NCBI RefSeq assembly: GCF_013410565.1
Contig: NZ_JACCFO010000001.1
Location: 5,890,001 to 5,954,000 of the forward strand
Source: Streptomonospora nanhaiensis
GTDB lineage: Bacteria > Actinomycetota > Actinomycetes > Streptosporangiales > Streptosporangiaceae
Length of the DNA stretch: 64,000 bases
Direction of reading: 5' to 3'
The translations under genes were made by a program, and so were the position numbers. Positions 1 through 64,000 of this stretch are shown piece after piece. Under the pieces are notes generated by a model. That model made no database searches, was not told the DNA's origin, and worked only from the letters and a program-made list of their open reading frames with translations. Each line of letters begins with the position of its first letter. The first letter of the stretch is position 1.

Positions 1-630
1 ATCATCTACGGACTGGTCCTGGCGGTGGGCTCCACGGTCGGGTTCGCGCTGCTGGTCAACCTGCTGTCGGCGGCGCTGTCGCTGTTCGCGATCCTCTTCT
101 ACATCTTCGTCTACACCCTGCTGCTCAAGCGGCGCACCGCCCAGAACGTCGTCTGGGGCGGAATCGCGGGCTGCATGCCGGTGCTCATCGGCTGGAGCGC
201 GGTCACCAACCGCCTCGACTGGGCGCCGTTCGTGCTGTTCCTCGTGGTGTTCTTCTGGACCCCGCCGCACACCTGGGCGCTGGCCATGCGCTACCGCGAG
301 GACTACGCCGCCGCCAAGGTGCCCATGCTGCCGGTGGTGGCCGGCGAGCGCCGCGTGCTGCTGGAGTGCGTCCTCTACAGCTGGGCCACGGTCGCCACCT
401 CGCTGCTGCTGTGGCCGGTGGCCGGCACCACCCTGCTCTACCCGGTTGTGGCGGCCGTGCTGGGCGCCGTGCTCCTGGTGCAGGCCCACCGCCTGCTGGC
501 GCGGGTCCGCGCCGGGGTCAGCGGCGCGCAACTGCGCACCATGGGGTTCTTCCACCTGTCCAACGCCTACCTCGCGCTGCTGTTCTGCGCGGTGACGGTC
601 GACCCGCTGCTGGCGGGTGTACTGGCGTAG
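1..630 (+). CDS. ctaB: protoheme IX farnesyltransferase (heme O synthase), C-terminal part
   Basis: The reading frame is already open at the first base, so the N-terminus lies outside the window; about 209 codons remain of a family usually near 300 residues. The protein is a multi-spanning membrane enzyme of the UbiA superfamily that farnesylates heme b to heme O for cytochrome oxidase. Visible family signatures are the loop [20 protein letters not shown], the [17 protein letters not shown] segment with its conserved HxWxLA and D, and the following KVPMLPVV. Several hydrophobic spans follow. The heme A synthase ctaA lies 2.2 kb away on the other strand, so the two heme A genes are neighbours but separated by a phosphotransferase remnant and prsW. 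The family assignment is firm; only the start is unknown. Confidence 0.95.
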
Positions 631-682
631 GAAGGCACAGGCGGCATACGCACGTAGGCGCGCGGGGTCCGGGTCGGGGGTA

Positions 683-713
683 CCGGGCCCCGCGCGGTGC
701 TTTCGGGGACCGG
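683..713. terminator. imperfect hairpin between convergent ctaB and phosphotransferase remnant
   Basis: CCGGGCCCC (683-691) can pair with GGGGACCGG (705-713) with one mismatch and a 13-nt loop. It lies in the 216-base gap between two convergent genes, where a bidirectional terminator would be expected. There is no T-tract. Nothing else is recognisable in 631-846. Confidence 0.35.
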
Positions 714-846
714 TCGACGGTGCCCGGTGGCGTCGGCGGCTGGTCGGTGGCCGGTGGAACGGCCCGAGGGCACCGGCAGATCGCTTCCGCCGGTGGGTGG
801 CTGAGGTGGCGACGGGGGCGCCGAGGAGGCGGGCGGAGGGCCTTGC

Positions 847-1344
847 CTACCCCGCCTCCAGGACACGGCGCAGTGTCCGGCGCCCGATGCGGCTCATGGG
901 CGGGTTGCTGTCGCGGTAGTACCAGACCGGGCCCAACGCCTGTTCCAGAGCCCACGCCCGGCCGCGCTCCCATTCCGCGTCGTCGCTGCCCAGCGCCTCG
1001 CGCAGCGCCTGCCGGGACCCTTCCTCCACCAGGTGCCAGGCGCCGACGAGGCCGAGCGCGGGGTCGGCCGGTCCCAGCCCGCCCGCGTCGAGCACCCCGG
1101 TGATGCGTCCCTCGCGCACGAGGAGGGTGCCCGGCATCAGGTCGGTGTGGCTCATCACGTCGGGCGACTCGCCCCGGGGCAGGTCCCGCACGTCCTCCCA
1201 GTGGCCCCGCAGGCGCGGAACGTCCAGCAGCCCCCCGCTGCGCTCCAGGGGCGGGCCGGCCCACTGCGGGAACCGGGCGGCGACAAGGGCGGCGGCCGTC
1301 GGCTCCGCCACCGTGATCTGGCCGGCGGGCATGCGCATCGGCAC
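847..1344 (-). pseudogene. truncated aminoglycoside/homoserine-type phosphotransferase (APH fold)
   Basis: The 165-residue product matches only the C-terminal lobe of APH/ChoK-fold phosphotransferases. It shows the catalytic-loop pattern SHTDLMPGTLLV (family HGDLHPGNLLV) and the metal-loop region GVLDAGGLGPADPALGL (family GVIDFGDxGxGDP). The N-lobe with the nucleotide-binding lysine is absent and no matching sequence is visible upstream in any frame. Usual family length is near 300, so half is missing. The catalytic Asp survives, but Asn of the PGN loop is Thr and the DFG-like loop reads DAG. It is most likely a decayed gene; a small stand-alone domain cannot be excluded. The frame opens at a GTG near 1344 without a convincing ribosome-binding site. 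Confidence 0.6.
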
Positions 1345-1534
1345 AGCCTGCCACCGCGCGTCCGCACCGGCACCGGATTTTCTCGGAGGCGCCCGGCGGC
1401 CCGCCGGCCGCGTGGCCGGTAGTGGCCGCGCCGGGCGCGGGGAAGCGGCAACGCCCGTCCTGCCCGGTGATCGGCCTGCTCGCGAGGCCCCTGTGATTTA
1501 GGACGGGGGCGTTGACGCACTACGATCTGGGGCC

Positions 1535-2908
1535 ATGCCCGCACTTGACACTAAAGCCATTCTGGAGGGGCGCAAGCCCGGTCGCCGCTCCATCGGCCTC
1601 ACCATCGGCATCGTCGTCAGCGTGTTCTGCATGCTGCTGATGCTCGTCTACCTGCTGTGGTCGGGCCTGGCGGGCGGCGGTGTGGCCGGCGTCGTCGGGT
1701 TCTTCCTCAGCCTCTTCGCCGCCATCATCCCGGTGGCGATCCTGGTGCCCCTCATCCTGCTGCTGGACCGCCTGGAACCCGAACCCGGCAGCATGCTGCT
1801 GTTCGCGTTCCTGTGGGGTGCGGGCGTGGCCGTGGTGGTGTCTTTCGTCCTCAACACCGCGGGCATGGAACTGCTCGCGGTGCCCGCCTTCGGCCAGGAC
1901 ATGGGCGAGTTCGTGTCCACGGCCGTGGGCGCCCCGCTGGTCGAGGAGAGCGCCAAGGGCATGGTGCTGCTCATCCTGCTGTGGCGGCGCCGCTACGAGA
2001 TCGACTCCATGACCGACGGCGTCACCTACGCCGCGATGGTCGCCACCGGGTTCGCCTTCACCGAGAACATCCTCTACTTCCTCAGCTCGTTCCTGGACCA
2101 GGGGATGTTCGGCCTGGGCTTCACTTTCGTCCTGCGCGGGCTCATCGCGCCGTTCGGCCACCCGCTCTACACAGCGATGATCGGCATCGGTGTGGCCTAC
2201 GCCGCCATCAACCGCGGCGGCGGCCGCCTCTTCGCCCCGTTCCTGGGCTGGGTGGGCGCGGTCATCCTGCACGGCCTGTGGAACGGCTCCACCGTCTTCG
2301 GCTGGCTCGGGCTGGGCATCGCCTACGTGGTGCTGTTCTTCGTGCTGCTGTCGATCATCGTGCTGGCCGTCCAGGACCGCCGCCGCCAGGTGGCGGCCAT
2401 CGCGCAGTTCCTGCCGCCCTACACCTCCACCGGCCTGGTCACCCCGGCCGACATCCGCATGCTCAGCTCCATGCCGGGCCGCCGGGGCGCGCGCTCCTGG
2501 GCGCAGCGCAACGCCGGGCAGCGCGGGCGCAACGCCATGCGCGACTACCAGTTGGCCGCCACCGAGCTGGCGCTGCTGCACCAGCGGCTGGCCCGGGGCG
2601 TCACCCGCCCGCACTGGGAGGAGCGCCGCGACAGCTTCCTGGCGCTGATGCACGCCGCCCGCGTGGCGTTCCTGGGCCACGTGCAGCAGCCGGTGGCGCC
2701 GGCGTGGGCGCCCAAGGCCACCGATTCGGGCTTCCTCCAGCGGGCGGACTTCGCCCACGTGATCGCCCAGGCCCAGGCCCGGCGCGACGCCGCCCAGCAG
2801 GGCCGCCCGCCGCACCCGCCCGGGCCGGGCACGCCGCCTAGCGGGGGGCGGCCGCCGTACCCGCCGCAGCAGCCGCCGTACCCGCCCCAGCCTCCGCAGA
2901 GCTGGTAG
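1535..2908 (+). CDS. PrsW family intramembrane metalloprotease
   Basis: The product has 457 residues. After a short cytoplasmic head come about eight hydrophobic spans carrying the PrsW motifs in order: VEESAK (about 135-141), FAFTENILYF (about 173), GHPLYTAMIG (about 207) and HGLWNG (about 245). The Glu and His residues of these motifs are the presumed zinc-site residues of this family, which cleaves membrane-anchored anti-sigma factors or other single-span proteins. A cytosolic C-terminal region of about 180 residues follows and ends in a low-complexity Pro/Tyr/Gln tail. The ATG is preceded by TGGGG. Its last 71 bases overlap the end of ctaA on the opposite strand, so the Pro-rich tail and the Ala-rich tail of CtaA share the same DNA. 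The substrate is unknown. Confidence 0.88.
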   Translation: MPALDTKAILEGRKPGRRSIGLTIGIVVSVFCMLLMLVYLLWSGLAGGGVAGVVGFFLSLFAAIIPVAILVPLILLLDRLEPEPGSMLLFAFLWGAGVAVVVSFVLNTAGMELLAVPAFGQDMGEFVSTAVGAPLVEESAKGMVLLILLWRRRYEIDSMTDGVTYAAMVATGFAFTENILYFLSSFLDQGMFGLGFTFVLRGLIAPFGHPLYTAMIGIGVAYAAINRGGGRLFAPFLGWVGAVILHGLWNGSTVFGWLGLGIAYVVLFFVLLSIIVLAVQDRRRQVAAIAQFLPPYTSTGLVTPADIRMLSSMPGRRGARSWAQRNAGQRGRNAMRDYQLAATELALLHQRLARGVTRPHWEERRDSFLALMHAARVAFLGHVQQPVAPAWAPKATDSGFLQRADFAHVIAQAQARRDAAQQGRPPHPPGPGTPPSGGRPPYPPQQPPYPPQPPQSW

Positions 2909-3917
2909 GCGCGACGCGCTCGGCCGTGGCGAAGTAGGTCCGCAGGATCGCGGTCCACACCACGGCCGAGCCCAGCACGTGCAGCACCACCAGCCACTCG
3001 GGCAGGCCCAGCGCGTACTGGGTGTAGCCCAGCGCCCCCTGGGCGAGCACGGCCGCCGCGAGCAGCAGGGCCGAGGTGCGCAGCACCTTCGGGCCGCGCC
3101 GCAGGGTCAGCACCACCAGCGCCAGCGCGCCCAGCAGCACCAGCCAGGCCAGCGCCGAGTGCACCCGCGCCACAGTGACCATGTCGAAGTCCCATCGGGG
3201 CGCGCCGGGGTCGCCGCCGTGCGGTCCGGTGCCGGTGACCACGGTCCCGGCCACCAGGAGCGCGAACCCGACCGGCACCAGAGCGGTGGCCAGCGGGCGC
3301 ACCCACCGCGGCGCGGTCACGCGCAGCGGCCCCTCGGGCTCGCGGCAGCGCACGTAGTAGGCCACGCACGGGACCACCACGACGGTGGAGAGCAGGAAGT
3401 GCGCGGCGACCGAGGCCGGGTGCAGGTCGCTCCAGACGGTGATGCCGCCGACCACGCCCTGGCCGAGCACGCCCAGCGGGATGACGGTGGCCAGCGTGAG
3501 CAGGTCGCGGCGGCGGGGCCGGCTGCGCAGGGTGGCGATGAAGACGATGACGCCCACGGCCAGCACCAGGAAGGTCAGCGTCCGGTTGCCGAACTCGATC
3601 GCGGCGTTGATCGGGCTGTGCCCGGTGCCCACCGGGACGAAGCTCTCCTCGGTGCAGCGCGGCCACTCCGAGCAGCCCAGGCCCGACGAGGTGACCCGCA
3701 CCGTGGCGCCGGTGACCGCGATCCCGGCGTTGACCACGATGTTGCCGAGTCCCCACCAGCGCAGTGCCGCCGTGGTGGGCCGCCAGACGGTCCGGGCCAG
3801 TGCCGCGAGGACCAGGACGCCCACCACCGCGAAGGCGATTTGCCACACCCACAGGGGCTGGGAGAAGAGTTCGAGTTCGGGCGCCGCGACAGGCGCCGGA
3901 GCTGGGAGACCGCGCAT
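2838..3917 (-). CDS. ctaA: heme A synthase (COX15/CtaA family)
   Basis: This 359-residue polytopic membrane protein has about eight spans in two repeated four-helix halves and oxidises the heme O methyl group to the formyl of heme A. Visible motifs are GNIVVNAGIAVTGATVRVTS followed by GLGCSEWPRC with its conserved Cys pair region, then IEFGNR, GGITVWSDLHPASVAAHFLLS, RVHSALAW and VVLHVLGSAVVW, which contain the heme-ligand histidines. The first classical His position (ExxHR) reads EFGNR here. The start at 3917 has no Shine-Dalgarno; a TACAGT sits 7 bases upstream, so a leaderless transcript is plausible. The 3' end overlaps prsW by 71 bases, with an Ala/Thr-rich tail of little constraint. Confidence 0.93.
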   Translation of the reverse strand: MRGLPAPAPVAAPELELFSQPLWVWQIAFAVVGVLVLAALARTVWRPTTAALRWWGLGNIVVNAGIAVTGATVRVTSSGLGCSEWPRCTEESFVPVGTGHSPINAAIEFGNRTLTFLVLAVGVIVFIATLRSRPRRRDLLTLATVIPLGVLGQGVVGGITVWSDLHPASVAAHFLLSTVVVVPCVAYYVRCREPEGPLRVTAPRWVRPLATALVPVGFALLVAGTVVTGTGPHGGDPGAPRWDFDMVTVARVHSALAWLVLLGALALVVLTLRRGPKVLRTSALLLAAAVLAQGALGYTQYALGLPEWLVVLHVLGSAVVWTAILRTYFATAERVAPTSSAEAGAGTAAAAAGTAAAPR

Positions 3918-4024
3918 ACGACAGACTGTAGTACCTGGTTCGGCGGACCCCGCACGGGGCGGCGCGTGCCGCGCCCGAGTCCGGGTAGCCGCCTCCTGTG
4001 TCGGATCACCTGGGAGTATTAGTC

Positions 4025-4053
4025 TTGGCTTATATTAGTCGCGACTGTATTTT
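4025..4053 (+). promoter_or_regulatory. putative leaderless promoter with internal operator for the ArsR gene
   Basis: TTGGCT (4025-4030), a 17-base spacer and TATTTT (4048-4053) form a good -35/-10 pair in an unusually AT-rich patch. The expected start of transcription coincides with the ATG at 4060, and no ribosome-binding site is present. The spacer contains the perfect palindrome AGTCGCGACT (4037-4046), and the octamer TATTAGTC is repeated at 4017-4024 and 4033-4040. These are likely binding sites for the ArsR product, allowing autorepression by blocking polymerase. This is inferred from sequence only. Confidence 0.55.
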
Positions 4054-4059
4054 TGTGCG

Positions 4060-4446
4060 ATGAACGCGTTCGACGTCCTCGGCGACCCGGTCCGCCGCCG
4101 GATCCTCGAACTGCTCGCGGAGGGCGAGGCCACCTCCGGAGCGGTGAGCGCGGTCATCCGGGAGGAGTTCGGAATCAGCCAGCCCGCCGTCTCGCAGCAC
4201 CTCAAGGTCCTGCGCGACAGCGGATTCGCCACCGTGCGTCCCCAGGGCGCGCGCCGCCTCTACGCGGTCAACCCCGAACCCCTCCGCGACATCGACCAGT
4301 GGCTCGACCGCTTCCGGCGCTTTTGGACACCGCGCCTGGAGGCACTGGCCACCGAACTGGCCCGGGGCCGGCGGGAGCGCCGGCTCGCCGCCGGGCAGGG
4401 CGGCGCGGCCGAGCAGCGGCCGGGCGCGCCCGACGCCCCGGGCTGA
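4060..4446 (+). CDS. ArsR/SmtB family winged-helix regulator
   Basis: The 128-residue protein has the standard winged-helix of this family: LGDPVRRRILELLAEGE, the recognition-helix region GISQPAVSQHLKVLRDSG, then a wing ending in GARRLYAVNPEPL. The C-terminal WLDRFRRFWTPRLEAL is typical of the ArsR subgroup paired with AHSA1/SRPBCC proteins rather than metal sensors, and no Cys metal ligands are visible. The next gene, 28 bases downstream on the same strand, is exactly such an SRPBCC protein, so both should be co-transcribed from the leaderless promoter immediately upstream. The last 25 residues are low complexity. Confidence 0.9.
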   Translation: MNAFDVLGDPVRRRILELLAEGEATSGAVSAVIREEFGISQPAVSQHLKVLRDSGFATVRPQGARRLYAVNPEPLRDIDQWLDRFRRFWTPRLEALATELARGRRERRLAAGQGGAAEQRPGAPDAPG

Positions 4447-4474
4447 GGACCCATCCGAGGCAGAGGAGACCACC

Positions 4475-5122
4475 ATGATCGACGTCACCCACCAGATCAG
4501 CGCCGTGCGCCGCCGACTGGGCACGCGCATGCTGGAGGCGGGCGAGGCGCGCGTCTCGACGATCAGCCAGACCTACGACGCCCCGCTGGAGGACGTCTGG
4601 GACGCCTGCACCAACCCCGAGCGGATCCCCCGGTGGTTCCTGCCCGTCACGGGCGACCTGCGCGAGGGCGGCCACTACCAGCTCGAGGGCAACGCGGGCG
4701 GCACCGTCCTCTCCTGCGAGCCGCCCACCGCCTTCACCGCCACCTGGGAGTACGGCGACAACGTCAGCTGGATCGAGGTCTCCCTGGGCGCCGAGCCCAC
4801 CGGCACCCGCGTGGAGCTGGTGCACATCGCCCACGTCGACGACGACCTGTGGGCGCAGTTCGGCCCCGGCGCCACGGGCGTGGGCTGGGACATGGCGCTG
4901 CTGGGCCTGTCCCGGCACCTGGCCTCCGGTGTCGCGCTCGACCCCGCCGAGGTCGAGCGCTGGAGCGCCTCCGAGGAGGGCCGCCGGTTCGTGGAGCTGA
5001 GCAGCGACCGCTGGCGCCAGGCCAACGTGGAGGCCGGCGCCGACGAGGCCGCCGCCAAGGCCGCCGCCGACCGCACCACCGCCTTCTACACGGGAGCCGA
5101 CGCCCCCGAGCCCGGCGCCTGA
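4475..5122 (+). CDS. SRPBCC (AHSA1-like) domain protein
   Basis: The product has 215 residues. The SRPBCC fold starts near residue 27 with ISQTYDAPLEDVWDACTNPE and RIPRWFLPVTGDLREGG, the usual opening of activator-of-Hsp90-like START-type domains that hold a hydrophobic ligand. The family GNAGGTVLSCEPP and TWEYGDNVSWIEVSL strands and the GWDMALLGLSRHL helix are present. A C-terminal helical extension rich in Ala/Glu follows. It has a clear ribosome-binding site (GAGGAGACC before the ATG) and follows the ArsR gene by 28 bases, a very common actinobacterial pair whose ligand is generally unknown. A strong hairpin terminator follows. Confidence 0.85.
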   Translation: MIDVTHQISAVRRRLGTRMLEAGEARVSTISQTYDAPLEDVWDACTNPERIPRWFLPVTGDLREGGHYQLEGNAGGTVLSCEPPTAFTATWEYGDNVSWIEVSLGAEPTGTRVELVHIAHVDDDLWAQFGPGATGVGWDMALLGLSRHLASGVALDPAEVERWSASEEGRRFVELSSDRWRQANVEAGADEAAAKAAADRTTAFYTGADAPEPGA

Positions 5123-5153
5123 GCCCCCGGTCCGCGCGCGGCACCCGCCACAC

Positions 5154-5194
5154 GGGGGTGTCCGCCGGCGCGCCCCGCGCCCGCGGACACCCCC
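5154..5194. terminator. bidirectional hairpin terminator
   Basis: GGGGGTGTCCGC (5154-5165) pairs perfectly with GCGGACACCCCC (5183-5194) over 12 bp with a 17-nt loop. It sits between the convergent SRPBCC and ABC exporter genes and can serve both. Confidence 0.75.
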
Positions 5195-5212
5195 GCCCCC
5201 GCCGGGGTCCCC

Positions 5213-7111
5213 TCAGCGCCCCGCCGGCGCCGCCGCCTCGCCCGACCGGTCGGCCGGGGCGAACTGGGTGCGGTACAGCACCTCGTAGCGCCCGCCCGCC
5301 GCCAGCAGCTCCTCGTGCGTGCCGCGCTCCACGATCCGCCCGTGCTCGACCACCAGGATCTGGTCGGCGGCGCGCACGGTGGAGAGCCGGTGCGCGATCA
5401 CCACGGCCGTGCGCCCCTCCAGCGCCTCGGCCAGCGCCTCCTGCACCGCCGCCTCGGAGGTGGCGTCCAGGTGCGCCGTGGCCTCGTCGAGGATCACCAC
5501 CCGGGGCCGGGCCAGCAGCAGCCGCGCGATGGTCAGCCGCTGCCGCTCGCCGCCGGAGAGCCGGTAGCCGCGCTCGCCCACCACCGTGTCCAGGCCGTCG
5601 GGCAGCTCGGCCACCAGGTCCTCCAGCCGCGCCCGGCGCAGCGCGTCCCACAGTTCGTCGTCGCCCGCCTCGGGCCGGGCCAGCAGCAGGTTGGCCCGCA
5701 CGGTGTCGTGGAACAGGTGGCCGTCCTGGGTGACCATGCCCAGCACCTGGCGCAGCGACTCCGCGGTGAGGTCGCGCACGTCCACCCCGCCCAGCCGGAC
5801 CGCGCCGCTGTCGACGTCGTAGAGGCGCGGCAGCAGCGCCGCGATGGTGGACTTGCCCGCGCCCGAGGACCCCACCAGCGCCACGGTCTGGCCGGGCTCG
5901 GCGCGGAAGGTGACGTCGTGCAGCACCTGGTCGCCGCCGCGCGTGTCGAGCACGGCGACCTCCTCCAGCGACGCCAGCGACACCTTGTCGGCGGCGGGAT
6001 AGGCGAACCCGACGTGGTCGAACTCCACCGACACCGGGCCCTCGGGTACTGTCCGCGCGCCGGGCCGCTCGGTGATCATCGGAGCGAGGTCCAGCACCTC
6101 GAAGACCCGCTCGAAGCTCACCAGCGCGCTCATGACCTCCACCCGCGCCCCGGCCAGCTCGGTCAGCGGCGCGTACAGCCGGGTCAGCAGCATCGCCAGG
6201 GACACCACGGCGCCGGCCGCGAGCTCGTCGCGCAGCGCCAGGAACCCGCCCAGGCCGTAGACCAGCGCCAGGGCCAGTGCCGACACCAGGGTCAGCGCGG
6301 TCATGAACACCGTCTGCACCATGGCCGTGCGCACGCCGATGTCGCGCACCCGCCGCGCCCGCGCGCGGAACTCCGCCGACTCCCGCTCGGGCCGGCCGAA
6401 CAGCTTCACCAGGGTGGCGCCGCCCGCCGAGAACCGCTCGGTCATCTGCGTGCCCATGGCCGCGTTGTGCGCCGCCGCCTCGCGCTCCAGCCGCGCCAGG
6501 CGGCTGCCCATGCGCCGCGCCGGCACCACGAACACCGGGAGCAGCAGCAGCGAGATCAGCGTGATCTGCCACGACAGCGCCAGCATGGCGGCCAGCGTCA
6601 GCGCTAGGGTGACCAGGTTGCCCACCACGCCCGAGAGGGTGTCGCTGAAGGCCCGCTGCGCCCCGATGACGTCGTTGTTGAGCCGGCTGACGAGCGCGCC
6701 GGTGCGGGTGCGGGTGAAGAACGCGATCGGCATGCGCTGCACGTGGTCGTAGACGGCCGAGCGCAGGTCCAGGATCAGGCCCTCGCCGATGCCCGCCGAC
6801 AGCCACCGCTGGAGCAGGCCCAGCCCGGCCTCGGCGACGGCGATGCCCGCGATCAGCGCGGCGAGGCCGACCACGACGTCGAAGGGCTCACCGTGGACGA
6901 TCGCGTCGACGATCCGCCCGGCCAGCAGGGGAGTGGCCACCGCCAGCGCCGCCACCACGCTGCTCAGCAGCACGAACCAGCCCAGGGTGCGCCGGTGCGG
7001 GCGGGCGAACCGGCCGATCCGGCGCAGGGTCGGCCACGAGAACGGCCGCCGGTCCTCCTGCGCGTGCATCGCGTTGTACATCGATGTCCACGCGCTGACC
7101 TCCATGCTCAT
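5213..7111 (-). CDS. ABC exporter, fused permease and ATPase (MsbA/MDR type)
   Basis: The 632-residue half-transporter has a six-helix exporter membrane domain (about residues 45-340) with the coupling-region motif LVSRLNNDVIGAQRAFSD, followed by a nucleotide-binding domain. The latter shows Walker A GSSGAGKS, Q-loop VTQDGHLF, signature LSGGERQR, Walker B VVILDEATAHLD and H-loop VIAHRLSTV, all intact. The ATG at 7111 is preferred because AAGGGTGA lies 6-7 bases upstream; an upstream GTG at 7147 is possible. It would act as a homodimer or with a partner elsewhere; the substrate is not readable. A divergent cobalamin-controlled operon starts upstream, and the MerR-like promoter of this gene lies between them. 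Confidence 0.92.
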   Translation of the reverse strand: MSMEVSAWTSMYNAMHAQEDRRPFSWPTLRRIGRFARPHRRTLGWFVLLSSVVAALAVATPLLAGRIVDAIVHGEPFDVVVGLAALIAGIAVAEAGLGLLQRWLSAGIGEGLILDLRSAVYDHVQRMPIAFFTRTRTGALVSRLNNDVIGAQRAFSDTLSGVVGNLVTLALTLAAMLALSWQITLISLLLLPVFVVPARRMGSRLARLEREAAAHNAAMGTQMTERFSAGGATLVKLFGRPERESAEFRARARRVRDIGVRTAMVQTVFMTALTLVSALALALVYGLGGFLALRDELAAGAVVSLAMLLTRLYAPLTELAGARVEVMSALVSFERVFEVLDLAPMITERPGARTVPEGPVSVEFDHVGFAYPAADKVSLASLEEVAVLDTRGGDQVLHDVTFRAEPGQTVALVGSSGAGKSTIAALLPRLYDVDSGAVRLGGVDVRDLTAESLRQVLGMVTQDGHLFHDTVRANLLLARPEAGDDELWDALRRARLEDLVAELPDGLDTVVGERGYRLSGGERQRLTIARLLLARPRVVILDEATAHLDATSEAAVQEALAEALEGRTAVVIAHRLSTVRAADQILVVEHGRIVERGTHEELLAAGGRYEVLYRTQFAPADRSGEAAAPAGR

Positions 7112-7181
7112 CGGCTTCACCCTTTTCGTCGTCGTCGGCGGCCGCACGGCCGTTCCTACCGGCTCCCTGCGACAGACCGGA

Positions 7182-7211
7182 CGATAATTCCTCTACCTAA
7201 CTTGAGGTCAA
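7182..7211 (-). promoter_or_regulatory. putative promoter with MerR-like dyad for the ABC exporter
   Basis: Read on the minus strand there is TTGACC (7211-7206), an 18-base spacer and TTATCG (7187-7182). The long spacer begins with CTCAAGTT, and ACTTGA-GG-TCAAGT forms a dyad at 7200-7213. Long-spacer promoters with ACCTCAAG-type dyads are characteristic of MerR-family targets. No MerR gene is in the window, so this is tentative. Confidence 0.35.
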
Positions 7212-7269
7212 GTCGGTGCGGACGCCGCCCGCGGCCCCGGCCCTCCGCCGCGGCCGGGCGCTCGCTAGC

Positions 7270-7425
7270 CTGGGACGGCGACGGGACGACAGGAAGCCGG
7301 TGCGACTCCGGCACGGTCCCGCCACTGTGACCGGGGAGCCGAACCCGCTCACGGCCACGGCGCCGCGCGCGCCGGAAGGCCGGGCCAGGCGCTGATCCGG
7401 GAGTCAGGACACTGACCCGTCGCGA
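7270..7425 (+). promoter_or_regulatory. cobalamin (B12) riboswitch
   Basis: The segment carries the hallmark AdoCbl/cobalamin riboswitch order: ACAGGAAGCCGGTGCGACTC, then CCGGCACGGTCCCGCCACTG followed by TGACC, a variable middle hairpin, then GGAAGG and the closing GGGAGTCAGGACACTG. It ends about 115 bases before the btuF-like start and lies in the same orientation. By family knowledge it binds adenosyl- or other cobalamins and represses downstream expression when B12 is plentiful. This makes the downstream binding protein and permease likely B12 or corrinoid importers. Confidence 0.92.
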
Positions 7426-7538
7426 CTCGTCACCCAGGGGCGCGGACCCCGGAGGCGGAGCGCGCCGGCGGCACCCCCGTGTGCCCCCGTCCGCGGGCCG
7501 CGCCGCGCGCCGCGCCCGGCCTCGCGGAAGGACCAGAC

Positions 7539-8546
7539 GTGCGCCCATCCCCTCCCTCCCCGCACCCCGCCCGGCCGGGCCGGGCGGCCAGGTCGGCCGC
7601 CGCCGCGGCCGGAGTGGTCCTCGCCCTCAGCGCCTGCGGCACTGCCGCGGGCGCCGGCGGCGGCGCCCCGGCCGAGGGCTACCCCGTCACCGTGCGCGAG
7701 TGCGGGCGCGAGGTCACCGTTTCCGCGCCGCCGCAGCGGGCGGTGGCCATGAACCAGCACGTCGCCGAGATCATGCTCGCCCTGGGCCTGGCCGACCGGA
7801 TGGTGGGCACCGCGTTCCTGGACGACGCGGTCCTGCCCGAGCTGCGCGAGGACTACGCGTCCGTCCCCGTGCTCGCCGAGCGCTACCCCTCCTACGAGGC
7901 GCTGCTGGCCGCCGAGCCCGACTTCGTCTACGCCGGGTTCGCGGCCAGCGCCTTCGACCCCGCCGAGGGCCGGGGCCGCGACGCGCTGGAGGCGGCCGGC
8001 ATGACCACCTACGCCTCCGTCGAGCAGTGCGCCACGGACGTCGACCTGGACACGGTCGGCACCGAGATCCGCAACATCGGCCGCCTCTTCGGCGTGGAGG
8101 AGCGCGCCGACGAACTCGTCGCCGACATCGAGGCCGAGGTCGCCTCGGTCGAGGCCCGGCTGGCGGGCACCGACCCGGTGGACGTGCTGGTGGTGGACTC
8201 CCTCGACGCCACCGTCTTCACCTCCGGCGGCGCCGGGATCGCCGACGACATGATCGCCTCCGCCGGCGGGCGCAACGTGTTCTCCGACGTGGACGACGTG
8301 TTCGCCGACGTCTCCATCGAGCAGGCCGCCGCCCGCGACCCCGAGGCGATCCTCTTCTACGACTACGGGTCCACCACCGTCGAGGACAAGCGCCGGGCGG
8401 TGCTGGCCCAGCCCGCCCTGGCCCACGCGCCCGCTGTGCGCCGGGAGCGGTTCGCCGAGCTGCCGCTGTCCTCCACTGTCGTGGGCGTCCGGGTGGGCGA
8501 CGCGGTCACCCGCATCGCCGAGCAGCTCCACCCCGAGGCGTTCTGA
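7539..8546 (+). CDS. cobalamin/siderophore-type ABC substrate-binding lipoprotein (BtuF/FecB fold)
   Basis: The 335-residue protein begins at a GTG supported by GGAAGGA seven bases upstream. A signal peptide ends in the lipobox LALSAC, so it should be a lipid-anchored extracellular protein. The mature part shows the class III binding-protein pattern: VSAPPQRAVAMNQHVAEIML, LGLADRMVGTAF, YEALLAAEPDFVYAG, VFTSGGAGIADDMIASAGG and FADVSIEQAAARDPEAILFY. The linking alpha-helix between lobes is visible. The upstream cobalamin riboswitch argues for B12 or another corrinoid as ligand rather than a ferric siderophore. The permease gene follows after 6 bases. Confidence 0.88.
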   Translation: MRPSPPSPHPARPGRAARSAAAAAGVVLALSACGTAAGAGGGAPAEGYPVTVRECGREVTVSAPPQRAVAMNQHVAEIMLALGLADRMVGTAFLDDAVLPELREDYASVPVLAERYPSYEALLAAEPDFVYAGFAASAFDPAEGRGRDALEAAGMTTYASVEQCATDVDLDTVGTEIRNIGRLFGVEERADELVADIEAEVASVEARLAGTDPVDVLVVDSLDATVFTSGGAGIADDMIASAGGRNVFSDVDDVFADVSIEQAAARDPEAILFYDYGSTTVEDKRRAVLAQPALAHAPAVRRERFAELPLSSTVVGVRVGDAVTRIAEQLHPEAF

Positions 8547-8552
8547 GCGGGG

Positions 8553-9707
8553 ATGGCCGACACCGCCGACACCCCCGCCGCACCGCGCGCCCCCGGCGGC
8601 ACCCCCGCCGCCCCGGCCCCGCCGGGGCCACCGCCCGGCCGATCCCGTCCCGCCGCCGTCCCCACCCGGCGCGGCCGGCTCCCGCTCCCGGTGGCGCTGG
8701 CGCTGCTGCTGGCCGCCCTTCCGCTGGCGATGACGCTGGGCGTGGGCGCGGGCTCGGTCGGGATCTCGGCCGCCGACACCTGGCGCATCCTCCTCCACCA
8801 GGCGGCCCCCGGGCTCGTGCCGCCCGACTGGCCGCCCGCCACCGAGGCCATCGTGGTCACGGCGCGCCTGCCCCGCGTGCTGCTGGCCGCGCTCGTGGGC
8901 GCGGGCCTGGCCGGGGTGGGGCTGGTGCTCCAGACGCTGGTGCGCAACCCGCTGGCCGACCCGCTGCTGCTGGGGGTGTCCTCGGGCGCCACCTTCGGCG
9001 CGGTGGTGGTCGTGGTGTTCGGCGTGCGGCTGTTCGGCGGCCAGTCGCTGCCGGCCACCGCGTTCCTCGGCGCGCTGGCCGCGCTCGTGGCCGTCTACCT
9101 GCTGGCCCGCACCGGCGGCCGGATCAGCACCCTGCGGCTCATCCTGTCCGGGGTGGTCATGGCCGAGGTGCTGTCGGCCGCCGCCGCGCTGGTCATCATG
9201 ACCTCGGGCGACCCCCACGCCGCCGCCCTGGTGCAGCGCTGGACCCTGGGCGGGCTGGGCGGCACCACGTGGGCCACCCTGCCCGCGCCCGCCGCGGCCG
9301 TGGCGGTCAGCACCCTGGTCGTCGCGGCGCAGACGCCGGCGCTCAACGTGTTCGCACTGGGCGAGGAGACCGCCACCGGGATCGGCCTCAACGTCGGCGG
9401 GTTCCGCGCCGCGATGTTCGTGGTGGTCTCGCTGGCCACGGGCGTGCTGGTGGCGGTCAGCGGCCCGGTGGGGTTCGTCGGGCTGATGATGCCCCACATC
9501 GCGCGCATGCTCGTGGGCCCCGACCACCGGCGCGCCCTGCCGGTGGCCGTGCTGCTGGGGGCGCCGTTCATGGTCCTGGCCGACCTGGTCGCGCGCACGC
9601 TGGCCCGGCCCGAGGAGATCCCCGTGGGGATCCTCACCGCGCTGTGCGGGGCGCCGTTCTTCCTGTGGCTGATGCGGCGCGGCACCCGGCGCGGTGCGGC
9701 GGGCTGA
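8553..9707 (+). CDS. FecCD/BtuC-type ABC transporter permease
   Basis: The 384-residue membrane protein has a Pro/Ala-rich cytosolic head of about 45 residues, then ten hydrophobic segments. Family motifs include RLPRVLLAALVGAGLAGVGL, VRNPLADPLLLGVSSGATFG, LSGVVMAEVLSAAA, LNVFALGEETATGIGLNV, SGPVGFVGLMMPHIARMLVG and EEIPVGILTALCGAPFFLWL. It forms the translocation dimer for the binding protein encoded 6 bases upstream. No ATPase gene follows; the next gene is convergent after 21 bases, so the ATP-hydrolysing subunit must be encoded elsewhere or shared. Confidence 0.92.
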   Translation: MADTADTPAAPRAPGGTPAAPAPPGPPPGRSRPAAVPTRRGRLPLPVALALLLAALPLAMTLGVGAGSVGISAADTWRILLHQAAPGLVPPDWPPATEAIVVTARLPRVLLAALVGAGLAGVGLVLQTLVRNPLADPLLLGVSSGATFGAVVVVVFGVRLFGGQSLPATAFLGALAALVAVYLLARTGGRISTLRLILSGVVMAEVLSAAAALVIMTSGDPHAAALVQRWTLGGLGGTTWATLPAPAAAVAVSTLVVAAQTPALNVFALGEETATGIGLNVGGFRAAMFVVVSLATGVLVAVSGPVGFVGLMMPHIARMLVGPDHRRALPVAVLLGAPFMVLADLVARTLARPEEIPVGILTALCGAPFFLWLMRRGTRRGAAG

Positions 9708-9728
9708 GCGGGTGGAGGCGGATGCGGC

Positions 9729-10925
9729 TCACACCCCGCCGAGGGGCCCGGGGTCCACGGGATCGGCGGGGGTGTCCACCCACAGCCGGTGCCCGCCGCC
9801 GGCGGTGACGGTCAGGCCGAGCCGGTCGCGCCCGGGCGACCCGGCCGCGCGCCACACCTCGCGCGCGGCGGCGATCTCGGCCCACAGGTCGCGCGGACCG
9901 GCCCGCAGGGTCTCGTAGGGCGGACCGGCGGGCACGTACTCGCCCAGGGCCCAGGAGCCGGCGCGGTCGTAGACGTAGACCGTGGCCTCGCCCGCCGCCG
10001 GGTGGTTGTCGGGGTCGGCCTCGAAGGACGCGTAGGCGAGCCCTGGCACCCGCCACCCCAGGACCACGCCCCAGCCGGGGTCGCGGTCGGCCACCACGCG
10101 CGGGTTGAGGTCGGTGTGCCCGGCCACGGCGGCGGGGTCGTGTTCGTCGACGAAGGTGTGCCAGGGGTCGGCGGAGCGCCGCTGGCCGCGCAGCCACATG
10201 AACGCGGCGTCGGCGATCATCCGGCCCTGGGCCGTGCCCTCGCCGACCTCCAGGCGCAGCAGCCCGGCGGAGGTGAAGCCCGGCCCCCACGGGCTCACGA
10301 CCGTTCCGCCGGGCCGGGTCCGGGTGATCCAGGCCGCCGGGACGCTGCGGGCCGCCACCGTGGCGATCACGCGGTCATAGGGCCCCTCGGGCGGGTGGGC
10401 GCCGTCGCCGACGACCAGCCGGGGCTTGTAGCCGAACCCGTGCAGCCGCTCGCGGGCGCGTTCGGCCACGCCGGGGTCGATCTCGACGGAGGTGACGTTC
10501 TCGTCGCCCAGCCGCTCGCACAGCAGGGCGGTGCTGTAGCCGGTGCCGGTGCCGATCTCCAGCACGGTGTCGCCGTCGCGGGCGTCCATGGCCTGGAGCA
10601 TCGCCACCACCAGGGAGGGCTGGGAGATGCTGGAGGAGGGGACCACGCCGGAGCCGTCGGGCCCGGTCGGCGAGCCGTCGTCCACCTGGGTGATGAGGGC
10701 GTAGTCCTCGTTGACCCACCGCGCGACGTCGGGGTCGGTGCGGGGGTAGGGCTCGAACAGTTCGCGGTGGCCCGCGCGGCGGACCCACACCGTGTCGGGG
10801 ATGAACGCGAGCCGGTCCACGGCCAGGACCGCGCGGTGCCAGGCGGGATCCTGGACCGCGCCCTTGGCCGTGAGGACCCGGGCGATTTCCGCGCCGGGAA
10901 GGAACGCCTGTGCGGATTCGGTCAC
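9729..10925 (-). CDS. PCMT-like (protein L-isoaspartyl methyltransferase-type) SAM methyltransferase
   Basis: The 398-residue protein has an N-terminal PCMT domain: SSSISQPSLVVAMLQAM, the SAM-binding motif VLEIGTGTGYSTALL, VTSVEIDPGVAERARERL and DRVIATVAARSVPAAWI. A C-terminal extension of about 180 residues (WHTFVDEHDP, GHTDLNPRVVADRDPGWGVV) is not part of ordinary repair enzymes. It resembles the long PCMT homologues that accompany ribosomal peptide systems (graspetides, FxLD lanthipeptides, imiditides), where they make aspartimide or isoaspartate. The GTG start overlaps by 4 bases (GTGA) the stop of a 26-codon ORF, so translation is coupled. No ATP-grasp or LanM enzyme is visible. A plain repair role remains possible. 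Confidence 0.85.
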   Translation of the reverse strand: MTESAQAFLPGAEIARVLTAKGAVQDPAWHRAVLAVDRLAFIPDTVWVRRAGHRELFEPYPRTDPDVARWVNEDYALITQVDDGSPTGPDGSGVVPSSSISQPSLVVAMLQAMDARDGDTVLEIGTGTGYSTALLCERLGDENVTSVEIDPGVAERARERLHGFGYKPRLVVGDGAHPPEGPYDRVIATVAARSVPAAWITRTRPGGTVVSPWGPGFTSAGLLRLEVGEGTAQGRMIADAAFMWLRGQRRSADPWHTFVDEHDPAAVAGHTDLNPRVVADRDPGWGVVLGWRVPGLAYASFEADPDNHPAAGEATVYVYDRAGSWALGEYVPAGPPYETLRAGPRDLWAEIAAAREVWRAAGSPGRDRLGLTVTAGGGHRLWVDTPADPVDPGPLGGV

Positions 10926-11002
10926 TTGTTGGGGTCCTGTCCGTCGCCGTCGCTGCCCCGGCCGGAGTCGCGGGGGACGTCGGGGTTCTCGTGCCCGCCC
11001 AT
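10922..11002 (-). CDS. 26-residue Asp/Gly-rich small peptide coupled to the methyltransferase
   Basis: An ATG at 11002 preceded by a strong TGGAGG opens a 26-codon frame ending in TGA, which shares GTGA with the methyltransferase start. The peptide begins MGGHENPDVPRDSG and ends GDGQDPNK. It has six Asp and two Asn residues in contexts such as DS, DG and NP, which are the classical succinimide-prone motifs, and no Cys. Small size, good ribosome-binding site and coupling suggest either a precursor substrate for the PCMT-like enzyme or a translational leader. No homologue is known to me, so the function is inferred purely from context. Confidence 0.55.
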   Translation of the reverse strand: MGGHENPDVPRDSGRGSDGDGQDPNK

Positions 11003-11129
11003 GGTTGCCTCCAGGAGCCGATGACGTTCTGGACGCTAGCCCGGCGGCGGCCGGGTGTCATGGCCGTCCGCGCGATCGGGCCCCTGCCTGGGCCGTCGCG
11101 GGCCGCGCCGGGCGCGCGCGGCACGCGGC

Positions 11130-11171
11130 CTGGTGGCCGGGTCCGCCCCCGCGGGGGGACCCGGCCACCAG
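11130..11171 (-). terminator. strong hairpin terminator after the GH9 cellulase gene
   Basis: A 15-bp perfect stem (11130-11144 with 11157-11171, starting CTGGTGGCCGGG) is extended by three more G-C pairs after one mismatch; the loop is four bases. It begins 8 bases after the cellulase stop codon on the minus strand and separates that gene from the small-peptide/methyltransferase pair, which therefore needs its own promoter in 11003-11129. Confidence 0.75.
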
Positions 11172-11178
11172 CGGCGGC

Positions 11179-13485
<2,307 letters not shown>

Positions 13486-14115
13486 TCAGCGCGCGGGCGG
13501 GGCCAGCGCGGTCAGTTCGGCGCGCAGCGCGGGGTCGGTGGCGAACTCCCCGCTCAGGTGCGAGGTCACCATGGCCGCGCCGTGGGCCTGGGCGCCGCGC
13601 AGGGTCATGCAGGCGTGCTCGGAGCGGATCAGGCACGCCGCACCGCGCGGCGACAGGTGGGTGTCGAGCGCGGCCACCGTCTGCTCGCCCAGCCGCTCCT
13701 GCACCTGGGGCCGGCGCGCCAGCTCCTGCACCAGCCGGGCCAGCTTGGACAGCCCCACGATCGGCGCGCCGGGCTGGGGCAGGTAGGCCACGGTGGCCCG
13801 GCCGGAGAACGGCAGGATGTGGTGCTCGCACATCGCCACGAAGGGGACGTCGACCGCCGCGATCACGCCTTGGCGGCCCGACTCCGCGGGGAAGCGCACC
13901 TTGAGGTGCCGCTCGGGGTCCAGCCGCAGCCCGCTGGTCATCTCGGCCAGGGCTGCGGCGAAGCGCTCGGGGGTGCGGCGCGTGGACTCGGTGTCGCAGG
14001 GCAGCCCCAGCTCCCGCAGCAGCGCGCGGGCGTGGGCGACCGCGGGCGCCTCGGCGCGGCCGGGGGTGTCGAGGGCGGCGGCCGTGTCGCGCGTGTCGGT
14101 GGGCAGGGTGGTCAT
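13486..14115 (-). CDS. folE: GTP cyclohydrolase I (FolE type)
   Basis: The 209-residue enzyme converts GTP to 7,8-dihydroneopterin triphosphate, the first step toward both folate and 7-deazaguanines. The zinc and active-site motifs are intact: VPFVAMCEHHILPFSGRATV (Cys and His ligands), IVGLSKLARLVQ and SEHACMTLRGAQ (third Cys ligand). GAGGAG stands ahead of the ATG. It is the last gene of the minus-strand run that also encodes QueD, QueE and QueC, 80 bases after queD. A dedicated FolE copy inside a queCED group normally signals preQ0-directed metabolism rather than folate supply. Confidence 0.93.
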   Translation of the reverse strand: MTTLPTDTRDTAAALDTPGRAEAPAVAHARALLRELGLPCDTESTRRTPERFAAALAEMTSGLRLDPERHLKVRFPAESGRQGVIAAVDVPFVAMCEHHILPFSGRATVAYLPQPGAPIVGLSKLARLVQELARRPQVQERLGEQTVAALDTHLSPRGAACLIRSEHACMTLRGAQAHGAAMVTSHLSGEFATDPALRAELTALAPPAR

Positions 14116-14195
14116 CGGGTCTCCTCGCTCGCGGGTGGGCGGGTGCGCGGGTGCGGACCGGCCGCCGGTGGGGCCCGGCCGCCGCTCCGGGATCC

Positions 14196-14750
14196 TCACC
14201 GCGCGGTCTCCCGCCACTGGGCGGTGTTGACATGGGTCTCGCTGACGCACACGGCGCTGACGCGGGCGCCGGGGGCACACGGCAGGGCCGCCAGCAGGTC
14301 GGCGGCCACCCGGGCCACCAGTTCGGCCACCGCCTCGACCGTGGGGTAGGCCAGGTCGCGGGCGAACCGCTCGGCGGGCCGCGGGTCGGCGGCGCCGAAC
14401 CGGAACACCTTGCAGCCGTGGTCGGGCAGCAGCTTGGCCAGCGGGTCGGCCGAGCCGAGCATGGCGCCGTGGTCGAGCTGGGTGTCGATCCACGACCGCA
14501 GCCCGGCCTTGAACGAGCCGAACTCCACCACGGTGCCCTCGGCCAGGCGGGGCGCCGTCACGGTGACCTCGGCCCACCAGGAGTGGCCGTGCAGGTTCTC
14601 GCACTTGCCCGCCAGGTGGGGCAGCCGGTGGGCGGTCTCGAAGTTGTGCCGCACGGCCACCGCGTGCTCGGCGGCGGGGCGGGCGGTGGCGGCGGGTGGG
14701 GCCGGCGCGGGGGCGGCGGCTGCCCCCGCGCCGGGGCCGGTGGTCTCCAT
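14196..14750 (-). CDS. queD: 6-carboxy-5,6,7,8-tetrahydropterin synthase (QueD)
   Basis: This is a 184-residue member of the 6-pyruvoyl-tetrahydropterin synthase fold. After an Ala/Pro-rich head of about 30 residues come the zinc-site histidines in HNFETAHRLPHL and ENLHGHSWWAEV, the preceding catalytic Cys in GKCENLHGH, LDHGAMLG and VSETHVNTAQW. It turns dihydroneopterin triphosphate into carboxytetrahydropterin. Its ATG shares one base with the queE stop (TGATG), so the two are translationally coupled. The Ala/Pro head is unusual for the family and probably disordered. Confidence 0.93.
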   Translation of the reverse strand: METTGPGAGAAAAPAPAPPAATARPAAEHAVAVRHNFETAHRLPHLAGKCENLHGHSWWAEVTVTAPRLAEGTVVEFGSFKAGLRSWIDTQLDHGAMLGSADPLAKLLPDHGCKVFRFGAADPRPAERFARDLAYPTVEAVAELVARVAADLLAALPCAPGARVSAVCVSETHVNTAQWRETAR

Positions 14751-15385
14751 CAGTCGATCCCCAGGTGCTTGTGTGTCTGCAGGGAGAGGTGCCAGCGGGG
14801 GTGGTCCAGGCAGTACTCCAGCGCCGCCTGGGTGTTGTGCTCGATCTCGGGGCCGTCCATGGGCTGGAGGCGGAACGACGCGAAGTCCAGGTGCTCGAAC
14901 CGCGCGGGGTCGCCGCCCTCCTGGGGGTAGACGAGCTTGAGTTCGTCGCCGCGCTCCACCACCAGGTCCGCGCCGATCTTGGGGCTGACGCACAGCCAGT
15001 CGACGCCCGGGGGCGGTGCCATGGTGCCGTTGGTCTCCACCGCGACCCAGAACCCGCGGGCGTGCAGGGCGTCCAGCGCGGCGGTGTCCAATTGGATGAG
15101 CGGCTCGCCGCCGGTGCACACCACGAACCGGTACTCGGCGGTGCCCGGGCGCCACTGCCGCTCGACGGCCGCGGCGAGGTCGTCGGCGGTGGCGAACCGG
15201 CCGCCGTTCTGGCCGTCGGTGCCCACGAAGTCGGTGTCGCAGAATTGGCAGACGGCGCGGTGCCGGTCCTTCTCGCGGCCGGTCCACAGGTTGCAGGTGG
15301 CAAACCGGCAGAACACGGCCGGCCGCCCGGCGTGGGTGCCCTCGCCCTGGAGCGTGTAGAAGATCTCCTTGATCAGGTAGGCCAT
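14750..15385 (-). CDS. queE: 7-carboxy-7-deazaguanine synthase (QueE, radical SAM)
   Basis: The 211-residue radical SAM enzyme opens with YLIKEIFYTLQGEGTHAGRP, the signature opening of QueE. The cluster motif is the expanded type found in this family: CRFATCNLW, then a 14-residue insertion, then CQFCDTDFVG. Further motifs are CTGGEPLIQLD and VAVETNGT. It contracts the pterin ring to 7-carboxy-7-deazaguanine (CDG). The gene overlaps queC and queD by one base at each end, so queC-queE-queD form one tight translational unit. Confidence 0.94.
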   Translation of the reverse strand: MAYLIKEIFYTLQGEGTHAGRPAVFCRFATCNLWTGREKDRHRAVCQFCDTDFVGTDGQNGGRFATADDLAAAVERQWRPGTAEYRFVVCTGGEPLIQLDTAALDALHARGFWVAVETNGTMAPPPGVDWLCVSPKIGADLVVERGDELKLVYPQEGGDPARFEHLDFASFRLQPMDGPEIEHNTQAALEYCLDHPRWHLSLQTHKHLGID

Positions 15386-16077
15386 CAGACCGCGCTCCGG
15401 TAGGCGATGGGGTCGGGCACCCCGGCCTCGGCGAACCCCTTCAGCCGCAGCCGGCAGGTGTCGCAGCGGCCGCAGGCCCGGCCCTGGGGGTCGGGGTCGT
15501 AGCAGCTGGAGGTCAGGGAGTAGTCCACGCCCAGCTCCAGGCCGCGCTTGATGATCTCGCCCTTGGTCAGCCGCACCAGCGGCGAGCGCAGCCGCAGCCG
15601 CCTGCCCTCGACCCCGGCGCGGGTGGCGAGGTTGGCCATGGCCTCGAACGCCTCCAGGTACTCGGGGCGGCAGTCGGGGTAGCCGCTGTAGTCGACCGCG
15701 TTGACCCCGGTGAAGATGTCGAAGGCGCCGGCGGTCTCGGCGTAGGCCAGGGCGAAGGACAGGAACACGGTGTTGCGCGCGGGGATGTAGGTGACGGGGA
15801 TCCCCGCCGCGATCTCCTCGGGGGTGCTGTCCTTGGGCACGGGGATGTCGTCGGTGAGGGCGGACCCGCCGAAGACCCGCAGGTCGATGTCGGCGACCAC
15901 GTGGCGGGCCACGCCCCGGTGCGCGGCCACGCGGTGGGCGGCCGCCAGTTCGACGCTGTGGCGCTGGCCGTAGCGGAAGCTCAGCGCGTAGGGCTCGAAG
16001 CCCTCGTGCTGGGCGATGGCCAGGGCCGTGGCCGAGTCGAGGCCGCCGCTGAGAAGGACGATGGCGCGTGGTTTCAT
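15385..16077 (-). CDS. queC: 7-cyano-7-deazaguanine (preQ0) synthase (QueC)
   Basis: The 230-residue PP-loop ATPase turns CDG into preQ0 using ammonia and ATP. The nucleotide motif [15 protein letters not shown] is at the N-terminus, followed by [28 protein letters not shown] and [18 protein letters not shown] four-Cys zinc site (SCYDPDPQG, then CGRCDTC) closes the protein. It follows the P450 gene by 71 bases. No queF-type nitrile reductase is seen, so the local pathway stops at preQ0. Confidence 0.95.
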
Positions 16078-16148
16078 GCGTGCCTGCTTTCACGTGGACG
16101 GTTGGGAGGGCGGCCGGGCCGGGGCTGGGCGGGCGCCGGGCGCGGCTG

Positions 16149-17333
16149 TCAGGTGGACCAGGTGGCGGGCAGCCGCAGCGGGGCGCGCAGATCGGCGTCG
16201 TCCCAGGCCAGGCTGTGGGCGGGCACCGCCAGCCGCGCCCCGGGCAGGCGCTCGGCGAGCACGGCCAGGCCGATGCGCAGCTCCATGCGGGCCAGGTGGG
16301 CGCCCAGGCAGTGGTGGGGGCCGCGCCCGAACGCCAGGTGCGGGTTGGGCCGCCGCCGGGGGGCGAGGTCGTCGGGGTCGGCGAACACGGCGCGGTCGCG
16401 GTTGGCCGAGGCGATCACCGGCATCACCGCCTCGCCCCGCGCGATGGCCCGCCCGCCCAGCTCCAGGTCCTCGGTGGCCACCAGCAGCACGAACGCGTTC
16501 ATCAGCGGCACATGGCGCAGCAGCTCCTCGACGGCGGTGTCGAGGACGTGCGGCGAGGCGCAGACCTCGGCCAGGCCGTGCGGACGCTGAAGCAGGGCGG
16601 CCAGCGCCGCGCCCAGGTGCTGGACGACGGTGTGGTAGCCCGCTATGAGCACGCTCTGCACGACCAGGGCGCGGCCGTCGCGGTCGAGCGCGGGGTCGGC
16701 GGCCAGCGCGGCCGGCAGGGCGGAATCGGGCCCGCGCCGCCCCCGGTCGGCCAGCCGCCCGGCGTAGTCCTCCAGCGCCGCCACCGAGGCCAAGAACGCC
16801 TCCGACGGCACACGGGCGGGGTTCAGGACGGTCCGCACGTGGGGGCCGAACTCCGCCTCCTCGGCGGGGTCGACGCCCAGCAGCGCGCACAGCACGCGCA
16901 GCGGGAAGGGGGCGGCGAACCCGGCGCGGAGGTCGGCGGGCGGCCCCTGGCGCACGAGGTGGTCGGCGCACTCGTGGGCGAGCGCGCGGATGCGGCCGGC
17001 CCCGGCCTCCAGGCGGCGCGGCGAGAGGAACGCGGCGGCTGCGCTGCGGTGGCGGGCGTGGTCGGCGCCGCTGAGTTCGAGGAGCGTGGGGCGGGGCGGG
17101 CGCGCGGGCGGGTGCCCCGGCGGCCAGGTGCCGGCCAGGGGCCGCACCAGGCGGGGGTCGGCCAGCGCCGCGCGGACGTCGGCGTGGCGGGTGACCAGCC
17201 AGGCGGGTTCGCCCTTGGGCGCCGCGACCCGGCACACGGGGTCGTGGGCGCGCAGGGCGGCGTAGGCGCGCGGGGCGCCGGGCGAGCCGGGTTCGGCCTC
17301 GGGGATCGGCGGCGCCGCGACCTGGCCGGTCAC
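16149..17333 (-). CDS. cytochrome P450 with atypical I-helix
   Basis: The 394-residue soluble bacterial P450 has the K-helix ExxR in VEELLRHVPLMN and an intact heme loop FGRGPHHCLGAHLARME with the thiolate Cys near residue 339. The I-helix reads SVLIAGYHTVVQHLG; the usual acid of the AGxE/DT motif is His. The Arg normally preceding the ATEDLELGG strand is Leu (FVLLVATEDL). These changes suggest altered oxygen activation. The GTG start overlaps the stop of the NRPS gene by 4 bases (GTGA), so the P450 is coupled to it and probably acts on the same intermediate. Electron-transfer partners are not encoded nearby. Confidence 0.92.
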   Translation of the reverse strand: MTGQVAAPPIPEAEPGSPGAPRAYAALRAHDPVCRVAAPKGEPAWLVTRHADVRAALADPRLVRPLAGTWPPGHPPARPPRPTLLELSGADHARHRSAAAAFLSPRRLEAGAGRIRALAHECADHLVRQGPPADLRAGFAAPFPLRVLCALLGVDPAEEAEFGPHVRTVLNPARVPSEAFLASVAALEDYAGRLADRGRRGPDSALPAALAADPALDRDGRALVVQSVLIAGYHTVVQHLGAALAALLQRPHGLAEVCASPHVLDTAVEELLRHVPLMNAFVLLVATEDLELGGRAIARGEAVMPVIASANRDRAVFADPDDLAPRRRPNPHLAFGRGPHHCLGAHLARMELRIGLAVLAERLPGARLAVPAHSLAWDDADLRAPLRLPATWST

Positions 17334-20300
17334 CGGGGATCCCCCTCGTGGGCGAGGCCGTCCTCGGCGGTGCGGCCCGCGGGACAGGCGGCGGGACGGC
17401 GGATGAACCCGGAGGTGAAGAAGTACTCCAGGTAGCGGTCGATCAGCGCGGTGTCGACCGGCGGGCAGTCCAGTCCGCTGCCGGCCAGGGCGGTGTCGGT
17501 GTTGGCGCGGCCCAGTTCGGGGAAGACCCCGGCGGTGTACATCTCCTTGACCGAGATGTCGGTGCGGTTGCCCCGGTCCACGCACAGCGACACGAACGGC
17601 GCGGTGGGGCTGGTGGGGTTGTCGGCCACGTGCAGCACCAGGCTCAGCACCCACCGGTCGTAGGGCAGGGTCATGATGTCGAAGCCGGCCGCGCGCATGC
17701 GCTCCACCACCGCGGCCAGGCCGCTGGGCCGGGGGTTGGTCAGGTGGTAGGTGCGCCGCCCGGTGTGGTGGCGGGTGGCGATGTGCACGACCGCCTCGGC
17801 GAGGTGGTCGACCGGGACGAAGTCCATGGGCAGGTCGATGTCGGGGGCGAACCCGACCTCGGCGATCATCTTGAACAGCGAGCAGATGGCGGTCTCGGTG
17901 TTGCACACGCCGGTGTCGGCGGGGCCGGTGACCTCGTAGGGCCGGTGCACCGCCACCGGCAGGCCCTGGTCGGCGGCCTCGTGCAGCAGCTGCTCGGCCA
18001 CCCACTTGCTCTCGGCGTAGCCCATGGTCAGCCGGTCGGCGTGGGCCAGGGGGAGGTCTTCGTCGACCCGGCGCACCCCGGCGGTGCCGAACCCGGCCAG
18101 CACCGCCACCGTCGACAGGAAGTGCACGGGCACCCGGCGGCGCGCGGCCAGCCGGACGACCTCGCGGGTGCCGTCGACGTTGGCGGCGCGCAGGGCGGTG
18201 TAGGGGTAGATGAAGTTCACCTGGGCGCCGGAGTGCAGCACGAGGTCGAGGGTGGCCGCGAGGTCGGCGGCGCGGTCGGGGTCGAGGCCCAGGCCCGGTC
18301 GGGTGAGGTCGCCGGGGAAGCACACCAGGCGGTCCTCGGCGCCCTCGGCGCGCACCCCGTAGCGGGTGAGCGCGGCCAGGACGCGCTGGCGGGCGTGGTC
18401 GGTGTCGTGGGCGCGCACCGGGCAGTGCACGGTGGCGCCGGTGCGGGCGAGCAGGGTGCCCACCAGGTGCGCGCCGACGAACCCGGTGGCGCCGGTGACC
18501 AGCACCGCTCGAGGCTCGCGCGGGCACGGCGCGGGGCCCTCGGCGGGCGGGAGTTCGAAGCCCAGGCGGGACTCCGCGGCGAAGTCCAGCCCGGCCGGGG
18601 GCGCGGCGGCGGTGTCGGGTTCGGCGTCGCGCAGCGCGGCGACCGCGGCGGTGAACTCCTCCACGGTGGGCCCGGCCAGCAGGGCCCGTACCAGGGCGCT
18701 GCTGTGGGAGTGGTGGACGGCGAGCATGGCGCGGGTGCGGTTGACGACCTCGGCGGCCAGCAGGGAGTCGCCGCCGATGCGGAAGAAGTCGTCGCCGGGG
18801 CCGGGGCGCACGCCCAGCACCAGCTCCCACACCACGGTCACCACGGTGCGCACGCGCGCCAGCGGGTCGGCGGGGTCGGCGTCGTCCATGGCGCTGTGCA
18901 GGGCGGCGCGCACGCGCGGGCCGGGGGCGTCGGCGGGTTCGGCGGTGGCGTTGTCGGCGGTGTCGGCCGTGCGCAGCGCGGTCAGGCGGGCGCGGTCGAC
19001 CTTGCCCGTGGCCGACACCGGGAACGCGGCGAGTTCGCGGATGGTGCGCGGCACCGCCGGGGCGGGCAGCCAGGCGGCGCAGAAGCGGCGCAACTCGGCG
19101 AGGTCGATCCCGGTGGTGCCGGCGGCGGGCGTGACGAAGGCGTGGAGGGCGCCGGTGCCAGGGTCGAGTTCGACCGCGGCCTCACCGACGTCGGGGTACT
19201 CGCGCAGCCGGGCCTCGACCTCCTCGGGCTCGATGCGCTGGCCGCGGACCTTGAGCTGGCGGTCGACGCGGCCCAGGTACTCCAGCATGCCGTCGGAGCG
19301 CAGCAGCGCGCGGTCGCCGGTGCGGTACAGCCGCTCGCGGTCGCCGGTGGGCGCGGTGACGAACCGCTCGGCGGTCAGCGCGGGATGGCCGGGGTAGCCC
19401 GAGGCCAGGCCGTCGCCGCCGACATACAGCTCTCCGGCCTCGCCGACGACGGCGGGGGCGCCGTCGGCGCGCAGCACCCGGCAGGTGGAGTTGGCCAGCG
19501 GGCGGCCGATGGGCACCTGGCGGGCGTCGGCGGGCAGGTCGCGCACCCGGTACATGGTCGAGGCCACCGTGTTCTCGGTGGGGCCGTAGAAGTTGACGAC
19601 CTCGGTGCGGGGGCAGGCGCGCATGACGGCGCGGGCGAGGTCGGGGTCCATGGCCTCGCCGCCGGCCGACACGAAGTCCAGCTCGGAGAAGGCGCCGGGG
19701 CGGGTGCGCGCGACGTGGTGGAACACACTGGTGGTCAGGAAGGCGACGTTGACGTTCCCCAGGCGCAGGTGGTCCTCCAGCGCGGCGGGGGAGACCATCA
19801 CGTCGCGGTCGGCGACCACGAGTTCGGCGCCGCGGGCCAGCGCCGACCAGATCTCGATGGTGGAGGCGTCGGAGGAGAGGTTGTAGCCGTGCAGCACGCG
19901 GGTGCGCGGGCCGATCGCGGGGAACTCCGGCTCCGACATCACCAGGCGGACGACGCCGCGGTGGGTGACGGCGACCGGCTTGGGGCGGCCGGAGGACCCC
20001 GAGGTGAACATGATGTAGGCCGGGGCGCCGGCGTCGCCGGGGTGGGGGATGCCGGGTTCGGGCAGCTCGGCGTGGGGGCTGGGCGGGGTGCTGATGTCGA
20101 GGTCGAGGCGGGCCGACAGGCGGCGCACGCGGCGGCTGGCGCCGGGCAGCGCCACGGCGACGTGCACCCCGGCCTCCTCGGCCATGGCGTTGAGGCGGGC
20201 GGGCGGGAGGTCGTCGTCGAGCGGGACGTAGGCGGCGTTGGCGCGCAGGATGGCGAGGAAGGCCACCAGCGCCTCGGGGCCGCGCCGCCCGCACACGCCC

Positions 20301-20539
20301 ACGGCGTCGCCGGGGCGCACCCCGGCCTCGCGCAGCCGCCCGGCGAGCTGCCGGGCGCACATCTCCAGCTCCCAGTAGCGGAAGACGCGCTGGTGGTGGC
20401 TGACGGCGGGGGTGTGGGGGTAGAGGAACGCGTTGGCGGCGAAGATCTCGTGCAGCCGGGAGTCGCGCGGGTAGTCGGTGCGGGGGCCGACCGCCGTCGC
20501 GGGGGCACCGGATGCGGTGGCTGGTCCCATCGTCGTCAC
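17330..20539 (-). CDS. single-module NRPS: adenylation - carrier - thioester reductase
   Basis: The 1069-residue protein has an adenylation domain (about 30-520; FTSGSSGRPKPVAVTHRG, NFYGPTENT, YRTGDRA, GRVDRQLKVRGQRIE, core Lys in VSATGKVDRAR), a carrier domain with its phosphopantetheine Ser near 590 (DDFFRIGGDSLLAAEVV) and a short-chain-dehydrogenase-type reductase (about 675-1060; VTGATGFVGAHL, catalytic YAESKWVAE). There is no condensation domain. By-eye specificity residues are D-A-I-F-V-A-F-V-A, with Asp at the amine-binding position, favouring a hydrophobic alpha-amino acid. Such proteins release an aldehyde or alcohol by NADPH reduction. The GTG at 20539 follows AAAGGA. It is coupled to the P450 and lies in the preQ0 gene run. 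Confidence 0.93.
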   Translation of the reverse strand: MTTMGPATASGAPATAVGPRTDYPRDSRLHEIFAANAFLYPHTPAVSHHQRVFRYWELEMCARQLAGRLREAGVRPGDAVGVCGRRGPEALVAFLAILRANAAYVPLDDDLPPARLNAMAEEAGVHVAVALPGASRRVRRLSARLDLDISTPPSPHAELPEPGIPHPGDAGAPAYIMFTSGSSGRPKPVAVTHRGVVRLVMSEPEFPAIGPRTRVLHGYNLSSDASTIEIWSALARGAELVVADRDVMVSPAALEDHLRLGNVNVAFLTTSVFHHVARTRPGAFSELDFVSAGGEAMDPDLARAVMRACPRTEVVNFYGPTENTVASTMYRVRDLPADARQVPIGRPLANSTCRVLRADGAPAVVGEAGELYVGGDGLASGYPGHPALTAERFVTAPTGDRERLYRTGDRALLRSDGMLEYLGRVDRQLKVRGQRIEPEEVEARLREYPDVGEAAVELDPGTGALHAFVTPAAGTTGIDLAELRRFCAAWLPAPAVPRTIRELAAFPVSATGKVDRARLTALRTADTADNATAEPADAPGPRVRAALHSAMDDADPADPLARVRTVVTVVWELVLGVRPGPGDDFFRIGGDSLLAAEVVNRTRAMLAVHHSHSSALVRALLAGPTVEEFTAAVAALRDAEPDTAAAPPAGLDFAAESRLGFELPPAEGPAPCPREPRAVLVTGATGFVGAHLVGTLLARTGATVHCPVRAHDTDHARQRVLAALTRYGVRAEGAEDRLVCFPGDLTRPGLGLDPDRAADLAATLDLVLHSGAQVNFIYPYTALRAANVDGTREVVRLAARRRVPVHFLSTVAVLAGFGTAGVRRVDEDLPLAHADRLTMGYAESKWVAEQLLHEAADQGLPVAVHRPYEVTGPADTGVCNTETAICSLFKMIAEVGFAPDIDLPMDFVPVDHLAEAVVHIATRHHTGRRTYHLTNPRPSGLAAVVERMRAAGFDIMTLPYDRWVLSLVLHVADNPTSPTAPFVSLCVDRGNRTDISVKEMYTAGVFPELGRANTDTALAGSGLDCPPVDTALIDRYLEYFFTSGFIRRPAACPAGRTAEDGLAHEGDPR

Positions 20540-20647
20540 GTGGGGGTCCTTTCTTGGGGCGCGGGGCCCGGGAATGGAGGGGCGCGGCCGGGGGAGGGGC
20601 GGGCCGCGGTGCTGCGCGGGGAGGAGTGCTGTCGTAGGCGGCGCCGG

Positions 20648-21112
20648 TCAGGCGGTGGCCTCGGCGATGGCCTGCGCGAAGGAGGTGAAGTCGCCGCTGC
20701 GCCAGCGCCGCGGCGCCATGCGCAGGGTGATGTCGTCGCGGAGTTGGTCGCGGGTGGCGTCGAGGTAGCGGACCGCCTCGTCGGCGCCGAGGTAGCGCAC
20801 GGCCATGGACTCCCGGACGTCGGGGTCGGCGGGGTCGGTGACCTCCACCACGGGGCCCTCGACGCTGACGTAGCGGTAGGGGGCGGTCTCGTCCTGGACG
20901 CACAGGCTGAAGCGGCCGGCGGCGTTCATCAGGCGGGCCTTGACGGTGTCGCGCCCGGTCTGCACGGCGAGCGTGCCGCCGGGGGTGTAGTCGTACCAGA
21001 CCGGAATAAGCAGCGGCCCGCCACCGGCCCGGGGGTCGTCGACGCCCAGCACGCCCACGTGCACGCCTGCGAGGAACTTCTCCCGCTCGTCACGGGACAT
21101 GGACGGATGCAT
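20648..21112 (-). CDS. PPOX-class (pyridoxamine 5'-phosphate oxidase-like) flavoprotein
   Basis: The 154-residue split beta-barrel protein is of the FMN/F420-binding PPOX superfamily: LIPVWYDYTPGGTLAVQTG, KARLMNAAGRFSLCVQDE, YRYVSVEGPVVEV and ITLRMAPRRWRSGDF. It is the first gene of the minus-strand run into the NRPS, P450 and preQ0 genes, 108 bases before the NRPS start. A strong GGGGAGACC stands ahead of the ATG. In natural-product clusters such proteins can be F420- or FMN-dependent reductases; in isolation many are uncharacterised. The cofactor cannot be decided by eye. Confidence 0.85.
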   Translation of the reverse strand: MHPSMSRDEREKFLAGVHVGVLGVDDPRAGGGPLLIPVWYDYTPGGTLAVQTGRDTVKARLMNAAGRFSLCVQDETAPYRYVSVEGPVVEVTDPADPDVRESMAVRYLGADEAVRYLDATRDQLRDDITLRMAPRRWRSGDFTSFAQAIAEATA

Positions 21113-21370
21113 TGGTCTCCCCGGAATGAGTGCTTCAAATGACGGCGTGTCGCTGATTGCGGTCGCCTTGCAGACTCGATCTCATTGTTCCCTTCTGTCC
21201 GGGGAGTGGAAACAGGTAAATCGAATCGCGCGGCAAAAGTCAGCAAATTCGGGTTTGCTGGGGACGGTAGGTAGGGGGGTGTTTCGTGCGTCCGTTTCCC
21301 GGTTGCGCCATAACGGGGGAATCCCTGGTCTGTCGGGGTTTGCGATCCGGGGTTTGGGGCGCACGAAAAG
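21113..21370. other. gene-free leader region of the preQ0/NRPS operon
   Basis: No convincing gene is present. The segment is less GC-rich than its surroundings and should hold the promoter of the minus-strand operon that begins at 21112. CAGCAAA (21241-21247) and TTTGCTG (21254-21260) form a 7-bp hairpin or operator. Short open frames here lack ribosome-binding sites and family resemblance. Confidence 0.5.
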
Positions 21371-21397
21371 AGCCCGACCGGTGTTTCCGGTCGGGCT
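21371..21397 (-). terminator. rho-independent terminator after the DUF397 genes
   Basis: AGCCCGACCGG and its perfect complement form an 11-bp stem with a 5-base loop. On the minus strand the stem is followed by TCTTTTCG. It lies 36 bases after the second DUF397 stop codon and isolates the regulatory module from the preQ0/NRPS operon. Confidence 0.85.
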
Positions 21398-21432
21398 GGG
21401 GGAGACGCTGTTTCGGGTCCTAATGCAGGGGA

Positions 21433-21615
21433 CTACAACTCGTCGCCCTTGACCGCCTGGAGGAAGGCGTCCCACTCGCGGGCGGGGAAGGGGAGGGGGT
21501 CGAGGTGGCGGTTCTGGGTGTCGCGGACGAGGGTGAGGGACCCTTCGGCGACCTCGACACAGTCAGGTTCGTTGTTTCCGCTGTAGCTGCTCTTGTGCCA
21601 GCAGTTGCCGTTCAC
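21433..21615 (-). CDS. DUF397 protein (second tandem copy)
   Basis: The 60-residue acidic protein reads NCWHKSSYSGNNEPDCVEV at its N-terminus, and RDTQNRHLDPLPFPAREWDA follows, the full DUF397 pattern. The GTG at 21615 has a strong AAGGAGGAG and overlaps the stop of the preceding copy by GTGA. DUF397 proteins commonly sit beside XRE/DUF5753 regulators in actinomycetes and are thought to modulate them, in the style of antitoxin or anti-regulator partners. It shares an 87-base identical block with the upstream copy, so the pair arose by a recent tandem duplication. Confidence 0.9.
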   Translation of the reverse strand: MNGNCWHKSSYSGNNEPDCVEVAEGSLTLVRDTQNRHLDPLPFPAREWDAFLQAVKGDEL

Positions 21616-21779
21616 AGTTTCTCCTCCTTGATCGCCTTGAGGAAGGCGTTCCACTCGCGGGCGGGGAAGGGGAGGGGGTCGAGGTGGCGGTTCTGGGTGT
21701 CGCGGACGAGGGTGAGGGACCCTTCGGCGACCTCGACGCAGTTGGGCTCTCTGTTTCCGCTGTAGCTGCTCTTGTGCCA
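21451..21779. repeat. tandem direct repeat, 179-bp period, spanning the two DUF397 genes
   Basis: Two copies lie 179 bases apart. The block 21472-21558 is identical to 21651-21737 (87 bases), and similarity continues with scattered differences on either side. Synonymous sites are also identical, pointing to a recent duplication or gene conversion rather than protein-level selection. Confidence 0.85.
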
Positions 21780-21785
21780 CTTCAT
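21612..21785 (-). CDS. DUF397 protein (first tandem copy)
   Basis: The 57-residue frame starts with MKWHKSSYSGNREPNCVEV and ends AFLKAIKEEKL. Its ATG overlaps the stop of the XRE gene (ATGA) and its stop overlaps the GTG of the next copy (GTGA), so the three genes form one coupled unit. The core is nearly identical to the second copy; differences are confined to the two ends. Direct partner function with the upstream XRE/DUF5753 regulator is the usual inference for this arrangement. Confidence 0.88.
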   Translation of the reverse strand: MKWHKSSYSGNREPNCVEVAEGSLTLVRDTQNRHLDPLPFPAREWNAFLKAIKEEKL

Positions 21786-22639
21786 TGGAACTCGTCCCTC
21801 AGCTTTCTGATGCAGGCGATCGATTCGGACGGCGGCAGGGATTCCGCTTGCAGATCACCGAATTGACTCGCGAATTCGTTGACTTCTGTCGGCAGAGCCT
21901 TGACCACGTATCCACCCTCGTAAGAGGCGTGTGCTACCTGCCGTCCGTCGGTCAGAGTCATGATGCGGAAGGACCCGGTACTGACAGGGCGCCAGGGCGC
22001 ATACATGGGCAGGACCATGAGCAGGATCCTCCCCGTCTCGGCCAGGGCAAGCAAGTGGTCGAGTTGGGACGGCAGCACGTCCGGTGAGCCGCACACGCGG
22101 CGGAGCACGACCTCGTCCACCACGGCACGCACAGTAGTGCCTGGCCGCAGTTGCGCCAACCGTCCGACGCGGTCTGCCACTGCCCGGTCAGGGTCGTCAA
22201 CGATGGTGCCCGGCCGGGTAAAGATCCATCGAGCGTAGGACTCGCACTGAAGAAGTCCAGGAACCAGCAAGGGCTCCCACTCCCTGATTTCCGTGGCCTC
22301 CCGCTCAACCGCGAGGAAGTCCCGCCACTCGGGTGGCCCTTCCGTTGCCCCGCGGGTCTCACGCCAGAGTTGGTGGAGCGCACCGCCTGTAGACAGGATC
22401 TCGTCCAATAGGACCGATGTGTCCAAAGTTGGCTTTCGAGTTCCCTTTTCGTACTTGCTGATTGCTTGTCGGCTGATTTTTGCGGCTCGGCCCAATTGGG
22501 CTTGGGTCTTTCCTGCCATTTCGCGCTGTCGGCGGAGCTCTCCGGCCCACCTCAGCCATTGCTTGTAAACGCGTTCGGTCATAGGTCCATGGTGCTCCAC
22601 ACGTTTACCGCTGTCCTGGCGTTCTCCAGAAGGTGCCAT
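21782..22639 (-). CDS. XRE-family regulator with DUF5753 domain
   Basis: The 285-residue protein has an N-terminal helix-turn-helix (ELRRQREMAGKTQAQLGRAA, then KISRQAISKYEKGTRKPT) and the DUF5753 ligand-like domain (WEPLLVPGLLQCESYARWIF, LPSQLDHLLALAETGRILLM, FRIMTLTDGRQVAHASYEGG). The ATG at 22639 has AAGGGA seven bases upstream; an internal ATG at 22582 gives a more family-typical N-terminus but has no ribosome-binding site. The stop overlaps the first DUF397 gene (ATGA). Such regulator/DUF397 sets often control development or secondary metabolism in actinomycetes; the adjacent preQ0/NRPS operon is a possible target. Confidence 0.9.
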   Translation of the reverse strand: MAPSGERQDSGKRVEHHGPMTERVYKQWLRWAGELRRQREMAGKTQAQLGRAAKISRQAISKYEKGTRKPTLDTSVLLDEILSTGGALHQLWRETRGATEGPPEWRDFLAVEREATEIREWEPLLVPGLLQCESYARWIFTRPGTIVDDPDRAVADRVGRLAQLRPGTTVRAVVDEVVLRRVCGSPDVLPSQLDHLLALAETGRILLMVLPMYAPWRPVSTGSFRIMTLTDGRQVAHASYEGGYVVKALPTEVNEFASQFGDLQAESLPPSESIACIRKLRDEFQ

Positions 22640-22710
22640 GAATGTATCCCTTATGGCAGGTCGGCGGGGGTGCGGGCATGCTGGGTTTCAGGCCAGCGAA
22701 GGAGCCCGGC

Positions 22711-22968
22711 ATGATCCTCTGCAAGCTCTCGGTCCGTGGAACGCACGCAAGCCTCGAACTGCTCAGAGCCCACGCGATCGACTACGACCACACCCTGCCT
22801 GCCGAAACGCGGTACTCCGCTGTGCGGCTGTGCGACCCCGCCAACCGGATCGAGCGTGTAGACGCCGAGGCGCTGTTCGCGTGGCTCGTAGAGGAGGGCG
22901 TCACGGAGGAATGGGCGCGACGGGCCGTGCTGTCCGTCCGCGAAAGCCGATTGGGTTATGTCCGATGA
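22711..22968 (+). CDS. hypothetical 85-residue protein
   Basis: An ATG at 22711 with AAGGAG six bases upstream opens this frame, divergent from the XRE gene. The product begins MILCKLSVRGTHASLELLRA and ends SVRESRLGYVR; it has a short beta-alpha character, no membrane segment and no family I recognise. Its stop overlaps the start of the zinc-finger gene by ATGA, so both are coupled. Position beside XRE/DUF397 genes suggests a shared small regulatory or phage-like module. Confidence 0.7.
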   Translation: MILCKLSVRGTHASLELLRAHAIDYDHTLPAETRYSAVRLCDPANRIERVDAEALFAWLVEEGVTEEWARRAVLSVRESRLGYVR

Positions 22969-23462
22969 GCGAACCAAAACCACCACAACAGTCCAAATGG
23001 GACTGCCGGCTCTGCGAGACCGCCAACGACCCCGGAAAGGAGATCTGCGGGTACTGCGGAAACCCGGTAAGCGCCAACGAGACGCTGCCGCCGCTCCCGC
23101 GTAAAAGAGTCCTCCGCCGAACCACCGCACGGGTCCGCCCCTACGCGCGACGGCTAGCTCCGAGCCCGCCGAAACTCCCGCGCGTTCTGGAGACGACCGA
23201 GAACTCCCCTCCCCCGGTGCCAGCCGGCGGAGGGTTGAGGGAGGGATCTGCCGGTTTCTTCTCCATCCGGCCCCCCACCGCGGCGGCGGCCACGCCTTCT
23301 CCCGCGTGGCCGCCGCCCTTGACGGGGTATCCCTGTACCCCGTCGGGTGGAGCCTGCCAGCGCTCCACCCCTAAAGGAAAGGGGCGGCGGCCCCCCATCC
23401 ACACAACCCGCCGCCCCTTTCCCATTATCTCTTCCGCACCCCGCTCGCCGGGGGACTATTGA
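22965..23462 (+). CDS. protein with N-terminal RanBP2-type zinc finger, disordered tail
   Basis: The start overlaps the preceding stop (ATGA). Residues about 11-31 (WDCRLCETANDPGKEICGYC) fit the RanBP2-type zinc finger W-x-C-x2-C ... N ... C-x2-C, a ribbon that binds single-stranded RNA or protein in eukaryotes and is uncommon in bacteria. A basic Pro/Arg-rich segment (KRVLRRTTARVRPYARRL) follows. From about residue 80 the frame runs through a series of strong hairpins, and the encoded tail is low complexity, so the true coding end may lie earlier or the tail may be unconstrained. Total open length is 165 codons. Confidence 0.6.
   Translation: MSEPKPPQQSKWDCRLCETANDPGKEICGYCGNPVSANETLPPLPRKRVLRRTTARVRPYARRLAPSPPKLPRVLETTENSPPPVPAGGGLREGSAGFFSIRPPTAAAATPSPAWPPPLTGYPCTPSGGACQRSTPKGKGRRPPIHTTRRPFPIISSAPRSPGDY
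23207..23422 (+). repeat. array of five consecutive hairpins
   Basis: Stems in order are: 23207-23217 with 23224-23234 (11 bp, one mismatch, loop 6); 23282-23295 with 23304-23317 (14 bp perfect, loop 8); 23321-23329 with 23336-23344 (9 bp perfect, loop 6); 23345-23353 with 23362-23370 (9 bp perfect, loop 8, directly abutting the previous one); and 23376-23390 with 23408-23422 (15 bp perfect, loop 17). The last is followed by a mildly T-rich CATTATCTCTT and could terminate transcription. Such density is not expected by chance even at this GC content and suggests a structured RNA overlapping or following the zinc-finger ORF. Confidence 0.7.
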
Positions 23463-23494
23463 AGGAAACAGCCCCTGCCTTTTGAGGGATTGGC

Positions 23495-23626
23495 ATGCCT
23501 GAGCGCTACCGCAGCATTGTCGATGTCCATATCATCCTGATCCGCTATGGAAAGGTCCTGCTGCTGGCGCGCCGGGGCACCGGCTACTGCGACGGAACGC
23601 TGGCGCCGGTCGCGACGAGGCTGTAG
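23495..23626 (+). pseudogene. NUDIX hydrolase N-terminal fragment
   Basis: A 43-codon frame with GAGGG upstream reads MPERYRSIVDVHIILIRYGK, then VLLLARRGTGYCDGTLAPVA, the first strands of a NUDIX domain (family pattern VLLARRANTGYxDGxW). It stops before the catalytic Nudix box. Downstream sequence to 23862 has no intact remainder, though QWGEHAPYEVD is readable in another frame. It is a decayed gene or truncation scar. Nothing else is supported in 23627-23862. Confidence 0.6.
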
Positions 23627-23862
23627 CCGGACATCAGTGGGGCGAACACGCCCCCTATGAAGTCGACCGAGAGAGTTGCGTTCGGCCGCACCTGGGCGGC
23701 CCTTCGGCGGCTCTTCAACTGTTCCCGGTCGGCGGGGGCGGCCAGCGCGGACCGTAAAAGATCTTGGGGATCCGCGCGGGGGAGCGATGAGTTCCGGGCA
23801 GCGGCCCGGTCTACCCGTCAACGGCACCGTAACGGCGGCGCCGCCGAACGAGGGAGCGCGTG

Positions 23863-24336
23863 ATGCCGAAGATCAAGACGCACCTGTGGTACGACCAGCA
23901 GGCCGAGGAGGCCGCGAACTTCTACACCTCGCTCTTCGAGGACTCGCGGGTCACCGACGTCATCACCTACGAGAACGCGGGCCCCGAGGGCCAGACCGTC
24001 AAGATCGTCACCTTCGAGCTGATGGGCCAGGAGTACATCGCCCTCGACGGCGGCCCGGAGTTCAGGTTCAACGAGTCGTTCTCCCTCTACGTCGAGTGCG
24101 ACTCGGCCGAGGAGGTCGACCACTACTGGAACAAGCTCATCGAGGGCGGCGGCGAGGAGTCCTACTGCGGGTGGCTCAAGGACCGCTTCGGGATGTCCTG
24201 GCAGGTCGTGCCGCGCATCCTGGACGAGCTGCTGCAGGACCCCGACACCGCCAAGGCCGACCGGGTCATGCAGGCCATGCTCAAGATGCGCAAGATCGAG
24301 GTCCAGGGTCTGCTGGACGCCGCCAACGCGGCCTGA
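23863..24336 (+). CDS. VOC superfamily protein (PhnB / 3-demethylubiquinone-9 methyltransferase-like glyoxalase fold)
   Basis: The 157-residue protein has the beta-alpha-beta-beta-beta repeats of this fold: KTHLWYDQQAEEAANFYTSL, VKIVTFELMGQEYIALDGGP, FNESFSLYVECDSAEEVDHY and SYCGWLKDRFGMSWQVVPRI. This subgroup (3-dmu-9_3-mt) includes many stand-alone proteins of unknown substrate; the name does not imply methyltransferase activity. The start is taken at the ATG at 23863, with GAGGGA upstream; the GTG three bases earlier is possible. It is monocistronic and followed by a hairpin. Confidence 0.88.
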   Translation: MPKIKTHLWYDQQAEEAANFYTSLFEDSRVTDVITYENAGPEGQTVKIVTFELMGQEYIALDGGPEFRFNESFSLYVECDSAEEVDHYWNKLIEGGGEESYCGWLKDRFGMSWQVVPRILDELLQDPDTAKADRVMQAMLKMRKIEVQGLLDAANAA

Positions 24337-24369
24337 CCGGCCAGGGACACCCGGCGGCCGGCCCCGAAG

Positions 24370-24389
24370 CCGGTCGGCCGCCCGACCGG
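24370..24389 (+). terminator. hairpin after the VOC gene
   Basis: CCGGTCGG pairs perfectly with CCGACCGG around a 4-base loop, 34 bases after the stop codon and within a wider region of imperfect complementarity. It lies in the 156-base gap before the STAND NTPase gene. Confidence 0.5.
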
Positions 24390-24492
24390 CCGCCCCGCCC
24401 GCCTCGCCCGCGCACGCGGCGAACGCCCGTCCACGGCGGCCGGTGCGGTGGGATAATGCCGCTCCCACCGGCATCCTCCCGCTGCGAGCGCC

Positions 24493-27234
24493 ATGGCCCC
24501 CTCACTCCAGGACATCATCCGCCAACGGCAGAGCGCCGCCTTCTACGGGCGCGACACCCACCGCGAGCACTTCCGCGCCAACCTGGCTCGGCCGCCGGAG
24601 GACGAACGGCGCAAATTCGTCTACGTCGTCCACGGCAGCGCGGGCGTGGGCAAGTCGGTGCTGCTGCGGGAGTTCGAGCGGATCGCGCTGGCCCACGGCG
24701 CGCTCACCGTCCGCCTGGACGAGGACGCCACCACCGACGTCCTCGACGCGCTGGCCGCCATCGCCGCCGGCCTGGCCGAGCAGGGCGTGGCCGTCCGCGA
24801 CTTCACCCGCCGCCACGCCGAGTACCAGCGCGCCCGCTCCGACCTCCTGGCGGCGGGCGACGCGCCCGAGGACCTCGCCACCACGCTCACCCACGGCCTG
24901 GTGCAGACGGGTGCCATCGGCGCCGGGCTGATCGCCCCCGATCTCGCCGGGGCGCTCTACGACCCCGCCACCACGGCGCCCGTCGCGACGGCGGTCAACG
25001 ACGTCCGCGCCTGGATCGCCCGCCGGATCAAGGAGCCGCGCACGCTGCGGCTGCTGACCGACCCCGTGGGCGAGCTGACCGGCGCGCTCACCGCCGAGCT
25101 GGCCGCCGGGGTGCGCGGCCGGGCGTTCGCCCTGTTCGTGGACACCTTCGAGAACGCCGCCCCGCCGGTGCGGGACTGGCTGCTCACGCTGATCGGCGGC
25201 GACGACTACGGCCCCCTGCCCGCCGACACCGTGGTCGCCGTCGCCGGGCAGCACCGCCCCGACCCCAACACGTGGTCGCCGCTGTGGCCGGTGACCGCCG
25301 ACATCGCCCTGGAGCCGTTCACCCGCGAGGAGGCGGCCGGGCTGCTGGCCCGTCACAACGTCACCGACCCGGCGGTCGTGGACTCCATCTGGGAGGTCAC
25401 CGAGGGTCTGCCGGTGCTGGTGGACGCGCTGGCCCAGGCCGCGCCCGCCGGGCCCGAGGATGTCGCCGACCTGAGCGGCGACGCCGCCGAGCGGTTCCTC
25501 AAGCAGATCCAGGACCCCCTCCAGCGCCGGGTCGCCGAGGCGGCGGCGCTGCCCCGGGAGCTGAACCGGGACGTGCTGGAGGCCGTGCTGCCCGAGGCGG
25601 AGCGCGCCCGCTCCGCCGAGCTGTACGCCTGGCTGCGCACCCTCCCCTTCGTCCGCGACCAGGCGGGCGGCGCCCACTACCACCAGGTGGTGCGCGCGCT
25701 GCTGGTGCGGCTGGCCCGCACCACATCGCCGAGCGGGTTCACCGCACAGCAGACGGCGCTGGCCGACCACTGGGCGGCGGCCGGCGAGGGCGCCCTGCCG
25801 CTGGAGGAGCTCTACCACCGGCTGTGCGCCGACACGGCGGGCGAGCTGCCGCGCGCCTTGGGCCACGCGCTGTCGGCGGTGTACCAGGGCACGGCGGCGG
25901 CGCACCGCTGGGCGGTCATGCTGCACGACGCCGGGCGCGACGGCGGCGACGACCGCGTGAGCGCGTGGGGCGCGCGGCTGGCGGCGGCGCTGGCCGCCGA
26001 CCACCCCGTTCTCGCCTACCTCACCGAGCTGATCGAGGGCGCCGGCCTGCCGCGCGCCACGCTCGCCCGCGCGCTGGTGGAGCGGTGGCGGGTGGTCTGC
26101 CTGGAGCTGCGGCGGCCCGAGGACGCGCTGGCCGACGTGACGCGCGCGGCCGAGCTGGACCCGGGGTTCGTGCGCGCCATCGGCAGCCGAGGGCTCACCC
26201 GCAAGCTGCTGGGCGACCACGCGGGCGCGCTGGCCGACTACGACCGCGCGCTGGAGCTGAACCCCGACTACGGGTGGGCGCTGGGGCAGCGCGGGCAGGT
26301 GCGCGCCCTGCTCGGCGACCGCGCGGGCGCCCTGGCCGACCTGGACCGGGCGCTGGCGCTGGACCCCTACTGGGCGTGGGCGCTGGCCGAGCGCGGGCGG
26401 GTGCGCGCCCAGTGTGGCGAGCACGCCGGGGCGCTGGCCGACCTCGACCGCGCCGTGGAGCTGAGCCCCCGGTACGGGTGGGCGCTGCTGGAGCGCGGCC
26501 GGGTGCGCTGCGCGCTGGGGGACTACGGCGCGGCGCTGGAGGACTTCACGCGGGCGGCCGGTCTGGCCGGGGGCGGGGTCCACGCGGTGGACGCGCGCGG
26601 CCAGGTCCACCGCAGGACGGGCGACTACGCCGCCGCGCTGGCCGACTTCGACCGGGCCGCCGCGCTGGACCCCGCCTACGCGCCCGCCCTCGCCCACCGG
26701 GGCGTGACGCGGTACTTCCTGGGCGACACCGCCGCCGCCGTCGCCGACCTGGAGGCGGCCGGGGCGCTGGACCCCGAGGACGTCTCCGTCCGCCGCGATC
26801 TGGGGATGGCACTCGTCGCGGCGGGCGAGACCGAGCGGGCCCTGCCGCTGCTGCTGGACGCCGAGGACGGCGACGAGTCGGTGGAGCGGACCCCGTGGGG
26901 CCTGCTGCTGCGGGGGCTGGCGGGGCAGCGGGCCGGGAGGGGCGAGGCCGCCGCCCGCGACCTGCGCGCGGCGGTGGTCGCGGGCGCCCGCGACCGGCGG
27001 CGCGCCCCGCGCGAGGAGGACGCCTACTTCGCGTCGGCGGTGGCACTGGCGGCACTGGGGAAGGCGGAGCGGGGCCTGCGGCTGGTGGCGGAGATGCTGC
27101 GCATCCCACCGCCGGGCGCGGCGGTCGCGGAGTGCCTGACCGACCTGGCCACCCTGCGCCGGCTCACCCCCGAGCACGCGGAGGCGTTCGCCGAGATCGC
27201 CCGCCCGCTGACGGCCCGCCCGAACGGCGGCTGA
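24493..27234 (+). CDS. STAND-type NTPase with C-terminal TPR repeats
   Basis: The 913-residue protein has a P-loop domain with Walker A HGSAGVGKS (about 47-55), Walker B ALFVDTFENA (about 212-220) and a winged-helix-like region that includes the ALPREL segment. From about residue 540 to 790 there are at least seven 34-residue TPR-like units (GDHAGALADYDRALELNPDY, GDRAGALADLDRALALDPYW and similar), several nearly identical. STAND NTPases are signalling switches; some bacterial ones sense phage proteins. No effector domain (nuclease, TIR, protease) is visible at either end, so any output would be through partner binding. The ATG has only a weak ribosome-binding site. Confidence 0.8.
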   Translation: MAPSLQDIIRQRQSAAFYGRDTHREHFRANLARPPEDERRKFVYVVHGSAGVGKSVLLREFERIALAHGALTVRLDEDATTDVLDALAAIAAGLAEQGVAVRDFTRRHAEYQRARSDLLAAGDAPEDLATTLTHGLVQTGAIGAGLIAPDLAGALYDPATTAPVATAVNDVRAWIARRIKEPRTLRLLTDPVGELTGALTAELAAGVRGRAFALFVDTFENAAPPVRDWLLTLIGGDDYGPLPADTVVAVAGQHRPDPNTWSPLWPVTADIALEPFTREEAAGLLARHNVTDPAVVDSIWEVTEGLPVLVDALAQAAPAGPEDVADLSGDAAERFLKQIQDPLQRRVAEAAALPRELNRDVLEAVLPEAERARSAELYAWLRTLPFVRDQAGGAHYHQVVRALLVRLARTTSPSGFTAQQTALADHWAAAGEGALPLEELYHRLCADTAGELPRALGHALSAVYQGTAAAHRWAVMLHDAGRDGGDDRVSAWGARLAAALAADHPVLAYLTELIEGAGLPRATLARALVERWRVVCLELRRPEDALADVTRAAELDPGFVRAIGSRGLTRKLLGDHAGALADYDRALELNPDYGWALGQRGQVRALLGDRAGALADLDRALALDPYWAWALAERGRVRAQCGEHAGALADLDRAVELSPRYGWALLERGRVRCALGDYGAALEDFTRAAGLAGGGVHAVDARGQVHRRTGDYAAALADFDRAAALDPAYAPALAHRGVTRYFLGDTAAAVADLEAAGALDPEDVSVRRDLGMALVAAGETERALPLLLDAEDGDESVERTPWGLLLRGLAGQRAGRGEAAARDLRAAVVAGARDRRRAPREEDAYFASAVALAALGKAERGLRLVAEMLRIPPPGAAVAECLTDLATLRRLTPEHAEAFAEIARPLTARPNGG

Positions 27235-27441
27235 GGGGCGCCGGGCATTACCCACGCCGTGCTCCTCGGTACCGCCCGACAGGGCCGTCGGCGAAGCGGG
27301 GGGCCGGGCTGCCGCCCGGCGCGGCCGCGCGGCAGGGTGGACGTCGGCGGCACCGGCCCGGCGCGCGGGCGGTGCGAACCGCTGGAATCGGGAACGACCA
27401 CCGGGGCGGCAGAGGCACGCGCAACAGACGGGAGAGCGGCC

Positions 27442-28434
27442 ATGAGCGAGGAGCGGGCGCAGAGCGCGGAGAACGCGGACGGTCGGCGCGAGCCGGGCGG
27501 GGGAGCGGCGGGCGGCCGCGCGCACCCGGTGGCGCCCGCCGAGGAGACGCCCGAGGGCGTGGCGGCGCTGGCCGCCGACCAGCCCGACGGCGGCGCCGGC
27601 GCGCCCTCTCCCGCCCCCGGCCGCTCGGGCGGCCCGGCGTTCCCGGGCGCGGGCGGCAGCGGCACCGACCAGCTGCACATCGTTCAGGAGGGCCCGGTGC
27701 TGACCGTGACGTTCAACCGGCCCGCGCAGCGCAACGCCATGACCTGGGCGATGTACGACGGTCTGGTGGCGGCGTGCGAGCGCGCCGACGCCGACGACGC
27801 GGTGCGCGCCATGGTGCTCACCGGCGCCGGAGACGCCGCCTTCGTCGCGGGCACCGACATCGCCCAGTTCACCGACTTCACCGACGGCGCCGACGGCGTG
27901 GCCTACGAGGCGCGCCTGAGCGCGGTCGTCGACCGGCTGGCCCAGGTGCGGGTGCCCACGGTGGCCGCCGTGCGCGGCTACTGCGTCGGCGGCGGGCTGG
28001 CCGTCGCCGCCGCCTGCGACCTGCGCGTGGCCACCCCCTCGGCCCGGTTCGGGGTGCCGATCGCCCGCACGCTGGGCAACTGCCTGTCGGTGCGCACGCA
28101 CGCGCTGCTGGCCGGCCACTTCGGCGCGGCCCGCACGCTGGACCTGCTGCTCACCGCCCGCCTCATGGACGCTGAGGAGGCCCGCGTCGCCGGATTCGTC
28201 ACCCGAATGGCCGCCGAGGACGCGCTGGAGGCCGAGGTCGCCGCCCTCACCGACCGCCTGGCCGCCCACGCCCCGCTGAGCATGTGGGCGGCCAAGGAGT
28301 CGGCGCGGCGGCTGCGCACGGCCAACCTCCCCGAGGACCGCGACATCCTGGAGCGCGTCTACGGCAGCGCGGACTTCCGCAACGCCGTGCGCTCCTTCAC
28401 CGCCAAGACCGCCGCCACCTGGGAGGGCCGCTGA
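27442..28434 (+). CDS. enoyl-CoA hydratase/isomerase family protein lacking catalytic glutamates
   Basis: The 330-residue protein has a disordered Ala/Gly/Pro-rich head of about 75 residues and a crotonase domain ([20 protein letters not shown]). Oxyanion-hole segments are present ([12 protein letters not shown] and [19 protein letters not shown]). The two glutamates used by hydratases are replaced: the segment after GGG reads LAVAAACD and the second motif reads [11 protein letters not shown]. It is therefore unlikely to hydrate enoyl-CoA and may be an isomerase, thioesterase or lyase of this superfamily. Start: ATG at 27442 after GGGAGAG. The amidase gene follows closely. Confidence 0.87.
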
Positions 28435-28493
28435 ACCGCGATACCGGGGGTCCCGGGAGCACGGAGGCGCCTTCGGGACGGGCACGGCCGGCG

Positions 28494-30155
28494 GTGACCG
28501 GGGCGGCGGAGACGGCCGCGCGGGTGCGCGGCGGGGCGAGCAGCGCCGCAGCGGAGGTCCGGGCCGCGCTGCGGGCCGTCGAGCGCGGGGACGCCCGCCT
28601 CAACGCCTTCGCCGAGGTGTGGCCGGAGGCCGCGCGGGCACGGGCGGCCGAGGTCGACGCGGCCCTGGCGCGCGGCGCGGACCTGCCGCTGGCGGGGGTA
28701 CCGATCGGGGTGAAGGCGTGGGAGGGCACGCGGTCCCTTCAGGCGCGGCGGCTGATCGCGGCGGGGGCGGTACCGGTGGGCGCGACGTCGGTGCCCGGTC
28801 CGGGCACGCCGTGGCGGACCTGGGGCGCCACGGGCCGGGGCCGGACGGCCAACCCGTGGCGGGCCGACGTCAGCCCCGGCGGGTCCTCCGCCGGTTCGGG
28901 CGCGGCGGTGGGCGCGGGCCTGGTGCCGCTGGCCACCGCGAGCGACGGCGCGGGCTCGACCAGGATCCCGGCGGCGTGGTGCGGGGTGGTGGGCTACAAG
29001 CCAACCACCGGCCTGCTGCCCGCCCGCGACCCGGCGGGGCTCGCGATCGGCGGCCCCATCGCCCGATCGGTGGCCGACGTGCGGCTGTGGGCGTCCGTGG
29101 TCCTGGGCGCCGCCGCGGTCGAGCACGACGCCCGGCCGGGTGCGGGCGTCGGTGGGCCGCGCGGTCTTCGCGTGGCGTGGTCACCGGACCTCGGCTTCGC
29201 CGAGGTCGATCCGGAGATCGCCCGCGTCGCGCACGCGGCCCTGCTGCGGTGGGCCCGCCGCTCGCCCGCACCGGCCCTGGGGCGCCCTGGGGCGGCTTCG
29301 CCCCTCAACGCGGCGGGCGGCCCGCTTCCGCGACCGGGGGCGGCGGTCGGCGACGGCGGCGGCGCGGTTTCGGTAGGGGCGGCCGGGGGTTCGGTGCGGT
29401 CGGGGGAGTGGTCTCCTGGCGTCGATGAGGACGTGTCCGGCGTGCCGGCGCGGGGCAGCGGCCGGGGCTCGGGCCGCGTGCCGGGGTGGGGAGAGGAGCC
29501 CGGGCCCGTCGGCGAGGGCGTGGTGCCGGGGACGGTCGGCGGAGGCGGCGGCGCGGCCGGGTCCTTGGGCGGCCCGGCTCGTGGCGCGGCGGCTTGGTGT
29601 GGGCCGCAGGGCGTGGGCGGCGCGGTAGCGGGGGCGGACCGGACCGGTGCCGCCGGTCGCGGGGTGCCGTCGAGGACCGGGGCAGGGGCGGAAATCCGTG
29701 TTGTGGCGGTTGACCCCGGCTGTGTCGACCCGGCCGCGGAGTGGTTTGCCCGGCGGGCGGTACGCGGCGGCCGCGAAAGCCGTGCCGACCGCGCGGGGCG
29801 TTCCGCGCGTCCCGGCGGCACGGCCGAGGACCACAACAACAACCGCCTCGACGCCCTGTTCGCCTCCGCCGACCTGCTCGCCACCCCCACCACGCCGAAC
29901 CCGCCGCACGGGCACGACGGCCCCGGCGACGTCATGTCGGTCGCCCTCACCTGGCTGTTCAACATCACCGGCCACCCGGCCGTCAGCCTGCCCGCCGGCT
30001 TCACCGCCGACGGGCTGCCCGTGGGCCTGCACCTGGTCGCCCCGCACCACCGCGACGCCCTGCTGCTGGCGGCCGCCGCCGACTACGAGGCCGCCTGCCC
30101 CTGGCCGCCGACATCTTCGCCGGTGCCCAACCAGCCGTCCCAGACGCCGGCGTAG
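28494..30155 (+). pseudogene. amidase-signature enzyme with replaced, Gly-rich middle section
   Basis: The first about 255 residues are a clear amidase-signature domain: [13 protein letters not shown] (catalytic Lys), [16 protein letters not shown] (Ser motif) and [20 protein letters not shown] (cis-Ser and nucleophile region). The last about 110 residues are the matching C-terminal part ([49 protein letters not shown]). Between about 29270 and 29820 the frame stays open but encodes a Gly/Ala/Arg-rich stretch unrelated to the fold, replacing the expected central segment. It is either disrupted by an insertion or recombination, or non-functional. The start is uncertain (GTG at 28494, weak site). 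Its 3' end overlaps the convergent membrane gene by 73 bases. Confidence 0.65.
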
Positions 30156-31126
30156 CCGGGGACGCTCATCTCCCACACGTCCTCGACGACCAGTTCGAGC
30201 AGTTCGGCGCGCTGGTCCTCCGCGGGCCGGGCCAGCGCGTCGGCGGCGGCGAGCAGGTCCGACTCCCGGGCCGGGGGATCGCCGGCCGGGGACTCGATCA
30301 CCGTGTAGCCGCCCTTGAACCGGGTGATCAGTTCGAGGTCGGTGCCGATGCGGCGCAGGACGTGGCCGTCGCGCTCCACGCAGGCGCTCTCCATCCCCTC
30401 GATGCCGCACGGGTCGTCGTAGCCCCCGTAGTCCGGGGACGCGTAGCCCTCGACCTCCAGTCGGCGGGCGGGGCCGGTGCCGCTGCGGTACACCGTGGCC
30501 AGCGCGTCAGGCGAGGCGTGCGCGGCGACCGGCGTCCACCCCTCCCGGTCCATCACCACGGAGTGGCCGATCACGGCCGCGACGTCGGCGCGGGCCTCGG
30601 CGCGCAGGTCGGCGGCGTACAGCGCCGCGGCCGCGCCGGTCAGCGCGGCGAGCAGCGCCGCGCTCGCCGCCGCCGCCCCGCGCAGCCAGGCCGTCCGCCG
30701 CGCCAGGCGCACCACCAGCACGGCCGTGCCCGCGCACAGCGGCGGCAGCCCGAGCCAGGCCCACGGCCACGGTGCCGTCGCCCACGAGGCGGCGACCACG
30801 GCCAGGGTGCCCGCCAGCGGCAGCGCGGTGACCGCCGCCGCCCAGGGGCGGGGGAGCCTGGCCCGCCGCAGCAGCGCGCCGAGCACCACCACCGGCGGCG
30901 CGGTCGCGACGAGGGAGACCACGGCGGCCGCGACCACCTCGTCCGCGTCGTAGGCGTAGGGGCGGTAGGAGAGGAAGGTCCACGCCGTCTGCGGCACGAG
31001 CAGCACCATCGGCCACAGCGCCCCGAGGACGCCGGCGGCGATCCGCCCGCGCGGGCGCGGGCGGCGCGGGCCGTGCGGCCCGTCCGCCGCCGGATCCGGA
31101 TCCGCGCCGTGCTCCCGCTGCCGCAT
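30083..31126 (-). CDS. membrane protein of unknown function
   Basis: The 347-residue product starts at an ATG with CGGGAG upstream. After a polar head come about five hydrophobic spans ([94 protein letters not shown]). A C-terminal extracytoplasmic domain of about 170 residues contains two Cys ([18 protein letters not shown]) that could form a disulphide. No family is recognised. It is convergent with and overlaps the amidase end. The 433-base upstream stretch (31127-31559) holds no convincing gene. Confidence 0.7.
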
Positions 31127-31559
31127 GTGTGCTCCCGCCTGTCCCGTCCGGCCGCTCCGGCGGCCTCTCGCCTCGCGCTGCCCCGCCCCGGGAGACCGCG
31201 AGGGTAGGACGCGCGCCTCCGCGATCCGGTTCTGCCCCCCTTCGTCCGCCCCCGTCCCGGCCTCCCGGGCGCCCCGGCCCGCCCGGCCGCCTTCGGGCGC
31301 GGCAGCCCCGGCGGGGCCGGGGATCAACCCGGCTCCCGCGATGTGCGCAGTTGCCGCACAGGCCCGATAATGGGCCGAAGTTCAAGTCGCGCGGCGCAAG
31401 GGAAAGGTAGGCGTATGGTGCGGGGGCCCGAACGGCCTGGTCACGCACCCCGAGCCCACCGGCCCTTGTCGCGAGCGGGTGGACCGCCGACCGTCTGGCA
31501 GTGGGCGTCGGCGGCGCGGAGCAGGAAACCGGTAGGGCGGGAAGGAGTGTCCTCCACCG
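31127..31559. other. gene-free interval between divergent membrane protein and GAF-ANTAR genes
   Basis: A 51-codon frame at 31415-31570 has a decent ribosome-binding site (GGAAAGGTAGG) but an Arg/Pro-rich, non-family product that overlaps the next gene, so it is not called. The stretch should contain the promoters of both flanking genes; no clear -35/-10 pair was identified. Confidence 0.4.
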
Positions 31560-32257
31560 GTGGAATCTGAACGCCAGGATCGGATCTGGAACCTCCTTGC
31601 CGACGAGGCTCGTCACCTCGGCGGCGGGATCTCCATCGACCTGGTCTGCAGCACCACCCGCCGAGTCCTCGCGGTCGACGGGGTCGGAGTGACCCTGATC
31701 GGCGCGGACACCGCGCGCGAAGTCGCCTGCGCTACGGATCAGCGGAGCCGGAGGCTGGAGGAATGCAGTTCATGCTCGGTGAAGGACCATGCCTGGAGTC
31801 GTTCGCCCTGGGCGCTCCGGTCCTGGCCTCTGACCTCGCCGCGGAGACCGCTCGGTGGCCGGTCTTCGCGCCGGCCGCCGTCGAGGCGGGCGCGCGGTCG
31901 GTGTTCTCCTTTCCCCTCCAGTTCGGAGCGGTCGCCATCGGCACCTTCGAGGTGCACCGGCGGACGGCCGGCCCGCTCAGCGGCGAGGAGTTGGGGAACG
32001 CGCTGCTGCTGGACTCCCACGGACGGGACGAGGGCACCGGGCACCTGGCGGACGCGCAGCCATGGCTCGCGCCGGACTACCACACCGAGGTCTACCAGGC
32101 GACCGGCATGTTGTCGGTCCAACTGGGGATCGGTCTGGACGACGCCTTGGCGCGGCTCCGCGCCCACGCGTTCGCCAACGAACTGTCCGTCTCCGCGGTG
32201 GCGCGCGAGATCCTGGCCGGGCGGCTGCGACTCGATGAGGGAGACGCTGATGGATAA
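31560..32257 (+). pseudogene. GAF-ANTAR regulator, frameshifted
   Basis: The frame from the GTG at 31560 encodes the first part of a GAF domain (LADEARHLGGGISIDLVCST, VDGVGVTLIG, ACATDQRSRRLEE). After GAGGAA at about 31762 the homology continues one frame away with QFMLGEGPCLESFALGAPVL, ARWPVFAPAAVEAG and the ANTAR domain YQATGMLSVQLGIGLDDALA to LSVSAVAREILAGRL. A single missing base (expected GAA-CTG-CAG, seen GAA-TG-CAG) explains the break. Intact it would be 232 residues: a small-molecule-sensing GAF joined to an RNA-binding antiterminator ANTAR domain. Real decay or a sequencing indel cannot be told apart here. Confidence 0.75.
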
Positions 32258-32326
32258 GGCGCGAAGCCGTGGCCGCGTCACGACGGCCGTGACCCGGATC
32301 ACCCCGCCTCCCGCTGGGAGCGCCCG

Positions 32327-33091
32327 GTGAGGGCCCCCGCCGCGGATCGCGGAATCAGTCTTCTCGCCGAACTGCTGAAGGCCATCGTGGCGGGTGACGG
32401 CGCCGCCGACACCCTCGCGATGCTGATGTCCCGGACCGTGGAGCTGATCGACGTGTCCTCGGCCGGGATCATCGTCGCCGACCCCCGCTGGGGGCTGCGG
32501 ATACTCGCCGCCTCCGACGAACGCGCCGACATGGCCGACCTCTTCCAGGCCCACCACGGCGAGGGCCCGGCGGCCGAGGCCGTGGAGCGGGGCGGCCCGC
32601 TGGCGGCCGACCTGCGCGGCGCCGACGATCGCTGGCCGCGCTTCGGCCCGGCCGCCCGCGCCCTGGGCTACACCCACGTCCTGGCACTGCCCATCCGCCT
32701 CGACGGCCAGGCCGTGGGCGCCCTCAGCCTCTTCCGGGGCGCCGACGGGCGCCCCTGGGGCGAGGCCGAGGAGGTCGCGGGCCAGGTGATGGCCGACCTC
32801 GCCGCCATCACCCTGGCCCAGGAGCGGCCCGGCCGCCGGGCCGAGCGGCTGGCCGAGCGCCTGGCCGGCATGCTCAACGACCGGGGCACCATCGAGCAGG
32901 CCAAAGGGGCGCTGGCCGCTCACCTGCACTGCTCTCCGGAGGACGCCTACATCCTCCTGGCCGAGGTCGCGCGCGAGGAGCACTGCTCCGTGGCCGACGT
33001 CGCCGTGCGCGTGCTGGCCGGCGACGACGGTGCCATAGCGGGCGCGCGGCGCCGATTGTCCGAGCGCCGCCGGACCGCGACGGAGGGGTGA
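32327..33091 (+). CDS. GAF-ANTAR domain regulator
   Basis: This is the intact member of the trio, 254 residues. The GAF part reads LLAELLKAIVAGDGAADTLA, VDVS-type segment ELIDVSSAGIIVADPRWGLR, HHGEGPAAEAVERGGPL and RALGYTHVLALPIRLDGQAV; the C-terminal ANTAR part is GMLNDRGTIEQAKGALAAHL to EHCSVADVAVRVLAG. ANTAR domains bind dual-hexaloop RNA and suppress termination. The GTG start has GGGAG upstream. The stop overlaps the next GAF-ANTAR start (GTGA or TGATG), so the two are coupled. Confidence 0.9.
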   Translation: MRAPAADRGISLLAELLKAIVAGDGAADTLAMLMSRTVELIDVSSAGIIVADPRWGLRILAASDERADMADLFQAHHGEGPAAEAVERGGPLAADLRGADDRWPRFGPAARALGYTHVLALPIRLDGQAVGALSLFRGADGRPWGEAEEVAGQVMADLAAITLAQERPGRRAERLAERLAGMLNDRGTIEQAKGALAAHLHCSPEDAYILLAEVAREEHCSVADVAVRVLAGDDGAIAGARRRLSERRRTATEG

Positions 33092-33845
33092 TGGGGCTCC
33101 CGACGATGCACGAGGAGCCTGCTGGGCGCAGATCAGGACAAGGAGAAGCACTGCGAGGAGAGACGGAGCGCGCCCGGGCGCTGGCGGAGGCCGGCCGGCG
33201 GCTGGCGGCCCCGGGGGACACCTCGGCCAAGCTGTGGGAGACGGCCCGCCTGGCGGCGCGGACGGTCCCCGGGTGCGACCACGCCGGTATCACCCTGGTG
33301 CGGCGCGGCTCCGGGCTGGCCACTCCCGTCTACACCGGGCCCACGGCGCTGGCGGCCGACCAGCTCCAGTACGACCTGGACGAGGGCCCGTGCGTGGAGG
33401 TGGCGCGCGAGGGCGTCCGGTGGCGGCGGCTGGTCGACACCGCCTCCGACACCACATGGCCGCGGTTCGCCCGCGGCGTGCGCGACCTGGGGTGGGCAGC
33501 GTCATCTCCTGTGCGCTGCACGCGCCCAAGGGGGTGATCGGCGCGCTCAACCTCTACGCCGAGGCGCCGGGCTGCTACGGCCCGGGGGCGCGCGAGGTGG
33601 CGCTGCTGTTCGCCGCGCAGGCGGGATCGCTGCTGGCGGCCGCGCGGGCGGCGGACTCCCTGCGCCAGGCCATCCAGACACGCGAGCGCGTCGGCGTGGC
33701 GACGGGGATCCTGATGGAGCGGCACAAGATGCCGGCCGACCGGGCGCTGGAGCGGCTGGCGGAGGTGGCGCGGATGGAGGGCGTGCCCGTGCGCGAGGTC
33801 GCCGACCGCGTCATCGAGACCGGCCGCGACCCCGGGCGCGGGTAG
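33091..33845 (+). pseudogene. GAF-ANTAR regulator, frameshifted
   Basis: The N-terminal frame encodes the GAF domain (LWETARLAARTVPGCDHAGI, YDLDEGPCVEVAREGVRW, PRFARGVRDLG). At about 33492 the homology jumps frame to GSVISCALHAPKGVIGALNL and the ANTAR domain (LRQAIQTRERVGVATGILME to GVPVREVADRVIETG). The sequence CTGGGGTGGGC lacks one G relative to the expected CTG-GGG-GTG-GGC, so a one-base loss in a G-run breaks the gene. Restored, it would be 251 residues. Start at ATG 33091 or GTG 33088, both overlapping the previous stop. Confidence 0.75.
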
Positions 33846-33998
33846 CGGGGCGCGGGCGCGGGGCGCGGCGGGCGGTCGGCCCGCCGCGCCCCGCGCCGTT
33901 TGGCGCCCGGTGGCGACCGCACTGAACCGGGCGGGCCGCGCCGACGTCCTACCGGTGTCGTTGCCGCACGTCGAACCCCAGGAAAGGCGGACCCCGCC

Positions 33999-34508
33999 AT
34001 GGCCCATCCCCCCAACCCCGCCCCGGCGCGCCGCCGCAGCCCCGTGCTCCTCGTGGGCACCGCCGTCTGCGGCTTCCTCGCCCTGGTGCTGCTGATCATC
34101 GGCACGGTCTTCGTCTTCCTGGCCCGCGCCGACTACTCCGGCCACACCGGCCGCGCCGAGGCGGTGGTCACCGACGTCGTGGTCACCGAGGACACCGACA
34201 GCCGCCCCGATCGCGGGCGCCGCGACCACGACGACGAGGACATCGACGTCTTCGTCGCCTACACCGCCGAGGGCCAGACCTTCGACCGCGCCGAACTGAC
34301 CGGCCTCAACCCCTCCGACCACACCGTCGGCGAGACCCTGACCGTGGCCTACGACCCCGCCGACCCCGGCCGCCCGGTCACCGTGGAGAGCACTCAACCG
34401 GGCGCGTTCCGCGTCTTCGGCTACGTCGGCGCGGGCCTGCTGGCCGGCGGCGCCGTGGCCCTGGCGGGCGCGATCGCGTTCACCGCGGCCTTCCTCCGCC
34501 GCCGCTAG
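33999..34508 (+). CDS. DUF3592-like membrane protein
   Basis: The 169-residue protein has an N-terminal hydrophobic span (VLLVGTAVCGFLALVLLIIG), an exposed beta-rich domain with the DUF3592 pattern (TGRAEAVVTDVVVTEDT, DVFVAYTAEGQTFDRAEL, YDPADPGRPVTV) and a second span near the C-terminus, ending in basic LRRR. The ATG follows AGGAAAGG. The stop codon TAG at 34506-34508 is shared with the boundary of an IS element: TA is the target duplication and G is the first base of the element. The function of the family is unknown. Confidence 0.8.
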   Translation: MAHPPNPAPARRRSPVLLVGTAVCGFLALVLLIIGTVFVFLARADYSGHTGRAEAVVTDVVVTEDTDSRPDRGRRDHDDEDIDVFVAYTAEGQTFDRAELTGLNPSDHTVGETLTVAYDPADPGRPVTVESTQPGAFRVFGYVGAGLLAGGAVALAGAIAFTAAFLRRR

Positions 34509-35382
34509 GCAGTGTTTTTTGATTTGGTGAGGTCGCGAAGCCAGATTCGGATGGAGGCGAGTTGGACGGTTCCGTCATAGACCGCAGCCCTCTTGTCGTA
34601 CCTGGTCGCGACCGCCCTGTTCTGCTTGAGCAGGTTGATCGCGCGCTCGACGGTGTTGCGGCCCCGGTAGGCCTGCCGGTCGAAGGCCGGCGGCCTGCCT
34701 CCCCGTGATCCGCGCCTGCGCCGGTTGGCCCGCTGGTCGGCGGGCTGGGCGATGGTCGCCTTGATGCCGCGCGCCCGCAGACGGGCGCGTATCGCGGCCG
34801 AGGAGTAGGCCTTGTCGCCCAGCAGGCGGTCGGGACGGGTGCGGGGCCGGCCCCGGGTCCGCGGCAGCCGCAGCGCACCCATCAGCGGCGCGAACATCAG
34901 CGTGTCGCCGCGCTGGCCCGGGCTGGTTGCGATGGCAAGGGGGCGGCGGCGGGAGTCGGCGAGCAGGTGGATCTTGGTGGTCAGCCCGCCCCGGGACCGG
35001 CCCAGCGCTTCGGATCCGTCCCATTCCTCCCGGACCGCGTCCCCTTTTTCGCCGCTCCGGCGGCGTGGTGGTGGGCGCGCACCAGGGTGGAGTCGATTCC
35101 CACGTCCAGGGGCCGGCCGGTGGCGGCGTTGATACGCAGCCGCTCGGCGATCCTGTCCCAGGTGCCGTCCAGGCACCAGCGGCGGTGGCGTCCGGCGGCG
35201 GTTTCCCAGGGGCCGTAGCGTTCGGGCAGGTCGCGCCAGGGGATACCGGTTCTGGTCCGGTAGAGGATGGCGTTGATGACGCGGCGGTGGTCGGCCCACC
35301 GCTTGCCTTTGCGAGGGTGGGCGGGCATGAGCGGGGCGAGCAGGTCCCACTCGGCGTCGGTGAGTTCATGGCGTCGGACCAT
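34505..35382 (-). CDS. IS5-family DDE transposase, expressed by -1 frameshift
   Basis: The first frame (35382 to 34981) carries the N-terminal DUF4096-type domain (RRHELTDAEWDLLAPLMP, DHRRVINAILYRTRTGIPWR) and the first catalytic Asp (DVGIDSTLVRAHHHAAGAAK). The second frame, entered at the AAAAAG run at 35049-35044, carries GGLTTKIHLLADSRRRPLAI, the second Asp (LLGDKAYSS) and the Glu in NTVERAINLLKQNRAVATRY. The two frames are offset by -1, which fits programmed slippage in this family. The TAG stop at 34507-34505 uses the TA target duplication plus a host base, so the element borrows its stop codon from the insertion site. Confidence 0.88.
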
Positions 35383-35440
35383 GGATCCCAAGGATTACCG
35401 AAGACCAGCCCGCCCCGCAGACCTTTCAAAAAACAGGACC
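34508..35440 (-). mobile_element. IS5-family insertion sequence (IS427-group features)
   Basis: The element is 933 bp. The terminal inverted repeats are GGCAGTGTTTTTTGA (34508-34522) and, read from the other end, GGTCCTGTTTTTTGA (35440-35426), 12 of 15 matching. A TA target duplication flanks it (34506-34507 and 35441-35442). One transposase in two overlapping frames fills it. Two-base TA duplications, GG ends and frameshifted transposase are typical of the IS427 group. It inserted exactly in the stop codon of the DUF3592 gene without changing that protein. Confidence 0.9.
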
Positions 35441-35452
35441 TAGCCGGGCCCC

Positions 35453-35484
35453 GGTCACGGCGCCGTACGATACGCGCCGTGACC
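35453..35484 (+). terminator. hairpin terminator displaced from the DUF3592 gene by the IS
   Basis: GGTCACGGCG pairs perfectly with CGCCGTGACC (10 bp, 12-base loop). It starts 10 bases beyond the right-hand TA, so before insertion it would have lain just after the DUF3592 stop codon. The rest of 35485-35776 holds no recognisable gene; it must contain the promoter of the next gene. Confidence 0.55.
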
Positions 35485-35776
35485 TGGACGGACCGGGTGA
35501 GCTGGGGGGACCCAGCGGCTTTCGGAGCTGTTTCCCGGCGGGCGCCCGCGGCCTCCTGCGCGCTGATTCCCTTACCCGGCCGGGGTTTCCGGCGGCCCGC
35601 GGGTCTGACCGCCCGCCATCCGTCCGCTGACCTGGGCCTCGATTCCGGCGTACCCCTATTGCGCTGCGGCGCGGTGATCTCTAACGTGATCTCCCCGCAG
35701 CCGCCGTGCCCCCGTGACCTGCGGTGACACAGGGAGGTCCGATCCTCTTATGTTTCCCTGATCGCAAGGAGCAGGC

Positions 35777-36824
35777 ATGGCCCCCCGCCGTTTCCGGCTG
35801 TCCACCTTGTGGGCAGCGTTCCGCTCGCCGACGCAGAGGCCGTCTTCCGTGCCGTGAGCTCTGAGCTGGGCGACCTGGTCGCCCGCATCCCCGACGGCGA
35901 GACCGGAGAGCGCGACAACTGGGTGGTGTGGCAGCTTCCGCTGCTGCGGAGCCACCCTGACCTGGAGACCGTCCCGCCGATGCCCGAGTACGGGCCGGGT
36001 GTGCGGGTCAAGGTCCGCGAGGGGGCCGACCCCTCAGGCGTGGTGTTCGGGCACTTGGGCTATGCCCGCGCCGCGCTGGAGTCCTGGCCGGTCTTCGCCC
36101 GCCTCCAGGCCGAAGGCGTGATCCCCGCGCATGCCCGGTTCCAGGTCAGCCTGCCCACGCCGATCGCCGTGGTGGCCGCGTTCACCGCCGTGCACCAGGC
36201 GGAACTGGAGCGCGCCTACGAGGCACGCCTGCTGGCCGAGCTGGCCGAGATCACCGCGGCCGTCCCGGCCGACCGGTTGGCGGTGCAGTGGGACTGCGCG
36301 GTGGAGTTCGCCCTGCAAGAGGGCGTGTTCCCGGCGTGGTTCGGCGAGGACGACCCCGACGGGCTGCTGACCGGGATCGTCGAGCGCATGGTCCGGCTGG
36401 GCGAGGCCGTGCCCGCCGGCGTTCCCCTGGGCTACCACCTCTGCTACGGCGACTTCGGACACCGGCACTTCGTGCAGCCCGCCGACACCGCCCGCCTGAC
36501 GGCCGTGGCCAACGGCGTCGCGGCGGGCCTGAGCCGACCGCTGGACTGGGTGCACCTGCCGGTGCCGCGCGACCGGGACGACTCCGCCTACTTCCTCCCG
36601 CTCAAGGGCCTGGCGCTGGCCGAGGAGACCCGCCTCTACCTCGGCCTGGTGCACGCGACGGACGGGGTCGAGGGCGGGCGCCGCCGACTCGCCGCGGCCA
36701 AGGAGGCGGTGCCCGCGTTCGGGGTGGCCACCGAGTGCGGACTGGGCCGCCGTCCCGCCGGCAGCTCCCCGGCCTGTTCGCGACCCACGCCGTACTGGCC
36801 CGCGAGGCAGCGGCGGCGGGCTGA
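35777..36824 (+). pseudogene. MetE/UROD-like superfamily protein, frameshifted at both ends
   Basis: The ATG at 35777 has a strong AAGGAG, but the homologous frame starts only after a C-run: with seven instead of six C's the N-terminus would read MAPPPFPAVHLVGSVPLADA. The body is a TIM-barrel protein of the MetE/uroporphyrinogen decarboxylase type (IPDGETGERDNWVVWQ, ARFQVSLPTPIAVVAAF, RLAVQWDCAVEFALQEGVFP, GYHLCYGDFGHRHFVQP, LDWVHLPVPRDRDDSAYF). Near 36760 homology moves frame again and ends QLPGLFATHAVLAREAAAAG. Both breaks are single-base deletions. Restored length is 349 residues. Functionally such proteins are uncharacterised cobalamin-independent methionine synthase relatives. Confidence 0.7.
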
Positions 36825-36900
36825 TTCCGCCCGGCGCCGCAGTGCGCCTCCGGCGCCGGCCACACGGCGAGGCCCCGGAACGGCCTGGTCGCCTACTCGA

Positions 36901-36954
36901 CCGGCACGGTGCCCCGGCGCGGGCCGCCGGGTCCGCGCCGGGGCACCGTGCCGG
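36901..36954. terminator. very long perfect hairpin between convergent genes
   Basis: A perfect 22-bp stem (36901-36922 with 36933-36954, starting CCGGCACGGTGCC) closes a 10-base loop. A second hairpin, 12 bp perfect (36974-36985 with 36998-37009), follows at once. Together they separate the MetE-like remnant from the convergent FAH-family gene and can terminate both. Confidence 0.75.
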
Positions 36955-37014
36955 CCCGCGCCGGGCCCGGCGGACGGTGGTGGCGCAGATCGACGTCCGC
37001 CACCACCGTGCGGG

Positions 37015-37866
37015 TCAGGGGCCCTGCACGACCGGATTGCTCAGCTCGCCCACGCCGGGGATGCGGCAGCCGGCGACGTCGCCGGGGCGGATGTGGGCGG
37101 CGCCGGGGGTGCCGGTGGAGATGATGTCGCCGGGGAACAGCGGCATCACCTGGCTGTGGAAGGCCACCAGGAACTCCGGCGAGTAGCGCATGTGCGCCAC
37201 CGTGTTCACCCGGTGGTCGGCGCCGTTGAGCACGGTGGCGACCTCCAGGTCGGCCAGGCGCCCGGCCGCGGCCAGGACCTCCGACAGCGGCACGATCGCC
37301 GGGCCGAAGGAGAAGAAGCCCGGGAAGTTCTTGCTGCGGGTGAGGAAGCGGGGGTTGCGGGCCAGGATGTCCTCGGCGGTCTGGTCCAGGATCGTGCACA
37401 CGCCCCACACGTGGTCCAGCGCGGCGTCCTCGCCGACGTCGCGGCACTCGCGGCCGATCACCACGCCCAGTTCGCCCTCGGCGGTGACCCGGTCGCTCTG
37501 GCGCGGCAGCGGGATGGCGTCGCCGGGGCCGATGATCGTGTGGTCGCCCTTCATGAAGGAGGCGGGCTCCTCGGGCACCGACTCGGTGAGGTCGGAGGCG
37601 TGCTCGACGTAGTTGAGGCCGATTCCCCAGATCTTGCGCGGGCGGGTGTAGGGGGCGGTGAAGACGGTGTCGCCCACGGGGGAGAACGCGGAGTCGGGCG
37701 CCGAGCGCACCGCCTGGACGAAGTCGCGTTCGGCGACGCTCTCGATGACGCCGAGCGCCGTGGCGGGGGCGCCGGGGACCACGTCGGCGACGGCGGCCAG
37801 GCCCCGGTCGCCGTCGACGACCACGGCGGTCTCGCCGCCTTCGCTGCGGACGGTCGCGAGGTACAT
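37015..37866 (-). CDS. fumarylacetoacetate hydrolase (FAH) family protein
   Basis: The 283-residue protein has an N-terminal strand (MYLATVRSEGGETAVVVDGD) and an FAH catalytic domain: RKIWGIGLNYVEHASDLTES, metal-site acids in TAEGELGVVIGREC and the downstream LDQTAED, RSKNFPGFFSFGPAIV and GDIISTGTPGAAHIRPGD. It follows the enolase-superfamily and SDR genes on the same strand, the gene set of diketo-hydrolase routes for sugar acids (as in L-fuconate or L-rhamnonate catabolism), in which the FAH member cleaves a 2,4-diketo acid to pyruvate plus a hydroxy acid. A strong hairpin separates it from the SDR gene. The exact substrate is inferred. Confidence 0.87.
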   Translation of the reverse strand: MYLATVRSEGGETAVVVDGDRGLAAVADVVPGAPATALGVIESVAERDFVQAVRSAPDSAFSPVGDTVFTAPYTRPRKIWGIGLNYVEHASDLTESVPEEPASFMKGDHTIIGPGDAIPLPRQSDRVTAEGELGVVIGRECRDVGEDAALDHVWGVCTILDQTAEDILARNPRFLTRSKNFPGFFSFGPAIVPLSEVLAAAGRLADLEVATVLNGADHRVNTVAHMRYSPEFLVAFHSQVMPLFPGDIISTGTPGAAHIRPGDVAGCRIPGVGELSNPVVQGP

Positions 37867-37956
37867 GTGTCTCCTTCGGTCGGGGGTGGGGCGGATGGTC
37901 GGTGCGGGCGTGGGTGGGCGGGTGTGCGGTGGCGCGCGGGCGCTCCCGCGGGGCGG

Positions 37957-37995
37957 GCGTCCCGGCCGCCGGGGCGGCAGCGGCGGCCGGGACGC
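37957..37995 (-). terminator. intercistronic hairpin between SDR and FAH genes
   Basis: GCGTCCCGGCCGCC (37957-37970) pairs perfectly with GGCGGCCGGGACGC (37982-37995), 14 bp with an 11-base loop. It lies in the 187-base gap after the SDR stop. It may attenuate read-through into the FAH gene or stabilise the upstream message; there is no T-tract. Confidence 0.55.
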
Positions 37996-38053
37996 CGAGG
38001 GGTGGGCGGGAGTGGGGCCGGACCGACCCGGCCGGCCGCCTGGGCGGGCGGCG

Positions 38054-38842
38054 CTAGGGCAGGACGGGCACCAGGCCGCCGTCGACCAGCACGCTCTGCC
38101 CGGTGATGTAGGCGGCCTCCTCCCGGGCCAGGAAGCCGACCAGCGCCGCCAGCTCCTCGGGGCTGCCGTAGCGCCCGGCGGGGATCTGCGCCTCGGCGGC
38201 GCGCCGCACCTCCTCGGGGCCGGTGCCCTGCCGCTCGGCGCGGCGCGCGTCCAGCGTGCGCACGCGCTCGGTGTCGATGCGGCCCGGCGAGACCATGTTG
38301 ACGGTGATGTTGTCGGGCGCCAGGTCCACCGCCAGCGACTTCACCAGCCCGGCCAGCGCGGGCCGGAAGACGTTGGACAGCACCAGCCCCTCCAGCGGGC
38401 GGCGCACGCTGGAGGACCCGATGATCACGACGCGCCCGAACCCGCCCTCGCGCATGGCCGGCAGCGCCGCGCGGATCGCGGTGACCGCGCTGCGCAGGGT
38501 GAGCCGGTAGGCGGTGTCCCAGGCGGCCAGGTCGACGTCGGCGAAGTCGCCCGGGGGCGGGCCGCCCGCGTTGACGACCAGCACGTCCAGCCGGCCGTGC
38601 CGGGCGACGGCGCCCTCGACCAGCCGCTCGACCTCCTCGGCCACGGAGACGTCGGCGCGCTCGCCGGCGACCTCGCCCAGGTCGCGCAGGCCCGTGACCG
38701 CCTCCTCCAGCCGGCCGGCGTCGCGTCCGCAGACGGTCACCGCCGCCCCGTCGCGCAGCAGTTGGGCCGCGCAGGCGCGGCCCAGGCCGGCGGTGCCCGC
38801 CATGACCACCGCCGCGCGGCGCGGGGTGTTCGCTTCCACCAT
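38054..38842 (-). CDS. short-chain dehydrogenase/reductase (SDR)
   Basis: The 262-residue Rossmann enzyme shows the cofactor motif MAGTAGLGRACAAQLL, VLVVNAGGPPPGDF (NAG motif) and VIIGSSSVRRP (catalytic Ser). At the Tyr-x-x-x-Lys position the segment reads LSNVFRPALAGLVKSLAVDL: the usual Tyr is not Y here, so the catalytic Tyr appears replaced by Asn or Val-Phe while the Lys region is shifted, typical of a divergent SDR subgroup. The end VSPGRIDTERVRTLD and GQSVLVDGGLVPVLP are standard. GAGGAGG stands before the ATG. It is placed between a dehydratase and a hydrolase gene, suggesting 4-keto formation on a 2-keto-3-deoxy acid. Confidence 0.86.
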   Translation of the reverse strand: MVEANTPRRAAVVMAGTAGLGRACAAQLLRDGAAVTVCGRDAGRLEEAVTGLRDLGEVAGERADVSVAEEVERLVEGAVARHGRLDVLVVNAGGPPPGDFADVDLAAWDTAYRLTLRSAVTAIRAALPAMREGGFGRVVIIGSSSVRRPLEGLVLSNVFRPALAGLVKSLAVDLAPDNITVNMVSPGRIDTERVRTLDARRAERQGTGPEEVRRAAEAQIPAGRYGSPEELAALVGFLAREEAAYITGQSVLVDGGLVPVLP

Positions 38843-38886
38843 CGTGCTCCTCCTCGGGTCGTGTGCTGTGCGGCGCCGGGCCGCGT

Positions 38887-40035
38887 TCAGTGCGCGCCGA
38901 CCGCGGCGGCCGTGCCCGGTACGGTGTAGCGCTCCACGGCCTCGGTGTCGAAGGCGAAGCCGAGGCCGGGTGTGTCGGGCAGCACCAGGCGGCCGCCGCG
39001 CACGGCCAGCTGGGTGTCGACCAGCCGGCGGAAGTTGAGCACCGCGTCGTCGGGGAAGAACTCCACGAACGTGCAGTTGGGGATGGCCGCCACCAGGTGG
39101 ACGTGCAGGTCGTGGAACCAGTGCGGGGCCACCGGCACCCCGTAGGAGGCGGCGGTGGCGGCGATCCGGCGGAACTCGGTGATCCCGCCGCACACCGCCG
39201 CGTCGGTCTGCAGAACGGCCGCGCCCTGGCGGTCCAGCAGCTCCTTGTGCCGCCAGCGGCCCGCCTCGATCTCACCGGTGGCCACCGGCACCCGCGTCGC
39301 GGCGGCCAGGCGGGCGTGGTTGGCGATGTCGTCGGGGCTGAACGGCTCCTCGATCCAGTAGGGGTCGTAGGGCGCCAGGCGCTCCACGGCGCGCAGGGCG
39401 GTGGGCAGGTCGCTCCAGGCGTTGTTGGCGTCGAGCATGAGCAGCACGTCGGGGCCCACGGCCGCGCGGGCGGCGGCGACCCGGGCCTCCTCCTCGGCGG
39501 GGGACAGCCGGCCGACCTTCATCTTCACGGCGCCGAAGCCCTCGGCGACGTAGCCGGCCAGCTCCTCGCCCAGCATCTCGGGGGTCTTGCCGTCGAGGTA
39601 GTAGCCGCCGCTGGCGTAGGCGGGCACGGACTCGGCGTGGTAGCCGCCGAGCAGGCGGTGCAGGGGGAGGCCCAGCGCGCGGGCGTTGCGGTCCCACAGG
39701 GCGATGTCCAGGGCGCTGAGGGCGCGCATGACCGAGCCGGTGCGCCCGTGCAGCAGCGCCTCCTGGTACATGTCCGCCCAGATCCGCTCGACCAGCAGGG
39801 GGTCGCGGCCCAGCACCACCGCGCCCAGCAGGTCGGTGACGGCCGCGCGCACCACCTCGCCGCCGCTGCTTCCGGCGTAGCAGAACCCGCGGCCCTGCAC
39901 GCCGTCGTCGCCGGTGACGGTCACCAGGACGTAGTCCCGCGCGGTCACCTGCCGGGTGGCGAACGAGGTCGGCCGCTCCAGCGGGACCCGCGCCACGCGC
40001 GCTTCGACGGTGGAGACGGTTACGTGGTCCGGCAT
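38887..40035 (-). CDS. mandelate racemase/muconate-lactonizing (enolase) superfamily enzyme
   Basis: The 382-residue protein has the capping domain followed by a TIM barrel with the superfamily residues: FGAVKMKVGRLS (KxK bases), LMLDANNAWSD (metal Asp), WIEEPFSPDD (metal Glu), VATGEIEAGR (third metal acid) and VAPHWFHDLHVHLVAA (His side). This architecture suits an acid-sugar dehydratase or a racemase. ATG at 40035 follows GGGAGAG. It is the first gene of the leftward arm of the divergon controlled from 40036-40179, with SDR and FAH genes behind it. The exact sugar acid is not readable. Confidence 0.9.
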   Translation of the reverse strand: MPDHVTVSTVEARVARVPLERPTSFATRQVTARDYVLVTVTGDDGVQGRGFCYAGSSGGEVVRAAVTDLLGAVVLGRDPLLVERIWADMYQEALLHGRTGSVMRALSALDIALWDRNARALGLPLHRLLGGYHAESVPAYASGGYYLDGKTPEMLGEELAGYVAEGFGAVKMKVGRLSPAEEEARVAAARAAVGPDVLLMLDANNAWSDLPTALRAVERLAPYDPYWIEEPFSPDDIANHARLAAATRVPVATGEIEAGRWRHKELLDRQGAAVLQTDAAVCGGITEFRRIAATAASYGVPVAPHWFHDLHVHLVAAIPNCTFVEFFPDDAVLNFRRLVDTQLAVRGGRLVLPDTPGLGFAFDTEAVERYTVPGTAAAVGAH

Positions 40036-40119
40036 CAGCACTCTCCCTGTTTCCGCCGGCCGGCGGAGTCGCGGGTGGTGGTCTCGGCGGGCCGCGGACG
40101 GCCGGCGGGACACTGTATT

Positions 40120-40136
40120 TGGAATTTGGTATTCCA
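40120..40136. promoter_or_regulatory. inverted-repeat operator in the GntR divergon
   Basis: TGGAAT-TTGGT-ATTCCA is a perfect 6-bp dyad with a 5-base spacer, located in the 144-base gap between the divergent dehydratase and GntR genes. To its right TTGTTG (40144-40149), a 17-base spacer and TACCTT (40167-40172) would give a leaderless start at the GntR ATG at 40180. The dyad is a natural site for the GntR product to control both arms. Confidence 0.6.
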
Positions 40137-40179
40137 TGTGCCCTTGTTGTGGTCCGGAAGGCAATGTACCTTGCGTCAC

Positions 40180-40878
40180 ATGGACGCGCTAGCCCCGATG
40201 CGTGCACACGGGCCCCTGAAGAGCTCGCGGATGAGCGAGACCGCCTACGAGGCGATCGAAGGCGCCATCGTGCGCTGCGAACTGCCACCGGGCACCCCGC
40301 TGGTGGACCGGCAGCTCTCGGAGGTGCTGGGGGTCAGCCGCACGCCCATCCGCGACGCCATGCAGAACCTGGAGGCGGCGGGGCTGGCGGTGCGCGTGCG
40401 CGGCCGCTACTCGGTGGCCGGGTTCGACGTCGAGGACGTCCGGGAGCTGTACCAGGTGCGCCGGCTGGTGGAGCCGGCCGGGCTGGAGCACCTGGCGCGG
40501 GACTGGGACGAGGAGGTCGTCGACGAACTCGCCGGCTTCTTCGCCTCCGCCGCCCAGCCGGGGCCGCCGGGGCCCTACGAGGAGTACCTGGCGCGCGACC
40601 ACGCCTTCCACAAGCGGATCGTCGACCTGACCGGCAACTCCCGGCTGATCCGCTTCTACGCCATCAACGAGAAGCAGATCAACCGCATCCGCCACTACCT
40701 GGCGCCCGGCTACGAGGGCCGGATGCGCGAAGTCGTCAACGAGCACAAGGACGTCTGCGAGGCCATCGGCAGGAAGGACCTGGACGCGGCCCGCGACGCA
40801 CTCATCGGCCACCTGCGCGCCGGTGAGGAGACCATGATCAAGTTCCTCGCGCAGCAGCGGAAGCGGACCCAGGGCTGA
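40180..40878 (+). CDS. GntR family regulator (FCD/FadR-type)
   Basis: The 232-residue protein has the GntR winged helix (TAYEAIEGAIVRCELPPGTP, LVDRQLSEVLGVSRTPIRDA, MQNLEAAGLAVRVRGR) and an all-helical FCD domain with metal-ligand-type residues (RRLVEPAGLEHLARDW, ARDHAFHKRIVDLTGNSRLI, VNEHKDVCEAIGRKDLDAAR). FCD members bind carboxylate ligands such as sugar acids or lactate. No ribosome-binding site precedes the ATG, consistent with a leaderless message. It is the first gene before tctC and lies opposite the dehydratase arm. Confidence 0.92.
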   Translation: MDALAPMRAHGPLKSSRMSETAYEAIEGAIVRCELPPGTPLVDRQLSEVLGVSRTPIRDAMQNLEAAGLAVRVRGRYSVAGFDVEDVRELYQVRRLVEPAGLEHLARDWDEEVVDELAGFFASAAQPGPPGPYEEYLARDHAFHKRIVDLTGNSRLIRFYAINEKQINRIRHYLAPGYEGRMREVVNEHKDVCEAIGRKDLDAARDALIGHLRAGEETMIKFLAQQRKRTQG

Positions 40879-40987
40879 AGCCCTGGCGCCGGGACCCAAA
40901 CGGCCCCGGACCGCTCCGCCGACCGCGCCGCCTTTCCGCAGGCCCACTGCCCCCGGTGTGCCGTTCCCCAAGGAGGCGAGATTTGGC

Positions 40988-42046
40988 ATGCCCGAAAACA
41001 AGGTAACGCCGGTGCCACCGGCGATCGGCCGCCGCCGGTTCCTGCGCGTCAGCGGACTGGGCCTGGGCCTGGTCGGCGCCGCCGGCGCGGGCGGGCTGCT
41101 CACCGGCTGCACCGCCGACGGCGCCGCGAGCGCCGGCTACCCCGAGCGCCCCATCCAGGTCATCATCGCCTACGCGCCCGGCGGCGGAACCGATGTCGGC
41201 GCCCGCATCCTCCAGCCGTTCCTGGAGGAGGAGCTGGGCGCCCAGATCCAGATCGTCAACCGCCCCGGCGGCGGCGGGTGGGCCGGCTGGAACGAGATCG
41301 TGCGCGCCGAGCCCGACGGCTACACCATCGGGTTCATCAACTCGCCCAACTTCATGACCGGCTACCTCGACCCCCGGCTGGGCCGGACCGACGTGTCGGT
41401 GGAGTCCTTCACGCCCATCGCCAACCAGGTCACCGACTACGGCGCGATCGCCGTGCACCCCGACGACGACCGGTTCTCCGACATCGGGGAGCTGATGGCT
41501 TACGCCGAGAAGCATCCGCTGATCGTGACCTCCACCGGCGTGGGCAGCGACGACCACTACGCCTCGCTGGCGCTGAGCGACCGCTACAGGACGCGCTTCA
41601 GCGTGCTGCACAACGAGGGCTCCTCCGACGGCATCTCCGACCTGCTCGGCCGCAACGCCGACGTGGTGTTCGCCAACGTCGGCGAGGTGATGTCCCAGCA
41701 CGAGGACGGCAAGGTCAAGGTGGTCGCGGTGATGCGGGGCGGCAAGGAACGCTCGCCCTACCTGCCCGACGTGCCCACCATGGCCGAGGCCGGGTTCGAG
41801 GGCGTGGAGTCGTGGTCCTCGCGCGGGATCGCCGGACCCGCCGGGCTCGACCCCACGATCGTGGAGACCCTCAGCACCGCCTGCCGCAAGGCCATCAACA
41901 ACCCCGAGCACATCGACCAGCTCGGCAGCCAGGGCCTGGAGGTCGACTACAAGGCCCCCGACGACTACGCCCGCATGCTCAAGCGCGACGACAAGTCCAC
42001 CCGCCGTCTCGGCGAGAAGTACATCTGGGGCCCCGAAGCGGTCTGA
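40988..42046 (+). CDS. tripartite tricarboxylate transporter substrate-binding lipoprotein (TctC)
   Basis: The 352-residue protein starts at the ATG at 40988 (AAGGAGG upstream). Its leader has a twin-Arg-like RRRFLRVSGLGLGL and a lipobox LLTGC, so it is exported and lipid-anchored. The Bug/TctC fold is clear: YPERPIQVIIAYAPGGGTDV, IVNRPGGGGWAGWNEIVRAE, PDGYTIGFINSPNFM, LPDVPTMAEAGFEG and RGIAGPAGLDPTIVETLS. It delivers a carboxylate to the TctBA membrane complex encoded next. Given the LarA and dehydrogenase neighbours the ligand is probably a hydroxy acid or sugar acid. Confidence 0.93.
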   Translation: MPENKVTPVPPAIGRRRFLRVSGLGLGLVGAAGAGGLLTGCTADGAASAGYPERPIQVIIAYAPGGGTDVGARILQPFLEEELGAQIQIVNRPGGGGWAGWNEIVRAEPDGYTIGFINSPNFMTGYLDPRLGRTDVSVESFTPIANQVTDYGAIAVHPDDDRFSDIGELMAYAEKHPLIVTSTGVGSDDHYASLALSDRYRTRFSVLHNEGSSDGISDLLGRNADVVFANVGEVMSQHEDGKVKVVAVMRGGKERSPYLPDVPTMAEAGFEGVESWSSRGIAGPAGLDPTIVETLSTACRKAINNPEHIDQLGSQGLEVDYKAPDDYARMLKRDDKSTRRLGEKYIWGPEAV

Positions 42047-42176
42047 CACCCGCGGCGCCGCCCTGCTCCGCGGCCGCCGCGCCCCGCACCCCAGCGGACG
42101 GCCCGCCCCGCGCGGCCCCGCCGCCCGCCCGCCTGCGGCCCGCCACCACCGGGGCCGCGTGAGGAGCTGATACCCC

Positions 42177-42746
42177 GTGCAGACGTCAACCCCGACACGG
42201 CCGCCCCGGCGGCGGCCGCTGACCCCCGACACGGTCCTGGGCCTGGTCCTGGTCGTGCTCTCCGCCGTCTTCCTCGCCGCGACCCTCGGGCTGTCGGCCG
42301 AGGCCGCGGCCTGGCCGCGCGGCGTGCTCCTGGCGCTGGCCGCGCTGGGCGCCGCGATCGCCGTGCGCGGCCGGCGCGCGCCCGCCCAACCCGCGCCCCC
42401 GGCCGGCGGCACCGACACGGCCCCCTCCGCCGAACCCGACGCCGACGCGGTCGCCGCCGCGGCCGAGGCGCGCGACCCCGAGGGCGCCGGCGACGGCGAC
42501 TGGCGCCCGGCGGTGCTGCGCCGCCCCGCCATCGCCCTGGGGATCATCGTGGCCTACGTGGCGCTGCTGGAGGTGGCCGGCTTCCTCGCCGCCACCGGCC
42601 TCTACCTGCTGGCGCACCTGTGGTTCAACGGGGTGCGCGACTGGCGGGTGTTCGCCGGGGTGGCGGTGGGCGTGGTCGCCTTCATCCACTTCCTGTTCGC
42701 CTACGAGCTGAGCGTGCCGCTGCCCGCCGGCATGCTCTTCGAGTAG
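42177..42746 (+). CDS. tripartite tricarboxylate transporter small subunit (TctB)
   Basis: The 189-residue membrane protein has four hydrophobic segments split by an acidic Ala/Pro-rich loop (about 65-105): LGLVLVVLSAVFLAATLGL, WPRGVLLALAALGAAIAV, IALGIIVAYVALLEVAGFLA and VGVVAFIHFLFAYELSVPLP. The C-terminal FxxxLxVPLPxG pattern is typical of TctB. GTG start with GAGGAG ten bases upstream. It lies between tctC and tctA. Confidence 0.9.
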   Translation: MQTSTPTRPPRRRPLTPDTVLGLVLVVLSAVFLAATLGLSAEAAAWPRGVLLALAALGAAIAVRGRRAPAQPAPPAGGTDTAPSAEPDADAVAAAAEARDPEGAGDGDWRPAVLRRPAIALGIIVAYVALLEVAGFLAATGLYLLAHLWFNGVRDWRVFAGVAVGVVAFIHFLFAYELSVPLPAGMLFE

Positions 42747-42755
42747 GGGGCCGCC

Positions 42756-44276
42756 ATGGACTCCGCGCTGTTCCTCGACGCCCTGGCCAACCTGTTCACC
42801 GTCGAGGTTTTGCTGGCCATCACCGCCGGCGTCGTCGGCGGCATCGTCATCGGCGCCCTGCCCGGCCTCAGCGGCACCATGGGCATCGCCCTGCTGGTGC
42901 CCATCACCTTCGGCATGGACCCGGTCGCCGGGATCTCCATGCTCGCCGCCATCTACACCTCGGCCACCTACGGCGGGTCGATCTCGGCCATCCTGATCAA
43001 CACGCCGGGCACCCCGGCGGGCGCGGCCACCGCGCTGGACGGCTACCAGCTCACCCGCCAGGGCAAGGGCGCCAAGGCGCTGGCGGTCTCGGCCATCGCC
43101 TCGATGGTCGGCGGCGTCGTCAGCGCGTTCGCGCTGCTGCTGCTGGCCCCGCCGCTGGCGCAGGTCTCGCTGGCGTTCTCCGCCCCCGAGTACTTCCTGC
43201 TCGCCGTGTTCGGCCTGCTCATCATCGGCAGCCTGTCGGCCGGCTCGCTCCTCAAGGGGTTCGCGGCCGGCGTGCTGGGGCTGCTGCTGGCCACCGTGGG
43301 CATCGACATCCTCACCGGCTACCCCCGCTTCACCTTCGGCACGACCGCGCTCCAGTCGGGGATCGAGCTGGTGCCCGCGCTGATCGGCCTGTTCTCGCTG
43401 TCGCAGGTGCTGATCCTGGCCGAGGGGCGCGAGGGCGCCACCGAGGCCATGACCAAGGGCCTGCGCGGCCGCGCCCTGCCCACCCTGGCCGAGCTGAAGC
43501 GGATGGCGGGCACCGTGGTCCGCTCCTCGGGGATCGGCGTGTTCGTCGGCATCCTGCCCGGCGCCGGCGGCGACATCGGCTCCTGGGTCGGCTACAACGA
43601 GGCCAAGCGGTTCTCCAAGGGCGCGGAGAAGGAGGAGTTCGGCCGCGGCTCGATCAAGGGCGTGGCGGCGGCGGAGTCGGCCAACAACGCGGTGACCGGC
43701 GGCGCCATGATCCCGCTGCTCACCCTGGGGATCCCCGGCAGCTCGGCCACGGCGGTGATCCTGGGCGGCCTGCTCATCCACGGCATGCAGCCCGGCGGCG
43801 CGCTGTTCACCGAGCAGGCCGACACCACCTACGCGATCATGCTCGGGTTCCTGCTGGCCAACATCCTGATGGGGATCATCGCCATCGTCGGCGCGCGCTA
43901 CTTCGTCATCGCCACCAGGGTGCCGATGTCGGTGCTGGTGCCGATCATCGTGGCGCTGTGCGTGGTGGGCACCTACGCGGTCAACAACAGCGTCGCCGAC
44001 GTGTGGGTCATGCTGGTGGCCGGGCTGGTGGGCTACCTGATGCGCAAGGTGGGCGTGCCGCCCGCGCCGATCGTGCTGGGCCTGATCCTGGGCGCCATCG
44101 CCGAGAAGGGCGTGCGCCAGTCGCTGGTGATGGCCCAGGGCGACGTGCTCGGCTACTACCTGTCCCGGCCGCTGTCGCTGGTGCTGCTGGGCCTGATCCT
44201 CATGTCCCTGCTGGCGCCGGTGCTGGCCAAGCGGATGCGGCGCAGCGTGCCGCGGAACGCGGAGGTCGAGGCGTGA
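42756..44276 (+). CDS. tripartite tricarboxylate transporter large permease (TctA)
   Basis: The 506-residue protein has about twelve membrane segments and all TctA hallmarks: GIVIGALPGLSGTMGIALLV, ISAILINTPGTPAGAATALD, GVFVGILPGAGGDIGSWVGY, AAESANNAVTGGAMIPLLTL and GIPGSSATAVILGGLLIHGM. The two GxxPGxxG loops form the substrate site. Its stop overlaps the GTG of the LarA-like gene (GTGA), tying transport directly to that enzyme. Confidence 0.95.
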   Translation: MDSALFLDALANLFTVEVLLAITAGVVGGIVIGALPGLSGTMGIALLVPITFGMDPVAGISMLAAIYTSATYGGSISAILINTPGTPAGAATALDGYQLTRQGKGAKALAVSAIASMVGGVVSAFALLLLAPPLAQVSLAFSAPEYFLLAVFGLLIIGSLSAGSLLKGFAAGVLGLLLATVGIDILTGYPRFTFGTTALQSGIELVPALIGLFSLSQVLILAEGREGATEAMTKGLRGRALPTLAELKRMAGTVVRSSGIGVFVGILPGAGGDIGSWVGYNEAKRFSKGAEKEEFGRGSIKGVAAAESANNAVTGGAMIPLLTLGIPGSSATAVILGGLLIHGMQPGGALFTEQADTTYAIMLGFLLANILMGIIAIVGARYFVIATRVPMSVLVPIIVALCVVGTYAVNNSVADVWVMLVAGLVGYLMRKVGVPPAPIVLGLILGAIAEKGVRQSLVMAQGDVLGYYLSRPLSLVLLGLILMSLLAPVLAKRMRRSVPRNAEVEA

Positions 44277-45529
44277 GAGGCGTCCCGCTGGCCCGCATCC
44301 GCCGCCGCCTGCCCTCGGCCGCGCTCGCCGACCCGGCCGCCCGGGCCTACACCGAGACCGCCGCGCTGCTGCGCGGGGCCGGGGTCGGCGCCGGGGCGAC
44401 GGTGGCCGTCACCGCCGGCAGCCGCGGCATCCACGGCATCGCCGAGGTGCTGGCCGCCGTGGCCCGCGCGGTCGCCGACGCCGGCGCGCGGCCCGTGCTG
44501 TTTGCGGCCATGGGCAGCCACGGCGGCGGCACCGCCCAGGGCCAGCGGGACGTCCTGGCCGCGCTGGGTGTCACCGAGCGGGCCGTCGGCGCGCCGGTGA
44601 GCTGCTCGGACCGGGTGGTCCACCTCGGCGAGACCGGGCCGCCGCTGCCCGGACTGCCGGTGTACTTCGCCGCGGAGGCCGCGGCGGCCGACGCGATCGT
44701 CGCCGTCAACCGGGTCAAGCCGCACACCTCCTTCCACGGCCCGCACGAGAGCGGCCTGCTGAAGATGCTGACCGTGGGCGCGGGCCGGGCGCGCGGCGCC
44801 GCGATGGTGCACCGGCTGGGCTGGGCGCACATGGTCGACGCCATCGCGGCCATCAGCGCCGTGGTGCTGGAGCGGCTGCCCGTCATCGGCGGCGTCGCCC
44901 TGGTGCAGGACCCCTACGAGCGGCTGTCGGTGGTGGAGGCGGTGCCGGCCGACCGCCTCGCCGACCGGGAGCCGGAGCTGCTGGAGCGCGCCCGCGCGCT
45001 GCTGCCCCGGCTGCCCGTGGACGACCTGGACGCCCTCGTCGTGCGCGAGATGGGCAAGACCTACAGCGGCTGCGGCATGGACACCAACGTGATCGGGCGG
45101 CTGCGGCTGGAGGGCATGGCCGAGCCCGACCGGCCGCGCATCCGCTGCCTGGGCGTGCTCGACCTGTCGCCCGACTCCCACGGCAACGCCACCGGGGTGG
45201 GGCTGGCCGACTTCACCACCGAGCGCCTGGCCGCCGCCATCGACCGGGAGGCCACCTACCTCAACTGCCTGACCAGCGGCGGACCGCAGCGGGCGGCGGT
45301 GCCGATGACGTTTCCCGACGACGCCGCGCTGCTGGACGCGATGGGGCGGATGCTGCGGCCCGCCGACGAGGCGCTGGTGCGCATGGCCGTCATCGACAAC
45401 ACCCTCGCCCTGGACGAGATGTGGGTGTCGGAGGCGGTGCTGGCCGAGGTGGAGGCGGCCGAGGACATCGAGGTGCTGGACCGCCGGCCGGGCCCGGAGT
45501 TCGACGCCCGGGGACGGCTGGTCCTGTGA
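44273..45529 (+). CDS. LarA-like nickel-pincer racemase/epimerase (DUF2088 family)
   Basis: The 418-residue protein starts at a GTG inside the tctA stop. It has the lactate-racemase N-domain: VAVTAGSRGIHGIAEVLAAV, VLFAAMGSHGGGTAQGQRDV, then VNRVKPHTSFHGPHESGLLK with the His cluster and the Lys expected to carry the nickel-pincer nucleotide. The family is now known to include lactate, malate, phenyllactate and sugar-acid racemases/epimerases. The cofactor-building genes larE, larB and larC follow within the same run, which strongly supports a nickel-pincer enzyme. Substrate: probably the acid imported by TctCBA. Confidence 0.85.
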   Translation: MRGVPLARIRRRLPSAALADPAARAYTETAALLRGAGVGAGATVAVTAGSRGIHGIAEVLAAVARAVADAGARPVLFAAMGSHGGGTAQGQRDVLAALGVTERAVGAPVSCSDRVVHLGETGPPLPGLPVYFAAEAAAADAIVAVNRVKPHTSFHGPHESGLLKMLTVGAGRARGAAMVHRLGWAHMVDAIAAISAVVLERLPVIGGVALVQDPYERLSVVEAVPADRLADREPELLERARALLPRLPVDDLDALVVREMGKTYSGCGMDTNVIGRLRLEGMAEPDRPRIRCLGVLDLSPDSHGNATGVGLADFTTERLAAAIDREATYLNCLTSGGPQRAAVPMTFPDDAALLDAMGRMLRPADEALVRMAVIDNTLALDEMWVSEAVLAEVEAAEDIEVLDRRPGPEFDARGRLVL

Positions 45530-45591
45530 CGAGGCGCCGGCCCGGAGGGGCCGGCGCGGCGGGAAACGACGACGAAAGCGGGGACGTGAGC

Positions 45592-46731
45592 ATGCCGGAC
45601 GCCAACGGCGCCACCGACGGACCGGGCGTGGACCCGGCCGGACTGCGCGACCTGGTCGCGCGCATCTTCACCGCCGCCGGGCTCACCGGGCCCGACGCCG
45701 ACACGGTCGCCGACCACCTGGTGCAGGCCGACCTGCGGGGGGTGGACTCCCACGGGGTCAGCCGCACCGCGATCTACGTCGAGCGGCTGGGGCAGGGGCT
45801 GATCGCCGCCCGGCCCAAGCCGCGCACCCTCACCCAGACGCCGGTGTCGGCGCTGGTGGACGCGGGCAACGGGCACGGGATCGTCGCCGCCGAGCAGGCG
45901 ATGCGCACCGCCGTGGCCAAGGCCGAGGAGTCGGGGGTGGGCATGGTCGCCGTGCGCAACTCCAACCACTGCGGCATGCTCGCCCACTACACGGCGACCG
46001 CCGCGCGCGCCGGGCTCATCGGGTTCGCCACCACCAGCGCCCCGGCCGCCATGGCGCCGTGGGGCGCCAAGGAGCCGTTCTTCGGCACCAACCCGCTCTC
46101 CTACGCCGTGCCCACGCCGCCCGGACGCGCCGACATCGTGTTCGACATGGCCACCAGCCACGTCGCCAAGGGCAAGATCATCCTGGCGCACAAGAACGGC
46201 CAGGACATCCCGCTGGGGTGGGCGCTGGACGCCGAGGGCCGCCCCACCACCGACTCCGGCGCGGCGCTGGCGGGCACCGTGCTGCCGCTGGGCGGCCCCA
46301 AGGGGTCGGGCCTGGCGCTGCTGGTCGACGTGCTCTCCGGGCTGCTGTCGGGCGCCCACTACGGCCCGCACATCCCCCAGCTCTACAACAACCCCGACCG
46401 GCCCCAGGGCCTGGGGCACTTCTTCCTGGCGCTGGCGCCCGGGGTGTTCGCGCCGCCGGAGGAGTTCACCGCGCGCGTGGCCGCGCTCGCCGACGAACTG
46501 GCGGCCCTGCCCGCCGCCGAGGGCCACCGCCGGGTCTACCTGCCGGGCGAACCCGAGGCCGAGCGCGCCGAGCACCGCCGCGCCCACGGCATCCCCCTCT
46601 CGCCGGAGGTGCGCGCCGAGCTGCGCGCCACGGCCGGAGCGCTGGGCCTGCCCGCCGACTCCTGGGCGGTCCTGGACGGCCCGGCCGCACCGGCCGCCCC
46701 GCCCGCCGCCGAGCCCGGGACCGCGCGGTGA
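45592..46731 (+). CDS. Ldh2-family (malate/L-lactate/ureidoglycolate-type) NAD(P)-dependent dehydrogenase
   Basis: The 379-residue enzyme belongs to the Ldh2/MDH2 family, distinct from classical lactate dehydrogenases: DLRGVDSHGVSRTAIYVERL, GMVAVRNSNHCGMLAHYTAT, APWGAKEPFFGTNPLSYAVP, VFDMATSHVAKGKIILAHKN and GGPKGSGLALLVDVLSGLLS. The His of SNHxG and the Ser/His of DSHG are the active-site residues. It would oxidise one enantiomer of a 2-hydroxy acid to the 2-keto acid, matching an upstream racemase. Its stop overlaps larE (GTGA). A C-terminal Ala/Pro tail is dispensable-looking. Confidence 0.92.
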   Translation: MPDANGATDGPGVDPAGLRDLVARIFTAAGLTGPDADTVADHLVQADLRGVDSHGVSRTAIYVERLGQGLIAARPKPRTLTQTPVSALVDAGNGHGIVAAEQAMRTAVAKAEESGVGMVAVRNSNHCGMLAHYTATAARAGLIGFATTSAPAAMAPWGAKEPFFGTNPLSYAVPTPPGRADIVFDMATSHVAKGKIILAHKNGQDIPLGWALDAEGRPTTDSGAALAGTVLPLGGPKGSGLALLVDVLSGLLSGAHYGPHIPQLYNNPDRPQGLGHFFLALAPGVFAPPEEFTARVAALADELAALPAAEGHRRVYLPGEPEAERAEHRRAHGIPLSPEVRAELRATAGALGLPADSWAVLDGPAAPAAPPAAEPGTAR

Positions 46732-47633
46732 GCGCCCCCGCCGGCACGGCTGGCGGCGCCGGAACCGGCGCCGAGAGCGGCGCCCCCGCCGCGGCCGCCG
46801 TCGACGCCGCCACCGCGCGGCTGCGGGCGGCGCTGGCCGCCCACGGGCGCGTCGTCGTGGCCTACTCGGGCGGGGTGGACTCCGCGCTGCTGGCCCACAC
46901 CGCCCACCACGTGCTGGGCGAGGGCGCGCTGGCCGTCACTGCGGTCTCGCCCAGCCTGGCCGCCGCCGAGCGGCGGGCCGCCCGCGCGTTCGCCGCCGAG
47001 CACGGGATCGCCCACCTGGAGGTCTGCACCGACGAGGGCGAGCGCCCCGACTACGTGGCCAACGGCGGCGACCGCTGCTTCCACTGCAAGTCGGCGCTGC
47101 TGGACGCGCTGGCCCCGCTGGCGGCGCGGCTGGGCGCGGCCGTGGCCACGGGAACCAACCTCGACGACCTCGGCGACCACCGCCCGGGCCTGCGCGCGGC
47201 CTCCGGGCGCGGTGCCGTCACCCCGCTGGCCGACGCCGGGTTCACCAAGGCCATGGTGCGCGCCGCCGCCGCGCGACTGGGCCTGGCGGTGGCCGCCAAA
47301 CCGGCGGCGCCCTGCCTGGCCTCGCGGGTGGCCTACGGCGACCCCGTGACCCCCGAGGTGCTGGCGCGGGTGGAGGCCGCCGAGGCGGCGCTGCGGTGCC
47401 ACGGGTTCACCCAGGTGCGGGTGCGCGCCCACGCCGGCGGCACACTGGCCCGCGTCGAGGTGCCGGAGGGGGAGGTCGAGCGGGCGGCGCGGCTGCGCGC
47501 GGTGGTCGAGCCGGCGGTGCGCGCCTGCGGGTTCGCCTTCTGCGCGCTGGACCTGGGCGGGTTCGCCAGCGGGCGGCTCAACGCGCTGCTGCCGCTGGTG
47601 GAGGCAGGGCGGGCCGCGGGAGGACGGCGGTGA
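46728..47633 (+). CDS. larE: LarE, ATP-dependent sacrificial sulfur transferase for nickel-pincer nucleotide
   Basis: The 301-residue PP-loop protein has the AMP-forming motif VVVAYSGGVDSALLAHTAHH, CTDEGERPDYVANGGDRCFH with CK following, GTNLDDLGDHRPGLRAA and KPAAPCLASRVAYGDPVTPE. The Cys of PCLASR is the residue that donates its own sulfur in sacrificial-type LarE proteins, so this copy appears to be of that kind. A low-complexity head of about 30 residues precedes the fold. It is coupled at both ends by GTGA overlaps to the dehydrogenase and larB. Confidence 0.93.
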   Translation: MSAPAGTAGGAGTGAESGAPAAAAVDAATARLRAALAAHGRVVVAYSGGVDSALLAHTAHHVLGEGALAVTAVSPSLAAAERRAARAFAAEHGIAHLEVCTDEGERPDYVANGGDRCFHCKSALLDALAPLAARLGAAVATGTNLDDLGDHRPGLRAASGRGAVTPLADAGFTKAMVRAAAARLGLAVAAKPAAPCLASRVAYGDPVTPEVLARVEAAEAALRCHGFTQVRVRAHAGGTLARVEVPEGEVERAARLRAVVEPAVRACGFAFCALDLGGFASGRLNALLPLVEAGRAAGGRR

Positions 47634-48412
47634 GCGGCACCGGAGCAGGCGGAAGCGCCGACGGCCGGGCCCGCGACCCCGGCTACCGCGACCTCGGGTT
47701 CGCCCGCATCGACACCCGGCGCGAGGCCCGCCAGGGGGTCGCCGAGTGCGTCTACACCCCCGGCAAGCGGCCCGAGGAGGTGGTGGCGATCGTGGCCGAA
47801 CTCCTCGCCCACGCCACCGGCCCGGTCCTGGCCACCCGCGCCGACCCCGACACCGCCCAGGCGGTGCTGGCCGCCCACCCCGCGGGCCGCTACGACCCCC
47901 AGGCGCGGCTGCTGGCCTGGCGGCCCGCCCCGCCGCGCGGCTTCCGGCTGGCCGTGCTGACCGCCGGCACCGCCGACTGGCCGGTGGCCGCCGAGGCGGC
48001 GGCCGTGGCCCGCGCGGTGGGCCTGGAGGTGGACGTGTACCGCGACGTGGGCGTGGCCGGGCTGCACCGGCTGCTGGACTGCGTCGACGCCGTCACCGCC
48101 CACCACGCGGTGGTCGTGGTGGCGGGCATGGAGGGCGCGCTGGCCAGCGTGGTCGGCGGGCTGGTGGCCCACCCGGTGATCGCCGTGCCGACCTCCACCG
48201 GCTACGGCGCGGGCCTGGAGGGGGTCACCGCCCTGCTGGCCATGCTCAGCTCCTGCGCGGCCGGGCTCACGGTGGTCAACATCGACTCCGGGTTCGGCGC
48301 GGCCATGGCCGCCCACCGGCTGGCCACGGCGATGGCCGCCGCGGCCGGCCCGGGCGGCGGCCCGCACCGCGCGGGTCCGGCCGGCGCCGGCGGGACGGGA
48401 GGCGCCGCGTGA
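47630..48412 (+). CDS. larB: LarB, pyridinium-3,5-biscarboxylate mononucleotide synthase
   Basis: The 260-residue protein is PurE-related: FARIDTRREARQGVAECVYT, PGKRPEEVVAIVAELLA, VLTAGTADWPVAAEAAAVAR, VVVAGMEGALASVVGGLVAH and IAVPTSTGYGAGLEGVTALL. It carboxylates and hydrolyses nicotinic acid adenine dinucleotide, the first step of nickel-pincer cofactor assembly. It is coupled to larE and larC by GTGA overlaps. The Gly/Ala-rich ends are unconserved. Confidence 0.94.
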   Translation: MSGTGAGGSADGRARDPGYRDLGFARIDTRREARQGVAECVYTPGKRPEEVVAIVAELLAHATGPVLATRADPDTAQAVLAAHPAGRYDPQARLLAWRPAPPRGFRLAVLTAGTADWPVAAEAAAVARAVGLEVDVYRDVGVAGLHRLLDCVDAVTAHHAVVVVAGMEGALASVVGGLVAHPVIAVPTSTGYGAGLEGVTALLAMLSSCAAGLTVVNIDSGFGAAMAAHRLATAMAAAAGPGGGPHRAGPAGAGGTGGAA

Positions 48413-49617
48413 TCCTGTGGCTGCACCCCTTCGCCGGGATCTCCGGCGACATGCTGCTGGGCGCCCTGCTGGACCTGGGCGCGCCCCTGGACGAGGTGCG
48501 CGCGGCCGTCGCCTCCACCGGCCTGCCCGGCTGGCGGCTGGAGGCGCGCACCGTGCTCAAGCGCGGCATCAGCGCCACCAAGGCCGAGGTGGCGGTGACC
48601 GACACCGCCACCGCCCGCCCGGCCCGCGTCCTGCTCGACCACATCGACCGCGCCCGGCCCCAGCGCGCCGCGCGCACCGCCGCCGCGGCCGTCACCGCCA
48701 TCGCCGAGGCCGAGGCGCGGCTGCACGGCGCCGACCCCGCCGAGGTCCACCTGCACGAGATCGGCGGGCTGGACACCGTGGTCGACACCGTGGGCGCCGC
48801 CGCCGCGCTGGACCTGCTCGGCGTGCAGGAGGTGGTGTCGGCCCCGCCCACCCTGGGCCGCACCACGGTCGCCACCGCACACGGGCGGCTGCCCGCCCCC
48901 GCCCCGGCCACCCTCGCGCTGCTGGCGGGCGTTCCGGTGACCGGCGCCGACATCGCGGCCGAGACCGTCACCCCCACCGGCGCCGCGCTGCTGCGCACGG
49001 TGGCCGCCGGCTACGGCCCGCCCCCGGCGATGGTCCCGGTGCGCACCGGCTACGGCGCGGGCACCCGCGACCTGCCCGACCGGCCCAACGTGCTCCAGGC
49101 GGTGCTGGGCGAGCCGGTCGGCGCAGGGGGCGGCGGCGCGGAGGAGCCGCTGGTGGTGCTGGAGACCAACGTGGACGACGCGACCGGCGAGGAGCTGGCG
49201 CACGCCGTCGCGGCCGCGCTGGAGGGCGGCGCCGTGGACGCCTGGACCAGCCCGATCGTCATGAAGAAGGGCCGCCCCGCCCACACCGTGCACGCGCTGT
49301 GCCGGCCCGGCCGGGCCGCCGAGGTGGAGGCGCTGCTGCTGCGCCACACCGGCAGTTTGGGGATGCGGCGCATATCGGTGGGGCGGGTCGCGCTGCCGCG
49401 CCGCACCACCACGGTCGACGTCGGCGGGCACCCCGTCCGCGTCAAGCACGGGCCCTGGCACGCCAAGCCCGAGTACGACGACGCGGCCCGCGCCGCCCGC
49501 GCCCTGGGGCTGCCGCTGCGCACCGTGGTGCGCCGCGCCCTGGCGCGGTCGGCGGCCGAGGACGGCGCCGCGCCGCCCGGCACGGCCGGTCCCGGCCCCG
49601 ATCCCGGGCCCGGCTGA
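48409..49617 (+). CDS. larC: LarC, nickel insertion protein (single continuous ORF)
   Basis: The 402-residue protein covers both LarC regions without the internal frameshift known from lactobacilli: LHPFAGISGDMLLGALLDLG, HLHEIGGLDTVVDTVGAAAA, SAPPTLGRTTVATAHGRLPA, then TNVDDATGEELAHAVAAALE, SPIVMKKGRPAHTVHALC and RVKHGPWHAKPEYDD. It uses CTP to insert nickel into the biscarboxylate-dithio nucleotide. GTG start inside the larB stop. With larE and larB this completes the known cofactor route. Confidence 0.94.
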   Translation: MILWLHPFAGISGDMLLGALLDLGAPLDEVRAAVASTGLPGWRLEARTVLKRGISATKAEVAVTDTATARPARVLLDHIDRARPQRAARTAAAAVTAIAEAEARLHGADPAEVHLHEIGGLDTVVDTVGAAAALDLLGVQEVVSAPPTLGRTTVATAHGRLPAPAPATLALLAGVPVTGADIAAETVTPTGAALLRTVAAGYGPPPAMVPVRTGYGAGTRDLPDRPNVLQAVLGEPVGAGGGGAEEPLVVLETNVDDATGEELAHAVAAALEGGAVDAWTSPIVMKKGRPAHTVHALCRPGRAAEVEALLLRHTGSLGMRRISVGRVALPRRTTTVDVGGHPVRVKHGPWHAKPEYDDAARAARALGLPLRTVVRRALARSAAEDGAAPPGTAGPGPDPGPG

Positions 49618-49666
49618 CACCCCCGCACCCCCGTTCCCGATCCCATCGGTCCTTGAGGAGGCCCCG

Positions 49667-50617
49667 TTGCCCGGTTCGCCCATCACGAGTTCGGCGCGCG
49701 GCGTGTTCGCGATCGCGCCCACCCCCTTCACGCCCGACGGCGCCGTGGACACCACGTCGCTGGACCGGCTCACCGACTTCTACACCGCCTCCGGTGTCAC
49801 CGGCATCACCGTGCTGGGCCAGCTGGGCGAGGCGCCCAAGCTCGCCCACGACGAGGCGGTGGCCATCGCCGCCCGCGTGGTCCGGCGGGTCCAGGTGCCC
49901 GTGGTGGTGGGGGTGTCGGCCCCCGGGTTCGCCGCGATGCGCTCGCTCACCGCCGCCGTCATGGACGCCGGCGCCGCCGGGGTGATGATCGCGCCGCCCA
50001 ACACGCTGCGCACCGACGACCAGATCACCGCCTACTACCGCAACGCGGCCCAGGCCATCGGGCCCGACGTGCCGTTCGTCATCCAGGACTACCCGCTGAC
50101 GTTCTCGGTGGTGATGACGCCGAAGGTGATCCGCGCGATCGTGGCGGAGAACCCCGGCTGCGTCATGCTCAAGCACGAGGACTGGCCGGGGCTGGAGAAG
50201 ATCTCGGCGCTGCGGGGGTTCGAGCGCGACGGCTCCATGCGGCGGCTGTCGATCCTGTGCGGCAACGGCGGCCTGTTCCTGGACTTCGAGACCGAGCGCG
50301 GCGCCGACGGCGCCATGACCGGCTACTGCTTCCCCGACATGCTCGTGGAGCTGGTGGAGTTGGCCGCGCGCGGCGAGCGCGAGGCCGCCCACGACCTGTT
50401 CGACGCGCACCTGCCGCTGCTGCGCTACGAGCAGCAGCCGGGCGTGGGGCTGGCGGTGCGCAAGTACGTCTTCGCGCGCCGGGGAATCCTCGACCACGAG
50501 GCCCAGCGCGCCCCGGCGGCCACGCTGTCGGCGGCGGCCCGCGCCGAGGTCGACCTGCTGCTGGAGCGCCTGGCCCGCAGGGACGGGCGCGCGCGGCTGA
50601 GCCCGCTCGCGCGCTGA
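49667..50617 (+). CDS. DapA/DHDPS-family class I aldolase
   Basis: The 316-residue TIM-barrel enzyme has the Schiff-base Lys in GCVMLKHEDWPGLEK and the catalytic Tyr in VPFVIQDYPLTFSVV, after APTPFTPDGAVDTTSLDRLT and GVTGITVLGQLGEAPKLAHD. The GxxGE variant here is GQLGE, as in 2-keto-3-deoxy-acid aldolases rather than true dihydrodipicolinate synthases. It likely cleaves or forms a keto acid made by the operon's dehydrogenase. The start is a TTG with GAGGAGG upstream, 49 bases after larC. A strong terminator follows. Confidence 0.9.
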   Translation: MPGSPITSSARGVFAIAPTPFTPDGAVDTTSLDRLTDFYTASGVTGITVLGQLGEAPKLAHDEAVAIAARVVRRVQVPVVVGVSAPGFAAMRSLTAAVMDAGAAGVMIAPPNTLRTDDQITAYYRNAAQAIGPDVPFVIQDYPLTFSVVMTPKVIRAIVAENPGCVMLKHEDWPGLEKISALRGFERDGSMRRLSILCGNGGLFLDFETERGADGAMTGYCFPDMLVELVELAARGEREAAHDLFDAHLPLLRYEQQPGVGLAVRKYVFARRGILDHEAQRAPAATLSAAARAEVDLLLERLARRDGRARLSPLAR

Positions 50618-50625
50618 GGGGCCGG

Positions 50626-50660
50626 GCCCGGCGGGGCGGAGCGGCACCGCCCCGCCGGGC
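50626..50660. terminator. bidirectional hairpin terminator
   Basis: GCCCGGCGGGGCG (50626-50638) pairs perfectly with CGCCCCGCCGGGC (50648-50660), 13 bp with a 9-base loop, between the convergent aldolase and SDR genes. It ends the long lar/tct operon. Confidence 0.75.
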
Positions 50661-50674
50661 GCGCGCCCGCGCCC

Positions 50675-51523
50675 TCAGCCGGCCCGCCACTCGGGGCTGT
50701 CCAGGGCACCGCCGGCCTGCGGGCCCATCATCGTCATGCCGCCGTCCACGAACAGCGTGGCGCCGGTGATGTAGGAGGCGGCGGGGTCGGCCAGGAAGGC
50801 GATGGCCGCCGCCACCTCTCGGGCGTCGCCGGGCCGGGCCAGCGGGTAGCCCGCGCGGGTGTCCTGCTCGGGGGTCTGCTCGTGCTGGCCGGTCATGGGC
50901 GTGGCGATCTCGCCGGGCGCCACGGCGTTGGCGGTGATGCCGTACAGGCTCAGCTCCAGCGCCAGGGTGCGGGTGAGCATGCGCAGGCCGCCCTTTGCCG
51001 CGCAGTAGGGGCCCGCGCCGATGCGCGGATAGGCCTCGTGCACGCTGGTGACGTTGACGATGCGCCCGCCCCGCCCGGCGTCGCGCATGTGCCGCGCCGC
51101 CGCCTGGGAGCACAGGAACGGGGCGTCGAGGTCGACCGCCAGCGTGGCCCGCCACAGGTCGTAGTCCATGTCGAGCAGGCCCTGGCTGGTGCCCCGGCCC
51201 GCGTTGTTGACCAGCACGCCGATGCCGCCCAGCACCTCGGTGAGGTCGTCGACCACCCGCGAGCCCGCCACCGGGTCGGTGAGGTCGTGGCGGCGCACCT
51301 CGGCGCGCCGCCCGGCCGCGCGGACCTCCTCGGCCGTGATGCCCGCGCCCTCCTCGTCGGAGTGGTAGGTCAGCCCGATATCGAACCCGGCCTGGGCCAG
51401 CCGCACGGCCGTGGCGCGGCCGATCCCGCTGTCGCCGCCGGTGACCACCGCCGTGCGGGGGTAGTCGCCGAACTGGTCGGGCGGTTGGACGGACGGCGCG
51501 GCACCGGTCTGCGTCTCGGACAT
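50675..51523 (-). CDS. short-chain dehydrogenase (glucose/general-stress SDR type)
   Basis: The 282-residue enzyme has a short polar head, the cofactor motif TAVVTGGDSGIGRATAVRLA, VLVNNAGRGTSQG, the catalytic IVNVTSVHEAYP (Ser) and YCAAKGGLRMLTRTLALEL (YxxxK), and the C-terminal ITGATLFVDGGMTMMGPQA. All catalytic residues are intact. GGGAAGGGAAG precedes the ATG at 51523. It is a single gene convergent with the lar operon and downstream of the HxlR gene on the same strand (141-base gap). Substrate unknown. Confidence 0.9.
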   Translation of the reverse strand: MSETQTGAAPSVQPPDQFGDYPRTAVVTGGDSGIGRATAVRLAQAGFDIGLTYHSDEEGAGITAEEVRAAGRRAEVRRHDLTDPVAGSRVVDDLTEVLGGIGVLVNNAGRGTSQGLLDMDYDLWRATLAVDLDAPFLCSQAAARHMRDAGRGGRIVNVTSVHEAYPRIGAGPYCAAKGGLRMLTRTLALELSLYGITANAVAPGEIATPMTGQHEQTPEQDTRAGYPLARPGDAREVAAAIAFLADPAASYITGATLFVDGGMTMMGPQAGGALDSPEWRAG

Positions 51524-51664
51524 CTGCTTCCCTTCCCTTCGGATGCTCGGCCGCGCCCCTGGGGCGCGGAAGGCGTCGCAGAGGCGGCTGCCCGAAACGG
51601 CGCGCGTCAAAGCCGGTCCGGGCGCGCGGCCGCCGGGGGAGCGGGGGCGGGCGGGGCGGCCGGG

Positions 51665-52015
51665 TCAGGCCGAGGCGCGGTGGCCGGTGACGGAGTGGGC
51701 GCGGCCCCACGCGATGAGCGGGCGCAGGGAGTCGAGCAGGTCAAGGCCGCGCCGGGTGGGCCGGTAGGTGACCTGGACCGGGGTGGTGGGCACGACCTCG
51801 CGTACGACCAGGCCGTGGTCGGCGAGTTCGCGCAGCCGCTGGGAGAGCACGCGGTCGGAGATGCCGGTGACGGCGCGCCGGTACTCGCCGAAGCGGCGGG
51901 CGCCCTCGGCGCCGGCCAGCAGGATCAGCGGCAGCCAGCGGCGGCCGACGAGGTCGAGGACCTGGGCGAACACCTCGCAGTCGGCGGGGTGGGCGGGACC
52001 GGAGGAGGATGTCAC
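51665..52015 (-). CDS. HxlR family regulator
   Basis: The 116-residue winged-helix protein has the HxlR pattern: DCEVFAQVLDLVGRRWLPLI, GARRFGEYRRAVTGISDRVL, SQRLRELADHGLVVREV and YRPTRRGLDLLDSLRPLIAW. The single N-terminal Cys (DCEVF) is the position used for redox or electrophile sensing in this family. The GTG start has no ribosome-binding site and overlaps the presumed operator CTTAC-N5-GTAAG. Likely targets are itself, the downstream SDR or the divergent hemerythrin gene. Confidence 0.9.
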   Translation of the reverse strand: MTSSSGPAHPADCEVFAQVLDLVGRRWLPLILLAGAEGARRFGEYRRAVTGISDRVLSQRLRELADHGLVVREVVPTTPVQVTYRPTRRGLDLLDSLRPLIAWGRAHSVTGHRASA

Positions 52016-52029
52016 TTACCAAAAGTAAG
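52015..52029. promoter_or_regulatory. operator-like dyad overlapping the HxlR start
   Basis: CTTAC-CAAAA-GTAAG is a 5-bp dyad with an AT-rich centre in otherwise GC-rich DNA, overlapping the GTG of the regulator and facing the divergent hemerythrin gene. HxlR proteins bind dyads of this general form and repress themselves. Assignment is by position only. Confidence 0.5.
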
Positions 52030-52137
52030 CTGCTAACCCGGCGGTTGGCAACCGCGCCCCCGGCCGGTGAGACTTCAAGGGCCGCCCCGTGTTGTGTGCG
52101 GGCGCGCACCCTGCTGTGAAAGGACCCCCGGATCGCC

Positions 52138-52629
52138 ATGTCCGAAAGCCAGACCGCCCCCAACCCGCTGCTGGACGAGCTGAAGTGGGTGCACGGCATG
52201 CTCCGCCGCGACCTCGCCGCCTGCCGGCGGCTCGCCGCCGACGCCGCCCGGGGCGCTCCCGCCGGGGAGATCCGCGAAGGGCTGAGCCGCCTGCGCAGCC
52301 AGGGGCCGCTGTTCCAGCTGCGCACCAACTGCCTGGCCTTCTGCCGGTTCGTGCACCACCACCACGGGCTGGAGGACGCGGCGGTCTTCCCGCGCGTCCG
52401 CCGGACCGCGCCCCACCTGGCTGCGGCCGTGGACCGCCTGGAGGCCGACCACCGCGTGGTCTCCGACCTGCTTGACGAGGTGGAGGCGGCGGCCGGCGAC
52501 CTCACGGGCGACGCCGCCGCCCAGGCCCGCGCCCGCCTCGCCGCCGCCCTGGACACCCTGGCCGACCACCTCCTGGAGCACCTCGACTACGAGGAGGACG
52601 TCCTGGGGCCGGTGTTCCTCACCTGGTAG
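52138..52629 (+). CDS. hemerythrin HHE-domain protein
   Basis: The 163-residue four-helix protein carries iron-ligand histidines in order: WVHGMLRRDLAAC, FCRFVHHHHGLEDAAVFPRV, DRLEADHRVVSDLLDEVEA and HLLEHLDYEEDVLGPVF. This suits a di-iron oxygen- or NO-responsive protein. It is divergent from the HxlR regulator with 122 bases between, a common pairing for redox sensing. A palindromic GC hairpin follows at 52654-52675. Confidence 0.88.
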   Translation: MSESQTAPNPLLDELKWVHGMLRRDLAACRRLAADAARGAPAGEIREGLSRLRSQGPLFQLRTNCLAFCRFVHHHHGLEDAAVFPRVRRTAPHLAAAVDRLEADHRVVSDLLDEVEAAAGDLTGDAAAQARARLAAALDTLADHLLEHLDYEEDVLGPVFLTW

Positions 52630-52653
52630 GACGGCCGCCCCGGCGCTGCCCGG

Positions 52654-52675
52654 CCGCCCGGGCGCGCCCGGGCGG
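52654..52675 (+). terminator. GC palindrome after the hemerythrin gene
   Basis: CCGCCCGGGCG directly followed by CGCCCGGGCGG makes a 22-base perfect palindrome that folds into a hairpin 25 bases after the stop codon. The remaining 52676-52896 shows no gene. Confidence 0.5.
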
Positions 52676-52896
52676 GGCGTCCCCGTGTCCCGTTGGCCAC
52701 CCGGCGGCGGCCTCCCGCCGCCGGCCGGCTCGTGTCCCCGAGCCGCACCGCGTCCCTCCGCCCCCGCGCCGCCGCGCGGTCCCCGCGCGCTCGCACCGCC
52801 CCTCGGCACGCGGCCGCCGTGAGGCGGCTGATGGGAGAGGGGCGCCCGCCGCCCCTGTTCCAGAGAGCAGAATGTCCGGCCGGTTTTTCCTCAAAG

Positions 52897-52915
52897 CGCT
52901 ACATCCGATGTAGCG
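52897..52915. promoter_or_regulatory. operator-like palindrome upstream of the MFS/FAD operon
   Basis: CGCTACAT-CCG-ATGTAGCG is a perfect 8-bp dyad 140 bases before the MFS start in a local AT-richer patch (GGTTTTTCCTCAAAG precedes it). It is a strong candidate regulator site for the MFS and oxidoreductase pair, but no regulator gene adjoins it; the IclR gene 3 kb away or an unlinked GntR/TetR protein could bind. The 425-base interval 52630-53054 has no other recognisable content. Confidence 0.6.
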
Positions 52916-53054
52916 TGATGTCGCTCACCGCGCCTGACCTCGCACTTCACAGGCCAGCGGCGCGGTGCCGCCCTGCTCGGCGTGCGCGCGACCGCCCCCG
53001 AGGGGCGGCCGGACTGCGCGGCTTCCCCGCGCGAGTGGCGAAAGGGACCCGACC

Positions 53055-54329
53055 ATGACCGCACCGCACAGCGCGCCGGCCACGGCCGCGAAAGCGCCGG
53101 CGTACCGCTGGGTGATCCTCATCCTGGCCTGGCTGGCCTTCACCATGACCTCGGTCGACCGCTCCACGTGGGGCCCGGCCTCGGCGTCGGTCGGCGAGGC
53201 GCTGGGCGTCTCCATGGCCGGGCTGGGCGTCTTCGCCACCGGCTACTACATCGGCTACGTGATCTCCAACGCCGGCGGCGGATTCCTTACCGACTGGCTG
53301 GGCGGCCGCACGATCCTGTCCGCCTCGCTCTTCGCGGCCGGGGTGTTCATGGTCTGCTTCGGCTCCAGCACCTCGGCGGCCATGGGGATCGCCTTCCAGG
53401 CCGTCATCGGCCTGTTCGCCGGCGCGGACTACTCCGCCGGCGTCAAGTTGATCTCCACCTGGTTCAGCGAGCGCGACCGGGGCATGGCCATGGGCGTCTT
53501 CATGACCGCCACCTCGCTGGGCACCGTGGTGGCCAACACCGTGGTGCCGCGCCTCATCCAGTGGCACGACTGGCAGACCTCCTACCACTTCTTCGGCGGG
53601 GTCTCCATCGCGGTCGCCGTGGCCTGCTACGTGCTCGTGCGCAACGGCGACACCGGGCCGGCCGCCGCGCGCGGGCGCTCCGCCGCGCTGCCCGACCTGC
53701 GGCCCATGGCGCGCAACCGCGACCTGCTGCTGCTGGGCCTGGCCGGGTTCGGCGGCCTGTGGGGCACCTACGGGTTCATCACCTGGTCCAACACGCTCAT
53801 GGTCGACGGCAACGGCGTCGACCCCGTCACGGCCGGGACCGTTGTGGCGGTGTTCGCGTTCACCGCCGTCATCGGCAAGCCGCTGATCGGCCTGGTCACC
53901 GACCTGATCGGCAAGGGCCGGCGGCTGCCCACGGTGGTGGTGCTGGCGTTCTTCTCGGCCACACTGCTGGTGTTCGGCGCCATGGACAGTGCCACCGCGT
54001 TCCTGTGGGTGGCCCCGTTCCTGGGGCTGGGCGCCTACATCTACTCTCCGCTGATGGTGACCATGATCCCCAACGTGGCCGGGCGGGCCCTGGCCGGGTC
54101 GGCGGCGGGCGCCACCAACGCGGTGTGGCAGCTGGGCTCGGTCATCGTGCCGGTGGTCGTGGGCGCGGTCTACCAGCACACCGGCTCCTTCTACGCCGCC
54201 TTCGTCACCCTGGCCGTGGGCCCGCTGGTGGGCGCGGCGGTGATGCTGCTGGTCCGCGAGCAGGCGCCCGCCAACGCGGACGCCCGCGCCGGGGCCGGCG
54301 CCGACACCGCGCGGGCGGCGCGGACGTGA
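53055..54329 (+). CDS. MFS transporter (anion:cation symporter / hexuronate-aromatic acid type)
   Basis: The 424-residue protein has twelve predicted spans. Motifs of the ACS branch are visible: SVDRSTWGPASASVGEALGV, GYYIGYVISNAGGGFLTDWL, GGRTILSASLFAAG (loop 2-3) and GVKLISTWFSERDRGMAMGV. This branch imports organic anions such as hexuronates, phthalate or 4-hydroxyphenylacetate. The ATG follows AAAGGG. Its stop overlaps an in-frame GTG of the next gene, so transporter and oxidoreductase are linked. An aromatic or dicarboxylic acid is plausible given the gentisate genes nearby. Confidence 0.92.
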   Translation: MTAPHSAPATAAKAPAYRWVILILAWLAFTMTSVDRSTWGPASASVGEALGVSMAGLGVFATGYYIGYVISNAGGGFLTDWLGGRTILSASLFAAGVFMVCFGSSTSAAMGIAFQAVIGLFAGADYSAGVKLISTWFSERDRGMAMGVFMTATSLGTVVANTVVPRLIQWHDWQTSYHFFGGVSIAVAVACYVLVRNGDTGPAAARGRSAALPDLRPMARNRDLLLLGLAGFGGLWGTYGFITWSNTLMVDGNGVDPVTAGTVVAVFAFTAVIGKPLIGLVTDLIGKGRRLPTVVVLAFFSATLLVFGAMDSATAFLWVAPFLGLGAYIYSPLMVTMIPNVAGRALAGSAAGATNAVWQLGSVIVPVVVGAVYQHTGSFYAAFVTLAVGPLVGAAVMLLVREQAPANADARAGAGADTARAART

Positions 54330-54352
54330 ACCGCGGAAGGTCCGATGACGGG

Positions 54353-55648
54353 ATGGAAACGAGAGGAGCGGCCGAGGTGATCGGTGGCATCGACAGCGGC
54401 GAGCACTACGACGTGGTGGTGGCCGGCGGCGGCGCCGGGGGCGTGGCCGCCGCCGTGGGCGCCGCCCGCGCCGGGGCGCGCACCCTGCTGGTGGAGCGCG
54501 GCCCCTGCCTGGGCGGGGCCGGGACCCTGCGCAACGTGGTGACCTACTGCGGGATCTACACCCGCGCCGAGCCCCACGAACAGGTCATCCGGGGTGTGGC
54601 CGAAGAGGTCCTGGCCGGGCTGCGGGCCGAGGGCGCGGTGTCAAAGCCGCGCAGGTACACCGCCGTCACCGTGGTGTTCGACCCCGAGACCGCCAAGCGG
54701 GTGCTCGACGACGTCTGCGCGCGGGCCGGGGTGGAGGTGCGGCTGCACAGCACCGTGCTGGACGCCCGCCGCGAGGACGGGCGCGTCGTCTCGGCCGTGC
54801 TCGCCGACCACGCCGGACTGCACGAGGTCACGGCCGGCGCGTTCGTGGACGCCTCGGGCGAGGCCGACCTCGCCGTCCGGGCGGGCGCGGCGGTGCGCTA
54901 CGGCAACGGCGGCCGGGTGCAGAACGGGTCGCTGGGCGTGCGCTTCGGCGGCGTGCCCGCCGACGCCGAGGTCACCCGCGACACGCTGCGCGCGGCCGTG
55001 CGCGCGGCCCGCGCCGACGGGGTGGGCCCGCTGATCTCCGACCACGGCCTCATCGCGCGCATGCCAATCTCCGGCGACGTCATCGCGTTCGTGGTGGACG
55101 AGGGCTACGACGCGCGCGACGCCCGCGACACCAGCCGCGCCGAGGCGCACGCGCGCCGGCAGGCGCGCGCCTACCTGGAGGCGCTGCGCACCCTGCCGGG
55201 CTGCGGCGACGCCTACCTCGTGGGCACCGGCCCCGAGCTGGGCACCCGGGAGTCGCGCCACGTGGAGGCCCGCTACCGGCTCAGCGGCGAGGAGGTGCTG
55301 GGCGCGGCCCGGTTCCCCGACGCCGTCGCACTGTGCGGATGGCCGGTGGAGTACCACCCCGGCCCGGGGCTCCCGGCGGAGTGGCACTTCATCAAGGACG
55401 ACGGCTACTACGAGATCCCCTTCGGCGCGGTGTGCAGCGCCGACACCGCCAACCTGTTCGCGGCGGGGCGCTGCATGGACGCCGACCGCGTGGCCGGGGG
55501 CTCGGTCCGGGTGATGGGCGCCGCGTTCGCCACCGGCCACGCCGCCGGTGTCGCCGCCGCCCTCACGGCCGACACGGGCACGGCCGAGGCCGCGGGCGTG
55601 CGCCGGGAACTGGTGCGCCAGGACGCCCACCTGCCCGGGGCCGGCTGA
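54353..55648 (+). CDS. FAD-dependent oxidoreductase
   Basis: The product has about 431 residues with an N-terminal dinucleotide fold (YDVVVAGGGAGGVAAAVGAA, TLLVERGPCLGGAGTLRNV) and a C-terminal FAD loop (LFAAGRCMDADRVAGGSVRV, MGAAFATGHAAGVAAALTA), matching the FAD_oxidored (GidA/thiazole-like) family that often uses organic acids. The segment ASGEADLAVRAGAAVRYGNG is typical. Start choice is uncertain: ATG 54353 is used, but GTG 54326 overlaps the MFS stop and GTG 54377 has the best-spaced AGGAG. It is co-transcribed with the MFS gene. Substrate unknown. Confidence 0.87.
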   Translation: METRGAAEVIGGIDSGEHYDVVVAGGGAGGVAAAVGAARAGARTLLVERGPCLGGAGTLRNVVTYCGIYTRAEPHEQVIRGVAEEVLAGLRAEGAVSKPRRYTAVTVVFDPETAKRVLDDVCARAGVEVRLHSTVLDARREDGRVVSAVLADHAGLHEVTAGAFVDASGEADLAVRAGAAVRYGNGGRVQNGSLGVRFGGVPADAEVTRDTLRAAVRAARADGVGPLISDHGLIARMPISGDVIAFVVDEGYDARDARDTSRAEAHARRQARAYLEALRTLPGCGDAYLVGTGPELGTRESRHVEARYRLSGEEVLGAARFPDAVALCGWPVEYHPGPGLPAEWHFIKDDGYYEIPFGAVCSADTANLFAAGRCMDADRVAGGSVRVMGAAFATGHAAGVAAALTADTGTAEAAGVRRELVRQDAHLPGAG

Positions 55649-55696
55649 TCCGGGCGGCGCCCGCCCCGTACGAGGCGCGCGCCGCCCTTGGGCTCC

Positions 55697-55728
55697 GCGC
55701 CGTGCGTCCGTGGGGGTCCGCACGGCGC
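55697..55728. terminator. bidirectional hairpin terminator
   Basis: GCGCCGTGCG (55697-55706) pairs perfectly with CGCACGGCGC (55719-55728), 10 bp with a 12-base loop, in the gap between the convergent oxidoreductase and IclR genes. Confidence 0.65.
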
Positions 55729-55783
55729 GGCCGCCCGCCGCCCGGCGGCCGTGCCGCTCCGCCGGGGGCGCGGCACGGCCGCG

Positions 55784-56590
55784 CTACGCCTCGGGGAAGT
55801 CGGCCAGCTCCGGCTCGATGTCGGCGACGGTGCGGCGCAGTTCGGCGATGAACGACTCGATGCGGTCGCCGCCGAACCGGGCGGAGGGCACCGAGACGGA
55901 CAGCGCGGCCACGCCGAACCCGCGCCCGTTGTGCAGGGCCGCCCCGAGCGCCGACACGCCCTGCTCGGTCTCCTCGATGTTGAGCGTGTAGCCGCGCGCG
56001 CGGGCCGCCGCCAGGTCGCGGCGCAGGCGGGTCCACTGGGCGCGGGTCAGGGGCACACGCCCCGCCCCGCCGCCCTCGCCGGGCCCCTCGCCCGCGCCGT
56101 CCCCGGCGACCGCGTACAGTTCGCGCAGCCGCTCCTCGGGGAGTTCGGCCAGCAGCGCCTTGCCGCCCGACGCCTGGTGGGCGGGGAGGCTGGTGCCGCG
56201 CCGGTCGCCCACGTGCAGCACCTGCGCCGACTCCACGCTGGACAGGAAGCGGATCTCGGCGCCCACCCGCACCGCCAGGTTGACGGTCTCCCGCACCCGC
56301 GCGCACAGGGCCTCCATGTGCGGCTGGGCGATCCGGCGCAGCTCCCGGATGGGCGGCCCGCCCACGTAGCTCGACGACAGCGACGGACCCGGCAGGTAGT
56401 TGTGGTTGTCGTCCTGGACGGCGAAGTCGCGGTAGACGAGCATGGCCAGCAGCCGGTGCGCCGTGGAGCGGGCGATCCCCAGCTCCCGCGCGGCCTCGCT
56501 GACCTTGATCCGGCCCTGGTCGCGCAGCAGGTGCAGCAGGAGCAGGACGTTGTCGACCGACCCCAGCGCATAGGCAGGCTTGTTCTTCAT
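55784..56590 (-). CDS. IclR family regulator of the gentisate operon
   Basis: The 268-residue protein has the IclR winged helix (LGSVDNVLLLLHLLRDQGRI, SEAARELGIARSTAHRLLAM) and the GAF-like effector domain (RVRETVNLAVRVGAEIRFLS, HQASGGKALLAELPEERLRE, ARGYTLNIEETEQGVSALGA, ARFGGDRIESFIAELRRTVA). It contains a Gly-rich insert of about 15 residues. It is divergent from gentisate 1,2-dioxygenase, the usual IclR position for aromatic pathways. No ribosome-binding site precedes the ATG; a TAAGAT six bases upstream suggests a leaderless transcript. Confidence 0.92.
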   Translation of the reverse strand: MKNKPAYALGSVDNVLLLLHLLRDQGRIKVSEAARELGIARSTAHRLLAMLVYRDFAVQDDNHNYLPGPSLSSSYVGGPPIRELRRIAQPHMEALCARVRETVNLAVRVGAEIRFLSSVESAQVLHVGDRRGTSLPAHQASGGKALLAELPEERLRELYAVAGDGAGEGPGEGGGAGRVPLTRAQWTRLRRDLAAARARGYTLNIEETEQGVSALGAALHNGRGFGVAALSVSVPSARFGGDRIESFIAELRRTVADIEPELADFPEA

Positions 56591-56618
56591 AGTGGAATCT
56601 TATTGCTCTGTGAAGAAC
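56582..56618. promoter_or_regulatory. inverted repeat at the IclR start, candidate operator
   Basis: GTTCTTCA (56582-56589) and TGAAGAAC (56611-56618) are perfect complements 21 bases apart, covering the IclR start and its promoter. The left arm lies in the coding start, so part of the match could be coincidental. The rest of 56619-56779 is GC-rich and should hold the promoter of the gentisate operon. Confidence 0.4.
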
Positions 56619-56779
56619 ACCGTTCCTAGGGTTGCGGCAACGCCCGCCGGCGGGGGCGTGCCCGGTCGATTCCGGGCCGGGGCGCACCCTCGGCCCCGGC
56701 CCACCCCCGCCGGCGGGCGCCCCCGCGCGAGCCGCCCCCGGGCACCGCTCGCCGCCCGCCCGCGACGGAAGGAACCGCC

Positions 56780-57877
56780 ATGGCCGCCGCAGAACCGGCC
56801 GCACCACAGCCCACACCCGAGGAGGAGGCCGCGCTCGCGCGGCTCTACGCCGACTTCGCCGCGCAGAACCTCACCCCGCTGTGGACCCAGCTCGGCGACC
56901 TCATGCCCGCCCACCCCGCGCCCCAGGCCCGCCCGCACGTGTGGGAGTGGCAGACCCTCTACCCGCTGGCCCGGCGCGCCGGCGAGCTGGTGCCCGTGGG
57001 GCGCGGCGGCGAGCGGCGCGCCATCGCGCTGGCCAACCCCGGGCTGGGCGGGCGGCCCTACATCACGCCGACCCTGTGGGCCGCCATCCAGTACCTGGGC
57101 CCGCGCGAGACCGCGCCCGAGCACCGCCACTCCCAGAACGCCTTCCGGTTCGTGGTGGAGGGCGAGGGCGTGTGGACGGTGGTCGACGGCGACCCGGTCG
57201 CCATGCGGCGCGGCGACTTCCTCCTCACCCCCGGCTGGCACTTCCACGGCCACCACAACACCACCGACGCGCCGATGGCCTGGATCGACGGTCTGGACAT
57301 CCCGTTCGTCCACTACACCGACACCGCGTTCTTCGAGTTCGGCGCCGACGAGGTGAGCGACCGCGCCACCCCCGACCTCTCCCGCGCCGAGCGGCTGTGG
57401 GCCCACCCCGGCCTGCGCCCGCTCTCGCGCCTGGAGCGCACCGCCGCCTCGCCCATCGCCGCCTACCGCTGGGAGCACACCGACCGCGCGCTCACCCAGC
57501 AGCTGGAACTGGAGGACGAGGGCCACCCGGCGACCGTGGAGCCCGGCCACGCCGCCGTGCGCTACACCAACCCCACCACCGGCGGCGACGTCATGCCCAC
57601 CATCCGCGCCGAGTTCCACCGGCTGCGCGCGGGCAGCGCCACCGCCACCCGGCGCGAGGTGGGCTCCGCCGTCTACCAGGTGTTCGACGGCACCGGCACC
57701 CTGGTCCTGGACGGCGCCGAGCACCGCGTGGCCACCGGCGACCTCGTGGTGGTGCCCTCCTGGTGCGCCTGCCGCATCGAGGCGGAGTCGGGCCTGGACC
57801 TGTTCCGCTTCAGCGACACCCCGATCTTCGAGGGCCTGCACCAGTACCGCGCGGCCGTGGAGGAAGACCCCCGATGA
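56780..57877 (+). CDS. gentisate 1,2-dioxygenase (bicupin)
   Basis: The 365-residue bicupin has ferrous-iron ligands in the first cupin: ETAPEHRHSQNAFRFVVEGE (two His) and LTPGWHFHGHHN (third His). Flanking family segments are HVWEWQTLYPLARRAGELVP, AIQYLGPRETAPEH, WIDGLDIPFVHYTDTAFFEF and the second cupin YQVFDGTGTLVLDGAEHRVA. It opens gentisate to maleylpyruvate. The ATG follows GGAAGG. It is the first of four coupled genes: its stop overlaps the hydrolase ATG by ATGA. Confidence 0.94.
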   Translation: MAAAEPAAPQPTPEEEAALARLYADFAAQNLTPLWTQLGDLMPAHPAPQARPHVWEWQTLYPLARRAGELVPVGRGGERRAIALANPGLGGRPYITPTLWAAIQYLGPRETAPEHRHSQNAFRFVVEGEGVWTVVDGDPVAMRRGDFLLTPGWHFHGHHNTTDAPMAWIDGLDIPFVHYTDTAFFEFGADEVSDRATPDLSRAERLWAHPGLRPLSRLERTAASPIAAYRWEHTDRALTQQLELEDEGHPATVEPGHAAVRYTNPTTGGDVMPTIRAEFHRLRAGSATATRREVGSAVYQVFDGTGTLVLDGAEHRVATGDLVVVPSWCACRIEAESGLDLFRFSDTPIFEGLHQYRAAVEEDPR

Positions 57878-58722
57878 GACTCGCGACCCTGCGCCTGCCC
57901 GGCGGCCGCACCGCGGCCGTCCGCGTGGAGGGCGCCACCGCCGTGGAGCTGCCCGCCGCCGATGTCGGCGCCCTGCTGGCCCTGCCCGACTGGCGCGAGC
58001 GCGCCGCGGCGGGCGGCACCCGCCACGACCTGTCCGAGGCCGACCCGGCGCCCGTGGTGCCCCGGCCGGGCAAGATCGTCTGCGTCGGGCTGAACTACCG
58101 CGCCCACATCCTGGAGATGGGCCGCGAGCTGCCCGCCTACCCCACCCTCTTCGCCAAGTACCCCGAGGCGCTGATCGGCGCCCGCGACGACATCGTGCTG
58201 CCGGCCGCCTCGTCGGCCGTGGACTGGGAGGCCGAGCTGGCGGTGGTGGTCGGCGCGACCGTGCGCCGCGCCGACGCCCGCGCGGCGCGCGCCGCCATCG
58301 CCGGCTACACCGTCCTCAACGACGTCACCGCCCGCGACTACCAGTACCGCTCGGCCCAGTGGCTCCAGGGCAAGACCTTCGAGGCCACCACACCCATCGG
58401 CCCGGTCCTGGTCACCCCCGACGAACTGGGCGGCGGGGACGGCGGCCCCGCCCTGGAGATCACCGCCGAGCTCGACGGCGAGACCGTGCAGCGCGCCGAC
58501 ACCGGCGACCTCGTGTTCGGCCCGGCCGACCTGGTGGCCTACGTGTCGGCCATCCTCACCCTGCGCCCCGGCGACGTGATCGCCACCGGCACCCCCGGCG
58601 GCGTGGGCCACGCCCGCCGGCCCCAGCGCTACCTCGCGCCCGGCTCCCGGCTGGTCACCCGCATCGAGGGGATCGGCGAACTCGTCAACACCGCCCGCGC
58701 CGAGGGGGCCGGCGATGCCTGA
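57874..58722 (+). CDS. fumarylpyruvate hydrolase (FAH family)
   Basis: The 282-residue protein has the catalytic FAH pattern: KIVCVGLNYRAHILEMGREL, metal acids in VDWEAELAVVVGA and TVLNDVTARDYQYR, QWLQGKTFEATTPIGPVLVT and GDVIATGTPGGVGHARRP. In the gentisate pathway it splits fumarylpyruvate into fumarate and pyruvate. It is embedded between gentisate dioxygenase and maleylpyruvate isomerase, overlapping both, which fixes this role over other FAH activities. Confidence 0.92.
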   Translation: MRLATLRLPGGRTAAVRVEGATAVELPAADVGALLALPDWRERAAAGGTRHDLSEADPAPVVPRPGKIVCVGLNYRAHILEMGRELPAYPTLFAKYPEALIGARDDIVLPAASSAVDWEAELAVVVGATVRRADARAARAAIAGYTVLNDVTARDYQYRSAQWLQGKTFEATTPIGPVLVTPDELGGGDGGPALEITAELDGETVQRADTGDLVFGPADLVAYVSAILTLRPGDVIATGTPGGVGHARRPQRYLAPGSRLVTRIEGIGELVNTARAEGAGDA

Positions 58723-59440
58723 GTCCGCCGCCCCCGCCCGCGAACTGGCCTGGGTGGACCAGGGCACCGCACTGGTCGTTGAGCTGCTGGCCGCCCTGCC
58801 CGACACCGCGTTCGCCGAGCCCACCGCGCTGGAGGGGTGGTCCCGCGCGCACGTGGCCGCGCACCTGGGCGGCAACGCCCGCGCCCTGCTGCGCCTGGCG
58901 GAGTGGGCGCGCACCGGCGTGGAGAACCCGATGTACGCCGGCCGCGCCGCCCGCGACGCCGAGATCGAGGCCGAGGCCGCGCGGCCGCCCGCCGACCTGC
59001 GCGGGCTGGTCGCCGACACCGCCGGTGAGCTGCGCGCCGCCCTGGACGCCCTCACCCCCGAGCAGTGGCGCGCCCCCGTGGTCACCGGTCAGGGCCGCAC
59101 CGTGCCCGCGACCGAGCTGCCGTGGCTGCGCTGCCGCGAGGTGTGGGTGCACGCCGTGGACCTCGGCGCCGGGACCGCCTTCGCCGACCTGCCGCCGGAC
59201 CTGCTCGACGCGCTGCTCGCCGACACCGCGGCGGCGCGGCTGCGGCGCGGGCAGGACCCCGCCCTGGTGCTGGCGCCCACCGACCGCGAGCGGACCTGGA
59301 GCGCGGCGCCGCCCGGCGCGGAGCCGGTGACCGTGCGCGGCACCGCCGCCGCCCTCGCCGCCTGGATCACCGGCCGGGGCGGGGCCGGGGTGGCGACCGC
59401 GCAGGGCGCCCCGCCGCCCGACCCGGGCCGCTGGCTGTGA
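58715..59440 (+). CDS. maleylpyruvate isomerase, mycothiol-dependent (DinB fold)
   Basis: The 241-residue protein matches the actinobacterial maleylpyruvate isomerase: LAWVDQGTALVVELLAALPD, ALEGWSRAHVAAHLGGNARA with zinc His, ENPMYAGRAARDAEIEAEA and LPWLRCREVWVHAVDLGAGT with the Glu and His ligands. A C-terminal SCP2-like domain follows. It isomerises maleylpyruvate to fumarylpyruvate with mycothiol as cofactor, consistent with an actinobacterium. The ATG overlaps the hydrolase end by 8 bases. Confidence 0.93.
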   Translation: MPESAAPARELAWVDQGTALVVELLAALPDTAFAEPTALEGWSRAHVAAHLGGNARALLRLAEWARTGVENPMYAGRAARDAEIEAEAARPPADLRGLVADTAGELRAALDALTPEQWRAPVVTGQGRTVPATELPWLRCREVWVHAVDLGAGTAFADLPPDLLDALLADTAAARLRRGQDPALVLAPTDRERTWSAAPPGAEPVTVRGTAAALAAWITGRGGAGVATAQGAPPPDPGRWL

Positions 59441-59514
59441 CCGGTCCCCAGGGGCGGGGCGGCCCCGGCCGCCCCGCCGCATCCCCGCGACCCCCGCGAC
59501 CCCAAGGAGGCGCC

Positions 59515-60765
59515 ATGCCCAGCGACACCCCGGCGGCCGGTTCCGCGCCCGGGGCGGCGGCCGCCGCCGGCGACGCGCCGGCGCCCCGCCGCGACCCGGC
59601 ACCCGTGGACGTGCTCGTCGTCGGCGGCGGGATCGGCGGCCTGGCCGCCGCCCTCACCCTGGCGCGCTCCGGGCGCTCGGTGCGACTGCTGGAGCGCTCG
59701 GCACAGTTCGGCGAGGTCGGAGCCGGGCTCCAGCTCGGGCCCAACACCACGCGGCTGCTGGCCGCCTGGGGCCTGCTGGAGGAGGTCGTCGGGGTCGGCG
59801 TGCTGCCCCGGCGGCTGGTGTTCCGCGACATCCTCACCGCCGAGGAGCTGACCCACCTGGACCTGGGAGAGGGCTTCCGCGCGCGCTACGGCGCCCCGTA
59901 CGTGGTGGTGCACCGCAGCGACCTGCACCGCATCCTGCTCGCCGCCTGCGAGCGCGCCGGGGTCGAGCTGGTGACCGGGGCGCGCGCCGAGCGCGTCGAG
60001 ACCGCCGGCGAGGCCGCCCGCACCTTCTGCGCCGACGGGACCGTGCACGCCAGCGGCGCCGTGGTGGGCGCCGACGGCCTGCACTCGCGGCTGCGCGACC
60101 AGATCGTGGGCGACGCGCCGGTGGAGTCGGGCTACGTGGCCTACCGGGGGACGTTCCCGCTGGCCGAGGTGCCGGTGGACGTCAGCCAGGACGACGTCGT
60201 GGCCTGGCTGGGGCCGGGCTGCCACTTCGTGCAGTACCCGCTGCGCCAGGGCGAGATGCTCAACCAGGTCGCGGTGTTCCGCAGCCCCGCGTTCGCCGCG
60301 GGCGCCGCCGACTGGGGCGGGCCCGAGGAGCTGGACGGCGCGTTCGCCGGCGCCTGCGCCCCCGTGCGCGCGGCGCTGGGCTACCTGTGGCGCGACCGGT
60401 TCTGGCACATGCGCGACCGCGAGCCCGCCGACACCTGGGTGCGGGGCCGCCTGGGGCTGGCCGGCGACGCCGCGCACCCCATGCTCCAGTACCTCGCCCA
60501 GGGCGCCTGCCAGGCGCTGGAGGACGCCCACGAGCTGGCCCGCCAGGCCGACCGGCACGCCGAGGCGGGCGCGGTGGACTGGCCGCGCGCGCTGGCGGCC
60601 TACCAGCGCGTCCGGGTGCCGCGCACCGCGCGGGTGCAGCGCACGGCGCGGCTGTGGGGCGACATCTGGCACGTGGACGGGGTCGGCGCGGTGCTGCGCA
60701 ACGAGCTGATGCGCACCCGCGACATGTCCTCCTACACCTACGTCGACTGGCTCTACGGCGCCTGA
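59515..60765 (+). CDS. 3-hydroxybenzoate 6-monooxygenase-like flavoprotein hydroxylase
   Basis: The 416-residue class A flavin monooxygenase has DVLVVGGGIGGLAAALTLAR (dinucleotide motif), the GADGLHS (DG) motif and GDAAHPMLQYLAQGACQALE, the last being characteristic of 3-hydroxybenzoate 6-hydroxylases. It would make gentisate from 3-hydroxybenzoate using NADH and oxygen; salicylate 5- or 1-hydroxylation is the alternative. A Pro/Ala head of about 28 residues precedes the fold. AAGGAGG stands before the ATG, 74 bases after the isomerase. A terminator hairpin follows. Confidence 0.9.
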   Translation: MPSDTPAAGSAPGAAAAAGDAPAPRRDPAPVDVLVVGGGIGGLAAALTLARSGRSVRLLERSAQFGEVGAGLQLGPNTTRLLAAWGLLEEVVGVGVLPRRLVFRDILTAEELTHLDLGEGFRARYGAPYVVVHRSDLHRILLAACERAGVELVTGARAERVETAGEAARTFCADGTVHASGAVVGADGLHSRLRDQIVGDAPVESGYVAYRGTFPLAEVPVDVSQDDVVAWLGPGCHFVQYPLRQGEMLNQVAVFRSPAFAAGAADWGGPEELDGAFAGACAPVRAALGYLWRDRFWHMRDREPADTWVRGRLGLAGDAAHPMLQYLAQGACQALEDAHELARQADRHAEAGAVDWPRALAAYQRVRVPRTARVQRTARLWGDIWHVDGVGAVLRNELMRTRDMSSYTYVDWLYGA

Positions 60766-60784
60766 GCCGCGGGGGACCGGGAGC

Positions 60785-60820
60785 GCGGCCCGGGCGGTGC
60801 GGGGGCGCCGCCCGGGCCGC
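60785..60820. terminator. bidirectional hairpin terminator
   Basis: GCGGCCCGGGCGG (60785-60797) pairs perfectly with CCGCCCGGGCCGC (60808-60820), 13 bp with a 10-base loop, between the convergent hydroxylase and styrene-monooxygenase-like genes. Confidence 0.7.
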
Positions 60821-60850
60821 GGCCCGGGCGGCCGGCCGCGTCCCGGGGGC

Positions 60851-62098
60851 TCAGCCGGCCGGTGCGGCGGGGGCCGGCCGGGCGGCGTCGTACTCGGCGA
60901 CCAGGGCGCGCGTGGCCGCCTCGTCGGGGAACCACGCGGCGAGGTCGGCGGGCTGGTCGAAGCCGCGGACGAACCGGTCGGCGAGGTCCTGGTGGCGCCC
61001 GGCGGCCAGGCAGAACTCGGTGACGTAGGCCGGGTGGTAGTGCAGCCGGGCGGCGAGGTCGCCGGTGAAGTGCCGGGCGTGCTCCATGTAGCGGTCGAAG
61101 GTGGCGAACATGAAGTCGGTGTCGAAGGGGCGGTCGCCGTGGGCCAGGATCGCCTCCAGGTACACCTTGGCGGCCACGCAGGCGTTGTTGGCGTCCTGCT
61201 GGAGCGCCGGCGAGGTCACCACGACGGTGTCGCCCATACCCAGCACGGACCCGCCCGAGGGCAGCTGGGCCACGGGGGTGCGCACCATGGGGTTGGCCAG
61301 GTCGAGCACCGCGGCGCGGCTGTCGGCGAGCACGGCGTCGCGGTAGAGCTCGTGGCGCTGGGGCAGGAACTCCCGCAGCAGCCCGAGGATGACGTCGAGA
61401 TGGGCCTGGGGGTTGACCCGGCGCGGGAACCGCGACATCGGGCCGTCGGCCGGCCCGGTCACGCACAGCTGGCGGCACCGGCCGCTGACCGAGAACCCCG
61501 GCCAGGTGAGCAGGTGGCCCAGGCCCGGCACGATGTCGACCTCGATGAGGTCGCCGCTGTCGCCGGGGTCCTCCACGAAGGCGATGGCGGTGGAGACCGG
61601 GGGCATGCGCGCCACCGGCCGGGCGGGGTCGACGTCGAACACCTCGGCCAGGCCCTGGTGGCCGGTGGCGACCACGGTGAGGTCGAACATGCCCACGAGG
61701 TGGTCCAGGTCGGTGACGGTTGCGCCGTGCAGCACCACCGTGCCGCCGTTCTCCTCGAACACCTCCTGCCACACCGCGATCTTGACCCGCTCGTCCACGG
61801 CGTGGGCCGGGGCGGGCAGCCGTCCGGTCCAGTCGAAGGCGGTCTCGCCGCCGGGACCGAAGCCCCGGATGCGCATCCCGCTCAGCCGCGGGGCCTCCTC
61901 GGACCAGAAGTCCAGGCCGTACTCGCGCTCGGCGGCGTGGGCGGTGTCGAAGAGGGTCTGCATCGACACCGCGCGGCTCTCGTACAGTTCGGCCGAACTG
62001 CGCACGGTCATGAGCGTGACGTCGTAGCCGTGCTCCTGGAGACACAGGGCCAACTGGAGCCCGGACTGCCCGCCGCCGACGATCAGGATCTTGCGCAC
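60851..62098 (-). CDS. styrene/indole monooxygenase-like FAD oxygenase (StyA family)
   Basis: The 415-residue two-component-type flavin monooxygenase begins KILIVGGGQSGLQLALCLQE and contains VTLMTVRSSAELYESRAVSM, FSVSGRCRQLCVTGPADGPM, LGMGDTVVVTSPALQQDANN and FDTDFMFATFDRYMEHARHF, in the order seen in StyA oxygenases, which epoxidise styrene or oxygenate indole using FADH2 from a separate reductase. No StyB-type reductase is in the window. The GTG at 62098 follows GGGGGCG; an upstream ATG in frame at 62194 would add a hydrophobic, non-family head. A palindrome stands 38 bases upstream. Confidence 0.85.
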   Translation of the reverse strand: MRKILIVGGGQSGLQLALCLQEHGYDVTLMTVRSSAELYESRAVSMQTLFDTAHAAEREYGLDFWSEEAPRLSGMRIRGFGPGGETAFDWTGRLPAPAHAVDERVKIAVWQEVFEENGGTVVLHGATVTDLDHLVGMFDLTVVATGHQGLAEVFDVDPARPVARMPPVSTAIAFVEDPGDSGDLIEVDIVPGLGHLLTWPGFSVSGRCRQLCVTGPADGPMSRFPRRVNPQAHLDVILGLLREFLPQRHELYRDAVLADSRAAVLDLANPMVRTPVAQLPSGGSVLGMGDTVVVTSPALQQDANNACVAAKVYLEAILAHGDRPFDTDFMFATFDRYMEHARHFTGDLAARLHYHPAYVTEFCLAAGRHQDLADRFVRGFDQPADLAAWFPDEAATRALVAEYDAARPAPAAPAG

Positions 62099-62135
62099 GT
62101 TTTCGCCCCCCAGGTGGAAAAAGCACAGAGCCGCA

Positions 62136-62156
62136 ATTCGGGCGGTCCGCCCGAAT
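62136..62156. promoter_or_regulatory. palindrome upstream of the StyA-like gene; flanking gene-free interval
   Basis: ATTCGGGCG-GTC-CGCCCGAAT is a perfect 9-bp dyad with a 3-base centre, extended by outer CGC/GCG pairs with one bulged A. It lies 38 bases upstream of the StyA-like start and may be an operator or a 5' leader hairpin. The stretch 62157-62436 is distinctly AT-richer than the rest of the window; its short open frames have no family resemblance and are not called. Confidence 0.5.
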
Positions 62157-62436
62157 GCGAAAAGGGTGGGGGCTATGTTCCTTGGGCGTAACATCCCATG
62201 CCAAATGGGTCACGCTGCGTGATCGAGGGATGTCGGGAATCGGCGGGAAGAAAGCGTGGAAAACGGGGGAAATGCGGGGAAAGCGGATGCCTTGGAATTC
62301 ATGGGATCATCCGAAAGGCGAATTTGAGAATACCCGCCGGTAATTCACATGGGTGCGCGCGCCCGCTCCCGCGCACCCCCCGCACCCGCCCCGGCGCGCC
62401 CTCCGCCGCGCGCCGGGACGGGCCGCACGGCCGCCT

Positions 62437-64000
62437 CTAGTGGGCGTCGCGGCGCACCACGGGCCGGCGGCCCTTGATGGTGCTGTTGCGCAGCGCGCTG
62501 ATCACCTCGTCGGCGGCGGAGTCGGGGACCTCCACGAGCGAGAACCGGTCGGCGATCTCGATGGAGCCGATGTCGCGCCCGCTCAGCCGCGACTCCCCGG
62601 TGATCGCGCCCACCAGGTCCTGGGGGCGCATCCGCGCCCCGCGCCCGGCGCCGATGAACAGCCGCGTCATGCCCTGCGCGGGCGCGCGCCCCTGGCGCCG
62701 CTCGCGCCGCCCGCCCTCGCGGCCGCCGCCGTCGCGCCCGCCCCGGCCGCGCGCGCCGCCGCGCTCGGGCCGCTCGGCCACCCGCACCTCGGGGATCTCC
62801 TCCTCGTCGTCCACCGGGCCCGACGCCTCGTGGGCGAGCTTGACCGCCGCCAGGGCGACCTCCATGACGTCGAACTCGTCGGCCAGCGTCTCGACCACCA
62901 CGCGGAACCGGTCGAGGTCGTCCTCCTCCAGCAGGTTCTCGCGCAGCGAGGCCGCCGTCAGCTCCAGGCGGCGCGCCCGCATGTCGGCGACGGTGGGGAT
63001 CTTCTCGACGTTGACCGTGTAGCCGGTGGCGCGCTGGATGCTCTTGAGCATCCGGTGCTCGCGCGGCTCCACCAGGGTGATGGCCACGCCCTCGCGCCCG
63101 GCCCGGCCCACGCGGCCCACCCGGTGCACGTAGGACTCCGGCGCCGAGGGCACCGTGTAGTTGACGACGTGGGTGAGCTGCTCGATGTCCAGGCCGCGCG
63201 CCGCCACGTCGGTGGCGATCAGCAGGTCGGCGGTGCCCGCGCGCAGCCGGCCCATGGCGCGGTCGCGCTGCTCCTGGCTCATGCCGCCGTGCAGCGCCTC
63301 GGCGCGGTGCCCCCGCGCGTTGAGCACCTCGGTGAGCTGGTCGACCTCCTCGCGGGTGCGGCAGAAGACGATGGTGGCGGTGGGCGCCTCGGCGTCCAGC
63401 AGCCGGCCCAGCGCGGCGGGCTTGTGCGCGCGGGGCACCACGTAGGCGCTCTGGCGCACCAGCGGGGCCTGGTCCATCTCGCGCGCGGGCCGGGCGATCT
63501 GGATGCGCACCGGGTCGGTCAGCGTGCGCCGGGCCATGGTCTCGATGCGCGGCGGCATGGTCGCCGAGAACAGCACCCGCTGGCAGCCCTCGGGGACCTC
63601 CTCCATGATCGCGTCGATGTCCTCGGCGAAGCCCATGTCGAACATCTCGTCGGCCTCGTCGAGCACCACCATGTGCAGGCCCTCAAGCGAGAGCGTCGAG
63701 CGGCCCAGGTGGTCCAGCGCCCGCCCGGGGGTGGCCACGACGACGTCGACGCCGCGCTCCAGGCTGTGGATCTGGCGGCCGATGGGCTGGCCGCCGTAGA
63801 CCGGCAGCACGCGCACGCCCAGGTCGCGCCCGTAGCGGTGCACCGCCTCGCAGACCTGCATGGCCAGCTCGCGGGTGGGCACCAGCACCAGGGCGGCGGG
63901 TGCGCGGCCGTCGCGCTCCTCGGGCAGCCGCTGCAGTATGGGCAGTGCGAATGCGGCGGTCTTGCCGGTGCCGGTGGCGGCCTGGCCCAGCAGGTCGCGC
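62437..64000 (-). CDS. DEAD-box RNA helicase with DbpA-type RNA-binding domain, N-terminus cut by window end
   Basis: About 520 codons are present and the frame continues past the last base. Motifs in order: AATGTGKTAAF (Walker A, within the last 60 bases), VLVPTRELAMQV, VVVATPGRALDHL, VVLDEADEMFDMGF, VLFSATMPP, TIVFCRTREEVDQL, LLIATDVAARGLDIEQ and YVHRVGRVGRAGREG. Then come a helical linker, an Arg/Gly-rich stretch and a C-terminal DbpA-like RNA-binding domain (MTRLFIGAGRGARMRPQDLV to LVEVPDSAADEVISAL). Such CsdA/DeaD relatives remodel rRNA and structured mRNA, often at low temperature. Only the Q-motif and extreme N-terminus are missing. Confidence 0.95.
   Translation of the reverse strand, partial: RDLLGQAATGTGKTAAFALPILQRLPEERDGRAPAALVLVPTRELAMQVCEAVHRYGRDLGVRVLPVYGGQPIGRQIHSLERGVDVVVATPGRALDHLGRSTLSLEGLHMVVLDEADEMFDMGFAEDIDAIMEEVPEGCQRVLFSATMPPRIETMARRTLTDPVRIQIARPAREMDQAPLVRQSAYVVPRAHKPAALGRLLDAEAPTATIVFCRTREEVDQLTEVLNARGHRAEALHGGMSQEQRDRAMGRLRAGTADLLIATDVAARGLDIEQLTHVVNYTVPSAPESYVHRVGRVGRAGREGVAITLVEPREHRMLKSIQRATGYTVNVEKIPTVADMRARRLELTAASLRENLLEEDDLDRFRVVVETLADEFDVMEVALAAVKLAHEASGPVDDEEEIPEVRVAERPERGGARGRGGRDGGGREGGRRERRQGRAPAQGMTRLFIGAGRGARMRPQDLVGAITGESRLSGRDIGSIEIADRFSLVEVPDSAADEVISALRNSTIKGRRPVVRRDAH

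Follow-up and report, generated by a model that had tools for sequence, protein, structure and literature searches.

The clusters closest to this locus

FolE, QueD, QueE and QueC together convert GTP to 7-cyano-7-deazaguanine (preQ0), and the 7-deazaguanine natural products known to us are mostly nucleosides or simple amides. Published work is in line with this pattern (PMC7439116) and describes toyocamycin/sangivamycin and huimycin clusters that carry dedicated folE, queD, queE and queC homologues, with preQ0 as an intermediate (PMC7439116). Huimycin additionally receives a methyl group and N-acetylglucosamine through methyltransferase and glycosyltransferase genes; KALB_4075, found just after huiG, encodes a PPOX but is not one of the seven genes reported as sufficient for huimycin (PMC7439116). 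In guanitrypmycin/guatyromycine clusters (GutD, PtmB and gym), a P450 joins a dipeptide scaffold to a purine base (PMC13122648, PMC10092475). Finally, preQ0 is used by dpd islands, which place 7-deazaguanine in DNA and often carry queC, queD and queE (PMC11888242).

The operon described here resembles the toyocamycin/sangivamycin and huimycin clusters in having its own set of preQ0 genes, but it lacks the methyltransferase and glycosyltransferase genes of huimycin and instead has a single-module non-ribosomal peptide synthetase (NRPS) of adenylation–thiolation–reductase (A-T-R) type and a cytochrome P450. Whereas the guanitrypmycin type relies on a cyclodipeptide synthase, the scaffold here would come from the A-T-R NRPS, and the base would be preQ0-derived and made on site. 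No glycosyltransferase, phosphoribosyltransferase, cyclodipeptide synthase or DpdA/DpdB was detected among the ten proteins scanned (those of the seven operon genes and three neighbours).

A seven-gene run with a complete preQ0 set

In the window (the whole stretch of 64,000 nucleotides analysed), seven genes run uninterrupted on the minus strand from 21112 to 13486, in the order PPOX, A-T-R NRPS, P450, queC, queE, queD, folE (Table 1), as the original prediction had stated. All seven are open, with intact catalytic motifs. The tight junctions also proposed there can be read directly in the sequence: NRPS and P450 overlap by GTGA at 17330-17333, and single-base TGATG junctions join queC to queE at 15385 and queE to queD at 14750. 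The remaining gaps measure 108 (PPOX–NRPS), 71 (P450–queC) and 80 bases (queD–folE). A terminator scan of 13000-21600 returned a single site, which precedes PPOX (21397-21371) and leaves the operon itself free of hits; this says little, because shuffled sequences yield 0.9 sites on average. The GH9 cellulase gene and a methyltransferase gene downstream were rejected as cluster members, since their homologues were not seen in related loci. The host is a high-GC actinobacterium, and a search of a plasmid collection gave no match at E 1e-150.

Table 1. Genes of the operon, in order of transcription, and the adjoining downstream gene
Feature	Size (aa)	Coordinates	Strand	Profiles and remarks	Scores (bits)
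PPOX (pyridoxamine-phosphate-oxidase-like, Rv1155/F420-type flavoprotein)	154	20648..21112	-	PF12900, TIGR03618	PF12900 31.4 (over cut-off); TIGR03618 63.7 (below cut-off 79.05)
Single-module A-T-R NRPS	1069	17330..20539	-	PF00501, PF00550, PF07993, TIGR01746	
Cytochrome P450 (P450-1)	394	16149..17333	-	PF00067; start by GTGA overlap with NRPS	
queC, preQ0 synthase	230	15385..16077	-	TIGR00364	194.2 (cut-off 150.3)
queE, 7-carboxy-7-deazaguanine synthase	211	14750..15385	-	TIGR04508; radical SAM, Cx14CxxC type	350 (cut-off 240)
queD, 6-carboxytetrahydropterin synthase, long form	184	14196..14750	-	PF01242	PF01242 79.3 (over cut-off); NCBIfam QueD model TIGR03367 60.7 (below cut-off 89.25)
folE, GTP cyclohydrolase I	209	13486..14115	-	PF01227, NF006826	PF01227 180.8; NF006826 176.8 (cut-off 162)
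GH9 cellulase		11179..13134 or 11179..13467		Next gene downstream of operon	

The preQ0 set is complete: alignment located the cysteines of QueC, Cx14CxxC of QueE, C-x3-HGH of QueD and CEHH of FolE. We take these motifs, and those of the NRPS A domain, PCP and SDR below, to carry their usual meanings. The queD product gave five PDB matches, each a QueD or PTPS (best 4.1e-6). PPOX belongs to the Pyridox_ox_2/Rv1155-like family, and its PDB profile search returned one match only, a weak one to Rv2991. P450-1 carries the heme motif FGRGPHHCLG and the I-helix motif AGYHT.

The NRPS comprises AMP-binding, PP-binding and NAD_binding_4 thioester reductase domains in that order, with no condensation domain matched in the profile scan. 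Its motifs A3/A5/A7/A8/A10, the PCP Ser and the SDR Tyr-Lys pair are intact by alignment, which also gave the A-domain code DAIFVAFVAK. An Asp is retained at what we take, in numbering and meaning, to be position 235. The enzyme should therefore load an α-amino acid rather than CDG itself, a substrate that the retained Asp disfavours under this rule. The ten-letter code did not lead to a named amino acid; its strings occurred in no paper of the open-licence literature searched.

Nucleic-acid modification as an improbable use for the preQ0

If the que block were a spare preQ0 supply for nucleic-acid modification, the base would go to queuosine in tRNA or to DpdA/DpdB-modified DNA. Queuosine was rejected because TGT (PF01702) is missing from the whole genome of the window (0/1) and from all nine genomes searched (0/9), although the profile finds its target in 14 of 14 control genomes. 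The original prediction had noted that no tgt or DNA-modification gene adjoins the operon; the first part extends to the entire genome, but a DpdA/DpdB locus exists elsewhere in it. This locus is the only one with DpdA among the nine genomes. Its existence speaks for a spare supply, as does the 74-76% identity of its QueC and QueE to those of the operon. Against this, the dpd locus carries its own queC-queE-queD, no DpdA match was obtained in the five other que-linked genomes searched, and the que set of the window lies in one gene run with PPOX, NRPS and P450. We consider a spare supply very improbable. Given the lack of TGT and the separate que set of the dpd locus, the preQ0 of the operon most likely serves a secondary metabolite. 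More broadly, we favour, at a probability of roughly 0.6, a secondary-metabolite pathway whose product contains or needs a 7-deazaguanine.

An actinobacterial core with and without preQ0 genes

Judged by sequence, the front of the operon is part of a widespread actinobacterial core. PPOX precedes the NRPS in 60 of 69 related loci and one or more P450s follow it in 54, and most share the gene order of the window; the window itself has PPOX, A-T-R NRPS and P450 in this order, with NRPS and P450 orthologous by tree and the NRPS 54-67% identical to those of related core loci. The core does not in general need preQ0, because full-length QueC is absent from 36 of 49 core-bearing genomes (50 of the 69 loci were surveyed, two of them from one genome).

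By tblastn, which may miss very different que types, six of the 69 loci (in addition to the window) have que homologues near the NRPS and 63 have none, with under 5 kb available on one side in eight of the 69. All four que/folE genes stand beside the core in L061, in the order of the window. L006 also has four, with a queC of another type on the opposite strand adjoining queE-queD-folE. L003 has queC, queE and folE beside the core, and L004, from the same species, holds queD and PPOX; L059 has queD and folE. The Actinosynnema locus (L030) has all four, but divergent (34-53% identical). Five of the six que-linked loci fall with the window in one clade. Given this, and the different, divergent que set of Actinosynnema, the join apparently arose twice, once in the window clade and once in Actinosynnema, as far as gene comparison can tell. 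The Actinosynnema locus was left out of the NRPS tree, in which an exclusive clade of five que-linked NRPSs was rejected (p-AU 1e-75), with L004 and L005 nesting inside. The latter, from N. alba, keeps the NRPS, with no PPOX, P450 or que homologue nearby and no queC match in the genome.

In a survey of 200 genomes of the family, QueC passes its cut-off in 5 of the 7 that have the NRPS core versus 25 of the 193 that lack it (Fisher p 0.0009; 0.0045 when the genome of the window is excluded), in a test that ignores kinship and with a scan that scored only three candidates in most genomes. The idea of one biosynthetic operon that combines preQ0 synthesis with a reductive NRPS and a P450 is supported, and the join recurs in several genera; the check on synteny against independence came out mixed, with 6 of 69 relatives joining the two blocks and 63 showing no que homologue near the NRPS.

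Those 63 loci leave room for a reading in which the two halves are co-localised but chemically separate, yielding preQ0 (or a P450-modified preQ0) and a base-free NRPS alkaloid that share only their transcription; most relatives do have the core without preQ0 genes. We hold this to be unlikely: unrelated que sets seem to have been placed twice beside the same NRPS core, the different queC of L006 adjoins its queE-queD-folE, and both halves decayed together in a congener (G080; see below).

A second P450 and the proposed pathway

The window has a single P450 after the NRPS, against two or more in 48 of the 69 related loci. An orthologue of the second, P450-2, stands alone 0.67 Mb away in the same genome (G000:C1:5235851-5237077). 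In the P450 trees, the window copy, L003, L006, L059 and L061 form one clade for P450-1 (support 100/99), and the orphan and the same four loci form one for P450-2 (99/98); L007, in whose genome queC gave no match, falls outside both. In a tree with six reference P450s, P450-2 groups with PtmB and GymB1 (support 100/100), and keeping P450-1 and P450-2 together without the references was rejected (p-AU 7e-6, in a test chosen after seeing an earlier tree). GymB1, going by the name of its PDB entry, is presumably a P450 of the gym clusters. The relationship of P450-2 to PtmB and GymB1 is only a distant one, and this grouping may be a point of likeness to the guanitrypmycin/guatyromycine clusters.

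In the pathway that we propose, FolE, QueD, QueE and QueC, whose families are established above, would take GTP to preQ0. The NRPS would load one hydrophobic α-amino acid and, as its domain order indicates, release it with NAD(P)H as an amino-aldehyde. This aldehyde might then dimerise or condense to a cyclic imine or dihydropyrazine, with its redox state set by the PPOX flavoprotein. P450-1 and the orphan P450-2 could oxidise the scaffold and attach the base, much as known P450s couple cyclodipeptides to guanine or hypoxanthine. Where preQ0 genes are missing, relatives would run this core base-free or with an ordinary purine, the preQ0 genes having been added to it in the window clade and in Actinosynnema.

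Of the earlier proposal, a 7-deazaguanine conjugated or co-produced with a reduced amino acid, the joined operon is retained; the NRPS should take an α-amino acid and not CDG, and a likely coupling enzyme, the orphan P450-2, lies outside the operon. We infer a 7-deazaguanine coupled to an amino-aldehyde-derived scaffold, with substrate, coupling and product all putative. Its fullest form is a tentative possibility, well below an even chance: a nucleobase-transferase-type P450 would join an on-site 7-deazaguanine to an NRPS-reduced amino-acid scaffold, giving a class of 7-deazapurine alkaloid with neither sugar nor cyclodipeptide, arrived at twice in actinobacteria as preQ0 genes were added to an older core that may use ordinary purines.

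Titles and abstracts of the open-licence literature, the scope of our search, contained no description of the seven-gene set, and searches of that literature, not all aimed at the core, found no product for it. The operon may thus make a natural product with a purine in it that has no description in the papers searched. That preQ0 genes recur together with a one-module reductive NRPS and with P450s akin to purine-coupling enzymes points to a branch of purine natural products still to be mapped. Comparing clusters that have preQ0 genes with those that lack them may show what the core makes and which base its P450s accept.

Decay of the operon in a congener

In the congener G080, PPOX, NRPS, queE, queD and folE are remnants, that is, five of the seven genes and parts of both halves. 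Because P450-1 and queC, 80% and 86% identical to the window copies, are the only operon genes still open, the pathway looks lost there, judging from its genes; the loss of queE, queD and folE also rules out G080 as a keeper of the P450 and que block without the NRPS. This genome additionally keeps P450-2 and another queC-queD-folE set (L178). Such joint loss fits a single pathway, but it warns of decay in the genus.

The window could accordingly hold a once-full pathway that now lacks P450-2 in the operon, is under relaxed constraint and is perhaps silent. Besides the remnants in G080, four other congeners searched gave no queC match, and the trees give long branches to the NRPS and P450 of the window and to the orphan P450, which may reflect relaxed constraint. 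Yet the seven window genes are open with their motifs intact, and the orphan P450-2 is open in both the window genome and G080; we regard decay in the window as quite unlikely, and retain the reading of a pathway whose product contains or needs a 7-deazaguanine. Between window and G080, dN/dS is 0.45 for P450-1, 0.39 for queC and 0.54 for P450-2, values that would suit decay, but one flanking gene has the same 0.45, with 0.18 and 0.26 in two others.

The preQ0–NRPS operon

Seven minus-strand genes follow one another in the order claimed by the original prediction, as confirmed by their coordinates and by Pfam and NCBIfam family assignments, and the junction overlaps it described, one GTGA and two TGATG, can be read in the sequence. 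Alignment revealed intact motifs in the NRPS and in all four enzymes of preQ0 (7-cyano-7-deazaguanine) synthesis. A scan found no terminator-like site within the operon; the sole site lies upstream of the PPOX gene (0.9 expected by chance).

Operon genes and other loci, in window coordinates unless a contig or locus is named
Feature	Position	Strand	Assignment
PPOX	21112-20648	minus	over one Pfam cut-off, under TIGR03618
A-T-R NRPS	20539-17330	minus	Pfam and NCBIfam
P450 (P450#1)	17333-16149	minus	Pfam/NCBIfam family
queC	16077-15385	minus	over curated cut-off
queE	15385-14750	minus	over curated cut-off
queD	14750-14196	minus	over Pfam cut-off, under NCBIfam cut-off
folE	14115-13486	minus	over curated cut-off
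Orphan P450#2	G000:C1:5235851-5237077		P450#2 orthologue
Genes beside orphan	L146:4032-8578	minus	920 and 595 aa
dpd locus L132 (G000:C1:3838500-3858000)	4764-10957		DpdB-DpdA-DpdB and 296-aa gene, divergent from queC-queE-queD; 296-aa gene unassigned
Methyltransferase	9729-10925	minus	PCMT-like

A widespread core joined by preQ0 genes

The PPOX–NRPS–P450 core is a widespread cluster. A single scan of species genomes with the NRPS query gave 79 loci (best 80 of 87 candidates), 69 with a close NRPS homologue, in Streptomyces, Nocardia, Nocardiopsis, Actinoallomurus, Streptoalloteichus and other hosts. PPOX lies directly upstream of the NRPS in 60 of these 69, with at least one P450 directly downstream in 54 and at least two in 48; eight loci have less than 5 kb of sequence on one side. 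With code positions set by motif from what we take to be the GrsA numbering, the A-domain pocket is hydrophobic and retains its Asp. Among 67 ten-letter codes, including those of the window and the outliers L062 and L064, DAIYVAFVVK occurs 33 times and DAIYAAFVVK 18 times, the remainder being variants; the window NRPS has DAIFVAFVAK. A second core subtype (L010, L015, L024, L025, L027, L034, L035, L037, L043 and others) has P450s in a clade other than those of P450#1 and P450#2 (the second cluster P450), and several of its loci carry DAIYAAFVVK.

PreQ0 synthesis is not general to the core. Across 49 core genomes, holding 50 of the 69 loci, full-length QueC (at least 130 bits) was found in 13, over cut-off in 11, and ten more gave only short matches of about 20–30 bits. 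A survey of 200 genomes from the window's family placed the core in 7, QueC over cut-off in 30 and both in 5 (Fisher p = 0.0009, or 0.0045 without the window's genome, uncorrected for kinship); in four of these five, core and QueC lie within 5 kb. Core calls scored above 1180 bits, the next best match 702, with only three candidates scored in most genomes.

Tblastn with the window proteins, which other que types may escape, placed que/folE homologues near the NRPS at 6 of the 69 loci. N. potens L061 has P450-P450-queC-queE-queD-folE; N. ganjiahuensis L006 has queE-queD-folE, its queC being of another type and lying on the opposite strand; Streptomonospora L059 has queD and folE, with queC elsewhere in the genome. 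Bailinhaonella L003 (folE, queC, queE) and L004 (queD, PPOX and a second NRPS) are complementary, together holding the full set. Actinosynnema L030 has a divergent folE-queE-queD-queC (34–53% identical), its QueE under the QueE cut-offs. For each of the two P450s, the window copy (or the genome's own orphan) forms one clade with L003, L006, L059 and L061 (support 100/99 and 99/98 in a careful 28-row tree). Marinitenerispora L007, whose genome gave no queC match, falls just outside; two minus-strand genes of no assigned family lie downstream. The NRPS tree, built without L030, has a seven-row clade (100%) in which L004 and N. alba L005 are nested, ruling out a separate clade of the five que-linked NRPSs. 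Most simply read, preQ0 genes were gained twice independently, once at the base of the clade and once in Actinosynnema. The preQ0 genes were added to a pre-existing core, and the operon is a recurrent union with this older reductive NRPS–P450 core.

Fate of the preQ0

PreQ0 could instead serve tRNA or DNA modification, which is unlikely here. tRNA-guanine transglycosylase gave no match in any of nine genomes (those of the window, L005, L007 and the congener G080, plus five que-linked ones), although the search was positive in 14 of 14 controls. The window's genome does hold a 7-deazaguanine DNA-modification locus, with DpdA (632 bits) and two DpdB; it adjoins a second queC-queE-queD, so DNA modification has a separate preQ0 supply. 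DpdA gave no match in the other eight genomes (family detected in 3 of 14 controls, none over cut-off). There is good support for secondary metabolism as the dedicated use of the operon's preQ0. G+C is lower (0.678) in the 19.5-kb dpd stretch. Further que/folE operons with a long QueD form lie away from the NRPS core in S. griseocarneus 132 (L137) and G080 (L178, G080:C98), and are possibly other preQ0 natural-product clusters.

In G080, whose flanks are 84–88% identical to the window in DNA, P450#1 (80% identical) and queC (86%) remain open, and PPOX and NRPS are only remnants. Short matches to two stretches of the window, 14691-14767 at the queE–queD junction and 13441-13487 at the end of folE, occur within 230 bases after queC, so these three genes are remnants too. 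All lie at L177 (G080:C50) 1-3000, which shares the window's upstream flank. Remnants in both halves of the operon indicate that the halves were lost together, as expected of one pathway. Window–G080 dN/dS is 0.45 for P450#1, 0.39 for queC and 0.54 for P450#2; three flanking genes give 0.18, 0.26 and 0.45. These values caution that constraint on the pathway may have relaxed in this genus. In four other congeners queC had no match.

A candidate coupling P450

In other P450-bearing clade members, P450#2 separates P450#1 from the que genes. The window's genome carries its orthologue alone, about 0.67 Mb from the operon, 56–60% identical to that of L061 and within the P450#2 clade of que-linked clusters; the G080 copy, 80% identical to it, is likewise off the operon. 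Of the two large genes beside the orphan, the 595-aa one weakly matches NRPS genes.

The nearest PDB entries to window P450#1 are 6j82, 4aw3/5uhu (mycinamicin P450) and 6j85; 6j82 and 6j85 are presumably TleB and HinD. P450#2 best matches PtmB, a CYP121 entry and GymB1, and a tree with six reference P450s puts P450#2, PtmB and GymB1 together on one side of a split with 100/100 support. Grouping P450#1 with P450#2 to the exclusion of the references was rejected (p-AU 7e-6, a test chosen after seeing an earlier tree, itself flagged for long branches). PMC13122648 and PMC10092475 describe PtmB/GutD as coupling guanine and hypoxanthine to cyclo-Trp-Trp, and gym-cluster P450s as acting on cyclo-Tyr-Tyr. 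P450#2 groups with PtmB and GymB1, but as a distant relation; both cluster P450s are distant from their PDB references, so a coupling role for either is inferred by analogy.

The operon most likely makes a 7-deazaguanine-containing natural product. What stands of the prediction is a real operon of preQ0, NRPS and P450 genes that recurs in relatives; covalent conjugation of preQ0 to the NRPS-derived part, which it offered beside co-production, and the P450 responsible are proposed by analogy. All its enzyme families are already known; titles and abstracts listed from an open-licence library yielded no description of their combination.

Elsewhere in the window, the PCMT-like methyltransferase scores 292.6 bits against an ATP-grasp peptide maturase methyltransferase model (cut-off 380) and may belong to a graspetide-type locus.
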